NCBI GenBank assembly: GCA_014905825.1
Contig: JACGCN010000020.1
Location: forward strand, 806,001-870,000
Origin: Lyophyllum atratum
Taxonomy: Eukaryota > Basidiomycota > Agaricomycetes > Agaricales > Lyophyllaceae
DNA: 64,000 nt
Direction of reading: 5' to 3'
Position numbers and translations under genes: made by a program. Shown here in pieces: positions 1-64,000 of the stretch. Under the pieces are notes generated by a model. It did no database searches and was not told the origin of the DNA. It saw only the letters and a program-made list of their open reading frames with translations. Position 1 is the first letter of the stretch, and each line of letters begins with the position of its first letter.

Positions 1-1247
1 CTCACCAGCAATTCAAAAAGGCAACACGACGACTACAGGCTAGCAGCACGCGCCGACAGGTATCTGGTCACCTCGGTCTAGGGCCATCCTACTTAAGGAT
101 TCCCAATATCGAAATAGTGCTGATGAGGACCTAAAATCAGGTGGCAATGTTGGAAGAAGCGCTTGTCCCGAAGTTTGTACCCGTGGTGTGGTAAGTTTCG
201 CCCTGGCGGCGGGCGCCAGAAGCTTCTCGGGCCATCCCCCTGTTGATCGATGAAAGGGGCCAGTACGCATTTGCTCCCGCGAGGACTGAGCGTCATGAGA
301 CTACTTCCGTCGTATGTCCCATTTTTGGTCGATGAGGTAGATTATTATTTAAGAGGCGATTACTGAAAATGCCACAAGCCCTGTCGGTTAAATTTGCGCT
401 ATGTCCTTTCCATAAGAAAGTTCGTTTCTGCGTGGTTGCTGCATGCTGTCAATCGTCGAGCATGAGCTGAAGTTCAGCCTAGTCCAGCATGCTGACATCG
501 TGGTGTCCCTAGACTAGGTCGCACTGAGATGATGGCTCAAAGGAAGCGTCGTTTGCGCGCGCCGTGAGACGCATGAGGATACCCTATGAAAATTTGGCGT
601 CTTGCGCTGGTATGGAAAATACTTCCATAAGGCCCGATAAGGGCAACGTTTTCCGGCATCGTCGGGAACCTCCGCAAATCCTAATCCCGCTCCAGTGAAC
701 ACGGATGAGCCGTGGTGCTGGTTCACTCTGGACGTGTCTGTGCATGGGAGGCAAATGGGAGCAAATTGGTGACGAGAGCTTCTAATTTGACCTTGTACAG
801 GTTCCTGCTTTGTCCGTCCACAGCGCCAAACCGGTGCCGGCGCAGCTCTAGAAACTTCCAAAGGAAAAGGCTCGAACTAACCAGGCAAGCTAGGCTTAGA
901 CTCTTAATCAAGTGCCATGAGTGTCGTGTAGCACCACCTAGGCGGGGGCAAATTTCAAGAGGTATGGCTTGTTCTTGAGCCCCGGACAATGGGTATACAT
1001 ACGACTTCACAAAGTTACAGAATCGTCGCTGTCGTCGGGGCGACGGTGGGATACTGAGAAGACCGATTAGGCAACTTCTAGGTACACAGATCGCTTGCAT
1101 GCCGATCTCGATTCGATTCGATGGCTCACGTGGCAACTAGTGTAAATGGAACCTTCCTGGATTTCTTCTCCCTAGCGCTGTCTTCGTATTTATTTTGTAT
1201 CGCTCTCTTGCTACTACCACAACGTACGCTGTATTCGTTCTCTTTCT
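1..1247. other. no assignable gene
   Basis: Short open frames exist on both strands, but none shows a recognisable domain, a convincing exon chain or a codon pattern like the neighbouring genes. The last few hundred bases are probably the promoter and 5' leader of the G-alpha gene. The first bases could be the tail of a gene outside the window; I could not support that. Confidence 0.5.
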
Positions 1248-1277
1248 GTGTCCTCTCTTCTGCCTACCGTGCATATC

Positions 1278-3895
1278 ATGAAAAAAAGCAAGCACCAACC
1301 ATCCATATCTCGACGCAGGTCCATGTCCGATCCACTGGCTGCCGCTCTCCTTCCCCCGCCCAATGAATCCCCAATCCAGCGGGAAGTACGACTCAAAGAT
1401 GAAAATGAGGCCCGGAGGATTAGCGAAAGCATTGACGAGATGATCAGGCAAGAACGAATCCAGAGGAAGAAGGCCAAGCCAGACGTCAATATTTTACTGC
1501 TGGGACAGTCAGAATCGGGCAAAAGCACGACACTCAAACGTGAGCATCTATTCTTTGACCTCTTTATCTTCCATATCTCTCTGCGGAGTGGTTGTCTGGT
1601 CGAGAGAGGCTGAGTGGGCTGTCGATGTGACCCAAATACATTGTAAGTTGTGCACACACAGTCATGTGTTGCTGGTCTTCTACTCACGCCATGGTTTCCA
1701 TAAGTCCCACGCGTTCCCTCTTAATCCAGACCCAGAGAAGAGGGAATATGTCAAACTGGGGATATATGACTCCGAAATCCTGTATCCCTTTCTATCTCTT
1801 TTGTGGAGCTCCATACCTGCAACTACTCGAGCTTTGTTATCGATTATGCGAGTGCAGGCCGCTGACGTAGTGCGCTACCAGAATTTCAACTCGTACATTC
1901 GCCAGCTGAATTCAAAGCCGAGCGAATGGCATGGCGAGCTGTAATATACTTGAATCTAGTCAGATCTGTAACGAGGTTAGCATCTTATCCAAACAACGCC
2001 TTGCTTTCCAACCCCTTATCCATATTACAGAATTCTAGAGGCCCTCAGTCCCGAGGTAGATTACGTTGAGGACCACGATGATGTCGAGGAAGCCGACATC
2101 ATCATCTCTCCGAGTGGTCGACCTCCCTCAGCCATAAATGGCACACGGGTCCCCAATTACGAATCTTATCGCTCGCGTCTTGCCCCACTCGTTGAACTAG
2201 AAGACCGCCTGACGCGTCTGCTTTCATCACCAGATGAAGATGAACCTACGCGTCTGCCACCCTCTCCTGTCCGTGAAACCAATGGGCTCCTGAATGGCAA
2301 TGGCTATCCTACCTATTCGATGGGTTCTACAAACGGCGTCCGACCGGCACCCACAATATATATTCCTCAGGATAGATCCTTTTCTGCATCACCCATAACT
2401 CCCAGTATGAATGGATACACTCTAGCAACAGGCAGCCACTCTTCGCCAAGTGTCAGCAATGGTAACTCCAGAGGCAAAGAAGTCTCCGTGCACGCCTCAG
2501 CTACTTGGAAAAAACCCTTTACTTTCGGTGGGAAGTCCAAGAGCCCGAAGACTCCAAACTCCGGTGAAATTGAGGGGTGGTGGGAGGATCCAGACGACCC
2601 TGTCCATGCGCTTTACGCCTGCGCGCCTGCGATGCAGGAGCTCTGGAGAGACCCGAAAGTGAAACAGCGATTACGCGAAAAGAGAATACGATTAGAAGAG
2701 AGCAGCGGTTTGTACGTGGAGCGTTGTCGTTGCATTTTTACATTTGCTAATATGTTCTTTTGCGCCTTGCAGTTATCTCGATGATATCTCAAGAATTACG
2801 GCGAAGAAGTACTTCCCCACCGATAGTTCGTCACTCCCACGTTAGATGCTATTTACTCCGGCACAGCTGACCGGCATCGAATCACGCAGCGGATGTTCTC
2901 AAGGCACGACTTAAAACCACGGGCGTCGTCGAGCACACTTTCTCCGTCACATCTGGTAATCATCAAACTGAGTGGCGGATCTACGACGTCGGTGGAGCCA
3001 GGAACCAACGGCAGGCTTGGGCTCCGTACTTCCAAGATGGTCAGTTTATTCTTTGCCTTTGGATTATACCCATATAGACCTTTTAATGGTTGCTCATGTT
3101 GCTGTGTTTGCTTTAGTCACTGCCATCATCTTCCTTGCGCCCATCTCCGCATTCGATCAGGTCGAGTTCATCTCTATCTCCATAATCTTGACTGGTGACT
3201 CACAGGAACATTTTCCGTCTCATCAGGTCCTGACGGAGGTACGACGGGTTTTAGATCTATTGCGAATGCATGCTAATATTAGGCCCTCACCTTAGGATCC
3301 CCGAGTGAATAGACTGGAAGACTCTTTGCTCCTATGGAGATCAGTTGTATCCAACAAGTTGCTTGCCAATGTGAGCATAGTGTTGTTCTTGAACAAATGC
3401 GATCTTCTCCAGGTATTTCTGTTCATTTTTTCCTTCTTCTTTTGTCGTTGTTTGATACTAAGCGGTTTTTCTTAGGCAAAGCTAGAGGCAGGCGTGAGGT
3501 TGAATCAACATATGGTAAACTACGGGTCCAGATCCAACGATTATGTATCGGTATCAAACTGTATGTCATTGGAGTTACATTCCACGGTGGTATCCCCTAA
3601 TCTCTTTACATAGATTTCCGTACAAAATTCGGGGCCTTGCACCAAACATCGACACCCAACAAAGGACGGGAGTGTTACAGTGAGCGCTTTCTCATTCCCT
3701 ACTCTACACCCACAGGCTGATGTCTGGGCTAGTTCATCTCACAGCCGTGACTGATCCACGAAAAACGGCCATGATAATATCCACCGGTACGTTACCTTCT
3801 CTAAAGCTCCAAGCTTCTCTTGAGCTTGACACTGGCTTCTTGTAGTTCGGGACATAATCATCAAAGTCAACCTGAGGAATATGAGGCTCGTCTGA
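1278..3895 (+). CDS. large G-alpha (guanine nucleotide-binding protein alpha subunit)
   Basis: Heterotrimeric G-protein alpha subunit, a membrane-associated GTP switch in receptor signalling. The P-loop reads LLLGQSESGKSTTLKQFQ across intron 1 (1540-1881). Exon 2 (1882-1975) gives the start of the helical domain, and exon 3 (from 2031) holds a roughly 200-residue Ser/Pro-rich insert in that domain. Later exons encode switch I (KARLKTTGV), switch II (DVGGARNQRQAW), FLAPISAFDQ, FLNKCDLL (NKxD) and the C-terminal TAVTDPRKTAM then VNLRNMRL. The usual catalytic Gln after DVGG is Ala, and the guanine-binding TCAT motif is TAVT. I count about nine introns. Start choice is between ATG at 1248, 1278 and 1323; none is decisive. 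The long insert and changed switch II fit the basidiomycete-expanded G-alpha class rather than the conserved Gpa1-3 subunits. Confidence 0.9.
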
Positions 3896-4530
3896 AAGAT
3901 ATCGCAGTCCACTCTGTCGTGCCCTGCACGATTGATTACCTTCTATCCGATGCCGAAATCTTCTCCGTGACCGATGACTGCCTTCTACACACGTACTTAT
4001 GACTTCCGTGGCCTCTGTCTTGGCCTTCACCATCAACATCGCAATCCCGAAGACTCCTTATACTGTCGCATCCTCTCTCCAAACTGCTTATTGTTTTCGA
4101 TCTCTACAGAGAGCGTATCCCAGCCTTTCCATTTGCGCCATTCTTCGCATTGCTTGCTACGTATACCATACGGATTACTTCTATAATTTTTCCCAATTAA
4201 TGGCCTTTACTATCTACTCTCCCTTCGACCTTACGATTAATAAGAATATGATTCTTCGAGCTCTTCGTGCAGGACGTCCACAGACGAACTCCGATCAAGG
4301 CGAGCAGTCGGCCGCATCACGGAACAGAAAGCACTAAGCTCCAGGGTAGCTGTTGGTTGAGAAAGAACTCGACATTAGTTCATTTACATCCCTGCATCTG
4401 CACATGTCACTGCAGTTTTCCCGATGATTACCGCGGCAATTCATCATCTGGTACTGCACCCCGGAGTTCTCTGACCTCGGAGACTAGTTGAGGGTTGTTC
4501 TTGCAGTAGCACGGTGTTCGGAGTCGAGCT
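3896..4530. other. intergenic, no gene seen
   Basis: Contains the G-alpha 3' region and the RidA promoter. Short frames here have no recognisable product. Confidence 0.5.
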
Positions 4531-5240
4531 ATGCTTTCGAGAACTTTCACAGCTTATAACCGGACTTTCCGAGCGGCTCCATTCAACGCAGCCCTTGTCC
4601 AAACCCCCTCATTCTTTCCAAAAGGACACTTTCGTCGTACTCTCTCAGCCATGTCAACAACGCAGACCCACCCTTCCCTGACCATCGTCTCCACCCCAAG
4701 TAAGCATGCCTGACGCGACACGGTTTCATCCGATGAGATAGAGATTGACGCGGTTTGCAGATGCTCCTGCGGCTATTGGCCCTTACGCACAAGCCATCAA
4801 GGCTGGCGATCTTCTTTTCTTGTCGGGATGCATTCCTCTCAACGCTAAAGGCGAACTTGTTGGCGAAGGCAGCGTTGAGGCGCAGACCCACCAGGTGCTG
4901 GCTAACCTACAAGCCGTAGTTGAGGCTGGCGGCTCTGAACTCGGAAAGGTCATCAAAACCACCGTACGTTCCATGTTCTCCCAAAGGCGAATACCCTGAT
5001 CTGACGATCGTATCGTGATGTAGGTTTTCCTCAAGTCGATGAACGACTTCGTGGCTGTCAATACTATCTACGCTGCGTTTTTCGGCAAGCACACCCCCGC
5101 GCGGTCCGCTGTTGAGGTTGCAAGACTGCCGAAAGATGTACTTGTCGAGGTTGAGGCTATCGTCAGGTGTGTAATGCAACATCAGAACCTTGAGGAACAG
5201 CATCTAATGAGAGGCTCGTGATGTTTTCAGTTTGAAGTAG
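4531..5240 (+). CDS. RidA/YjgF family enamine/imine deaminase, probably mitochondrial
   Basis: RidA proteins hydrolyse reactive enamine/imine intermediates released by PLP enzymes such as threonine dehydratase. Four exons (4531-4699, 4761-4963, 5024 to about 5166, 5231-5240) join in frame. The core begins [15 protein letters not shown], continues FLSGCIPLN and [22 protein letters not shown], and ends [24 protein letters not shown]. The Arg of [10 protein letters not shown] is the conserved substrate-binding residue of the family. An N-terminal extension of roughly 50 residues, rich in Arg, Phe and Ala with almost no acidic residues, looks like a mitochondrial presequence, as in yeast Mmf1. 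An internal ATG at MSTTQTH could give a cytosolic form. Confidence 0.93.
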
Positions 5241-5391
5241 TCCTTCAAGCCGCAGTAGAATAGTATATCATACGAACAAGAGGATGAAAAGAAATAAACC
5301 TTGTACAAAATTTGGATCTCTGTCGCTTTGATCTGACTGGGAAGACGAGAGAGAAAGAAACCAAATGCAATTCATGTCCATCAATACAACC

Positions 5392-6447
5392 TCACATAGC
5401 CTCGATGACCTCCTTCAATCTCGTCTCATCTAGGATCTCGAAGCCCTTCGGCGATGTGACCTGCAAAATGACAACTCAGCACAATCATATCAGGCGAAAA
5501 TGAAAATTATACCTGAGCTAGCTGGACATTGTGTTGGTCCAGTTTCTCTTCCATCACTTGCTTCAGCACCCGCAGAGTCAGTATCTGTGCTTCTTTCAAC
5601 GTCATTTGCTGCAGAATTCGATGTCAATGTTGATTGAGCGCTACACACTGCATAGTCAGACGTACTTTATGCCATTTATCTTGAAGCTCGCTCTGCGCAG
5701 CTTCCGAACCTGAACCAATAGCTTTCGCGTCGTACCGCACGAATGTTCCCGATGGGTCGGTGTGGTATCTGCATGAAATGAGATATTGCCATACCGGATA
5801 GTGGAGTTAGCACTCACAGCTGCGGGCCTAGCTCGTCAATTCCAGCAATCAAAAGCGCCACGCCGAACGGTCTGCTCATCATGGCCTCCTCGTCGTGTAC
5901 ACTTTCTCCGAACCTCAGCGCAAGATCGCACACCGCCTGCGTCACGCTCTCCACTTTAATCCGCTCGTCGTAAGTGAATGCATGGTTCTGCGCCGTAACA
6001 CGGGCATGGTCGATCATGGTGCGTGCGTCAGCGGTCAGGCCAGACATTGCACAGCCAAGGTGGGCGTCGATCTCCATTATCTTTTCGATCGAGCTGGCTT
6101 CGAGGAGTGGGGATTGGACACGCTTTTCAACGGCCAGAACTACGCCCTCGGGCGTTCGGATGCCGACAGTCGTTGAGCCTAGCTGTTCGGGCACCTATCA
6201 GGACTCATTGCTCATCCAAGACGTGTTTAGAGTCGTACTTTGATAGCTTCGATGGCATACTCGACTGTACGATCGATATGTTTGAATAATGAGCTTGCAA
6301 CGAGCTGGTCTGTTCAACTGACCTTGGAAAAGACGCCCTTCAGGCGAAAAAGTGTTGACACCTCGGTCTACAAAGCCAAGTGAGTGAATTGAACCAGTTG
6401 GTATACCAGGTTGACTACCAACCATATTCTGAACGCGTCAAAAACAT
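5392..6447 (-). CDS. PUP2: 20S proteasome subunit alpha-5
   Basis: Alpha-ring subunit of the 20S proteasome core (alpha type 5, yeast Pup2); structural, not catalytic. The first exon is tiny: MFLTRSEY from the ATG at 6447, joined to [15 protein letters not shown], then VEYAIEAIK, then [21 protein letters not shown]. The N-terminal proteasome alpha signature ([20 protein letters not shown]) is perfect. Further exons give [38 protein letters not shown] and the C-terminal helices ending [11 protein letters not shown]. All introns are short. Its 3' end faces the RidA 3' end about 150 bp away. Confidence 0.96.
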
Positions 6448-6797
6448 ATCGATTGGAGGTTATATGGACAACCTGGAGAAGAAATAGAATCTAATGAACG
6501 ATGGCTTGCGTGTTCGACGCGCGTTCAGCGTGGGAAGTCAGATCAAGGTCCAAGATCTAATCTGGTTTCTTCAATGTGCTCTGCCAGCATTGTACTCCCA
6601 CCAAGCAATCAATGCTTCGTCGCCGCCGTTACAATACGGAATCAAGTCTTTAGCGGATATGTCGCTTTTTACCGCGCATCGGTGAAGGATCTATTGCAAT
6701 GAACGTGGGCTCTGAATGCGGAGTCGCATTAAATAAGACAACGTGCGCTTTACCGGACTTTTGGAATTTCATACTCCAACCACCAACATTAACGTCC

Positions 6798-8112
6798 ATG
6801 GCTGCCCCAGAACTCACGATGGCCGATCTCCAATCGATCTTGAAGTTCACTGTCGAACTTTCTCGCACTGCTGGGAAACTCATCCTCGAAGGTTCACAGG
6901 TGATCCAATCAACATCTGACTCTGATGTCAACGAAAAGAAGAATTCTGTGGATCTAGTCACCGAGTACGATGTGAGGGTAGAGGAGCTCGTGAAGAAAGA
7001 AATAAAGAACAAATATCCAGACTTCAAGTTGTGAGTCGAACGGTTCGCCTTCAGTGCGATCCTGGCTCATTGATGTAGCATCGGAGAAGAATCGTACGCC
7101 GCCGGCTCTCGTCCTCCTTTGACAGATGAGCCTACATTCTGTGTAGACCCGATCGGTATGTCCATATGTCTCGATCTAACTTGGTGGAGTTCTCACCTGT
7201 TTTCATTTTCAGACGGAACGACGAACTTTATCCATGGGTTTCCCTTCGTCTGTATCTCCCTTGGATTGATCTACAAACGTCGTCCAGTCCTGGGAGTTAT
7301 CTATAACCCCTTCTTGGACCACCTTGTATGTTCCGCTATATTTCGTCCATAGATCGTTCATCGTGATATCTTCGCAACATAGTACACAGGTATCAAAGGA
7401 CAAGGCTCCTACGTCACTCGAGGCTCTACAACCCCTATCAGACTACCACTTTCGTCCCTCACCGAAGCCTTTGCCCTCGCTATCGAAAGCACTCATCGGT
7501 ACGTAATACATTGCTGCTAATAGTATCTCCCTGATTTGTCTACGAATAGCTGTGGAATGGGGTTCGGACAGATCTGAAACAACGATCAGCTCCAAGTCAA
7601 GGGCGTTCGGCCGCCTTGCGGGGAACCCAGACCAGGGTGTTGCTGGTGGCAAAATGGCACATTCGCTCCGATCCATTGGAAGTGCGGCGCTCAATTTTGC
7701 GATGGTTGCAGAAGGTGGCTTAGATCTCTACTGGTACGCCCTTTCTGGCATTACAACTTCGAATCTGTGTGAATTATATATATATCTAGGGAGATCGGGT
7801 GCTGGCCGTGGGATGTCTGTGCCGGTATCGTTATCGCAGAGGAGGCTGGGGGCGTGGTCACTGGCGCCCATGCCGCATTCGAGGCCACTGCATCCACTGA
7901 TGCATTCGGTGATGTGACAGAGGAGATTCTCACAGGGAGAAAATATGTTGTTGTGCGAGCGATTGGCGGCAATCCCGTGAGTATTCTATTGTCCCTTCTG
8001 TCCACTTCTACATTTTGAAGCGACGACTTTACAGGGTGAAACGGGATCTGAAGCAAAGCAACGGATCATCAAGGAATTCTACGACAGCGTTGAAGATGTT
8101 CCTGCAAACTAA
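6798..8112 (+). CDS. inositol-1-monophosphatase family protein
   Basis: Mg2+-dependent phosphatase of the IMPase family, expected to release myo-inositol from inositol phosphate for phosphatidylinositol synthesis. The ATG at 6798 opens [12 protein letters not shown]. Motifs in order: [17 protein letters not shown] (metal-binding Glu), [14 protein letters not shown] (metal-binding signature, interrupted by an intron within DPI/D), [19 protein letters not shown] and WPWDVCAG (C-terminal signature with the third metal Asp). It ends VEDVPAN. Six or more exons with introns of about 55-60 nt. Length of about 300 residues fits the family. Quinate-pathway QutG-like proteins are related, but nothing around it suggests a quinate cluster. 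Confidence 0.93.
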
Positions 8113-9085
8113 ATCTCAGTCTCAGCTCAACCAATCACTTTGTACTATGTATAGAAGACTCCCATGATATTCGTTCGTAGTATTCGTGTTGGTTACGAAT
8201 ATCTTGGACGGAATTTCTTCGGAAGAAGCCCCAGAAGGCGTACGGAAATGTATCTCCAGAATATACACTTCTATCTAGAGATACGCTCCTCGCGTTGTAT
8301 CCGCCAGTATCATGCATTGCTCTTGTGAGTTGCCCACTTGCACGTCTGCCGTCCTGTCCCTGCCAAATTTGCGGGGAAAATGACGTCGAAGCACGGAAGC
8401 AATTGCCAACTTGGTTTCCGCGTGGTTTGTTTCAATTTGAAATTGAAGATAATGTCGTCGGCTGCCGGTCGGGAATCGGGTAGAGTAGTCGCGTGGGGTC
8501 GCGTCCGACGCCTTCTTAACTTCTTGACTTCGTGATGCGTGCACACCGGCGGGCCGCTGCTGGATTGTATCAACAGGTCTCAAACAGGCCCCGGGCCCCA
8601 GTGCTCAGCTCCTCTGTGTCGACGAAACCAAAGTCCCTCTAGTAGGATTTCCTTGCATAGTTCCCGCACCAAAATCCTACGATTGCGAGACACCACCTGG
8701 CACCACTCGGCCATAAAAATAGCCTAAGAACACTGTATCTGCGAGGAGGCGGCCGTGCAGACCCATACTCCATGAGGGTAAATGCTCGCTTTACATGGTC
8801 ACACAGACAGACACAAGTAAACCGATATCGACCGAATCCCAGAACCGTCCATAATCACCGCGCTCCTGCACCGATCACAATGCGGACACGCTCTATCTAC
8901 GAAAAGGCGTATCCTTACGCTCCCGCGGACCGGTGAGCGGTCCGCCTCGTCAGATGACAGAAGGAGCTTCTCCGCGTGTAGGGTTGGTGTGGGGAGACCG
9001 TACTTAAAACACCGGGGGAAGACTAACATGGCGTGACTGCTTCTCTTCTCTACCTTTTAGGCATAGAGTTGACGTCTCTCTAGAT
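8113..9085. other. intergenic, no gene seen
   Basis: Between the phosphatase stop and the transporter start. Open frames on both strands here are short and unrecognisable. The region presumably holds the transporter promoter. Confidence 0.5.
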
Positions 9086-11807
9086 ATGGTGAGAGCGCTA
9101 CCAAATAACAGGAGGGCTGTTCTGCTCGCGATCTTCATCGCGTTCGGTACGTCGCGGAATCCCATATATCTCGCGCCAGGACCTTACCAGTCGTTGCAGG
9201 AGGTATGCATCCCTGACCTGAACGATCTCTAATGTATTGTGAGTCTTGACTGAGACTGCTATATGAATGAAGAAGCTGACGTTTTGGATAAAGGACGAAC
9301 ACCGCAATAAGGTTTTCTCTTCGGGTATGATATTGGAGTCATCTCAGTGAATACGAACCGAATCCTGTATCTGGACTATACTTATATCGCGTTCTAGGGA
9401 TGCCTGATCATGCCAGACTTTATCAATCGTTTCGGCGAGATGAACGCTGAGGGCGTCATGGTTCTTACAAGCTCGAGACAATCGATCATCACCTCTCTCT
9501 TGTCCGCTGGGTGAGTCTACACCCCCTCCTCTTTGAAATGTGACTGAAACGGCGCGCTGTCATAGTACCTTTGTGTGAGTAGAACGTTGTTGGCCCTGCA
9601 TCGCATCTCACCAGTTCGTAGTGGAGCTTTAGCGCAGGCTTTCACATCGGATCGCTTTGGGCGCCGCGGCTCTATTCTCATCTGGACAGCCATCTTCACA
9701 ATCGGAGTTGCCATTCAGACCGGTACAGAGTTCTCTGTTGTGCAGATTACAATCGGTCGCTTCATTGCTGGGCTGGGAGTCGGCGCTTTATCAGGTGTGA
9801 TTGGTCTTTCAACAAATCTGATTGACTTCTGCTAATCCAATCTTACAGCTATCGTACCGTAAGTTCGAGAAACTCTTTCAAGAATTTTCAGCACATCCTA
9901 ATTTATTCCCTAACTTCCAGACTGTACAACGGTGAAACGGCGCCTAAAGCGCTCAGAGGTACTCTCTTGGTACTTTATCAGCTGCAAATTATTGTAGGGT
10001 ATGTAACGGTGGTCTCATGCTGCATTTTCGACTCTCTCTTACACGTTCTCTAGGCTCTTCCTTAGCTATGTCTTTGATCTCGCCACACACAATCTCAATA
10101 GCTCTGCATCATGGAGAGTTCCAGTAGGCCTCCAGTTAGTTTGGGGTTTCATCCTCCTCTCTGGTATCTTCTTCCTACCCGAATCTCCGTACGTCAGCCA
10201 TACCTATGGTATCGAACCCTCCTAACTTATGGTACAGGCGTCATTTATTGGGCACTGGCAAAACAGAAGAAGCTCGGAAGGTCATTGCGGAGTTAAACGG
10301 CGTACCTGAGGACGACCCGCTCGTCGAAGAGACCCTAGAGGAATTGGATCTTGCTATTCGAGCGGAGAACGAGGGAGGAAAGGCAACGTGGGCAGAATGT
10401 TTCTCCACCAGAAACAACCTTTGGAAGCGTACCGGCAACGGTATGATGCTACAGTTCATCCAACAACTCAATGGCCAGAATTTCTACTGTACGGCCATCT
10501 TCATGTATATCTTTTTTATCTCCACCCTGACCTTGGTGCGTTCTAGATTATTATGGAGACACATTCTTCCAGAGTGCAGGAACGCAGTAAGTATTTTTAA
10601 GATTTGTCCACCGATAATGCTGAACGGTTTGCAGGTTGTCGCCTTATGTCATTCAAGTTATCCTTGGTGCAGTTTCTGTGGTAGGGACCGTTCCTGCTCT
10701 GGTGCGTAGTCTTGTGCAGAACACCTTAAAGCACGCTCTGATCTTTTGTTCCGTAGTACTTGATTGAAACCTGGGGACGCCGTCGGGTTCGTATATCTAA
10801 CTGCATATCACGTTACTTTCTAACTCATTACTGTCTAGTCTCTCCTTACTGGTGCCCTGATGGAAGCTGCTTGCTCTATCATCGTTCGTGGCTCATCTTC
10901 AAAGCAGCGGGCCATGGTTCACTGAGCTATACATATTACAGGCGGGACTTGTCGGCCACTACACGCTTGCACCTCCAAATACGGCCAAGGAATTACTTAC
11001 AGCGAGAAATAGACAAGGAGGTAGGGCCGCAACACCGAGGGTTGAACATGGCTCACCATTGTCCTAGGTGACACAATGATCGCATTTGCCGTGCTGCATG
11101 TATTTTCGTTCTCCATCTTCTGGGGCCCCACTCCGTACGTTTCCTTCCAATGCTCACGGTGCACAATGTTATTCACATGCATGTTATGTAGTTGGGTGTA
11201 TCTAGGTGAGGAGACCTCGTTCCCAAGTATGACTCAAGAGCCCGGCAATTAACTAATATTTTCTCTTAGGTGAATCATTCCCCCTCCGCGTCCGCCCGAA
11301 AAGCATAGCGTTGGGCAGTGCAACGAACTGGTAAATTTACCATGAAAAATGAGCTGGTTGAAGCGGCATGCTGAACGTTGTCGTCAGGCTCTGGAACTTT
11401 TTACTCTCGTTCTTTGCTCCTCGAATTGCCGCAGAGTGCGTATATATTTTTAACAGAAGGTGATACGCAGTTAAGGCTTGTCATGTAGTATCGGGCCTCT
11501 CATTCTCCTCATCTTCTTTGGCATGCTGCTGTTCGGCTATGTCTATGTCTACCTGTTCATCCCTGAGACCAAAGGACTTAGTCTAGAAGAGGTGCGATTA
11601 CATCAGGATCTATTCCAACGCATGGCACCGTTGACAACATTTTCCATCTAGGTCGACGAAATGTATCGCTCTGGAGTCAAGCCTTGGAACTCAGCCAACT
11701 GGAAGCCACAGTTGATTGAACAACTCCACAAAGAGAAACCCGCGCACAACGATGTTCGCGATAGCGCCGAAAAGCAGAGTTCAGAACAGCCGGAGATCAA
11801 GGTCTAG
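9086..11807 (+). CDS. MFS sugar transporter (sugar porter family)
   Basis: Twelve-helix plasma-membrane hexose/sugar permease. Deduced exons give LLAIFIAFGGFLFGYDIGVISG (helix 1), DRFGRRGS, GRFIAGLGVGALSAIVPLYNGE, the central PESPRHLLGTGKTEEA sugar-porter signature, QQLNGQNFYYYYG, ETWGRRRSLL, FAVLHVFSFSIFWGPTPWVYLGESFPLRVR, and PETKGLSLEEVDEMY at the end of helix 12. A hydrophilic tail ends EQPEIKV. The gene has about fifteen introns, and the FGG of helix 1 seems to need a 3-nt exon at about 9201. Substrate cannot be read from the sequence; the QQLNGQNF motif resembles hexose permeases. It neighbours secreted polysaccharide-acting enzymes, which may fit uptake of released sugars. Confidence 0.93.
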
Positions 11808-11873
11808 ATGACAGTCGATGATATTTCAATGATATTTCACATTCACGATCTTCATACTATCAACACATCTATA

Positions 11874-14847
11874 TTACATGGAAAGAGTGACCGTTCCTGA
11901 ACCCGCAACGAAAGGAATCACAAATGCTCCAGCATCGATGGCCAAGGTTACCGTAGGTTTCAAAGGAGTTATTCCAGGCAAAGTAGCTTTCTGCTGAATC
12001 ACCAGTCGGCCACGGGGCGCGCTTGCGGCGCCCGTCACGCCATCAGGTACAGCGGTTATAGTGACGGTAACCGTCCGAGCTGAAGGATCATAAGTGACTG
12101 CTGAAAAGGCACCTGCATCTAAAGTGAGGAGCGCGCCGAGGGGTGCCACGTAAACACGACGGCGAACGGGGTCGCGAACTTGCACCTGGACGATGGGCGA
12201 TGTCGAAACAACATTCCCTCCAAAGGCTTGCCAGCCAAAATCGGGATGGTTCACGATATATGTTCCAATCCCCATGGTATGCCCGGAGAAGTTGGGACCG
12301 TAATCTCCGGAATATCCGTCCCATTTCAGGGCATCCGCGAAAGAATGGAATGATGCAGACGCAAAACCACCTTGGTCGATGTTGGAGAGCGGGCCGCTCA
12401 GTCCACCGTACGCAGTACGTAAGAGATAATAATCAGTTGGAGAATTCTCAAATGCGGAGATCAGAGGCAAGGCATTCAGGCCGCTGCCGTAGTGATGGAT
12501 CTGACGTTCGATTCGTTGGAGCTTTCCACCATAGATGTTGTCCCTGTCAACGAGAGGAAATCAGAAAGGGAACTGCAGAATATCGGAAAAACTAACCAAT
12601 AACGTCGGGCATTCCCATTGTATCCCCAGTGAGGGATCAGTGGTTGGTATGCAAGGATTGAATTGAGGGCATTGGTGGCGGTGGTGGTGTCGTTGAAGTA
12701 CTTGGCCCACGTGTACACGCCTTCTTGACCAGTCGAGTCCCACGCCATCTCTGAACCAAATCTATATGGAGCGACGTTAGGAGGGCAAAGAAGCGAAGGG
12801 TCCTAACTGACGGATATCGCTGCCCGGCCCAGATAGTCGCCCGAGCCTTCATCCTACTTTCCACCTGAGTCGCATTGGCTGTCAACCCCTCACGCTTGAG
12901 ATCGTCGAGAAGCAGACGGATCACTGTTTCGCCCATGAGCCCAACGTTCGCAAAGCCAACCCTGCCGTTTGTCATTGTAGACACAGTGACAACGGCCTGA
13001 TTGATATACCACTGCCATGTTTGGAGTTTCACGAGGGAAGGGTAGTTGCGAGCCACGCGGTAGAGCGCCCAGTACGCCGCAACGACGTGAACGTAATCGT
13101 AGGCACGGTCAGTGGCGAATGATGCTGCCTGATTCCAAGACCACCAGTTACCCCAGTTGATAGAAGTCGGATAGGAATATGAAGGTAGAAGGGCCGGTTG
13201 GTAGAAATAGACAGACTAGTATAAAAGGGTTAGATACTTTCCACGACAAAAATAGCCAGACGCCTACTTTCTTCACACTTCCTAAAACGACGTGATTAAC
13301 AAAAATTCAGCAGCTAAAATATGACGTATCTCACCATCGGAATTCTGAATCGATCCCTTCAAGACCTTCGTCGCAAATTGTTCTAACTTTGCAACTTCCA
13401 CTGCATTGGGCTGGGCATATTGTTTCATCGTCGCAGCTAGCCAGGAACCCGCGCCAGCTTCGTCACTCAAGCCTGGAATCCATGCTCTCGGATCATCCTT
13501 GACCACTGCGTTCACCTCTCGGTCGTAACTGATCACAGATGGCGATCTATGGAACGGGTCGGTTGTGGAGTTGAACCACTGAGAAGTGGTTAAGAAATTT
13601 CCCAAGTCGCGTACTGCCTGTGTGGCGGCTTTGGTAACGTAATAGTGAACGGTCTGCAGTGTGCCGTCTGCGTATGTGATGGAGAGACGGGAACGGCCCC
13701 ACGTGTGGCCAGTGATGGAGTATCCCACCCAACCAGCGGTCTTCGCATCGGAATTAGTAGCCCAAGTCAGTGCGCCAGCAGGGCTGACTTCGACAGACTG
13801 CACCAAGGACGAATAATTCAAGAACAGCTTGCCGACTTGGTCGGTGGGAAGGATGTATCCAGGAACTCCCACTGCAACAGGGCGATTGGCGCTCCTGACC
13901 GTGCGATCGATGTCGCGGATGGAAGAGGCAAGGAGGAACTGAACGCCATAAGTGCGGCTCTGGCCGGCCTGGAGAGTGACCGACGTCGCAGCGTTCCATG
14001 GGGTAACCTTCGACCATTCGTTCTGTGCGTATGCCAAGGTATGAAATTGCCATTCGTATAAACCTTCGAATGTCTGCGATTGGTAGAATGGCGTGGAAGA
14101 TGTAGATTCTGGGAGGAATCTCCATCCTTCAAGCGGCGATTTGCCGACAGGCAGCACTACGAGGGGGCGGAGAGTACCGAGAAGAGGCGCCACTTGAACG
14201 TATCCCGCATCTTGACCGGGGTATGGATCGAACAAGCTACAAGCTTCGTTCGTTTGCGCCGCCGTACGGTCAGTAAAAATCTGAAAAATCATGGCAGCGT
14301 CAGATGGTGTATCGACGACGGATATGACAAGTCCTACATTGTTGAACTCGAGTGGGATCCCAAGCGCCCCAATCTCGACTGCGGTCGTCTGGGAGTTGGT
14401 AACGTCAAATAACAGTTGAAGCACGTTGTTTTGGAGAACCCAACGACGCGTAATGCTTAGAAGCGATGTCGAGGGTAGAGTAGGGGCAAGGTTTGCCGCT
14501 GCAAGTGTCGTTCCAGAAACTGCAAGAGCAGTAACAGGGCGTCTAGCGGTGGAAGAGTCACCACTGACCCACGCTGTGGAGCCAACCTTGCGAGCTCTGA
14601 ATGTTATATCTCCCAGATGATATTGACCGTTATTCTGTCGCTGGGTCATTTTATCACCTGGTATAAAATCAAACGACGAGCCGGCCGGTTTGAGCGAATA
14701 TAGGGTCTGCGAATCCTTAACAAGCTGAAGCGAGAACGTCGGCGTAGTAAATGGTAGGAGGCCGTTAGGCAACCCAAGCTGCGCCGATACAAGACTCGCC
14801 ATTGAGATACAAAATATCCAAGCCATTGGATGAGAAAGAAGCCTCAT
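11874..14847 (-). CDS. large secreted protein, DUF5695-like (putative glycosidase fold)
   Basis: The protein starts at MRLLSHPMAWIFCISMAS, a clear signal peptide cleaved near VSAQLG, and runs about 880 residues in several exons to a stop at 11874. Recognisable stretches are LPFTTPTFSLQLVKDSQTLY, FDFIPGDKM, PLEFNNVG, GQDAGYVQVAPLLGTL, GLYEWQFHTLAYAQNEW, PVAVGVPGYILPTDQ, WDSTGQEGVYTWAKYFND and YNGNARRYWDNIYGGKLQRIERQIHHYGSGLN. I recall this pattern as fungal DUF5695 proteins, thought to contain an alpha/alpha-toroid; the enzymatic activity is unknown to me. I prefer the ATG at 14847 over an in-frame one at 14931 because a TATA-like box lies between them. Divergent to the GH51 gene, which suggests shared control of polysaccharide use. 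Confidence 0.8.
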
Positions 14848-14892
14848 AGTGGGCCAGAATGAGGAACCAGGGCTATGAGTATAGGAACTTGG

Positions 14893-14900
14893 CCTTATAT
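14893..14900 (-). promoter_or_regulatory. TATA-like box for the DUF5695-like gene
   Basis: ATATAAGG on the minus strand, about 45 bp upstream of the ATG at 14847. It supports that start over the in-frame ATG at 14931. Confidence 0.4.
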
Positions 14901-15659
14901 GATCAAAATATCGACGATCCGGGTGGTACATAAGTGAATGGGCCCTTCTCCCTCACGTAGAAGCTCTTTAGTTTTCCGTGCATTCCCATGACGTTCTTTC
15001 ATATGGCTCCGGTCCGCTCGAGGTCAGCATACTCCGTGACCAATTTCAAAAAGTCAACTTCTGGAGATATCATGGGTCCATTGTCGTCGTGATATCATGG
15101 GAGTGGCAGCCATAGTGCAAGTATCGAGGTCGGAGGTCATGCTTTCATGATAGAACCGGCGGGATCGCAAGAACACATGTCGGATGCGTGGGAAAGTCGG
15201 GTTGTGTTGAAAGGGAGGCCGCCTGTCTTTTGCACTCAGGCGCCCTGCCCGTTTTTACACAATGCACACTGGCCAGGCGATCTCGACGTTCAATATGTGC
15301 GACAACAATATAAGAAGTCTCTGTTTAATCCATCACTTCTCCTTCCCTCACATCACTTCTCCTTCCCTCACATAACCGAAAAATTCTCGGGAACGCGACA
15401 TCGAAGCCCTCCTTAACTGCCACACATCCAGATAGATGCGTTAAGCCTCGTGGATTCACCCGTAAGATGGATATTGGTCGGCCCATCACCCCTTCTTGTT
15501 GCTCTCTGGGTGTAGGTTTTTCCGTGTCGCTGCATGTCGATGGTGTGAGTGGAGAAGCATCCTCGGCCCGCCATGTGAACAACTCTCCAACGGCCCGTCA
15601 TGTCTTGTCATTATGGTTAAAAAGAAGTGCTCCTCGAGTCCGGACTGTATCTTCACATC
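14901..15659. other. divergent intergenic promoter region
   Basis: Lies between two divergent secreted-enzyme genes. It includes a perfect 20-bp tandem duplication (CATCACTTCTCCTTCCCTCA) at 15331-15370 and two GATATCATGGG copies near 15067 and 15091. No gene is supported. Confidence 0.5.
15331..15370. repeat. perfect 20-bp tandem direct repeat
   Basis: CATCACTTCTCCTTCCCTCA occurs twice back to back in the GH51 5' region. It is pyrimidine-rich and could be part of the core promoter or leader. Confidence 0.85.
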
Positions 15660-18600
15660 ATGCGACCTCTTTCGCGGCTGAGCGCTGTGATATCGATCAT
15701 CTGCTGTTTGCTTCCTGATGTGCAAAGTACCATCGTCGCTCCGAATGCCCTCAACCTGCGCCTCACCGCAAACGTGTCTCATGCCATACCGCCCACGCTA
15801 TATGGGTATATGTGGGAGGTGTGTGATCCTATTACTCTTACGATGCGTCTGAACCATATCTCATCTATTTCGATCACTTGTAGGATATTAACCACAGGTC
15901 CGTGTCTTTTCTATAAATCGAGATCGTTCGAGAAATGTGACCTTCTCTATAGTGGAGATGGAGGCCTATATGGTACGTTGTTACAACCCTCTTGTTACAT
16001 TATTTTACGTCAGACCCTCCCCAGCTGAGCTGCTTCAGAATCGCGCTTTCCAAGCCGTTATTCCTGGGACTCAAAACGCGTACGCTTCACACAAATTCAT
16101 CTGCACTGTTGGAGCGAGAAAACAGAGACCATCCCTGCACCGCCTTCTGAGCTGTTACGCAAATAAACCATCTGCGATCTAGGAAGCATTTCTCAAACGA
16201 GATTGCCACCAACAAAACATCGTTTCATGGAAGCTAGTCACTAGACTCATCTGATAAGAAACTAAAAGTCATGCGGGCCATGGCATATCCAATATCATCA
16301 TCTTCATGGACTGCAGAACTCATCAAGAGATTACTGGTAGATGTTAGATAGAAGTTCTCTGAAAAAGTCCGACTGACAAGCTTCAGCGAGCAACAACGAA
16401 AATCCTGAGGCAAGCCAAAGAAAAATTGTGACTGAACTGCCGTGCATTGAGCATCAAATCAGAGTCTAAAGCAATAGGAGCGAGTCATCACTGGGAATCT
16501 ATTTCCCGTACCTACTGCAGAATGGCCATGTGCTAGCAATGTACGTGAAGTTTCGATACCCGCAACCAAACAAGACACATATTTTGCCACATCATCATCA
16601 TGCCTTGGGTATCGCAGGCAGGCGACGCGCAATGTAAGACGACTGTCTTGTCCAGTGGGAAATCGTACGAAACACTCCAGGTGATTCGTCGACGTTAACG
16701 ACCAACGAACGCAGCTTACGCGTGCTCAGTCCTTTGACGATAGCGTCAAAGCGGGAGACAACCTCGTTCATCGTAGGCCTCTTCTGAGGATCTTCGTCCG
16801 TCATCTCTGAGATAAGTCCACGCATGAACTCGAAGCCTTTCTTGGCCTTGGTCCGGTGTTCCCAACCCTGTGTACCACCGTTGAGAAGGACATTTTAAGA
16901 CGACAGGAAGGGCATACGTCGACAAAATTCTGCTTGATAGCGTTGCCTATGCAGTAGATATCAACAGGGAACGGGTCACAAGGTGGGGCACCCGGTATCG
17001 AAAATTCTGGAACGGTCTTGTCGCCGCCCCATGGGGGTGTCTCAAGATGAGGGGCGTCCTCAGGTCGATAGATATTGGATAGATCGAAGTCGAGAAGGTA
17101 ATACTTGACGGGTTTGGCAGTTCGAGACGCGGGCTTTGCAGTTCGGCCGCTGAAGTCGCGCTTCATCCTGGGACGGCTAGGGTGCGGTGGTGAACTGAAA
17201 AGACGCAGCGTGTCCGCCATGATATTGTTGTATTTGCAATCTCTAGTGATGCACTGAGGTTAGCGCTTGCGGATTGAGGTCGATATCTCCTACCCGTGGA
17301 CGACATGATTCTCATGCATGAATAGTAAGCCCTGCAAAATAAACTTAGATCTGCTTCCCAATTTCAAGTAGACGCCTACCTCAAAAATCTGTCGAAAGAA
17401 ATCTACCGCTTCTCCGATAGTCTCGAATGGTACAAATTTGGTTCTAAGCAAAAGTGGCATTACCATGAAGGCGATATTTGAGCCCTCCGAGGGAGAGATG
17501 ACGTCAAGGATAGGCACGCAGTGGTTTTTAGGATTTGAACTCAATGGTTCTGAGGAGAAATGCTTCCCCACCGTAATTTCTTTGGGGAACCTAGAAACGT
17601 TGACTCGTTTCAATATGACAGAAGATCCATCAGCTCGAGTTGCGTCCAAAACCTGTCCATTCTATGTAGCGAGGAGCTGTAAGAGGGCACATTGACTTGA
17701 ATGAAAGAGTTTGCTCACTCGCATAGCAACCCCGTCCTCGCAGGTCGTCCAGTCCTTAGAAGTGTTTAACCACGAGGCCACCCATTCTGGATGGTAGCGT
17801 GGTCTGAGAGTATAGCCATGATCCTTGAGGAACTGGTAATGATCGCGCCAGAGAAATTCATTGGTCATGAGTTTACCATTCTTCATGGAATGAGGGTCAT
17901 ACGGAATCCTGGCAACTTCTTGAGGGGTTGAGGCAGACCCCATGGCGAGGGCAACTCCGTTCCGCCTACTTCCGCCTACGTTGCACAGAAACAGAAATAT
18001 CCGTAAGAGGAACTTGCAGAACTGAACATTGCAGGGCTGTGGACAGGCATTGACAGCGTGGCAACTTTCTTTCAACGCCGATCAACTCAATTTGGATCGA
18101 TCACCAACAAACTTCAACGAGTCAGTCCGAGTCCGGTGACGACAAGTAAACCTCTTGTTCTCACATTGAAACAAACTCAGGGAATCGGTTTTGTTATTCT
18201 TCGTTTGGAAACTCTGTCATGCATCCAACCACGTTCCCCAGGATGAAGCCGTCTCAGGTCTGATTTATATATAGGCATGAGCTTTGCCATCCTTTAACCC
18301 CCACAGATCAATACTCCTTTCTCCCCCTGCAACGCCCAATGGCTGTCCAGAAATTGTCTGGCAAATCATCATCAGCTGGTAGCCGAATCTCAATCAGCCC
18401 AAGATTCGCGGTGGAACTTTTTACTTTGGGTCGATGTACAGCATACACACCAAGCGAAATAGCCTCCCGCCTCACCGCCGCCGGGGCTAGTCTTGCTAGA
18501 GCAGTGGAAGAACTACGAGAGTTCAACCCATTGCTCACAGACGACGAATTTCGCGAACATGTAGCGACGTGCAGTCAGTGAGTTAAGAGGCAGTATCCTC

Positions 18601-21600
18601 TCCATCAATGCAACGGCTAACAATTTACTTGCCAGACTTGTCCAACATGTTGTGGAACAGATGGGGAAACAGGCAGCAAGAAAAAAATTCGTCATCGGGA
18701 TGAAGAAATTCAGTGCGATGGTAGAAACGGCCAAAGAATACGAGGAGGAGTGCCGTACGGCGGCAGACGAGGTTACGGTAGGGCACATCGCATGTGTGGA
18801 TACGAAGCCGCTGACTTCGATACCTTGCTTCATAGCACAGCTCTTTGCGAGCGCAAGTCAGGCGGGATGAGAAGAGTCGCCTGGGCTCAAGCAGTTCGTT
18901 ACCACAGGACGACCTCGAGATTAGACTGCGGCGTCTTGAAGAACTTGAAACGGACTTACGGGCTGCAAATCTCCTCAGTTCACCTCAAATACTTCGTGAG
19001 ATTATCATCTCTTCGGATGGCGTTCATAATTTACTCAGTCCAAATCAGAGGATAGTCCCCGAGTTAATACGACATTGGCCGACCCTATTCTTTCGCCGAA
19101 TGCTGGGTCAGTGAACGTGTCTCCTCGAGTATTCGCCAGGACTGAGAGATGATTTAGAACGCCATATGAGAGTCCGATCCCTGATGTCGGTGATAGCTTT
19201 GATGAGCTACAGTCGGCAGGAGTGGAGGGGAAACCCCTGGTTTACGGGATAGCGCCAGTAGACTTGGACCATGTGGACCCAAAGGTCAGTCTCGTCAAAC
19301 GACGAATAACCCTCCTACTAACATAATCGTCTTTAGATTGAACCCTTGGTCGAAAGGCTGGAAGCAGTCTTCCGAAATAAGGAGGAGTTCAAACGACTTC
19401 TGGCATGTCGGAACACAAGTGCTCAGCGACTCCTAGATACATTTCAATGGGTATGTTCCACCACCTCGAAAAAGATATCGATGAGATTCTCATGAATGCC
19501 GTTAGCTCCTGGATAGCCTTGAAGCACTTCCACCAGGCTTCCACCGCCAACTTATCCTTGTGACGCAGTGGCTTTCTCGGAGGTCGAGCCTATATCCTAC
19601 GTGTTACGAATTGAAAGATGTAACCTCTGTTGGAGGACAACTGGCCGGGGGAGCCTTTTCTCGCATCTACAAGGGAACGTTTCGGGGCCAGCCAGTGTGC
19701 TTGAAGGTCGTCAAAACAGATTTGGATCCGGAATCCCAAGAGGGGCATTGGTTGAAGGTACATTCCGCTCCAGTCCTTATCTTCGTAAACCAAGACTCAT
19801 GACTTATCGCAAGGCATTGGCGAAAGAATCTATCCTTTGGGGTCAGTTATCGCATCCCAACCTTCTTCCCTTCTACGGAGTATATCGCTTCAACGGCGAC
19901 TTTGCGTTCGTCGCTCCCTGGATGGAACATGGCACAGTCGTTCAATATCTTGAGAACCATCCAACTTCAAATCGTGTACTTTTGGTATGTGGGCTCACCC
20001 ATGGTGATATCTGTAAAAGAATCATGTTAACCAAAATTTCCGCAGCTACTCGACATAGCCCGAGGGCTCCAATTTTTACATGGGCTAGGGGTTATACACG
20101 GGGATCTAAAAGGGGTACATACCATAATGCATTGTTCAATGTGACTCCTCGCTAACATATGGATCATACAGCTAAATATTCTAGTCTATGGTTCGGGAAG
20201 AGCTTATGTTGCCGACTTTGGGATCTCTGGTATCTCCGACGAAACTAAACTGGCATGGACATCCCTAACCTCATTGTCGTCGAGGGGAGGCACAGCCAGG
20301 TTTCTAGCACCCGAGATTCTACGCCCGAAGATCGACGATGACGTGAAGAATACTAAAGCCACCGACATCTATGCTTGGGCCTGCGTTGCCTACCAGGTAG
20401 GCCGGAACGTTGACACCATCCATCTTTATGGTAGTTAACCATGTCCAGATTCTCGCAGGGAAACGACCGTTCCATGAAATTAAGATTGGCGGCATGGTCG
20501 AAATGGCAATCGCTGAAGGCAAGCACCCCGAGCGGCCTCCGGCATCGAGTCCTAGCTGGAGTGCTTGGGGACTCACAGAGGACATCTGGTCTCTGATGGA
20601 GAGTTGTTGGTCCACTGAGCGTGCACAGCGTCCTACAGTCGACGAGGTCGTCAGTCGCTTGACGGCCATGCTACGCCCAGAGGATGTGCAACTCGATGAG
20701 CGTGATATGGCGCCTTCCTCAACCCAATTTCGGGAGCTAATGGGTCTAGAGTTGAAACCCGACGAGATGATGATTGACGATTTCGAGGATATCCTACGCA
20801 CATCAGACCCGTTCGCTTAATCTGTAATACTTGTATTAAGAGTGCTGCCTCTGCTTCATTTAAATCAGGCTATGTAACCAATTATTCGCGAACCCATGCT
20901 CTGATGAGATCAAAGATGGTTCGCGAACACGTCTCTAATCACAAGGACGGCAAATTAGAGGGGGGTTCGCGAATAGGTTCACGAACCTTCCTTCCCACGA
21001 CATTTGGGTCGCTCCCGCCAGCCGCATCGCGCCCTCCACGTGCACCGCCACTCAATAAGCTCCGCTCGTCGTCGGATACAGCGATCAAAAACTTTCTTTT
21101 TCGGTCAAAACTTATTTTCAACCTTTCAGCCTGATTTCGTCCATCTCCTGTTCCTCCACATTTGGGGCGGCCTTCAATGGCAGGTGCGGGGCTGGATGCA
21201 TTGAATGCACAGTAGAACACAGGTGGTACACAGTCGGACACAGGTGGCACACAGGTAGGACACGTCCACCACGAAATTTAAATTCTTGTAGAATACTGCA
21301 GAAAATCAGTCGGGAAGCCTGAGAATATAGTCTCTTTGTATCTGAACACTGTCTGCAAGATTCTATTGGTATGTGGAAAGTGGAATACTGCAACCTATCA
21401 AGCACAGTGGTAGCATACAAGTGGTACGCAACCATCAACAGACTTCGAGATCTCATATGTATTTGTACTCGGGAGTCTGCAATAAGTAGTTGGAAACAGT
21501 CGGAAACATGCAAAGTAAAACACAAGTTTTGGGGATTATTTGGAGAGATCCCTTCATCTTAATCACTCAACAGACAGGAAATGTGTGGTTCAGCTTATTT

Positions 21601-24600
21601 TAATATCTTAATCACCACCAGGTATAATCAACGAAGTATTACGAGCTTCGTCGTCGTTGTTTGCGACCTTGAGGAAGCGTGTGAAATCATCTCGGCAACA
21701 ACCGAGACGCCAATTCGAGTTGCCACGTAACCCTCATCCATCCACTACCATCCACCCCACCTCTCCACGCTCGCACAAATCGAGGCCAGAACTTCCTGTA
21801 GGTCAGCCCTCGTTGCATATTGAAGAAGGTCACTAACCTCCCATCTTCCCTTATTCCAGCCGATGTCGCAGTTAGTCTTCAGTCTGGACCAATCCCCCTT
21901 GTTAGTGGTCGTCATGGGGTTGTAAGGGCAAGGCTGGGGCGGATCGATGGCAGGAGGAGGGTTCGGAGGGTTCGGCGGCCACGGTTGAGGGGAGGGATGC
22001 TGATGCGCACGAGCAGGCAGCCCAGGCGGTGTCGTGCTGCTCACGAACGGCATTGTTGGGCGGGGTACGGTTCAATTTTACCAGAAGACGTCGAGAATGC
22101 CGAGAAGGCTGACGGGGGGAGTTTAGACCTTACACACTATAGCTGTAGATACAACTAATACATATAATTTCTACCATGCATCTATCTGTTGTTCCAGTAT
22201 CTATGCAGGCAGGAGGGGATTCAGGTGTGCCCATACAACGATGTGAAGCGTGAATGTCTAAATGGAGTTTGCCCAAATGAGGAAGTGGCGCCGCCGCCGG
22301 TCTGAACAGTGAGCTCGAAGGTAAGAGGGGGGCCTATCCAAATCGGGGTATACAGGCGGGACTGGGTGTGTGAGAAACTGTAGCAGCCTTCTAAAGCAGA
22401 GCATTCTTCGCGAATATTGCCCTCTGATCAGAGGCGATGTTCGCGAAACATTGCTCTGAGTTAGAGGCATGTTCGCGAACCCTATCTGATGTCATCAGAG
22501 TGTGGGTTCGCAAAGTCACGCCAACCACAGGTGTTTAAATACGGACGTGAGCCATCCTTCGTCCTTCACAAATCGATACATCCTCTCTTCACATCCCAAA
22601 ACCTCCCAATGCCTGGCACCCGCTCAAAGTTCGCGGTCGAGCTCTCAAATAATTCCTGAGACTTACATGTGATGTAGGTATCCCTATGGAAGTCCTGCTC
22701 TTGAGCAAGGCGACAGCGTCGATGAACTAGACTTGAACGGTGCGGAGCAGAAGCTCCCAATTGTTTATGGGAGACTAGAGGTGGACTTGGGCAATGTGGA
22801 CCCCAAGGTAAGTCTCGTCAAGCACTCGTTATTCCTTCCCCCCCATAATCCCTGGTAGATTAGACCTCTGGCCGAAAGGCTGCAAGCACTCTTCCGAAAT
22901 AAGGAGGAGTCCAAACAACTTCTGGCGTGTCGAAATTCCAGTGCCCAGCGACTTCTAGATATATTTCAACGGGTACGTTTCCACCACTCCAAAAATATAT
23001 GGCTGAGATTCTTATGAGTGTCATCAGCTGCTGGATAATCTGGATGCACCTCCGACAAGCTTCCACCGGCACCTCATTAAGAACGCACAGAGGCTCTCGT
23101 TCAAGTCAGGCCTATATCCCACATGTTACGAATTGAAGGATGTAATCACTACTGGACGAGTGGGAGTCGCCGTGCGAGGCTGTGCTGACATCTACACAGA
23201 TACCTGTGCCAGTCTATGCCAGCCAAACACCACTGACAGGTTGCCCAAACACCACTGACATGCCATCCAGACACATCTGACATGTCGGCATGGTGGGCAT
23301 CCACCATATTCATCCACTCGGCCTGTATGCAACGTAGTCAGTATATGGCAGTTATCCCCCAAATTTAAAGCGAAAAATGGTGGACAACTCACCATAAGTC
23401 AATTGTTAAAAAACAATTGATACTTAAAAGGATTGAACCCACAATCTGTTGAGGACAGAGGTACAGAACAAACCACGTCTACTTAACCACTAGGCTACAT
23501 GACCATGCCTATTTCATGCACATACCCAAATACGCTTGGCTTAGATCCATGGCGACTCTGCTGAATAGCTACGGTAAGGCAGATGTTCGCCATATTTCAT
23601 AGGTCTTACAGCAATGTTGACTCGAACCACCGACATGCTGGAGGTGATTCCTCGCTACATCACCAGTTTCTGCAGGTATGGTGAGTATCCTCCGGGAACT
23701 TGGATGTGGTGAATTCTCGCTGTGTTACCTATTTCCGCAGGTATGGTGAATATATGCCAACCTCTTGGTTTTAGTGACATCTCACCACGTTCTTGATTTT
23801 TGGCATTATGGTGACTATCCTCCAGGATTTTGTCTATGGTGAATCCTCACCGTATTACCTATTTCTGCAGGTATGGTGAATATCTGCCACCCTCATGCTT
23901 ATGGTGAATTCCCACTATATACCCTATTTTTTACATTATGGTGAGTATCCTCTGGAATCTAAGTTATGGTGAATTCTCACTGTGTTACCTGTTTCTGCAG
24001 ATACAGTGAATATCTGCCACCCTCATAGCCATGGTGAATTCCTACCGTATGCTCGATTCTTTGCAATATGGTGAGTATCCTCCCGAGTCTTGTATATGGT
24101 CAATTCTGGCCGTCTGATTAGTATGGTGGCTTAGTATTTAACTATGTACAGCTAAACGCTCTAATCCTCAACCTATTCCAAACCGAGAGAAATACCTTGG
24201 TGTACATGATTGCTCGCGCCTGCCCCATATAACTGACTGATTTACGGATTCTCTTGATTCCTCCATTCCCGCACTCCGCCGCACTTGAATTAACCAATGC
24301 CAACCGTGGATCCACGGCCATATACGTCTCCAGAAATGCTGCAGGTGCACACTTTTTGTGATCACTTGCATGAAAGATGTCGATTCCATACGTGCTTTCT
24401 GCAAAAAATGCTGGCTCCCGAATCAAGCAATATGGGCCCAATGCACATGCAAAGTCGTAGATGATACGTTTTGGCGCTATTTCCCATCGTGTGTACATTG
24501 CAGAGAAAACATCGTTTCTTCCTTCGCCCTTCGGAATGAAATGGAAACCGTAGCACACACTGTGAGTGCACCAAGCTGCCAGAATACCACCAGTTAATTT

Positions 24601-27600
24601 CTTTGCACCGTACTGAGCATAGTATTTTGAGCATTTTGCACCGCGATTGTTGCTAGTTTCAGTTCGAATGTCGTGCTTCAGATTTTCATAAACAGGTCGG
24701 TGTCGAATCTGAGGCAGGCTATAACAGCAACCGGTCTATAACAATTAATCAGAATGAGGTGTCGTAAGTGCAAATAGGAAGGTGTTGAATGACCTCTCGC
24801 CAGTCTTCCTCTACAATAGAAGTCGTATGCAAGCTATCTTGAGCTGCTTGTGACATCACGGAACCGAAAACTTCAGAGCCACGATGGTGCAGCCACTGAC
24901 ACAAACCAAGTATTGAGGCAGGGTATTTTTCGTCGTTATCATGATATTTCAGGACTTGTAGGAGAACTGGACAGTTTATCATCTCTGATGCGGCGGCATG
25001 ACATGGCTGTTGGTTGAATGAAGCCAGTTGGTCGAGTGCAGTTTTATTGAGCATCTGAAGTACAGATTCGTCTGCCGCAAGCTGTACTATGTCAACGTCG
25101 TAATGCAAAATGAAGTGGAAGAGAAGAACCTGGATGAATAATTTTTTATATACTGAGGGGGGCGTCGTGCCGATATAGACTGCCGCTAGCCCAAAGTGTT
25201 GGTCAAATAAAGCTGCTAGGGAGCCGTTCACCGCCGCCAGGTCTGAAATTACTTGAGGGATAGAAGTGACCCGTTCCACCTCTGCCTTAGATGCAGCCTC
25301 TGAACGCTTCCTCTCTCTGAGTCCTTCATCGTCTTCTGAGTCATCAGCAGCATTCTGGGATGTGAGACGAATCCCGCCAGCACCCCTGACCACCAGACGC
25401 AAACGCCTCCGGAGCTTAGCATCATTTAAGAGCTGTTGCTTCCAAATATACCGGTTCTTCCTGACAGGGGAATTGTTTGCGTCGGAAACGGTAGGTGGTC
25501 GTAACGTTGGCAACAGATGCTTCTTGTTGAACCCGACTGTGACGCCATCCCATACCACGTCCTCTGGAATAGGCCCACATTTCTTGCACCGCATGTCATT
25601 GCTAAAGTCTTGCAGGTCCACATAGGCAAACCAAGCCGCACGGAAAACTTCTTCCGTAACAAATGGTGCAGATGAATTGTTCGCACCGTACCGGCGGCTG
25701 AGAACTGTCACCCATGCCGTAAATGGGGTTTCAGATGAAGTGTAGACACTGGTGTAATCATCGAGAAGCTCGTGGGTAAAGAGGATGCGGTTGTTGAAGT
25801 TGAAGATCCCAAGTCCACGAGGCTCAGGGCCTATGAACCGTCGAGCACGTCCAGCGCAGGTTGAACAGCTTTGTACTTGGATACGACTTTGGAAGGCCTC
25901 CGTCAAGCCATAAATGGTACAATCCCTCACAATGATTGGGTTCTGAGGGCTGTAATGGGTGCGGGTCGGTCCACAGGGACATGTTGAAGTGAAATCCAGA
26001 TGCAGGAGAAGTGGGGCCTGCCTGCATGGGTTAGGTCGAATATAATGGGGAACGTCCGTGTCTAAAGCCGCCCAGATGGGTGGTACAATGGGCAAGTATG
26101 AGATTGAATTATTTCGTCGAAGCTTTCGCGGTGTCATTACTAGAAATAGGGACATTAGCAGAGTTCAGCGCCAGGATTGTAATTCATCACTAACCGGCGT
26201 CTAGAACATTAAGGTCTATAGCCATATCTTCACGGCTTCCGTTGGTCGATTCAAGGCCTAAAACCCGCAGAAGCACCCTCCTTGCATCCGTAATGTGGAT
26301 ACAGTTATCCTGCACATCCTTCGTACATTTCCAAGAACCCCCTCCCCTATCGTCACCGTCATGCATCACGACTGCACGGCTTTTAGCAGTTCCCGATCTT
26401 GAGCTTACTGAAAAATAGTTTATAAACTTCTCACCGCCACCAGGCTGTCGCAAGAAGAGGATGGCGGAGGCTTCACTATCTTTCGGGAGGGTTGGTTCGT
26501 ATTCCCCTTTTCACAAGCACATGCACTCACCTGCAAGGGCGTGTTTGTCTCCTGGAAACTCTTCCTCTCCGTAATTCTCCACGAAACGCTGGTGGACACA
26601 CACTCCATCTCTCCTACTCCGTTTGCAGTAACAGCCAACGACGGTTTTAGTCCCGATCTTTGTGCGCTCCAGATGATACCAAGATCGCTAATCACAAGCT
26701 TGTTAATGGCAAAGAGAATTGATGAAGATTGTGTACATACCATGCCCAATGCACTTTTCGAGTCCCAGCCCTGTACAACGAAGACATTGCCGTACAGTTG
26801 GACCACACTAACACCTCCAGTCCAGACCAGATCCACGTACGTCCAAAAGTTCTGTAGATCATCGATACTGACACCGTCACTCCTTGTCAATTCCTCGTCA
26901 CCCTCAGCCAACGACCCCTCAAGGTCTGGGTGTTCAATTTCGTCTCCAAATGATGAACCATATCCATCATCTATGGTTGTCGCACTGCCATCAAAATCAA
27001 AGCACTGTACTCCAGACATTTCTAGCGCAGACGAGCCACCGGCCTTGGGTGGTGGGCGTTTTTTCTGCGTCTCATTCCGTGCCCTGCTGGGGACTCCTAC
27101 CCGGCGGCGTTTCTGAGGTGATTCCTGGCGCGAGCCATCTGTCCAAAGTCCTCCTGTGATTTGAGGAAGGTTGACTTGGTTATTTCCGCGAACTGGTAGA
27201 ACAATCGGAGCAGTCTTGGGCGGTGGTTTAGGCAAGATGATAGACATAGTATAACATATGGTGGGTCTTTGCTATTTCCACAGGTGATCATTAAAGATAC
27301 GTGGTGAGTCTTTGCCATTCCTGCAGGCGATCGCAAACGGTGGTGGTCCGCCGACATATTTCTCCTCCTCGCCTTAATTTTTTCACATAGCACCAAGGGA
27401 TATCACGCTATGGCACCACTCCCTCGAAAGTCCCCTCGAAAATATTCCCCCTCAAAGAAAGCCATCTCCACTGACAAAGCCACAACTTCTTCCAAGAAAC
27501 AGTCGACGCTACCACAGACAAAAAAGGCCAGAGGGCCACTGCGGTGTCAGCGGTGCCCTGATCATCCCCTTCTGAAGGAATGCCCTGTGCACAGTGCAAA

Positions 27601-30600
27601 GCGCAAGAGGCCTACTACAGTAAGTCCAATGCCACCATCACCGCGCCTTCGCCTCACAGACTTCCCTTAAACAGGAAAATCCTGCTTTGGACCCTCTAAC
27701 CCCACAGCCCCCTTCTATACCACCTGGCACTGTCCTTGACCAGGACTGCCTGACCCCACAGGCGTCGGAGCCCCCGTCTGAACCCCCCAGCACCATTCCT
27801 GACCAGGAAGAAGAGAACTCAGAGTCGAACATCCACCCTGACCTCCGTACGCCGCGTCGACCTCACCCTTTTCATGGGCCACAGATCCCTCGCCTCAACC
27901 TCTTTCCCCAGTTATCTTCAGGGAGGGACTATAGCCCTGTCGCTCAACAAGACATGGGAGTAGGAACCCCTTCTTCCTCCCCCGTGTGTTTGCCTGGGAC
28001 CCTACCACCATCTTCCCCACCCCCTTCCTCACCGGTTATGTCTTCGACTCTTCTCTCTAGAGATTCTGTGCATTCATCGCCCTCTCCTGGAACCCGTATT
28101 CGCCCGACTGCAGCCAATCCATTCCACGGCATGGTTGAGGGCGCCATGCAGGGCTCGAAACAGGTAGACATCGTCCGTCAGCACGAGCCTCGCCCTCCTG
28201 CCACTGTCCTGAGTGCTGCATCTCGTCGATTTCGTGCCGAAATTCGGGATATTATTGAACGTGTATGTGTACAGTTTACTACTTGCGGCGGTGCTAGATG
28301 ATGCTAAATGCTCAAATTATTTATTAGTGCGAACGTCTTTCCGCAGAGACCAACTGCTGGCTGTTTGTTGCTGGCCAGCACTCCCAAGCCGCATCAAGCA
28401 ACTCATTCTACCATTACGCATCCCCTAACTTGCGACAGGATGCTTACCCACAGACGTCTGAACTAGTCAACAATTTTGGTGCAGTGGTCGAGGCGCTCCT
28501 TCTATTGAACAAACAGAAGGTTATCGAGCTCAATATGCGCTGTGGTAGAATGGAGAGGGAAAAGATGGCGACTGAGGAGGAAGCAAAACAAGTGCGTGCG
28601 GAACTTGCGGCCAAGGCCGAACAGGCAGCCCTCCTGACCAGTATCTTGGAGCGCGTGCGTAGCGGAGCGCTACCCTTGCATGAAATTCCAGCCGGTTTAT
28701 TGGAATAGATAGCCGACAGCAATATCGGGAAGTGCCACGCGTGTGCGTAGCGGAGCGCTACCCTTGCATAAAATTCCGGCTGGTCTAATTGGAATAGATA
28801 GCCGACAGCAATATCGGGATAGCCGACAGGTCCACTATATCAGGCCGAATTTTTGAATGAATAATATATCACTGTGATTCAAATCCCCCAGCAAACTGCA
28901 TGGCTGAAAACGAAGCTCAGCAATCTCCACAACCAACCACAGAAGGTTAGTACGACTTACATCTGCTTGCGAGTTACTAGCTGAAATACAAAAGTTCTGC
29001 CAGCAGACAAGGGAAAGGCCACTAACCCGCACCCCATCAGTCCTGCCGGCGTCGTAATCGAAATCCTCGGAGCTAAATTGTGTCAGCTCAATGTCGCTTC
29101 CGATTGCAAATATTGCGATGTTGCGACGTTCCGGCAAGAATGGCCCCTGTTTCCGGCACAGGAGTTATTGGCTGGCATGAGGGAAGATGAGGATGTGGTG
29201 CAATGGACGGAATCGGGAACGGACCGTCGCCACATGATTTGTCGGGCCTGCATTCGGGGCTGCATTCAGTCCATAATCGACGAGCGGCGCACATGTTCAG
29301 GCGGCTGGCATTCAGGCGGCTGGCATTGGGGGGTGGAAGGGTGTGATGGGTGTTCACCCGGCTGGGGAGAACCAGAGCATTTGGGGGTGGAAGGGGATGG
29401 GGATGGGGTGGGGTGGGGCTTTTCCGACGCCGCTGATGAGGAAGGCCCTTCCGATGCAGTTGATGATCCATGGGGCACGGGGGGCGATTAGTTCATATTA
29501 GTGTGGCGTTCGTACAACCGATCCAGGGATGTTTCCATCAAATTCTGTTTGCTTGGTGCGGGGTGGGGCACTTCCGACGTAGTTGATGGGGAGGACACGT
29601 ATTCAAAGTGGTTCGGACGCCCTATACCAGTAGATTGGGAGGCACTAGGCATTTGATATGTATTAGCGTTGATTTTGAAATCAATGGAAATCAACAAAAT
29701 CAATGACAATCAATAATCAATTCAGATTTCGTGTTCTCACATTTCTTCAAAAAGACTTAAGCCAAGCGCTAGAGGCTGAGATAAAACATATTGACAATAC
29801 TAACATGATCAATTTAAATTAATTGAATCAAGAAAGACTTAGCGTTGAAGGCTTGTACTTACGACGTAAAGGAGCGGTAAGGTAGAGTATCAGGCCGGAA
29901 CCTTAGTAAACATATTCACCCCCTGCTCCCATCGCACCCCATCTGCAAGATCTACTTCTAAGCGGGCTAAACGCTTCTCCTTCGGTGTCTTCGCCTTCAT
30001 GCCTTGGCAGTAGGACCGAATGGTCTTGAAGTTGTAGGCGACGTACCGAAAAAGGCCACCTGCGGCATACTGTGTGAAGGACATGCGAGTTTCGTCCGGA
30101 GCAATGGGGCAGTTTCCGTGTTCGACAGAGCCAGAGGGAATGAGAATAGTTGCGCCGGGAGGGAAATCGATGACAACTCTGAGACCGTATAGGATCAGCT
30201 GGCCACCAGTGCGCGGGTTGAAGTTACCCAGGGCGGTGATTGCACAGAGTCCGTACGGGAGGTTAGCGTAGTCGACGTGGCGCCAGGTGCAGGTCTGTGG
30301 GCCACAGTTGAATGTACAGGCGGGGAAGACACTATTCGAAAATGTGTGGTCCAGATGTGTGCAGGTGGTGAAGAGCGTCTGCAGAGTGGTGGCATAGAAG
30401 CGATAAAGCTTTGGGGCAAACGTGGCAAATGCACCTAGAGGGAATGTTGAACATACATATGAGAGTCATTAGCATGAAAATACTTACTTGATTGGAAGCC
30501 GGCAATGCGTCGAAGGTTGACGTCGCCTCGAAGGCGCTGGACTCTACGCTGCTCCTCTTTTTTCTCATGCTTGATGTTAACCGGTTGCTTAAACATAACA

Positions 30601-33600
30601 TGAGTACATGAGGCGTAGTTAGTGAGTTAGAACATACCGTCGTTCCCGTCCCGTGCGAAACACCGGTGGCGATGGCAAAAAACCGTCCACGGCGATGCTC
30701 CGTGGTATCATCCCCAATGGCCTGTTGGCGGACTTCGTCCATGATTGCAGCCGCGCCCTTGATAATGGCGTCCCAGTCCGCATCTTTGGGCCTTCCAGCA
30801 CCATTGATAATGGCCCGACGCTCGCTGTCCAGGAGGGAGAAGGGTGCACTGAAGAATAAGTAAGCAACAGTTCGTGTTGAGTAAAATAAGACTCACCCGC
30901 CCTCCCACTTCAAGTGGCGGAAGCCCATGTTAACAAAGTCCTCCACGCTCCGGTACTCCGGCGCTGGATCCCCACGCGTCCCCGTCCATGAGCCGCCCTT
31001 CGTCCTAGGTAAGCTCTTGGCATCAAGAGAAACATCGACTGGGTTGAAGAAGAGCTTCTCCTTGGCAGTGCGAGTCGTGCGTGTAGGGCGGTGGTAGGGC
31101 GTGGCGTCTTGGGCGGCCTGGATACGCTTTGAGCTACGGCGCTGTTTCTTCCGAGCAGCAAGGCGTCGGGCTTCGATGGACTGTCGAAGCCTAGCCCGGG
31201 TGATGGGGCTTAGGGGCTTTGGCACGTCGTCATCGATACCGTGTGGGATGTCGTCGCGGGCATGGATCAGGTCCTCAAGGTTATCGACAACCTCGTGGAT
31301 GATCCCACCAGTGTTGAACAATGGGGGGACGATGGCAGAGGGGACATAGGGCACGAAGCTCTGAGGATTGAAAGAAATCCCAGAGCGCGTCTGCGGCTAA
31401 GCAGTGAGCGACACATCACATACGGGCTGGGGGAACGTACCTGGCTGAGGCGATCCAGTATCTTGCGAAACATGTCCTGCGGGCGAAAGATAAATTAGCA
31501 AGAGTGTTCGCACAGGTAAACCACAGAAGAGACAAGGGGGCTGTGAGCGGAAGCGGCTGGGGGGAGTGGGGGGGAGGAGTTGGGCAGCCCACCGCCGAGG
31601 GCCCGTGGGTGAGGCCCGCGTGCAGCGTTGGAGCCCTTGGGAGATTCCCAATGCGCGTTACACCCCCTACCGCCGAGGGCCTGTGGGTGAGGCCCCACGA
31701 GCGACGAAGCATGTACCACGGCTCTCCCCTCGCTGCCGAGTGCCTGTGGGTGAGGCCCTACGCACAGCAGACCCCTTCACCGCCGAGGACCTATGGGTGA
31801 GGCCCCGCGAACGGCTCGAGGTCGTAGAGGATAGAGAACACCTACTCACGGGAGTGGGGGAGGATTCTAAGCAGAAGCCTCCAACGGCTCCTGCTTTTGA
31901 AGGCGGGCCCGGGATAATCGTAATTGCAGAGGCCGGCATGGCGTGCTCGAACACATGGGCGATCGGGGCGACGGTGTACGTGGAGCAGCCGCGATCGAGC
32001 CCTCCGATGGCAAAACGTTTGTCAGTGAAGATTGTGGTGAGAGCCTTGACCGCGCACCTGGACGCCGTCCTTCCCTCCCGAAGACCATCCTGCCATTGCT
32101 CACTTCCCACCATCAGGAGACGAGGCACTCAGAGGGGGAGACACCGAATCTGTAGGGGAATTCAGCAGCCATACGACTGACAAGGGGGAAAACATACCTG
32201 CTGAATTTCCAACCGCGAGGTTCTTTAAGCGCGTCGCTCGACTGGTTTGATCGCATGTGATAGGGCTGTTGCTACGGACCGACTGATGCGAAAAGAAAGG
32301 ACCCTACTTTTGAGAGATGACGTGATTCTGCCAAGAAGAAGCACATGGAACGTATGACTCACCTTCAACAAAAATAGACTCCCACTAAATTTATCCCAGC
32401 CGACGGGGGAAAAATAACGCGGCCATGAGCAGTATAAGCGCGTCGAAACCGTCGTTGAGTGAACGTGTCGGCTCTTCACCAATGCCAATGTCCGTCAGAA
32501 GAATGATGTCCGGCTACCTAAGCATGCGAGCCAGTGAGTCGAAACTACTTTACTTTAAACATAACATACCTAATGAATTGGCAGTAAATTATGTCGTAGA
32601 CGTGGCCAGTCTCGACCTGCCGATACCCGTTGATGACGCCTGCCTGATATGCCGGGTCATTCACAGGGATGCCGATGAAGAAAAAACCTTACTTTCTCTT
32701 GGAACCTGTCGGGACTTCGTCCTAATCAATCACGCGCTGCCATGGTTGGTGCAGGCATATACAAAAATCTTGAATCAGGATAGGGAGTTGATACTATGCT
32801 GGTGCCATACATGTAGTGAGCTTTGGGTACTCATCTAGATGGAAGAAGGACGGTACCTTAGAAATACACATTTACTCGTCCCATCTCGACCTCCCACCCG
32901 TCCCGAGATGCTGCCAGCCATCTCACTTAGCAAAGAAATCCTCGGGGGAAGTTGTCAAACACATCTCGTTGGAACTGGTATACATACAATGTAACTGACA
33001 TATATAACGTATTGCAGACAAGGCTCAAGGACATATGACTACTAAAGTGCTCGTGGCTAGGCGAATGTCAGTCTTGGCGTCTCTCTTCCCTTTACGGTCG
33101 CGAACAAGGCATTGGTCCTTTCCGAAATCCATGACCACGAACTCCTTACCCATCCAAACACCATCGAGAGCAGTAACCATTTCACCCTTGACTTCCGGCC
33201 GAATTGGACGTACATACTTGTCCGGCACCAAGAGCCTTTCCATATGGATTAGAACTTTAGCTTGATTGCCTTCAGTCCCGATCCACAGTCCCCGTTTGTC
33301 CTCGTAATCCCCGTTTTTGAAACCGGGGTCACGGAGAACAGCCTTGGTGTCGTGGATTTGGACTTTGATTCGTTTGCCGGTGAAAAGGGGTGATTCCATC
33401 CAAGGGCTGTAAGCTGTGCAAAAGAGCTGATTAGATAGTCAACGAGAAGCAAATGGGAATACCATACGGAAGGAAGAATTTGCACTTGGAGTTCGAGAGG
33501 AGGGGTCCCATGCAGGGCTGAATGCCACACTGGTGCCGGGCGGGAGGGGCGTTGACGGCACGAGAGGAAGGGTAGACTGGGGTATCACCATCCCCGATAA

Positions 33601-36600
33601 TATGGATTGCCGGCGGGTCATCTCCTCGATGCTCAATGGCGTGAAATGGGAGTCGTTGCTAAGTAGCGGTCAACATATTTCTATACCGAGTGGACGAAAC
33701 GTACATTAACGTTAGATGCGAGAGGCTGATGCGTTCCTGTCTCATCGTCGCTTGAACTTCAATAAGGACATTGTTGCCTTCTAAAGTAGACTTGATGATG
33801 GCTTCGTAGGCCTTGAGCTGGTGGTTTCTCATGACTCGAACATGCCGCCCGACGAGATGACGATGAGGATCCTTCGGAAACTCAAGTCTGGAGTTGTGAT
33901 GCGAAGATTCGCCTGAGTGCGTTATGAAAGGTAATTCGAAGAATTGAACGCAATTGTACGGGACTTGCATCTGCGTAAATGACGTGAGATGGATACTAAG
34001 CAAAAGTAGGTGAAAGGACTGACATGTTTCTTCGCCTTATGATCGTACAACGTCAGCATTTCCGGTGTCACAGCTACCACCCACCCCGTTGAACCTGAGA
34101 GTGTTCCGATGGTGACCTTGACTTGGTCCCCGACACGGAAATCCTTTCGTAGGGAGTCAATCGATACCGCCAACTGCAATTTATCTGGTACTGTACGAAT
34201 AACAGCTTCGTTGCCAGTCAGACTTTCGACTACGCCGAAGACACCCTGCGACTCCCCGTTCGCAACTATAACCGAGTCCCCGAGTACCAATTGACGCCTA
34301 GTCATCATCTCCAAGGTTCTTTGAAAGACATCTCGAGGAATGCAGCGAGCGTTTCGAAAGAGAGCGATTTCGTCCGAAGTCGGTATGGCTTCCTCTGGAT
34401 AAAAGTCGTTCGTGACAAATGACAGGTATCCATCCACGTAGACTGCACCCTTGAACAGCAGAACTTGATTCCTCCTCTCGACCGACTTCTCTCCCCAGAC
34501 CTCTATGACTTTCTTCTCATCGAACAGCGCCTGATCGGGACGACTACTTCGTGGACGTTTTACACGACGAGTCAGCCTGCGCTCTAGTCTGAGCCGAGGA
34601 ACGACCAGGACATCAGCGCCGTATGTACCCCCCCCGTGTTGAACTCCCGAACGTAGGCTAGATCACCTTGATACGGGTGCCGTGAAAGCCGTACCCAAGA
34701 CTGGTTGCGAGGCGTGAATAATGTCGGCTTTTTTATCCAGACCGACACATCCTCGGGGGCAATGACGTGCATCCGCTGTGGGTAGACATTGGATACTTCT
34801 TGGCATGCTGATTCGACGTCGCTGACGGTGGTAGCCTCGATGACGATCCAGCCGGGATGAGAGACTTCGCCAACGATGGACTTTACCGCCCAGCGACACC
34901 CACCTCGGATGATTTTAGCCATCAAGATGAAAGCCGCCGTTTCTTCATAGCCCGGCTGCGAAATGGTCAGTAACCAGTACAACATATGACTTCAATAAAC
35001 TGACCTTCACCGCTACCCTCCACAACTGCGGCCTTGGGACATCCAACAAACTTTCGTCGTCAACATAATCATGCTTGTTGTCGTGCTTGTTGTGGTGCGC
35101 CCGTTCGTGAGCACGAGTCAAAAACGACACCCAGTTGCCTTCAGCGGACGCGCGAGTATGCTCACGATAGAGCAGGCGGTGGGAGACGCGACTATCGGCA
35201 ACTACGGGTTCCTGGTCCTCCAAGAAATCATCTAAAGGGCGTTCTTAGTGGTCTGTCTCGGGGACACTGTATACAGTACGCACCTAACTCCTCATCATCA
35301 TCGTCTTCCTCACTCTCATCGTCGACCTCGGCCTCCAGGCTCAGAAATCGCCTCACGTCCTGCTTCGTGCCGCGTGAGTATAGATTCTGAGGCCCGGCAT
35401 GACTTGTACCACACCTCGATGCGCGGGCGCTTTTGACCCGTTCGTTGGGCGTCTACCGACTTCTGTAGTAACGTTGAATACATTTCATTGAGTTAGTATT
35501 AAGTTCCTTACTTCGTCAACATTGTCGTGCTTAGTTTCATTTGACAATATGTTGCCGTCTTCAGAGACGACCTCGACCGGGTGTAGTCCATTAGAGTCCA
35601 TACTAATAAGGTCTATGGTAAGGTACTGTCTAATCTAAAGGTATTAAACGCCTATAGGGACGGCGGGCGGGGATGGTAGTGGTACCAGGTCAAGAGCGAA
35701 ATATTGTAAGTCCGGCCAGGCGCCATCAGTTGGCGCAGCACGTTTGTTTAGGGTAGACACTTAGCACGTGCTGTCCCAAGGTGTCGCACCACAAATGCAA
35801 ACCTCACGAGGTCAGGTGCGATGGGTCTGGACTTGGTCTAGGCCAACATGTGTTGCGTCATCTGATTGATCAGATGACGCATCTCAGGTGACGCTGTTGT
35901 TCATCCAAACATTGAAACAAGCAGCCATCGCTTCACCTCCCCACCTCCACCACCACTTACAAGAGGATCGCGCCAAGGGAGACTCGAGCCCGGGACCCCC
36001 CACGGCGTGTCCCTCTTATCTCTAACTCCTACCACCACCCGTCTCGCGTCCGCCGCGTGTTTAGGAACTTTCACGGTAAAGTTCCAAAGTATTTTCTTAT
36101 TGTTCCAAGTTCTTATCATACTAATCCGTCTTGTCAAGGTTTTCAGATCCATTTTCCAGTCGTATCGATCAACCGACGAAGGGGGTTAGCGAGGGAAGGA
36201 CGGCAGACCCCTGGTGGGGGGAGCCGCCAAGGTGTGTACACTAGGCCCTGCCGGCATGTCATTTACTAAATATAATGCCTCCCTTTACAGGTTAGCTTTC
36301 CTAAAACACGGCGGAACGCCCTCCTCCCCTTGAAAGAGGATGTGAGACGCCCAATAACGACCTCAGGACCCGCGAAGACCCCCCCATTGCCGCTCTGACG
36401 ACGCCGTCGCCTCGCGCCTCCCTTCAGGGACGAAGCGGCCGGAACGGGGGCAGACCACATCGTCGGGCAGTACGATCTGACGGTACCTCCCTCACCTCAC
36501 TAGTCACGCACGCTTTCGCTGATGGATCCTTTCCAAAAGGACTGGGATGTCTCGACGGCGTGCGTAGCGCACCGCACGAAACACCCTGGGAACAGGGCGG

Positions 36601-39600
36601 TGGCTATCCGTGATGATGGGCGGGTGTGTGCCACCGGGCGGTGGGATGGGAGGTACGTCTCATGTTTCTGTGTATTGCTGATCATATAGGACATATAGAG
36701 AGGTCCAACCACTTATCGCTCGACGTCATTTCGGGGGTTGCCTGGGGCTAACGGGGGAGGTATGTCAGGTGTATCCATGGGTTCGTAACAGGGGCGGTGC
36801 GCCGTCTGCTTAAGTATATACCTAAGTAGAAATACAACAATATATTTTTATTTAATATGATGTATGCTAGGAACATGAGTTGGCGAGAACGGCCTGGCCG
36901 TCGCCGTTCGTCGACGATAAAGACGGTGACATGTGCACCTGAACAACATTGTAATTTCACGTTGGGTCGTGTTCACCATTCATCGACGACAAAGACCGTG
37001 CTGTGTTAGCTTGTGAATGAACTGATATTCACATCTCGAGGGCGGCGTTCATAACCTCTGTTCCGTGGTCCCCTGGCAAATAATGCCATGTTGTCTTAGA
37101 CAAATTCGAATTGACATTGTTCTCTATAGCATCAACCATGTTCAGGAACCTTTCGTATCTCTGAACCAATGTCCGATTGAGCCAACAGTGAGTCTCCTGG
37201 GGTAGTGATGGTAGAGTATAGTCGTTTTGATCGTAAACTTATCATAAACTTATCTCAAACTTATCAGAAACACGTCGCAAATTATGTCTTGTGAATAGGC
37301 CGTAACAGCAAGTGCTGTAGATCACAGCCCTTCTAGAAGTTTCTGGGTGGCTAGCAGTAGCAACGGTAGTGTATAACTGTTTTTATCCGAAACTTATCAG
37401 AAACGCGACTTTTGTGTTGCAATATTCCAAATCTTTTATTTTCTGTCAGAGTCGTACTGCTCGTCACTTCCGAACACCAGTCTTTTGCCTTTTACCCAAC
37501 TAGCCATTTGCAAACACTGATATTTCGCCTCTTACCACACACGGTGCTCCTCCCACGCCGTCTCATGGGTCGCCGAAGGAAGTATACAGATCAGGAGAGG
37601 AAGGAACGTCATAGAGAGGCATCGAGCCGGCACTACTGGAAGAATGCTGGAAAATATCGTGAAAAGGCACGATTAACAGCAGCTGCGTATGTCATTTCTC
37701 CTATTCTAAGATATAGACCTCATCTATCTAAACTGTAGCAGTCGTTTGGCAAAACGGAATATGCAAGACGGGGAGGGAAATGCTGTTCCTTCAAGAATAC
37801 CTCCGATAGTGGGAGCAGCATGCACTGTGGGTTCTTCGTGTCTCAATACGGAGAATGGACAGGGAAGTCCCCCGGTTGTGCGCAAGCATCGTAAAAAGCG
37901 GCGTCCTCCCATTTTTCCTCAAGACACCTCATCTGAATCCGGGGAGCATAGCGACAATATGCGGCCTCTACAAACGATACCTCCCCGATTTTATGCACGA
38001 ACTGGTACTTCTGCTGTTCCAACGGCTGCTCCACAAGCTAAATCAATTCATTCGAAAACCCCTGCTGTGCCAGCACCCGCCCTTCTTCCTCCATCCTCAC
38101 CTCTTCCTCCATCCTCGCCTCTTCCTCCATCCTCACCTCTTCCTCCATCCTCACCACCCACTGAATTTGACGAATTTGAAGAACGCGTGCCTGCCGTATA
38201 TGAATCTGGAGACGCTGAGGATGATGAGGAGTTTCTCCGACTATTGGGCTTCGTTTAGAGTAGGTACTATGATTCACTGTACATCTCAACAAAACCACAT
38301 ACTGACTGTGCAACATTCAGGAATTTCTGGACACAAACGACGACTGACAGGGAAGTAGGGCCTATTTTCGGCACAGATCAGATTGATGGAAACGCTTAAA
38401 ACCCTATATCAATTTCTCGCTTGGCAATAACCCCTTGACCGAACAAATCATATGCCCCGGCTCCGGCACTGACGGATCAGCTCACACTCTATCACATTAA
38501 TCTCAGCAAAGGCTAGCGCTTGCTACAAGTCTGATTAACATGTATCTAAGGTAGACCGTACCAGGCTAACGGCTGGAAAACCACTGCACAAAGGCCGCAA
38601 GCAGTGACAACCTGCTTGTGTTTAGAAGTTAGTCATGTCAGGGCCCCATCAGATTAAGTTGGCGGGGTGGCGGCCTCCCGGGATATATTATTTGAAATGC
38701 GAAGGCAACGAAAATCGTCTGATGACAGGAAGCACAAGGTTCATTGATTGGCCGGTTGAAAGAATAACAGGCGCGTCGGCAGAGCGCATCATATGAGATT
38801 GCGCCCCAAAGTAGAAGATAACTGGTCTTTCACCATATTCTGTTTGAAAGGACCGACTCGTCAAAAGAAGAGTTTTCAATGGAGAGTACGTGATAATTAT
38901 TGCAGAACTAAGACGCTCGCTGATAGGCACCACAGGAGTTGCAAAATTGGAGAAAACTATTGCTGTTCTTGAGACCAATGTGTCCAACGCACAATCAAAA
39001 TACGACGGTGTGATGGATAAAGCTGCAACTGGGGCAAAGGGCGGCAATAAGTGTATGGAATACATCAGCCTTGTTGAACATTCCTGACCAACCTTTAGCT
39101 ATGCAGACCAGGACGAAAAATGTTTTGGAGAAGGCCCGCAGTGAATGGAACCGGGCTAAGGAGGAGTTGAAGAAAATTCTCATGGAGGAGACGCCGAACG
39201 GTGGTGGCAGGCGTAATGCTTTCCAGGGTGAGAAACCAAATCTTAAGAGGAGTCGGGCGGGCAGCCTATCGAGTTTAACTGAAACAGATGAGGATAAGCC
39301 GGGAGAACATACCGCTGTATCTGCAGCTGCTGGAGAGGTTGAGGGAGGTGATGTAGGCACGGCCAATGATGGGGCTGAAGTAGGAAACAGTCCTGTGAAC
39401 GATATGCGGCCATGTAGCAGGGAGGATGGCACCGAGAACACAGCAATGGATGTCGATGCCGACGAGGGTGCAGCTAGTAATCCTTTGCCGGGAGAGGTTG
39501 CAAGAACCGTCTTGGACGAGTATAGCCAGCCGTCTGCGGCTGTAGACTCCAACATGGATTTGGTTGTGTCGGCGTCTGTCGACAAGGCTCTTTCTGGCGG

Positions 39601-42600
39601 TGTCATGGATGTCGGGGAGGGTGTGACGGGGAATTCCTTGCAGGGAGAGGTTGCAGGAACTGTCTCGAATGCATCCGCTGCTGGGGACTCCGAGACATCT
39701 GGTCTGCGCGTGGACTTGGCTGCGTCGGCCTCTATTGACAAGGCTCTTTTGGGTGGGGTCATGTTGGGAATTGAAGAGGATACAAAGGCAGCAGAGGGAG
39801 CAGTTCATGATGACGAAGATGATGAAGATGACGACGAAGAGGATCCACCAAGTAAAGTCGGCAGGCGGAAAGGTATGTCTGCACTCGACTGTCACTTATC
39901 ATCCATTTGATCGAAATGAAAACCCACTGTTCATAGATGTGCTAAACTCATATGAGAAACTGTCGGAAGAGGCGCAAGGGAAAAAAATTGGTACGGCTGT
40001 CATGTATCAAGTCGTGTCGGAGATGTTGTTAACCTTGATTCTAGGACGAGCTCGAAAGGAATTCCGCCGTTTCTTGCAGGACGAAAGAAAGGCTGTAAGT
40101 CCCGGAATCCGCAAGATGATCAGGGAGAATCAACACCTCCTTCCGGAAGCTGCAACTATATCCCGTAGCCTCGCTCTCCACATCCTCACCAGCAACCGGG
40201 ATAATATCCAATGCCTTTATCATTCGAAATCGAAGTACTTCGCCAATTCCGGGCAGGGTCCTTTTGCAATAAGTGGGACGCCGGGGCCGAAGAGGACGGG
40301 TCCAAATGAAAAGGCGGCAGAGGGTTTCCTCAACTGTGGATGCCCAGTGGACGCCGCATTATTGGACTTCCTTATATGGAAGGTTTGGAGAGTTACCCTT
40401 CGTGCTCCAGGAAAGCCGACTTTATTCGAGGGCATGGGGTCGCAAATCCTTGAACCTCGCACCCGTCTGTTTATCAAGCAGGGACTTCTCGACTATGCAG
40501 GTTTGCAGCTGGACGATTTTTACACAGGCCCAGGAGGTGCTTTACTGGAAAAGGACCCTGAATTTCCTAAATTCGGGGGACCGGAACATCAGTTGCACTT
40601 AACGGAGACGTCTCTCAACGTCCTCATGCAAAGGGCCCATCACTTGAGGGTAGGTTTGGGATTGTTGAACCAAGTAGTGCCGGGCGTTCCTGATAGCCAA
40701 ATCGACCCCAATCTTGCATAGAAATACATGTGTAGCCGGCGTGTTAATAGGGTTGTGGAAATGTTAAGCATGAGATGTCGTGTGCAAAAAATGGGAACTA
40801 GCCACTAAAATTATGAAACTTGTGAAAGTAACTCAGTCATAGTTGAATAGAAAATTTGTAACGATTGAATTCACGGTATAAGTGCAATGAGACGCGCTGC
40901 CTTCATGTAGGGGCATATGGTACAGCATCAACGGTATAGATTTGAGGGTGGAAATCCGGTCGATTTCTAATCACCATCACTCGCTCAATAGTGTAAGGCC
41001 GTTGTGGGTGGGCAGCATCATAGAGCTGTACTATTGCTCCAGTGTGTTGGCACCAGAATTCTGAGGTGTTGCAGTTCCTTGTAAGCAAGCTTCAGTATGA
41101 ACAAGTTAAGGAACTTACGATGAGTCGGGGCTAGCCCTTGGAGAACCAACAGCCATTCTGGAGCAGGGTTAAATGTTATGTTGAACATCGCCTATCAAGG
41201 GTAAGGTATATATCACCTGTTCACAAATAATTCATGCATCCTTACCGTGGACAAAGTAGGAAAGACTGCGTATTAGAACGGGGCTTGATAGAGTTGAATT
41301 CTGGTGCCGATGCTTGGCTAGGGTAACGGTTGCAGCGCAGTTTGTATGTCTGGTGTAAATTCGAACCCAAATGGACTTACAGAACGACAGATTGATTGGT
41401 CCCTTTTGGCGAATCATCGGGTTTCACCGAGTTCGATGCTGGAACCGGATATGCGCCGGATCCGAGTGAGGCACAACACCAGAACCGTGCGGGTGGCGGA
41501 TATTCACCATAATGCAAATAATTGAGAACATGGTGGGATTCCACCAAAACTGTGTGGGTGGCGGATACTCACCATAATGCAAATAATTGAGAACATGGTG
41601 GGATTCCACCAAAACTGTGTGGGTGGCGGATACTCACCATAATGCAAATAATTGAGAACATGGTGGAATTTCACCATAACCGTGCGGGTGGCGGATATTC
41701 ACCATAATGCAAATAATCGAGAACATGGTGGGATTCCACCAAAACTGTGTGGGTGGCGGATACTCACCATAATGCAAATAATTGAGAACATGGTGGAATT
41801 TCACCATAACCGTGCGGGTGGCGCATATTCACCATAATGCAAATAATTGAGAACACCGTGGGATTTCACCATAACCGTGCGGGTGGCGGATATTCACCAT
41901 AACGCAAATAATCGAGAACATGGTGGGATTTCACCATAACCGTGCGGGTGGCGGATATTCACCATAATGCAAATAATTGAGAACATGGCGGAATTTCACC
42001 ATAACCGTGCGGGTGGCGGATATTCACCACAATGCAAATAATCGAGAACATGGTGGAATTTCACCAAACCGAGAGGGTGACGGATATTCACCACAATGCA
42101 GAAGATTGAGAACATGGCGGAATTTCACCATAACCGTGCGGGTGGTGGATATTCACCATAATGCAAATAATCGAGAACATGGTGGGATTCCACCAAAACT
42201 GTGTGGGTGGCGGATATTCACCATAATGCAAATAATTGAGAACATGGCGGAATTTCACCAAACCGAGAGGGTGACGGATATTCACCACAATGCAGAAGAT
42301 TGAGAACATGGCAGAATTTCACCATAACCGTGCGGGTGGTGGATATTCACCATAACGCAAATAATCGAGAACATGGTGGGATTTCACCATAACCGTGCGG
42401 GTGGCGGATATTCACCATAGTGCAAATAATCGAGAACATGGTGGGATTTCACCATAACCGTGCGGGTGGCGGATATTCACCATAATGCAGAAGATTGAGA
42501 ACACCGTGGGATTTCACCATAACCGTGCGGGTGGTGGATATTCACCATAACGCAAATAATCGAGAACATGGTGGGATTTCACCATAACCGTGCGGGTGGC

Positions 42601-45600
42601 GGATATTCACCATAATGCAAATAATTGAGAACATGGCGGAATTTCACCAAACCGAGAGGGTGACGGATATTCACCACAATGCAGAAGATTGAGAACACCG
42701 TGGGATTTCACCATAACCGTGCGGGTGGCGGATATTCACCATAATGCAAATAATCGAGAACATGGTGGGATTCCACCAAAACTGTGTGGGTGGCGGATAC
42801 TCACCATAATGCAAATAATTGAGAACATGGTGGAATTTCACCATAACCGTGCGGGTGGCGGATACTCACCATAATGCAAATAATCGAGAACACCGTGGGA
42901 TTTCACCATAACCATGCGGGTGGCGGATACTCACCATAATGCAAATAATCGAGAACATGGTGGGATTCCACCAAAACTGTGTGGGTGGCGGATACTCACC
43001 ATAATGCAAATAATCGAGAACATGGTGCAATTTCACTATAAGCAACGGGGTGGCAGATGCCCCAGTACTGACGTCGGAGTGGAATACATGGTGGTTTCAC
43101 GCCATATTGGCATGTCACACGCGTTTTCGTGACCGGCCGGTACTGTTCGTTTGACATGCCAGTGGTGTTTCACTGACTGGCTCTTCATCACCTACCCCCA
43201 TCTACAAGGGAACATTTCAGGGCCAGCCGGTGTGCTTGAAGGTCATCAAATCAGAGTTACATCCAGAACCCCAAGTGCAAGCGGAGCTTTGGTTGAAGGT
43301 ATCCTCTGCTCCAATCCTCATTCACTCAATACAAGATTGATGACTTTTCTTAGGCCTTTTCGAACGAGTCTATTCTTTGGGGTCAGCTGTCGCATCCCAA
43401 TGTTCTTCCCTTCTACGGAGTATATCGCTTCAACAAATATGTTGCTTTGGTCGCTCCCTGGATGGAAAATGGCCACGTCGTTGAATATCTGAAAAAGCAT
43501 CCAACTTCAAATCGTGTACTTTTGGTATGTGGGCTCACCTATGTTAATATCTGTAAAAGAATCATGTTGACCAAATTTCCATAGCTACTCGACATAGCCC
43601 TAGGGCTCCAATTTTTACACGGGCTAGGGATTATACACGGGGATATGAAAGGGGTACATACCGTAATGCATTGTTCAATGTGACTCCTCCCTAACATATG
43701 GATCATACAGCAAAATATTCTAGTTCATGATTCGGGAAGAGCTTATGTCGCCGACTTTGGGATCTCTGCTATTTTCGACGAACAAATTCTGGAATGGACA
43801 TCCGTGTCCTCAGGCTCGTCGAAGGGAGGCACAGCCAGGTATCAAGCACCCGAGCTTCTACGCCCGCAGACCCCCGATGACGTGAAGAATACTAAAGCCA
43901 CCGACATCTATGCTTGGGCCTGCGTTGCCTGCGAGGTAGGCCAGAATCTTAACAGCATCCATCTTTATGGTAGTTAACCATGTCCAGATTCTCGCCGGAG
44001 AACGACCTTTTGATAAGATTAAGATTGACGGCCTGGTCGAAATGGCAATCGCCAGTGGCAAGCGACCCGCGCGGCCTCCGGCATCGAGTCCTAGCTGGAG
44101 TGCTTGGGGACTCACAGAGGACATCTGGTCTTTGATGGAGAGTTGTTGGTCCACTGAGCGTGCACAGCGTCCCACAGTCGACGAGGTCGTCAGTCGCTTG
44201 ACCTCCATGCTACGCCCAGAGGATGTGCAACTGGGCCCTGGCTGAGCGTGATATGACGCGTTCCAAAACCCAATTTCGGAAATCAGCACGTCGAGGGTTG
44301 AAACACGACGAGTTGACGATTGACGTTTTCGAGGATATCCTAGGGACAGCAGACCTGCGAACCATTTGATATGTGATCCCTGTATCAATCTAATTCTATC
44401 ATCCGACTTTCTTTTCCTAGGCTGAACGCATGGCAACCGTACAATGGAGCTTTCTTATCTGTTACCTCCAAAACCAAGGGCGTTTCAGCAGCGTTACCAA
44501 ACAGCCTCGAAGTACGAATACCCAAAGTTGTCAATGGCCCAATAGGGTTCGAGAACACCGGTTACTGGGGTAAGACGAAGTACAGACCGACTTTTCTGGG
44601 ATCGTAGAAGCTGACTTGGATACATATAAGGCATCAAGATTCAGGAGGGCTGGACGTACAAAGGATCCTTTTATGCCAAATCCGACACATTCAGCGGAAA
44701 GGTTACAGTATCCCTGAAATCTGTCCGGGGGACCGTGTTCGCATCGAAATCAGTCGGAGGGATTTCTAAGAGTTGGAAGAAGTTCACCTTTGAGTTCAAT
44801 CCTGCGAGCTCTGCGCCAAACGACGAAAATGTGTTCAGTGTTTTGTTCGACGGAAAGGCTGCCGCTGGGAAGACAATTCATTTTGGGATGTTCTCATTGT
44901 TCCCACCGACTTTCAGAGGGCGAGAAAATGGTATGCGCATCGACTTAGCGGAAGCCCTGGCTGCCACAAGGCCGTCAATATGGCGGTTCCCAGGGGGGAA
45001 CAATCTTGAGGTACTTTCCTTCTCACCCGATTATTGTCAATGACCAATCTTGTTTTTAGGGACACAGTATTGATACACGTTGGAAATGGAACGAGACCAT
45101 CGGACGGTGAGCTCATAATGGCCAGTTCGATGGACTGTACTAATCCTCAATACAGTGTCGAGGATCGACCAGGTCGCGCTGGAGACTGGGGTGCGTCCAT
45201 CTAGACATCGATTGTTATAAGGCTCATCGCGAGGACACAGGATATTCGAACACGGATGGGCTTGTGAGCACAGCAACAAAAACACGTCTGATTATTATTT
45301 AAGCATCCTTAGGGGCTCCTTGAATACTTAAACTGGGCAGAAGACTTAGAAGCCGTGAGTGATTTGTGCCCAACATCGCATTGCTTTCACCAACTCCCAA
45401 TGGCTTAGGAACCCATTCTCGGTAATCATCTAAGTACTGGTGGACGATCAATGAGAGCTGACTTTTATCTATAGGAGTATGGGCCGGGATATCGATAGCT
45501 AACTATTCTGACTTCGCTACGTGGCCCGTGGTGCCCGAACAAGATCTTCAACCTTATATCGAAGATGTTCTCGCAGAGATCGATTTCGTAATCGGTGACG

Positions 45601-47071
45601 CCAAAACCACCAAAGGTGGCAAATCGCGCGCGAGTCTGGGTCGTACAGAACCTTACGCCCTCAGACTGATTGAAATGTGCGTATGTTTCAAGTCAAATGT
45701 GATGTCGGGGCTGACACGTAATGCAGAGGAAACGAGGACCAGGCATGCTTTCTTCTCATCCAGTATTCCAAAGTCCTGATCAGTCATGGAAGTTTCAACC
45801 AACGTCCTACGCGGCCTATCGCTGGAAGGCCTTCGTAGATGCCATCAGCGCAAAATATCCTGACCTGGAGTTCATTGCAACGACTCTGCCGTCGACAGCC
45901 CTCGATCCCGTGTACAAGAAAAGTAACCGGGGCAAACTTGATCATGAGATTTGCGTTTACTCATCTAGTCTGCCAATCTTAGTCGACTTCCACATGTACA
46001 ATTCGCCGTCTTGGTTTACAACCAACGCCTTCATGTTTGATGACTACCCAAGGAACGGAAGTTTGTTCTTTGTAGGTGAGGAGCTGGGTAGCCTTTCAGT
46101 CTAGACCGACTTACTGAATCGGGGGAAATAACGTAGGAGAGTATGCAGGTACGCACATTGCATCTTTCATAAATCTGACGTCTATTTATGCCTTCCCCTG
46201 ACCAGTGACCTCCACAAATGACAGCAGTGCTCTCGGCGATATTCCAAGTGGACGCCTAGCTTATCCAACTCTTCAGGGCGCTGCTGCTGAGGCGGCCTTT
46301 ATGACTGGCTTGGAAAGAAATTCGGACGTAGTTTTCGCCTCAGCCTGTCAGTGCTGTTGCTTATCTTGATTTCGGAGTCGCTAATCTCCATCATTTCCCA
46401 GATGCGCCAAGGTAAATTTCCAAATGGTGGAATGGATGATGGAAATGACGATCTTCTTCCCTGTCTTGTGCAGCTTTCAACATATCAGAAACTATCAGTG
46501 GACACCTGATATCATAACATATGACGCCAGTCATGTTGTCAAATCCACTTCATACTATGTTCAACAGGTTTGTCTTATTTTGATCACAATACTCAGCGTT
46601 CTGATCATCTGCCCATTCAGATGTTTAGCTTAAACCGTGGAACCCATGTACTGAAGACCTCGCCGGCTTCAACTGCGGGTTCTGAGCCCTTATTCTGGGT
46701 GGCTAGTTACAGCAATGAGACGAGTGCTGTCTTCCTGAAGGTGCGATAACGTAGTTCGATCAAGCGAAGATCTACCGACTTACATCGCTTGTACGGATCA
46801 GGTGTCCAACACGGGCACGACAGACCTTGTCGCAAATATCTTTTTAGACTTTCCGATTACTGGCTTCGGAACTGCCACCTCGATCAGCTCCCCTGGCCTC
46901 AGCCCTATATCAGGCGTATTCAATGTGTCGAACACCATCGAGGAGCCTGAACTGATTATCCCTATTGCATCCAGTTTTGCCATTCCCCATCCGGATAGGT
47001 TCAACTACACCTTCCCTGCGACAAGTGTGACCGTGATCACCCTGCATACTCCCAGTTTGGGGAGTTTATGA
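15660..47071 (+). CDS. alpha-L-arabinofuranosidase GH51, split by a 28.3-kb intron
   Basis: Secreted GH51 enzyme that releases arabinose from arabinan and arabinoxylan. The 5' exons (15660-15818, a 14-nt exon near 15885, a 20-nt exon near 15953, and 16025-16079) encode a signal peptide, then LTANVSHAIPPTLYGYMWE, DINHSGDGGLYAELLQNRAFQAVIPGTQN. The next exon starts at 44421 with LNAWQPYNGAFLSV and continues FENTGYWGIKIQEGWTYKG, IWRFPGGNNLEG, LLEYLNWAEDLEAEPILGVW, the acid/base motif EIGNED, VDFHMYNSPSWF, and the nucleophile motif FFVGEYAV. The end is VITLHTPSLGSL at 47071. Donor GTACGC at 16080 and acceptor CCTAG at 44420 keep the frame (GC|G gives Ala). All other introns are about 50-70 nt. 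The coding sequence looks intact; whether the giant intron is spliced is unknown. Confidence 0.88.
16080..16597. other. left edge of insertion, non-coding
   Basis: Runs from the GH51 donor site to the stop of the minus-strand kinase-like gene. I see no gene, no clear terminal inverted repeat and no target-site duplication. The junction between the original short intron and inserted DNA must lie here. Confidence 0.5.
16598..17943 (-). CDS. agaricomycete protein kinase-like protein
   Basis: Protein kinase-fold gene of an expanded agaricomycete family. From the ATG at 17943 (MGSASTPQEVARIPYD) it has a family-type leader with HYQFLKDHGYTLRPRYHPEWV, then SSVILKRVN (candidate VAIK-like Lys), FLLF-type helix GLLFMHENHVVHG joined over an intron to DCKYNNIM (HGDCKYNN in place of HRDLKPEN), YLLDFDLS (DFG replaced by DFD), and GGDKTVPEF. 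The C-terminus is FEFMRGLISEMTDEDPQKRPTMNEVVSRF followed by STRKLRSLVV. HRD and DFG are both altered, so catalytic activity is doubtful. Lies on the opposite strand inside the GH51 giant intron. Confidence 0.85.
17944..18338. other. divergent kinase promoter region
   Basis: Between the divergent starts of the minus-strand kinase-like gene and kinase A. A TATA-like stretch (TTTATATATA) sits about 70 bp before the kinase A ATG. No other gene seen. Confidence 0.5.
18264..18273 (+). promoter_or_regulatory. TATA-like box of kinase A
   Basis: TTTATATATA about 66 bp upstream of the ATG at 18339, a reasonable spacing for a short leader. Confidence 0.4.
18339..20820 (+). CDS. TKL-like serine/threonine or tyrosine protein kinase A
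   Basis: Multi-exon kinase with a roughly 330-residue N-terminal helical region (for example EEECRTAADEV and LRRLEELETDLRAANLL), then the kinase domain from about 19615. Motifs: GGQLAGGAFSRIYKG (Gly-rich loop), VCLKVVK (catalytic Lys), HPNLLPFYGVYRF, HGDLKGLNILV (catalytic loop, HGD rather than HRD, Asp and Asn present), VADFGISG (DFG), ARFLAPEILRP (APE), DIYAWACVAYQILAGKRPF, and CWSTERAQRPTVDEVVSRL. All core catalytic residues are present, so it is probably active. It ends RTSDPFA at 20820. I could not resolve the splice around 19110-19160 cleanly in frame, so a small lesion or non-obvious intron there is possible. Family type is common in agaricomycetes as fast-expanding clusters. Confidence 0.85.
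20821..22608. other. kinase A-B intergenic region holding a MITE-like element
   Basis: Mostly occupied by the candidate non-autonomous element at about 20883-22515. Outside it are the kinase A 3' region and a short kinase B promoter with a TTTAAATAC box near 22534. Open frames inside, including a Pro-rich one on the minus strand at 21745-22053, have no recognisable product. Confidence 0.6.
20883..22515. mobile_element. candidate non-autonomous (MITE-like) element with about 60-bp inverted ends
   Basis: The left end (20885-20950) and the reverse complement of the right end (about 22450-22515) align over about 60 bp, including GCGAACCCA, CTCTGATGA, GGTTCGCGAACA and CTCTAA at matching spacing. 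The palindromic TTCGCGAA recurs three times near the left end (20885, 20920, 20966) and three times near the right end (22407, 22440, 22472). No transposase is encoded in the 1.6 kb between. I could not find a convincing target-site duplication, so the exact ends are uncertain. Confidence 0.65.
22609..23196 (+). pseudogene. kinase B, 5' half, interrupted by the 20-kb element
   Basis: Sister of kinase A. From the ATG at 22609 the deduced exons give PYGSPALEQGDSVDEL, VYGRLEVDLGNVDPK, IRPLAERLQALFRNKEES, LLACRNSSAQRLLDIFQR and YPTCYELKDVITTGRV, ending DIY where the element begins. It lacks much of the N-terminal region found in kinase A, and a stop follows the first exon unless that exon is spliced after KFAVELS. 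The Gly-rich loop reads GRVGVAVRGCADIY, poorer than in kinase A. The other half lies at 43199-44245. Confidence 0.8.
23189..23196. repeat. left target-site duplication of the 20-kb element
   Basis: CATCTACA, identical to 43199-43206. Flanking bases differ on both sides of both copies, so the duplication is exactly 8 bp. It lies in the kinase B codons for Ile-Tyr. Confidence 0.85.
23197..23640. repeat. left terminal region of the element
   Basis: Starts CAGATACCTGTG and contains AAACACCACTGACA twice (from 23225 and from 23250), matching the inverted AAACACCACTGGCA at the other end. Also holds the tRNA-like sequence described separately. No gene seen. Confidence 0.6.
23430..23505 (-). other. 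tRNA-derived SINE-like or degenerate tRNA sequence
   Basis: On the minus strand a TAGCCTAGTGGTTAA A-box (23483-23497) is followed at a longer than normal distance by a GGGTTCAATCC B-box (23430-23440). The spacing fits a tRNA-derived SINE head or a class II-like relic. I could not fold a complete cloverleaf with a paired acceptor stem. Confidence 0.4.
23641..24125. repeat. left subterminal array of about 65-bp repeats
   Basis: About seven to eight diverged units built around GGTATGGTGA, TATCCTCC and ATGGTGAATTCTC, with a period of 65 bp. The motif ATTATGGTGA matches the reverse complement of the unit in the right array, so the two arrays face each other. Probably transposase-binding sites. 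Confidence 0.75.
24142..27247 (-). CDS. KDZ-type transposase with SWIM-like and Cys-cluster (CxC5/CxC6-type) modules
   Basis: Multi-exon gene reading from the ATG at 27247 to the stop at 24142. Order: disordered Pro/basic N-terminus with KRRRVGVPSR; DLQNFWTYVDLVW; a SWIM-like finger GCYCKRSRRDGVCVH (CxC then CxH); a second Cys/His patch SWKCTKDVQDNCIHI; a large exon with LHLDFTSTCPCG, SCSTCAGRARRFIGP, RILFTHELLDDYTS, RAAWFAYVDLQ and MRCKKCGPIPEDVVWDGV; then the C-terminal catalytic-type region KLTGGILAAWCTHSVCYGF, FIPKGEGRNDVFS, IIYDFACALGPYCL, IDIFHASDHKKC, NSSAAECGNGGIKRIRKSVSYM. The Asp of YDFAC and Glu of SAAE are plausible RNase H-like catalytic residues. I assign it to the KDZ assemblage by these patterns from memory; the subfamily is less certain. 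Confidence 0.82.
27410..28708 (+). CDS. element accessory protein, Pro/Ser-rich with C-terminal coiled coil
   Basis: Divergent from the transposase with 162 bp between the two starts. Three deduced exons: a basic N-terminus (LPRKSPRKYSPSKKA) with a Cys/His cluster RCQRCPDHPLLKECPVH; a Pro/Ser-rich central region; RRFRAEIRDIIER joined over an intron (GTATGT donor at 28264) to CERLSAETNCWLFVAGQHS; and a C-terminal helix with Glu/Ala/Lys heptads (EREKMATEEEAKQVRAELAA) ending AGLLE. I do not recognise a domain. The divergent placement next to the transposase suggests a function in transposition, such as a DNA-binding or assembly partner, but this is inference. Confidence 0.75.
28653..28819 (+). 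repeat. tandem duplication of about 78 bp across the stop of the accessory gene
   Basis: 28653-28730 and 28741-28819 are near-identical, each starting GTGCGTAGCGGAGCGCTACCC and ending CAGCAATATCGGGA. The first copy contains the last codons and stop of the upstream gene; the second is downstream and non-coding. GTAGCGGAGCGCTACC is itself nearly palindromic. Confidence 0.85.
28900..29491 (+). CDS. small Cys-rich element accessory protein
   Basis: Two exons: MAENEAQQSPQPTTE from 28900, then after a short intron DKGKATNPHPISPAGVVIEILG and on to 29491. Contains Cys pairs DCKYCDVATF and MICRACIRGCIQS that could bind zinc, followed by a Gly/Trp-rich stretch with repeated CSGGWHSGGWHWG and an acidic tail. 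About 165-170 residues. No known family recognised. Same orientation as the preceding accessory gene, 191 bp downstream. Confidence 0.65.
29492..29889. other. intergenic, AT-rich low complexity
   Basis: Convergent gap between the Cys-rich gene and the dioxygenase. It has repeated AATCAATG/AATCAACA-type short motifs near 29680-29730. No gene seen. Confidence 0.5.
29890..31473 (-). CDS. TET/JBP-type 2-oxoglutarate/Fe(II) dioxygenase
   Basis: Predicted nucleic-acid base oxygenase of the TET/JBP class, which oxidises 5-methylcytosine or thymine. Exon 1 (31473-31441) gives MFRKILDRLSQ, joined to TRSGISFNPQSFVPYVPSAI. A basic linker (RARLRQSIEARRLAARKKQRR) precedes EYRSVEDFVNMGFRHLKWEGG. The C-terminal double-stranded beta-helix has the iron motif RHVDYANLP (HxD), GLCAITALGNFNPRTGGQL, VIDFPPGATILIPSG, the distal His in SVEHGN, and the 2-oxoglutarate Arg in ETRMSFTQYAAGGLFRYV. 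All iron and cosubstrate residues are therefore present. It stops at 29890. Family assignment rests on this recognisable agaricomycete pattern; the substrate is inference. TET/JBP genes riding on KDZ elements are established. Confidence 0.8.
31474..33024. other. region without a confident gene between dioxygenase and SPT5-like gene
   Basis: After the GC-rich repeats, both strands stay open for stretches near 31867-32128 and 32425-32838. On the minus strand 32585-32685 reads PVNDPAYQAGVINGYRQVE, and on the plus strand the same bases read NYVVDVASLDLPIPVDD. I could not decide which is coding, or find a full exon chain, so no gene is called. Confidence 0.4.
31591..31808. repeat. four dispersed 30-bp GC-rich repeats
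   Basis: ACCGCCGAGGGCCTGTGGGTGAGGCC-type units at 31591, 31669, 31731 and 31779, spaced 78, 62 and 48 bp, upstream of the dioxygenase start. Only the repeat core is conserved, not the spacers. Could be protein-binding sites in the dioxygenase promoter. Confidence 0.75.
33025..35601 (-). CDS. SPT5-like transcription elongation factor (NGN and KOW domains)
   Basis: Relative of Spt5, the RNA polymerase II clamp factor. ATG at 35601 (MDSNGLHPVEVV). An acidic stretch (EVDDESEEDDDDEEL) near 35300 matches the Spt5 N-terminus. An NGN-like domain follows: WAVKSIVGEVSHPGWIVIEA, then PEDVSVWIKK, and a first KOW region SWVRLSRHPYQGDLAYVRE. Further KOW-type segments are LVLGDSVIVANGESQGVFGVV with FRVGDQVKVTIGTLSGSTGWV, and the C-terminal TGKRIKVQIHDTKAVLRDPGF and MGKEFVVMDF. 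It is about 700 residues, shorter than canonical Spt5 and lacking an evident C-terminal repeat domain. Located inside the transposon and probably cargo; similar Spt5-like copies are, as I recall, amplified in agaricomycetes. Confidence 0.78.
35602..37564. other. 2-kb region without a confident gene
   Basis: Between the divergent SPT5-like and basic-region genes. It holds a 28-bp palindrome (35854-35881) and a GC-rich stretch near 35930-36060 with a GGGCTCGAGTCTCC B-box-like motif on the minus strand. Short open frames have no recognisable product. Confidence 0.5.
35854..35881. repeat. 28-bp inverted repeat
   Basis: TGCGTCATCTGAT and its exact reverse complement are separated by two bases (TG). 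Located about 250 bp upstream of the SPT5-like start. Could be an operator-like site or a cruciform. Confidence 0.85.
37565..38258 (+). CDS. small basic-region element protein
   Basis: Start MGRRRKYTDQERKERHREAS at 37565. The exon runs into YREKARLTAAA, then an intron with GTATGT donor and TGTAG acceptor, then SRLAKRNMQDGEGN. The N-terminal 50 residues are strongly basic, like a DNA-binding basic region. The central part has Pro/Ser repeats (LPPSSP five times, encoded by an 18-nt tandem repeat at about 38090-38157), and the C-terminus is acidic (DAEDDEEFLRLLGFV). About 210 residues. No named family recognised. Possible DNA-binding regulator of the element; inference only. Confidence 0.65.
38090..38157 (+). 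repeat. 18-nt tandem coding repeat (LPPSSP)
   Basis: CTTCCTCCATCCTCACCT-type units repeat about four to five times within the basic-region gene, encoding LPPSSP. Likely length-variable. Confidence 0.8.
38259..39070. other. intergenic with a possible upstream exon
   Basis: At 38905-39050 the plus strand reads a convincing coiled coil (VAKLEKTIAVLETNVSNAQS) with an acceptor-like ATTATTGCAG just before it. I could not splice it in frame to the next gene, so it is either an exon of that gene with unclear splicing or a relic. Confidence 0.4.
39101..40721 (+). CDS. acidic and helical element protein of unknown function
   Basis: From MQTRTKNVLEKARSEW at 39101 (an in-frame ATG-less extension to 39071 exists) through an acidic, repeat-bearing region. 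There SVDKALSGGV and SIDKALLGGV, and GEVAGTV/GEVARTV, recur. A very acidic DDEDDEDDDEEDPPSK follows, then an intron near 39873-39935. The C-terminal domain has DVLNSYEKLSEEAQGKKIGTA, ARKEFRRFLQDERKAVSPG, GCPVDAALLDFLIWKVWR and TGPGGALLEKDPEFPKFG, ending DSQIDPNLA. The C-terminal part looks like a folded domain, but I do not recognise it. Likely specific to this class of element. Confidence 0.68.
40722..41477. other. region before the right array, possible small minus-strand gene
   Basis: On the minus strand an exon at 40903-41080 reads CNTSEFWCQHTGAIVQLYD and ends YAPT. It is preceded by a plausible exon reading FNPAPEWLLVLQGLAPTHR (41117-41190) with a GTAAG donor. No start or family could be fixed, so I do not call a gene. 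Confidence 0.35.
41478..43063. repeat. right subterminal array of about 24 65-bp repeats
   Basis: Units of 65 bp: GAGAACATGGTGGGATT, CACCATAACCGTGCGGGTGG, CGGATATTCACCATAATGCAAATAAT. Subtypes alternate (ACTGTGTGG, CCGAGAGGG, CACCGTGGG variants), which suggests higher-order duplication of blocks. In reverse complement the unit carries ATTATGGTGAATATCC as in the left array. Confidence 0.92.
43064..43198. repeat. right terminal region of the element
   Basis: Ends ...CTTCATCACCTACCCC. The reverse complement places AAACACCACTGGCATG at 29 nt from the junction, the same distance as the matching AAACACCACTGACAGG on the left. The outermost bases do not match, so the terminal repeat is imperfect. Confidence 0.65.
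43199..43206. repeat. right target-site duplication of the 20-kb element
   Basis: CATCTACA, exact match to 23189-23196. Confidence 0.85.
43199..44245 (+). pseudogene. kinase B, 3' half
   Basis: Continues kinase B from IYKGTFQGQPVCLKVIK. Motifs: HPNVLPFYGVYRF, APWMENGHVVEYL, HGLGIIHGDMKGQNILV, VADFGISAIFD, ARYQAPELLRP, DIYAWACVACEILAGERPF, CWSTERAQRPTVDEVV. The frame stops at 44245. Compared with kinase A, a 7-nt net insertion after GTGCAACT shifts the frame and removes the C-terminal tail. Separated from its 5' half by 20 kb, it is presumably non-functional. Confidence 0.82.
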
Positions 47072-47488
47072 GCTCATGACGCTTCATCTAGGGTTGCGAT
47101 CGGTTGATACCGTATCGCTAGTGCGAAATTGGGTTCTTGAATTTTGATTCCTCGATTACAGCGGCTACAGCATCTTGTGCATCTATGTACGTGTATCATG
47201 TGAAACATGGCAGAGCACACTGCATTATCTTTCTTCGAGGTTGGCTAGCCCCGCTTCACGTTAGTTCCTCCATATCGCAAGACACAATTCACAAATGGCG
47301 CACCGGAAAATGTACGGAGTTGAGTAATGCCGGTTCTTAGTGAGGTGTTCAGCTGATACTAGGCATGGAAGCTTGCTTACTATGAGACGCTTGTTCGGCC
47401 CTCAGGATGGCCTAGGCGAGTAGCAAATGACGGGGATAAATAGAGGGATGTCCTGAAATTTGAAAGCACCTCTCCTGAAGACCCAAAG
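47072..47488. other. intergenic, GDSL promoter
   Basis: Between GH51 stop and GDSL start, same strand. It contains a TATA-like GATAAATAG about 50 bp before the ATG. No gene seen. Confidence 0.5.
47434..47443 (+). promoter_or_regulatory. TATA-like box of the GDSL gene
   Basis: GGATAAATAG about 46-55 bp upstream of the ATG at 47489. Confidence 0.45.
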
Positions 47489-48746
47489 ATGCGCTACACT
47501 GCGGTATTCGTTCTCGTAGCGATTTCTATTGCTTCTGCGGCCGTCGTGCAGAGAGAGTCGTTGCAAGAGGTCCATCTGGCTGTGAAGCCGAAGTGTGGAA
47601 CACTGGGGGGAGCCCCTGCAGATGTCAACGCTGGTCTGCCGCCCCTAAACACCTTCAAGACGATCGTGTCGTTTGGTGTACGTGCTTGACTGGATATATT
47701 GATAATATATTCCGACGGGATCTGTTCAGGACGCTTATTCAGACGGTGGTGTACAAGATGGATCTCCCCTGCAGCCGGCCATTTTGCTTCCGCCGAACCC
47801 TATGGCTGGTGGACGAATGAGCAACGGTCCAGTCTGGGTCGAAAACCTGGCCAAGAGTGTCGGTGCTACAGTTAAAGACTATGCGGTATGTTGACAGAAT
47901 GCTTAGGCGCCTTACCTCACTGAGTTAAGGATTGCCGTAGGCTGCCGAGGCAGTTGTAGATGCTTCTCAGTATCCTGGCAAAAACTTTGGGAACGCACGC
48001 GATTTTATCGGTCAATGTGGGTTTCAATAAGTGCTCGTCTCTGCGTGATCTAATCGCAACATCTCGGGTCTAGTAAACATGTTTATCGGTCAATCCACCA
48101 CATACGATCCCGATACTACCCTTTATACTATTTTCTTTGGCATCAAGTAAGCTTCCTTTGCCAGTAATCCAGCTGTCCCCTCCATCTAACGCACCATGAC
48201 AGTGATTTTGAAGAGGGCGCAGGTATGGTGACATAACATGCGTTTAACCTGAACTTACAACTGGAATATTTGATAGATCTTGATATGGTCGCGCAGAACA
48301 TTGCATACAACATCCTCGTTGCCTCCTCTTCTCCCGTCTTCGCACGTAACATCCTGATTGTGGACAACTACGGTCGGGGGACAAAGACCGCCCAAGGAGA
48401 GGCTTTCAAACAGCAGGTCTTCTCCGAGTTACAATCTCTACGTGGATTAGGACTCAACATAGGCTATGTGGACCTTTCAAATGTTTGGACCGGAGTTCTG
48501 GGCTCAACTCCAGGGTACAAGGCTTTCGGGTACACAAACCCTGGAGCGTGCACAGTGAACAGCGAAACCACTGTCGGCGCCTGTACAGACCCCGACCACT
48601 CATTCTACTGGATTCCAGGGTAAGGCGTTCAGTTTTGGATCTCGATTTGCGATGCTCACCACTGTTATAGAACACCATCTGCAGCTACTCACCGTATTAT
48701 GGCGGATTACGTGAACGCCGTGCTGACACAGTGCACGACTTCATGA
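47489..48746 (+). CDS. secreted GDSL/SGNH hydrolase-like protein (CE16-like), nucleophile Ser replaced
   Basis: Signal peptide MRYTAVFVLVAISIASA, then LNTFKTIVSFGDAYSDGG across an intron: the block I GDS motif reads GDA. Then GGRMSNGPVWVENLA (block II region), FFGINDFEEGA (GxND, block III), and DPDHSFYWIPGTPSAATHRIMADYV (block V Asp and His present). It ends VLTQCTTS at 48746. Length of about 300 residues fits fungal GDSL esterases that remove acetyl groups from plant polysaccharides. With Ala at the nucleophile it may be inactive or use another residue (the Ser two positions later is unlikely to substitute). Same strand just after GH51. Confidence 0.85.
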
Positions 48747-48942
48747 TACAGATTATTTTTATATATGAGACGCGCAATTTTGTATGTAACGTTAGCAAGC
48801 AACGCGGTAGAAATGAATATTCAAGTCTTCACGACCCATCGCGGTACATTTATGCAGTCACGGTTGCGTACTGTCACATGTGACGCGACGCGTTGAACAG
48901 GCTCAACAACTCTCCCTCCATCTTCCATCTAGTGGTGCAGCA

Positions 48943-51031
48943 ATGACAGAGACACGACGGGAAATTCCACCAAATCCTCCTAGATGGCAACCAAGCTCAG
49001 ATCCAACATCAATAAATGTTCCTGGGCTCGACGCTTCAGCCCCAGTGCTCGACCAAATCGAGCAGATGGAGCAACTGATTACTCTGAAGCTGCAGGTCAG
49101 AAGCTTCGAGGGGCAATCCGAGAAGGAGCTAATCAAAATCGGTTAGAATATTGACGAAAATTTCTCCAAAATACATCATGTGTTGGCGAACAAGGTTTTA
49201 CCTGCGCTCAAACGATATGCGGTAACTACGGAGCCTGTGAGGGAGGCCGCAAAAGTGCGTCAATCATCCACTACGTGAACCAATAATGCCATGTTCTCAT
49301 TGGTTCCCTTAGTTCTGGACATCTTTCTATGAGCAGGCCGCACAAATCCGAATACCAAGTTACGATGACTACTCGACGGTGAACGAAGAGTCCGAGCAAC
49401 CAGAGATAGCTTCGGAAACTACACAGGATCAATCTACTCCCCAAGTTGACGCTTCTCAATCCCATGTCTACGAGCCTAGTATAACATCGACAAATGGATC
49501 GTTTATGCCTGGGCATGGTGCATTCTCCTCCACTCCAGCAACGGCACGGGTCACAAAATTCGCAGATGATTCTGTAGCGGACGGTTATGACGATCCTTCA
49601 TGGACTGCCTCATTAGATTCCCCTCTAGTGCAAATGGGCCGAGATTTCCAAAAGTCCTCTGTGGAGGACGAAAGCATCTTAGGGCCGTCGACATCAAGCT
49701 ATCAACCATCCTTGCGTTTAGATGAACCGACACCTAATCCCAGGCGAGGAAATTACGATATTCCACCCCGCAGTGACAAGGGCAAATCGAAAGACATGAG
49801 CGGACCTTTGCTACGCAATGTTTTACGCCATAATCTTTACCCGTCTGACGCGTCGGCAACGGGCGCAAGCTCTGCAAACGTTTCGCCCCTCAAATATCGC
49901 GGGAAACCCAAAACACCAGTGCCCAAGAAATACAATCCATTCCTATCCCCCGACAAAGATCCAGCCAATTGGGATGGTGTAGTCGACCTCCGAGACCCTT
50001 TAGCAACGACACCTCAACGTTATCGAAGGGGGCAGTCTTCTTCACGCCGTGGTCATGCCACTCCTGCTCAAGAATCCGACGATGATGACTCTTTCGATGG
50101 CTTGCCTCCAGGCATGTCACCTCCCGTCATGATGTCGCCTGCCCGTCCACCACGTTCCTTGGCTGAACTTGGCCTTTTGAAGCTGGGCCAAACTCCAACA
50201 AAGGAGGCCTCAGCGAGAATAACACGCGACCTGGTGAGAGACATCCAATACAGGAGCGGCAACGCCACACGCGATGGTTATCTACACAGCAGAGTTGAAT
50301 CCACTCTAAGCACAATGCCCACACCGCCCTCGCTTTCACGCTATAACCGTTATGGCATGGATACTAGTGATAGCATTGTCATTGATTCAAGCCTAGAGAG
50401 CATGATGCACAGAGTCGGGCTCAACGTACCTTCCACGGTCGGAACCGCCTCCACTCCTGGGCTACGTCTGCGCTCGCACAAGGCGGCTGAGCAGCCCCTC
50501 AATATCCTTTCAACTCGTCCGCATCACGCAATTGCCGACGGACCAATTACTCCTGTTCATAGGCATGAACAACTGGACATTGATTCTGACTCGGACTCAA
50601 TGGACGACATGGGCAACACCGCCCACCCAGGTGTTCCATTCATGTTAACAACATCCGCTAGCGGCCGCGAGGACTCGGATGATTCTTTCGGTTCTTCCAA
50701 TCATTCTGGCGATTCCTTGGCCGATGAGGACGCCAACCTAGCACCCGTCCAACCATTTGCCGTTGGCGCTCAGGATGATGGTTTCGATGACTCATTTGAT
50801 GACGACTCTTTCGATGGGTTCGGTGGGGAGGTGCCGGAAGAGACGCTATTTGGTGTTCCACCTAGCCAGCGTCAGAGTCAGCAGCGTGGAGCCCATTTAG
50901 GGGATGGTTTGCAATTGCGGGGAGAAGATTTACTGCAGGACACAATTGGCATTGGTGCGCAAATTGTTATGAGCGGGCGAATTGAGGAGAGTCCGACGCC
51001 AGCTGCATGGGCTGGTGGTTCTCGTCATTAG
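48943..51031 (+). CDS. ASK1: DASH complex subunit Ask1
   Basis: Kinetochore DASH/Dam1 ring component that couples chromosomes to spindle microtubules. The N-terminal domain is SINVPGLDASAPVLDQIEQ, EQLITLKLQ, then after an intron IDENFSKIHHVLANKVLPA and KRYAVTTEPVREAAK, then FWTSFYEQAAQIRIPSYDDY. This is the conserved Ask1 core. The rest is a long disordered tail with clusters of Asp/Ser (DDDDSFDGLPPG, DDSFDDDSFDGFGG) and Ser/Thr-Pro sites, typical for Ask1, which is regulated by Cdk1 phosphorylation. About 650 residues, larger than the yeast protein, as usual in basidiomycetes. Confidence 0.92.
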
Positions 51032-51271
51032 TACTTGGGTCCCACGGCAACCGGATTCGCGGTTACATATGTTCTCCTCTGGATTATCCATGGGTCTATT
51101 GTATAAGAAGTGTACGGCCAATAGGTCACCATACGGAAACAGTAACGTATCCGATTTCCAGAAAAACGACCCTATCCTATCTATGCCTAGGATTCAGGAA
51201 TATTGTGGGGGTAATATCGGAGTTGTTGAGTATGCAAAAATTGTAACAGCCGTGATGATTACAACCAGTAC

Positions 51272-51364
51272 CGACGCCAGCAGGATTTGAACCTGCGCCC
51301 TCAAAGAGGAACAGATGAATTCGTAAGTTCGAATCTGTCGCCGTAACCACTTGGCTATAGCGCC
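51272..51364 (-). tRNA. tRNA-Ser(CGA) with an 11-nt intron
   Basis: Acceptor GGCGCTA pairs throughout with TGGCGTC (two G-T pairs). The A-box is TAGCCAAGTGGTTA and the T-arm GCAGGTTCAAATCCTGC. The anticodon stem ACAGA/TCTGT encloses TTCGAA, an 11-nt intron CTTACGAATTC, then A, giving anticodon CGA with the intron after position 37. A long variable arm CCTC-TTT-GAGG and discriminator G are serine-type. It sits between the convergent ASK1 and dynactin genes. Confidence 0.93.
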
Positions 51365-51563
51365 TTACTATCGACAAAACGTTCCTCATGTAGCGAATGC
51401 ACATTCGTTGGTCAAGAATAAGGGCGAACCATAAGTGAAAGATACATATGGATGTAGAGTAATTGGTATGGGTGTCTAGGTCGAGGAATACATTATGCTG
51501 GGTATAACCTTCTCAAGAATGGAATAAACATGATTCAAAAGCTAAAGAAAACGGAGAAAACCA

Positions 51564-54500
51564 TCACAGACTGCCGGCTCTATCAAGCAAACCTTGCACC
51601 CGCTTGCTCAATCGCTCAGCCTCCATCTTGCGCTCCCACACTTGATGGGCTGGTGTTTGCTTCTTGGGCATCCACACCTTCCCGCCTTTCGCCTCCGCCC
51701 GTTTGGCGTTCAGGGCGGAAAGATCAACGACGCGCGGTGAGGACGAGAATTTGATGACGTCCCGGTACAACAGTTTCGTCTCCGTCGTGAGAGAACGCAG
51801 CGTCGGTGGTGGAGGTGGAGTGTCCGAGTCCGAATCGTCAGAGTCGGACAGGCCCGAGGGATCAAGGGGCGGCGTCGGCATGCGACTGACTGGGACGGGC
51901 AGAGGTGGCAGGCTCTCGATCTCTCTGAGTAGATCCTGGCCTTTCAGATAAGAATTCTCTGTACGAAGGAAACGGACAGTTCCTCGGAGTGCATCGATCT
52001 AGGGATTTCCATTGAGAAAATTTTCGACACTGAAGTAGAACCTATAGTTACCTGTTCCAAGAGATGCGACGTTTCCAGGCTGCCTTCAATGGGAATGGGT
52101 TCCGTCTCCACTTGTTGCATGCCTGGGGCTGTAAAGTCGTAAGCAACTGAGGATCTAACAAGAGGTTTAAAACAAACCTTGGCGTTCCTGGCCTGCTGTC
52201 AATGCTTTGAGTTTAGCATTATCCTGTTCCAACGTGTCCAAGTCTGCTTGCAGCTGCTCCATCGCTTCCTCGTACGCACGCTCTTGCCGCCTCGCCTTCG
52301 AGAGTTCGCCTTCCAGGTCGATGATGGCATCCGCCTGTTTCTTGACGGCCTCCATCCTGCGCTCCATCAACTCGATCTTGACCACCGACTCTTGGATGCT
52401 CTGATCCTTGGTCTTGAGGCTTCGGACCAGGCCTTGCATCTCGTCATTGAGTTGAGCCACTTTACGCTCAGCTTCAACGTTGACGGCGAGGCTAGCCTTG
52501 ATCTCCCCAATCCTGGTAATCCAGGGAGCCGTGCCAGAAACTACAGGCAATCAGCACTAATTTATACGAAGCACGGCAATATAACCAACCTTTAAGAACA
52601 TTCTCTGACTCGAGTGCAAGGGGTAGTAGCTTGCCACCTTCTTGAACTACTATGGAGATGGAGGCCCTGATAGCATCCCAGACAGATTCCCCGGGTTTGA
52701 TGTCTTTGGCGACGGTGCTGGCGGCCGTTTGCTTGACGAGAGAAAGCAACGTCGTCAATTGGAAGGGAGATTTAGCACTGCGAGCATCGCTCAAGTGTGG
52801 CATGATTTGTTGTGCCAACTGGGTATAACGATTAGAAACAGCTTATAGAATGGGCGCGAAAGGTACCAACAGAGATTCCGAAGTTGACCAGCTCCGCAGC
52901 AAGATTGCTCAGGCCCTTCATCTGCGGGATGAGATGAGCCTTGAGAGCCGTAGAGTCATCGATGAGTTCATCCAGTCTCTTGGTCAATTTCCTACGGCCG
53001 AACATCAACACCACACATGAAATGAATCGATGTCACGACGTACTTGGATACCGATTTCGCGCCCTTACTATGATCTAGCAAAGTCTGCAAAGGCTCGAAC
53101 AGCTCCTTGTCAATATCGTAGCCGCCCATGTCCAAGGTAACTTCTAAAAGGATCCGTAAGCAAAGCGCCCCACTCCTTGAGATATGACGGAGGTACCTTC
53201 TTCCTTGAGAATAGACTGCACAGATGTCTTTGCAAGCCCAATGGATGCGGAGAACATATCAAGGTCATGGTCAAACGACAGCACGTAGCCCAGCTCTCGT
53301 TCACCCAAGTCATGCTCGAAGCCATCAAAGTACGTCTCCGCAAGGTGATCAAACTGTGCCTGTATCCTATCGATAGCTCAACAAACCCGCAACAGTCAGA
53401 AGAAGGACAAAAACGTACTTGACGATATCACTGACACACTCCATCTCGCGGAACTCGTCCCTACGCAGGAGATTGATATGCATGTCCAGCCGCTTCTCCA
53501 TGGGCGCGATCTCTGGGTAGATTCGGCCAATGTTGAGGAAGGATTCCACGTCGCAGCGTCGCAGAATGGCAGCGAAGCGTTTGCATAGAGTGGATAGTCC
53601 GGAAATACGTGCTCTCATCTACGAAATATAATAAGATGAAAAGGCCAATTGGATCTTGTCAGTCACTGACCTCACAAACACCAACAAGTACTTCAGAAAC
53701 AGAACCATTGAGAGAATCGGGCAAACCATGTGCTTGGGCCACGACAGTGTTGATGAGATCAGCCTTGTACGCCAGCCGCTGGAAGAAGAGATAGCAGTTC
53801 GTAGCGTCTGTATCCGAATCCACATATAGTTCTGGCAGGTACGGCTACGCAAGGCATCAGTCAGGCTTACCGACACGCGTAGAAACGGATAGTATACCTG
53901 AACAATGCTGAGCAGTTCTCTGGTCTCCCGAGCCTCCAAGCTTCGAATTTCGAGGTCGATGTTCTTTGCCAGGTTCTTCGAAGCCGACGATTGCAACTTG
54001 AGGTTGAGGGACATCATGGCTGCTGTCTGTGATGCCGCTGTAGCTGACTCGTTCTGGGCCGTTTGCGTCTGTGTCCTGAGATCGTCAAGTTCCCTTAAAG
54101 GATATGCGAAGTCAGACAAGGCATGATTTAGAAATATGGCGGGGTGACATACTGTTGCAATTGCATGACGAGCTCCCTGAATTGGCTGATGGTGTTTTCC
54201 AGATCCTGGCAGGCGTCTCCCAAAGCTTCAATCTTGAGAGCCTGTTCGCGGATCTGGACATCCTTCTGGTCTGAATACAGGGTGAGAACGAGGGACCCTG
54301 CAGGGTGAAGAAAAATGACTTACTGAGATCTTCATGAAGCTGCTTCTCGGTTTCCGCGTGGTTCTCTTCGAGCTCGTCGCTAAGTTCCTTCAGGGCTTCG
54401 AGGTCTTCAATGGTAATGCGCATCTCTTCGATTTTCTAGATAGATTTGTGAGATCAAGCAAGAAGATGGAAGTAGTAAGGTTACCTCGCCAAGCATAAGA

Positions 54501-56239
54501 TTACGTTCCGTCAACTGTACCAGCATCTCTTCAGCACCGAGAGCATCGTCGAGTTGCAATTTCAAATCTTCGATTTGAATTTCGGCGTTGGACAGCTTGA
54601 TGAGGGAGGATTCATATTGCGCTGTGCGGCGGTCAGACCAGACAAATCGAGGAAGTAGAAACGACGCACATTGGAGGTCGTCGACACCTATGATGTCCTT
54701 CTCCATCTCTGTAATCCGTCTACGCTGGTCCTGTTCGGTTTCTTGTGTCATATCGCGTAGTCTATTGCATCACATCAGTTGTAGCCTATGAGACGCGAAA
54801 CGATTGCCAATGTACTTGATGAGAGCCTCCTTTAGCCGCTCGTTTTGTTTCTCGAGCTGAATATAAGCCAGTGAGTCCTTGGCAGATGAGCCGCTATCTC
54901 CTTCGCCTAACAAATGCAATGGGCATTGAGCTTTGGTTCTCTTCTCGAATAGGTACATACTCACCTCCGCCTTCTCTAAGCACACCTATTTCCACCTCGA
55001 CCACCGCCAGCTTCTCCTTCACCTCCTCCAGCTCAGCCTCCGTTAGCTCAGCACGTTCCTCTGCAACCTCTTTGTCCAACATCGCCATCTCTAGTTGTTC
55101 CTGCGAATCAAGCAGTCGCGTCTCTGTCAACTGGGACAACTGCTGGACATCTGCAAGTTCCCGTTTAGCAGAAGCAAGTTCGGTTTGTTGAGACATGAGC
55201 TTCGCTTGCAGCTTCGGTCGCAGGGCGACGAAGGATTCTGCTTCCGATAGGCGCGTTTCGAGCTCTTGGACGTGGCGGGAGTCGTCAGCGCGTTTAGCTT
55301 CCAGAACGCGAATTTTGGCGCGTAGTTCTTGAAGCTCCTGGTCATCTTGAATGCGCTCTTGCACCTTCTGCAACGGCGTTGAATATAGTGTTAAGACTAA
55401 GATACGAATCACGCACCAAAGGATTTCGTAACGATGATGGGGGGCGGGAAGGCGGTCTTGCTGGTTCTGGGGATGTGACTTGGAATGATACGGGAGGCGG
55501 ACGTGGTGATGCATGAGTTGGAGGTGAAACACCGACAGGTGGTAGTGATAAGGGCGAAGAAGTCCGTCTCGGTGCTTGACTGGATAAAGGTGAAGATGTC
55601 CGCTTCGGTACTTGACCGTTGGGGGACCCTTTCATCCGCGTAGGAGAACTCGGGCTTGGCGAGTTCGTGTGGTCCTCTGCTGGGGACTGGGAGATGGGGA
55701 ACGACTTTCTGGGCTGGAGTGAAAGGGAGTTACGCTTCGTCGGAGACCCGGCCTGCTTCGGCATGCGCAAGGTGGTCAAACTAGACGCCGCTGAGGATGA
55801 TGAGGCGACCGGTTTCGTTGGACTTGTTGAGCGAGGAGAGGCATTAGAGGCATTAGAGGAAGGTGGCGTGCGTAAAGAGTTCGCTCGTAAGAGACCTGAG
55901 TTTGTCCGCTGATGACCTACAGCCGGACGAACTGTGGGGGGTGGCCGCTAGAAAGAGTCAGTATATTTGTTGCTAGCAATGAAGGTGAAGACGCACCTCA
56001 ATCTCTGGGCCATGTGTGCTCTTGATTTGGCTGGCCCGAATGAAGATACCGTAGCCCATCTTGCAACTGAAGTACGGCACGCCCTGTACAGAGCCATCGT
56101 TCTTTCCATTGCCCTCGTAGAGTTCTATACCAACCCATTTTCCCTTAGAGAACGCGGTTGCGCCTGAGAAGCGAACCACGCCCTTCCCTTGCCCGGTAGT
56201 GACGATAGTCCCGAGTGCTGGGCCATCGGTGGTATCCAT
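51564..56239 (-). CDS. dynactin large subunit p150(Glued)
   Basis: Largest subunit of dynactin, which links dynein to cargo and microtubules. From the ATG at 56239 the CAP-Gly domain reads GTIVTTGQGKGVVRFSG, GKWVGIELYEGNGKNDGSVQGVPYFSCKMG; the GKNDG microtubule/EB1-binding motif is intact. Then a Ser/Pro-rich basic linker (about 55350-55920), a first long coiled coil (for example AELTEAELEEVKEKLAVVEVEI), the central dynactin domain, and a second coiled coil. The tail ends KQTPAHQVWERKMEAERLSKRVQGLLDRAG. More than ten introns. Its start is 361 bp from raptor on the other strand, so they share a divergent promoter. Confidence 0.93.
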
Positions 56240-56600
56240 TCTTGGTCTTGGAGACGAGCCCGAAGGCTACCTTGAGGATGATTGAGGCAGAAACGAGTCC
56301 AGCGCGTGTGGTTAAGGCGCCTGAGCGCAGGGAACGGATGTTTGGGCAACTTGAAGAGTTTGGTTACGGAATTGCTGTCAAAGTCGGCGCTTAGCGAAAC
56401 ACGGCTTGTCGTCCCGCTCGCAGGACTCAAATACGCGGCCACACTGCCCAGCTCTCGTATCTCTGACCATTTTTGAGGCGCCAGTCAAGCCCCGAGGGTA
56501 CGTCTGCTGCCTCTACAGCCGACTCGTCTGATTATAAATGTAACCCGTGTCACTAGTTGCGAGCCTTTACGTTCAAGATCCGAGGAGTCTGCTGTGAAGG
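56240..56600. promoter_or_regulatory. shared divergent promoter of dynactin p150 and raptor
   Basis: 361 bp between the two start codons on opposite strands. No motif stands out clearly. Confidence 0.5.
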
Positions 56601-59600
56601 ATGTTTCAAGGGCAGGTCCAACAACCGTCTCGTAACGGCCATCTTTTTACAACTGGTATGTTGCCCCAGTTATATGTTGATTTTCCATGAGTAAATCAAT
56701 CGTGGTTGTTAGAGGGCAGTTCGCGGGGCAAGGGATCGCGTTCGAGGCATGGCCAGAGTTCCGGTTCTGATACTGACCGCGACATTGGCTCAACTTCACG
56801 GTCTGATCCCTCTTCCAAAGCGCGAAACTCACGGGGCACGGCGAGTCCTGATGGTCGGGTGAACGGCTCCGTTGAAACCTTACCTGATCCTGCCCCTTCG
56901 ATACCATATTGGTCCGCCAAACGACACCTTACATGTGGCAATCCAACACCAGGTCCACCTTGGTCGTCAAAACCAATTCCATGGCGTGGCTCACCCCCAG
57001 GCAGGATCAGAACTGCACACGCAGCTCTAGTCCTATGTTTGAATATCGATGTCGACCCTCCAGACGTCATCAAAACCAACCCGTGTGCTGTTCTCGAATG
57101 CTGGGTCGACCCACATACTATGCCATCCCATAAGGCTTTGGAAGCCATTGGATCCAATCTACACCACCAGTTCGAAGGCCTCAGTGCCAAAGTGGTCTAC
57201 AAGCCCATCCTTGACCCTTCTCATGACGACTTGAAGCGTTTTTGCCAAACTTCTCGTCGTCAGGCCAAAGAAGAAGCGGTATTGTTCTACTACAACGGCC
57301 ACGGTGTACCGAAGCCTACCGCCAGCGGCGAACTGTGGTGTTTCAATCGCGACTACACGCAGTATATCCCAGTCTCTCTTCAGGAGTTGCAGGGGTGGCT
57401 AGGCTCTCCGTGCGTATACATCTGGGACTGCTCTGCAGCGGGTCATCTCCTTAACAACTTCAACCTGTTCGCTGAACGGTGCGATCATGAGGTCAACATG
57501 AAGAAAGGCGGATACGCCGACGGAACCCAACCACTGATGAATTCCATTCAACTCGCCGCCTGCGCAGCTAATGAACAGCTCCCATCTTGCCCAGAACTAC
57601 CCGCCGACGTGTTTACATCCTGCCTTACTTCGCCTATCGACATTGCTCTCCGACATTTTATAATGAATCACCAACTACCAAATAATGTCACTGCCGATAT
57701 GGTCCTTCAGTTACCCGGTGACCTGAAAGACCGACGCACACCGCTGGGAGAGCTCAATTGGATATTCACTGCGATCACGGATACTATCGCATGGACTACC
57801 TTTTCTCGCGAGATCTTCACCCGCCTATACAGGTGCGATCTGCTAATTGCATCACTCTTCAGGAACTTCCTTCTCGCAGAGCGCATAATGAAGGATTACC
57901 ACTGCACCCCCCACACCTACCCATCCCTCCCTCCTACCAACACACATCCGCTTTGGGCTACATGGGACCTGGCTGTGGATACATGTCTCCGACAATTGCC
58001 CGACCTGCTATCGAAATCCACAGACCTTAGCGTAGTTGGAGCACCTTCAGCGTCATTATCTGTCGCAAGGCCCGGCCGCATCGGCGGTGGGCGTCAAGAC
58101 AAGTCGGCCGCCGCGATGTCCAAATCAGGCGAACAACCCTACTCATATGTTCGCAATCGATTCTTCGCCGACCAGCTCACCGCTTTCGAGGTCTGGATAT
58201 CGAGAGGAGGCTCAGCTCTGACCAAGCGGGGTCCGATGTCTTTGCCGCCTGCTGGGGATAGATACTCCGGAGAGACTGTCACACAGCATGGAGTCCCAGA
58301 GCACCACCTCGTACCACGTAAACCCCCTGATCAACTCCCCATCGTGCTCCAAGTCCTGCTTTCCCAACCCCATCGCCTCCGCGCCCTCATTCTACTATCT
58401 CAATTCGTCGACCTGGGACCATGGGCCGTTCACCTCGTTCTCACGATTGGTATCTTCCCCTACATCTCGAAACTCCTCCAAGCTCCAAGTCTGGACCTGC
58501 GCCCCGTGCTGATATTTATCTGGGCGCGGATCCTTGCTGTAGATTCCACAGTACAAGTGGACCTGATCAACACGCAGGGATACAGGTACTTCGCCGGGGT
58601 ACTCGGGGCGAAGAACGATGACGGCCTGCCCAACAGCTCGGAACACAAGGCCATGTGCTCGTTCATCCTGGCTGCGATATCTCGTGACTACCCCCTTGGG
58701 CAGCAGGCGTGCTGGAGCGAACGGGTCTTCGATAACTGCTATGAGCGCCTCGAGGAGCCCGACTTCTTGCTACGGCAGTGGACGGCGCTTTGTATCGCGC
58801 AGATGTGGGAGTCGAATGATGAGATTAAGGTTTATGGTGTCGACCGGGGGACGCAGGATAAACTCATTGGTATGCTGTCGGATGACGCGACGGAGGTCCG
58901 TGCGGCAGCGCTGTACGCCCTGGGGACATTTTTGGGTGCCAGTGGTTCTGAATTCCCGGATAAGCAGGGTGGCGGTGGGACGGGGACGATGTATCAGCTG
59001 GAAGAGCGAGTACACTTCAGGATGGAAGTTGCTGTGGCTACGGGTGCGACTCTCGCTATCAAGGATGACGCGAGTCCGATGTGCAGGAAGGAGCTACTCG
59101 TCGTGATCAGCTGCTTGGTGAAAGAGTGGCGAGGGTACTTCGTGGTTTGCGCGTGGCTTTACTGGGAGGAGGACCGGAAGTGGAGGGCAAGCACGAGTGG
59201 TCAATATCATCCTCATTTGCACGACGAAGATGTTACCAATCAGGCGATCGGGGAGTGGCTGGATGGCTTCGGTGACGATGACATGCTGAGGGAGGAGAAC
59301 CGTGTCCTGTTATCGTCGTTCTTCACCATCTTCGTCGTCCTTCTTGACCTCTCTGTGGACGCGTACCAAGAAGTTGCCACAAACGCTCAAACTATCGTGG
59401 ATTACATCATGGCGTTGCTCCTCGAGTCCCCCTTCACCCGCCTTGAATCGACATCCCTAAACATTCCTCCGACCGTGCCCGCCGACCGCAGAGCCTCGCC
59501 ACAAATGGGCGGAACACGATCACGTGTTGCATCCCTTCAGCCCTCTCAGTCTGCACATCTTCCCCCGCCGTCTCCAGGAGGCGCCCGACCTTCCATGACT

Positions 59601-61776
59601 CGGAGCGACACCATGAGCACCATCTCCAGTGGTGTGACTAACACGATCCGAAGAACTTCCTCGTTTGCCAACGCTATCAAGATATTTGCGAATGGTATCA
59701 CGTTCCCTTCGACAGAGGACGGCCGCGCTTCCCCTGCGCTTACAGCCGCAACGAACCAACCAAGGGCTGAGTTCGCCGACGTCTCGAGGCCGCCATCACC
59801 TAACCTCAACTTTGCCCAGTACACCTCTCCGTACTCTCGCCCTCCCACTCCTGTGGGCGCATCATCGTCCCGACGCCCCCCTTCGCCAAAGTTCAATGGT
59901 CATGATCACCAGGAATCGCACCATCCCCAGATGGACTTTCTTCCTTGTGACGTCATGGAAGCTCTCATGGAAGAAGATATGGAACGCCTACGATCACGTC
60001 GGCGAGCTGCCAATCATCCTCGCAGACACCATCACAACCACCATGGGTCTATACCAAGTCCGAATGGCAGCACATTCTCTATTGATTCTACGAGCAGCAG
60101 TGTCATTCTTGGGCTAGGCACCGGTGCGGGTATTCGCGATGTGTTGCCGTTGAAAAGCACGTACTTTGACTGGTGTTGCGAGTATTTCAAGGAACCACAG
60201 ATGAGGGTGAGCTACCGTTTTAGGCGCATGCTTGAATATAGGATGTTGATTTCGATCGTCAACAGCAAGCGGAGCCCGACGAGCCTGGTAGTGTTCAGTA
60301 CAACTATCAGGTGTGGAGGCAACAAAGGAACGAGCAAATTTATATCGAGACTCAGCGTCAAGCCCCTGCTTCAGGTTGGCGCTTGGAACATTAGAGTTTT
60401 GTGTGACATCTGACGAGTCTAATACAGAGGAGCGTCGATGGGATAGACCAGTGGCGACACTGCAAGTTGCAGGCCATCCCCTTACTATGGCGTTCAATTC
60501 ATATGATCAGCATCTTGTAGTCGCGAATGAAACCGATATGATAAGGTCCGTCAATAGCTTCCTAGCGTTCATTTCCAGGTCGCCTGATTCCTAGGCAGCG
60601 TCTGGGACTGGTCGCAGAGGAAGCGGCTGAACTACTTTTGCAACGGCAACCCCAAAGGCACGAGTATAACTTCCCTGCATATTATCAATGAAGACGTCGG
60701 CGGTATCATCCTCACTGGATCTGGTATGCCCCCGGTTGTCCTTTCCATCTATCCTGTCGTGATATTTGTGTTTCGTAGCTGAGGGCATCATTCGGCTTTA
60801 CCGCAACTACGATCCGACACTCGATCAAGGCCCGGTGCAGATGGTCAGTGCTTTCCGGGGTCTCAATGAGCTCGTCCAGTTGAGACAGGGAAGTGGCGTC
60901 ATCACCGATTGGAAACAAACGTCGGGCAATTTGTTGGTCGGAGGGGACTCCCGCGTGATCAAGATCTGGGACGCACAGACAGAAAGTCAGGGCCTGGTAT
61001 GTCGCACGTTGCTAGATCTTTTGAATGTTCTTCTGACGTCACTAGGATTTGGATACCAACTCTGAGAGTCCAGTCACAGCTATCGTATCGGACAATGTGT
61101 CTGCTCAGACCTTCATAGCAAGTTTCGCGGATGGTGTAGTGCGAGTCTTTGATAGACGCTTGGAAGAAGAGGATGCCATTGTCAGAACCTACACGGAGCA
61201 TACCTCGTGGGTTCAGAATGTTCGTTGGCATCCAACTTCTGGGGGACAGCTACTTTCGGCAAGGTAAGCTTATTAACGCCCCTGTAATCCTTCTTCGTTG
61301 ACAGATGTTTCCTGCAGTCTCGATGGTCAAGTGAAAATATGGGACTTGCGTGGATCAGACAATGCAATTGAGACCATTGATATGCAACCTCACGGTCTCT
61401 CCGCTTTCGATATGCACTCTACGGCTGGTGTATATGCAACGTACGTACCATCTCCCATCCTGTTCTGACATGCTGACGCTCTCTAACAGAACATCGGCGA
61501 TCACTCCATCATACTGGAGGTCCCAGAAGACGATTGTTCAATCCTTGTCGCGAGGCACTCTTTCAGAGTTCAACGTCCCCACTGGACTTTCGATTCCTCC
61601 TTCTAGATCTTTCCCCTCTCCCTATATTCCTCGTCATAGCTCTCTCGTGTTCCATCCAACAGAAATGTTGTACGGCATCGGCGAGCCTGATGGCACCGGT
61701 GAGTCGTCCTTGGACCCGAGTCGCAAGACAGTGCTGACTTGCTCGTCTAGTACGAATTATGGGTTGCAAATTCTAG
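56601..61776 (+). CDS. raptor/KOG1, TORC1 scaffold subunit
   Basis: Regulatory-associated protein of TOR; presents substrates to TOR kinase in nutrient signalling. Exon 1 (56601-56655, MFQGQVQQPSRNGHLFTT) joins EGSSRGKGSR at 56713. The raptor N-terminal caspase-like domain has ALVLCLNIDVDPPDVIKT, CWVDPH, EEAVLFYYNGHGVPKPT (His) and SPCVYIWDCSAAGH (Cys). A HEAT-repeat region follows (PIVLQVLLSQPHRLRALILL, SDDATEVRAAALYALGTFLG), then a Ser/Pro-rich linker, then WD40 repeats (TGSAEGIIRLYRNYDPT, VIKIWDAQTESQGL, GQVKIWDLRGS) ending GTVRIMGCKF. About 1,500 residues, as expected. The bulk is one very long exon; introns cluster at the ends. Confidence 0.95.
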
Positions 61777-62280
61777 CTCTGTAACGGTATATATAGACTC
61801 GTCATCTTGTTTTCAAACATAGATCGCTCTCATAACATTAAATGTCTAATTTCTGCCTATCTCATCGCGTTTTACCCTAAATAAATATCTACTCCTGCTA
61901 GCGATGAGAAACCAAAGAACCAGGTAGATATCTGAATTATGGCTTCCGTCTCAGCTCCTGCCTCATCTTCGTCGGTCCCTTAACTCGAGGCTTGTCTCTC
62001 AGTAGAAGAAACGGTCACCAGGGTCTGGCACAGAGCCACTTCCTCGCAAGATGATACTTGGCTAGCCTGCCCTCCTCGTTCATTGGATTCGTAGATATGG
62101 GCCATGGTATCAAAGCTTGCAGCCAAAAAAAGATGTGAGGGCGGTCAGAGGGCGGATGAGGTTGAGGCTTAGATCTAATCGCAGATGACTCAGCTACTAA
62201 AAGCTCTGGATCTCCGAATTCCGCGTCTCTACTACATTTGTCATTTTATGTTCTGTTCTCTTCCTCTGACTCTGAGGACA
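61777..62280. other. intergenic, no gene seen
   Basis: Between raptor stop and DUS2 start. An upstream in-frame ATG (62185) exists, but the sequence before 62281 does not look coding. Confidence 0.5.
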
Positions 62281-63823
62281 ATGTCGAGACGCTCTCTCTC
62301 TACTTCTCCGGCTCCACGAGCTTCCAAGCGAGCCAGGATTGACCACCTCACCTCCGAGGACTTCAAGAATGGAGTGTTTCTAGCACCCATGGTCCGTTCT
62401 GGTGCCCGTATGTTCAGGCAGAGTTTCTATTACCGCCGTTTATCTGACACCCTTTCTATTTCAGTGCCAACAAGGTTATTTGCCCTAAAACATGGAGCGA
62501 CGTTAGTCTGGGGCCCAGAAATGGTGGACAAAGCGATTTTACACGCAGAACGAGTGGTTGATCGTCAGTATGACTGTCACCATGTCTAAACTCTTTTGCT
62601 CACCGATTCTTCCTATCTTATAGCCGTCACCGGCGTAATCTCATATAATGGAAAATCCAGAGCGATGTTCACCACCCACCCAGTTGAAAAGCCCTATCTA
62701 ATATACCAAATCGGCTCTTCAGATCCTGACCTCGCTGTTCAAGCTGCAAAGACCGTGATGCAGGACGTCTCTGGGATTGACCTCAACTGCGGTTGTCCCA
62801 AGCCATTTTCGACACACTCAGGGATGGGTGCCGCCCTCCTTACAAACCCCGACCTGCTTTGTTCTATACTTACTGCCCTGCGGAGAGAGATGCCGCCCGA
62901 GATCACCGTGACCGCAAAAATTCGGCTGCTCCCTTCACAGGAGGACACGCTCAAGCTTGTAGAGCGTATCGTTAACACCGGCATCAGCGCATTGACGGTA
63001 CATTGCCGAACGAGGAACATGAGGGACAAGGATCGTGCCACCATTGAGCGTCTGCGGGAAATCGTCGAGTTTGTGCAGGGTATGGGAAAGGGCATAGCGG
63101 TCATTGAAAATGGAGACTGCCTTGGATGGAACGATGCTGAGCGAGTTCGCCATGTCACAGGTATGTATTTCTCGGATTATCACGAATGGCTTATGTGGAG
63201 GCAATAGCTGACCTGAAATATAGGAGCGCATTCCGTCATGATCGCTAGAGGCGCTGAATCCAATCCATCCTGCTTCTCACCAACACCTTTGAAAGATGTC
63301 GAGCGAACTCTCATTCCGGCATATCTTCGTGTGGTACGATCGCCGTTATTCATTACTCATTTCATGTGCTTAAACTCCATTTCAGTCCAAGTACCTCGAC
63401 CACAACTGGGGCCTCACCAAGTTCTGCCTTGCCCAGTTTAAAGGCCAACATGTCAATGTCAAGAAAGCCGACGCGACGGCAATGCGGCAGACACTCGCTC
63501 AGGCCAAAGACTTCCCTGGAATGGAAAAGGTTGTTGGGACGTGGACCGGGAAAGAAGAGTTGGACGATATCATCCGAGCCATCGAGGAGAACCCTCCACG
63601 CGAGCATCGCCTGCCTCCTGCTTCTGCTTTTGCCACTGTCGAGCGGCCCGACGAGAATGAGACCCCAGAAACAACGCCACCTGGCACTCAGAACCCCGAG
63701 CCACCTGGGTCTGGAGCTCCTTTCTTGCCCAACTCGTATCGGACTGCGATGCCTGCGATGTTGACTGGGCATGATGCGACAACACCTACCCCTAGCAGTG
63801 GTGCTTCGGTAGCTGTTTTGTAG
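62281..63823 (+). CDS. tRNA-dihydrouridine synthase 2
   Basis: FMN enzyme that reduces uridine-20 in cytoplasmic tRNA D-loops (yeast Smm1/Dus2). Start at MSRRSLSTSPAPRASKRARI. The barrel begins FKNGVFLAPMVRSGA, spliced to VPTRLFALKHGATLVWGPE, then VISYNGKSRAMFTTHP, YQIGSSDPDLAVQAAKTVM, the active-site NCGCPKPFSTHSGMGAALL (catalytic Cys), TVTAKIRLL, TGISALTVHCRTRNM, IENGDCLGW and HSVMIARGAESNPSCF. A C-terminal helical part is followed by a Pro/Glu/Thr-rich tail ending SSGASVAVL. I see no double-stranded RNA-binding domain like that of animal DUS2, as expected for fungi. Confidence 0.93.
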
Positions 63824-64000
63824 GACTAGCGTTGATGACTTTCCTGATATATCCCGTTCGTACTCCCTGGAAACTGTAGAACTTGACCTAATACTGGAAT
63901 CCATCGAGATTGCCGGACTCCCATTCTGGCAGGCAAAGAAAAGAAATTCCGTTGGTATTGACTTGCATGGTATGTATCCATTACATTATCCGCACTCTTC
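63824..64000. other. window end, nothing assigned
   Basis: Too short to assign. Plus-strand reading ETVELDLILESIEIAGLPFW with a GTATGT donor near 63968 might be the start of another gene, but no start codon is evident. Confidence 0.3.

Follow-up and report, generated by a model that had tools for sequence, protein, structure and literature searches.

A complete 20-kb KDZ-superfamily transposon of the CxC4 class with TET/JBP-type and SPT5-like cargo in Lyophyllum atratum

The window analysed, a stretch of 64,000 nt from the Lyophyllum atratum genome, contains a complete KDZ (CxC4-class) DNA transposon of 20,002 bp (23197..43198), which begins with CAGATACC, ends with CACCTACCCC and is inserted in a kinase gene (kinase B). 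The 8-bp sequence CATCTACA is present at either flank as a left (23189..23196) and a right (43199..43206) target-site duplication, and fusing the flanks across a single CATCTACA restores the kinase B reading frame (...C-A-D-I-Y-K-G-T-F-Q-G-Q-P-V-C-L-K...). An earlier note on this DNA had proposed the ends and the length, the perfect 8-bp duplication and the in-frame rejoining of kinase B through D-I-Y-K-G-T; all of these were borne out, the first two to the base.

Kinase paralogue A (19258..20809, + strand), which is uninterrupted and carries a single CATCTACA at 19664-19671, served as an empty-site control. Five kinase loci, taken from 10 listed rows besides the insertion site itself, were aligned, and a single CATCTACA was found at the exact insertion position in three of them (kinase A on C65, the contig under study, and the paralogues on C69 and C87). 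The remaining two are also uninterrupted at this site and read CATTTACA and ATTTACA. The earlier idea of an empty site is upheld by uninterrupted paralogues with one CATCTACA and not by an empty kinase B allele, which was not found in the genome. The apparent other haplotype (C1) is without a 28,291-bp segment comprising both kinases and the element, and since this entire 28.3-kb segment is missing, C1 speaks neither for nor against an empty kinase B allele.

Both ends of the element are built of short repeats. The core AAACACCACTG starts at the 29th nt from each end in inverted orientation, as the earlier note had observed (+ strand, 23225 and again 23247; reverse complement, 43160). Three 22-bp subterminal repeats (CCAAACACCACTGACATGCC-like) start 27, 49 and 71 nt from the left end (23223..23288, + strand) and are mirrored at the right end by repeats starting at 27 and 71 nt (43109..43172, - strand), none over the threshold being seen there at 49 nt. 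Further inside lie a left array of 65-bp repeats (23627..24113, - strand) and, in the opposite orientation, a right array of 24 repeats (41477..43056, + strand). The inverted alignment of the left with the right end reached a score of 52, and 500 shuffles gave at most 32. Terminal inverted repeats are thus present but imperfect, with the 22-bp repeats mirrored at matching distances from both ends.

Three further copies with the same ends were found in the L. atratum genome, all starting at the same first base and finishing in CACCTACCCC. Their flanks, which the earlier note had suggested checking, differ from those of the copy under study: the C72 copy is flanked by GAGGGCTC/GAGGGCTC, the C119 copy by CGAAGTTC/CGAAGTTC and the C130 copy, diverged and 25 kb long, by CGAGACCAA on both sides plus one stray C at the right end. 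The target duplication is hence exactly 8 bp in three of the four copies and 9 bp, including one extra base, in the fourth. Three of the copies differ by only 0.3 %, which points to recent transposition. The number of 65-bp repeats in the right array is 24 in C65, 23 in C72, 12 in C119 and 26 in C130. A copy with all genes open was not seen among the four: the SPT5-like gene is split in C65, an insert interrupts the transposase in C72, the stretch of transposase exons 2-3 has one stop more in C119 than in C65, and C130 has an insert in the first transposase exon and no SPT5 match.

The transposase gene (24142..27247, - strand) consists of five exons (27247-26741, 26687-26531, 26479-26195, 26139-24794 and 24735-24142) and encodes 962 aa with no internal stop. 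The main exon matches the Pfam family CxC4 ('associated with KDZ transposases') with 161 bits, and the last exon matches Pfam KDZ with 16.1 bits, below the cut-off of 26.6. The homologues P0022 and P0024 likewise combine CxC4 with sub-threshold KDZ matches (18.9 and 18.5 bits), and the KDZ-like last exon is 59-72 % identical to the six CxC4 proteins that contain that part. WDGV, YDFA and AECG were assigned by us as the candidate D, D and E motifs. In comparison with C130, dN/dS was 0.07 in each of the two exons compared. With a KDZ-type DDE transposase bearing a CxC cysteine cluster, an 8-bp duplication and terminal inverted repeats, the element is, judged by its sequence, a KDZ-superfamily transposon of the CxC4 class, placed above the level of the K, D and Z branches. 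The former description as KDZ/Zisupton-like stands with respect to the superfamily; the simple label 'Zisupton-like' does not, as the placement stops at that level.

Gene X (38938..40718, + strand), a relative of the 542-aa protein P0126, is the usual neighbour of CxC4 transposases and was found within 25 kb at 12 of 14 CxC4 loci, against a chance of about 1.3 % each, these loci making up about five near-copy families. It gave nothing below E 0.16 against Pfam, and its AlphaFold model, built from four sequences, had a mean pLDDT of 41.8, too poor for a fold search. All neighbourhood counts used one row per locus (TET 59/62, SPT5 24/29, CxC4 14/15, gene X 17/29, KDZ 65/109), and their chance figures assume independent loci, an assumption that does not hold for copies of one family.

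The TET/JBP-type 2-oxoglutarate dioxygenase gene (29890..31396, - strand) has its catalytic core at 29890-30465 and approximate upstream exons. The core matched Tet_JBP with E 3.3e-5 and 23.6 bits, below the cut-off of 34.9, and 8 of the 13 aligned TET sequences matched the same family at E 0.1. The residues H63, D65, H116 and R127 are invariant in all 13, giving the HxD...H iron triad and the arginine R127, which we take to be the 2OG-binding one of TET/JBP-type dioxygenases. Searches of solved structures with the single sequence and with the 13-row profile gave no credible match and reached no TET structure. The TET tree comprised the copy under study, the C130 copy and 18 loci from 62 TET rows, of which 19 of 20 rows were used, the short row C72b being dropped by choice; the label 'KDZ' on 14 rows means 'not CxC4', a KDZ match lying within 15 kb in nine of them. 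C:G>T:A changes confined to a single copy were found at 22 of 2,034 CpG bases versus 20 of 7,193 other C/G bases (odds ratio 3.9, p 1.6e-5), and this 3.9-fold enrichment of CpG transitions indicates past CpG methylation of the element copies. Such CpG decay shows, to judge from the substitutions, that the predicted TET enzyme did not keep the copies unmethylated for good.

The SPT5-like gene (33922..34991, - strand) encodes NGN and KOW domains. A continuous 356-aa frame is present in C72 and C119, and a one-base indel splits it in the copy under study. The protein matched Spt5-NGN (31.1, cut-off 22.4) followed by KOW2_Spt5 (38.7, cut-off 28.9), and its best matches among solved structures were SPT5 chains, aligned over 274-315 residues with E values as low as 2e-22. 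The NGN and KOW domains are shared with eukaryotic SPT5 and with plant RDM3 (RNA-directed DNA methylation 3; E 5e-6), but the frame of the transposon protein spans these domains only, and its gene is multi-copy and located inside a transposon. The likely host SPT5 gene (C13, C78) matched at 34 % in the KOW part. The gene lies in a 2.9-kb block (32943..35832) that recurs with 95 % identity at C66 and C57 and, in two pieces of 94-96 %, at C92, a different KDZ transposase adjoining it at two of these loci. Given this recurrence, twice next to a different KDZ transposase, the cargo seems modular and exchanged among KDZ lineages within one genome, and other mobile elements of the genome appear to share the SPT5-like gene. 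No match to TET, KDZ, CxC4 or gene X lay within 30 kb of 12 of the 24 SPT5-like loci, two of these 12 being probably the host gene.

Taken as a whole, the locus very probably holds a complete, recently mobile cut-and-paste KDZ transposon of the CxC4 class with modular cargo, the roles of its products being inferred. Points against this picture are the sub-threshold KDZ and Tet_JBP scores, the failure to reach a solved TET structure, the lack of a fully open copy among the four, the SPT5-like loci with none of these neighbours and the CpG decay. At both ends of the element the transposase would bind the mirrored 22-bp repeats, with the 65-bp arrays as perhaps further binding sites, then excise the element and reinsert it at a target cut with an 8-bp stagger. 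Since gene X accompanies this class of transposase, a role as an accessory protein of transposition is probable. As probable anti-silencing cargo, the TET-type dioxygenase would oxidise methylated bases on the element DNA, and the SPT5-like protein, also a probable anti-silencing factor, would sustain RNA polymerase II elongation over the element or disturb host SPT5-dependent silencing.

Duplications of 8 bp are known from several transposon superfamilies and the KDZ Pfam score is weak, so the element could belong to hAT or another superfamily and have only picked up KDZ-like genes. This is very improbable, since the sole transposase found is the CxC4-KDZ one, located near the left end and under purifying selection, and no hAT match was obtained in the 14 of 61 element ORFs scanned with Pfam (the other 47 being shorter or overlapping). 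A nested or composite structure, in which the SPT5 block is a second mobile element, or the remains of one, inserted into the first, has more to recommend it: besides the recurrence of the block at C66, C57 and C92, twice next to another KDZ transposase, C130 does not align across it, and at all three loci a 47-bp piece of it is repeated inverted just past its right edge. The block edges in the element studied here, inspected by eye, nevertheless bear neither an inverted repeat nor a target duplication, and both block ORFs scanned are SPT5-like and encode no transposase, which leaves the nested structure improbable.

The cargo reading can be taken further: Lyophyllum KDZ transposons may carry an anti-silencing kit of two parts and exchange it among themselves; in it TET would strip methylation from element DNA and the SPT5 paralogue would replace or poison host SPT5, so that silenced copies are transcribed. 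This proposal is tentative and rather doubtful. A purely passive role of TET and SPT5, as passengers that contribute nothing to escape from silencing, is a possibility of some substance, though still an unlikely one; it draws on the absence of an SPT5 match in C130, the split frame in the copy under study and the 7 of 14 CxC4 loci without a TET match within 30 kb. Against passengers stand a TET dN/dS of 0.04 between copies and the SPT5-like protein itself, which is 97 % identical to the C66 and C57 versions while the whole-block DNA there is 95 % identical. In addition, 8 of the 24 SPT5-like loci have a TET at a distance of at most 20 kb, versus a chance of about 3.6 % per locus, three of these eight being copies of the family under study and four resembling copies of one other family.

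KDZ, together with the expansions of TET genes, was reportedly defined by Iyer in 2014 (PNAS). Agaricomycete Kyakuja families with TET and complete elements have been described (Kojima 2025, PMC12730594), and the element resembles them in combining a KDZ transposase with a TET/JBP dioxygenase in a complete element of a mushroom host. According to that paper, Kyakuja-1/2_LB have 7-bp duplications, CA..TG ends and no inverted repeats; the element described here differs in all three, with 8 bp, CA..CC ends and imperfect inverted repeats, and also in its CxC4 transposase and SPT5 cargo. Neither SPT5 nor KOW is mentioned in the main text of the paper. Zisupton and Dileera are given there as having 8-bp duplications, and Zisupton terminal inverted repeats. 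Both features are shared by the present element, but its inverted repeats are imperfect and built of short repeats, and its transposase is placed at the level of the superfamily. The Cryptococcus elements KDZ1-3 are, in the available text of PMC12810828, complete KDZ transposons observed jumping, about 9-11 kb long, with a CxC1 domain, inverted repeats of 139-241 bp and duplications of 8 bp (KDZ1) or 4-8 bp (KDZ2/3). They are likewise complete and KDZ1 shares the 8-bp duplication, but they are shorter and of the CxC1 type, and that text names no TET or SPT5 cargo for them. Full KDZ elements, whose visible ends and cargo the earlier note had called rare, are no longer a great rarity in the literature in view of these published elements (PMC12810828, PMC12730594).

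As TET-bearing KDZ transposons have already been published, the element is not a new class, and its unusual aspects are its cargo and its CxC4 lineage. Literature searches for a transposon-encoded or captured SPT5 (NGN, KOW) gave, to judge by titles and abstract openings, matches on other subjects and nothing on the topic. New, as far as the literature searched goes, are the complete ends for a CxC4 element, the carriage of an SPT5 paralogue and the presence of the roughly 95 % identical SPT5 block at three other loci, in two cases next to a different KDZ transposase. As a reference for CxC4-class KDZ transposons the locus is exact to the base and backed by several copies, and its ends are usable in a mini-element transposition assay. 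It also extends the range of genes carried by transposons to a transcription elongation factor, beside a TET enzyme and in a genome whose element copies bear methylation-type CpG decay. If the anti-silencing kit reading is true, this would be, as far as searches show, the first known mobile element with its own SPT5-type transcription elongation factor, and if the SPT5 paralogue aids the expression of silenced DNA, it would offer a direct test of how a eukaryotic transposon fights transcriptional silencing.

The genome assembly (64.8 Mb, 151 contigs, the window being part of contig C65) was searched with both ends of the element, which is 20,002 bp long (23197-43198) and is flanked on both sides by CATCTACA. 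The left end recovered three additional copies, on contigs C72, C119 and C130, all starting at the same base as the element. The right end recovered the same three together with tandem-repeat matches, also on contig C24, a lone end on contig C35 and kinase paralogues. The three copies are flanked by GAGGGCTC, CGAAGTTC and CGAGACCAA, each present again at the copy's opposite end; such copies with the same ends, different flanks and their own duplications agree with the earlier note, which had described a complete KDZ-class transposon with a target duplication. In the C130 copy, the last of the three, a single additional C at the right end makes a duplication of either 8 or 9 bp possible. The lone right end on C35 (C35:1209223-1209316, locus L027) is 94 bp of the same kind at 80 %, terminating in CACCTACCCC; neither a second end nor a duplication was found in the 9.5 kb fetched.

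Joining the kinase B flanks gave the frame DIYKGT that the note had read there, and the paralogue kinase A (19258-20809, forward strand) has RIYKGT at the equivalent position. Five loci of kinase paralogues were aligned over the insertion point, and all five were uninterrupted. Three of them carry a single CATCTACA at the position that the element occupies in kinase B; in the other two the site has diverged. An empty kinase B allele was looked for, with comparison to contig C1, and none came to light. This contig, apparently the other haplotype (locus L083, C1:3966000-3975999), is 96 % collinear with the window over 8449-16106 and then 99 % over 44398-45542 (97 % over 44400-51100). It lacks the intervening 28,291 bp (16107-44397) with both kinases and the element, just two bases replacing this segment at a junction without target duplication. 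Two host-like SPT5 loci of equal score (C13:586700 and C78:58402) and the C1/C65 pair suggest that the assembly contains two haplotypes in places. Host genes near the element are those for a sugar transporter (10206-10706), a DUF5695 protein (13285-14931) and Raptor (56706-60410), with a weak ATG13 match under the cut-off (54897-55532).

Three 22-bp repeats begin at distances of 27, 49 and 71 nt inside the left terminus. Counted inward from the right terminus, they recur at 27 and 71 nt, and at 49 no match passed the threshold (13 of 20). Since the same loose threshold gave 12 matches in the element interior (17 kb, both strands), the register outweighs single matches. Inverted alignment of the two ends scored 52 versus 32 for the best of 500 shuffles. 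Internal to these repeats are 65-bp arrays in opposite orientations, the left one numbering about five units and the right one 24; in C72, C119 and C130 the right array has 23, 12 and 26 units.

The transposase gene comprises five exons with GT-AG introns and encodes 962 stop-free amino acids. The Pfam CxC4 cluster domain scored 161 bits; the C-terminal KDZ-like part scored 16.1 bits and did not reach the cut-off of 26.6. Among the matches listed, 119 of 120 carry the CxC4 domain; the closest named relatives by score belong to the same fungus and other mushrooms, one from L. atratum (P0001) being near-identical (99 %). Relative to C130, dN/dS was 0.07 in each of the two exons tested. In the C72 copy a 590-bp insert at element position 2172 (window 25368) breaks the transposase; its ends are TGTAACA...CCTTACA, its 5-bp duplication is GAATC, and it resembles a solo LTR in which tRNA-like stretches recur at the two ends. 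The C130 copy contains a 6.6-kb short-TIR element (TAGTGATTTAAAGTC) at element position 3911-10546 (window ~27101), that harbours a nested segment which has direct repeats of 213 bp and is probably an LTR retrotransposon; a relative of about 640 bp without the nested part is present on C35.

C65, C72 and C119 are 54-59 substitutions apart over 18.2 kb, excluding the right array (99.7 % identity), and their divergence is star-shaped, with 25, 30 and 29 private changes. With direction set by the majority among the three copies, C:G>T:A changes were 3.9 times as frequent at CpG as at other C/G (22/2,034 versus 20/7,193, p 1.6e-5). Such a bias is what CpG methylation usually leaves behind, and the copies would have undergone it after insertion; read in this way, the excess means that the TET failed to keep them permanently methylation-free. 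No copy with all genes open was seen among those compared.

Comparison with C130 gave a different picture along the element: identity is 95 % across the left 3.9 kb, 86-75 % deeper in and mostly 82-84 % on the right, with no match across the SPT5 gene. Because identity varies in this manner, separate parts of the element have separate histories. Synonymous divergence within this one element is 0.03-0.12 for the transposase exons but reaches 1.85 for the TET core (dN 0.066), and by this measure the element is a mosaic.

The SPT5-like protein consists of NGN and KOW domains and matched SPT5 chains of solved structures with E down to 2e-22. C72 and C119 have its 356-aa frame unbroken, while in C65 the frame is split. 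The whole genome gave 22 NGN matches above the cut-off; the two strongest, on C13 and C78 with 70 bits each, probably represent the host SPT5 gene in two haplotypes, and the remaining 20 are weaker relatives, some close to TET genes. The SPT5 block (32943-35832) recurs with 95 % identity on contigs C66 and C57 and with 94-96 %, in two pieces, on C92; at all three a 47-bp piece of it is repeated, inverted, immediately beyond the block. The SPT5 gene has a strong KDZ domain 3.4-4.0 kb away on both C66 and C92 (194 bits, of a type unlike the element's); the matches listed include none beside the gene on C57. Inspected by eye, the block edges in the element have neither repeat nor duplication, as PMC12730594 likewise describes for rusts, where TET was transferred between superfamilies. 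C24:597618-615000 (partly covered by locus L026) contains rearranged 65-bp repeats, gene X and SPT5 pieces at ~75-95 % and is likely a relic of a sister element.

The dioxygenase core matched Tet_JBP with E 3e-5, below the curated cut-off, and its H, D, H and R are unchanged across all 13 sequences of the alignment. A tree built from 19 TET cores places the element's TET and its C130 counterpart with five TETs of non-CxC4 loci (support 91/93), four of which have an ordinary KDZ match within 4 kb; TETs of three other CxC4 loci fall outside this group. At least two changes were required in 98 % of 200 bootstrap trees, and the strongest branches force no more than one, giving moderate evidence that TET moved between KDZ lineages. 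PMC12730594 differs in giving no transfer between superfamilies for the AG type as defined there, which is not necessarily the type of the element's TET. Of the 14 CxC4 loci, 12 have gene X no more than 25 kb away, against a chance of ~1.3 % for each locus, and by score and frame length these 12 form about five near-copy families. The predicted fold of gene X was of too low quality for use.

Complete TET-bearing KDZ elements have already been published (Kojima 2025, PMC12730594). Searches of the text of open-licence PubMed Central papers gave no complete CxC4-class element that has 8-bp duplications and SPT5 cargo, and within that literature such an element is new here. Given the anatomy of the element and the KDZ elements observed jumping in Cryptococcus (PMC12810828), the CxC4-KDZ transposase probably acts on the mirrored repeats and transposes by cut-and-paste with an 8-bp stagger. 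Gene X might encode an accessory protein. For the TET and SPT5-like proteins the data show sequence family, selection and linkage; our guess is that these proteins would aid the expression of methylated copies.
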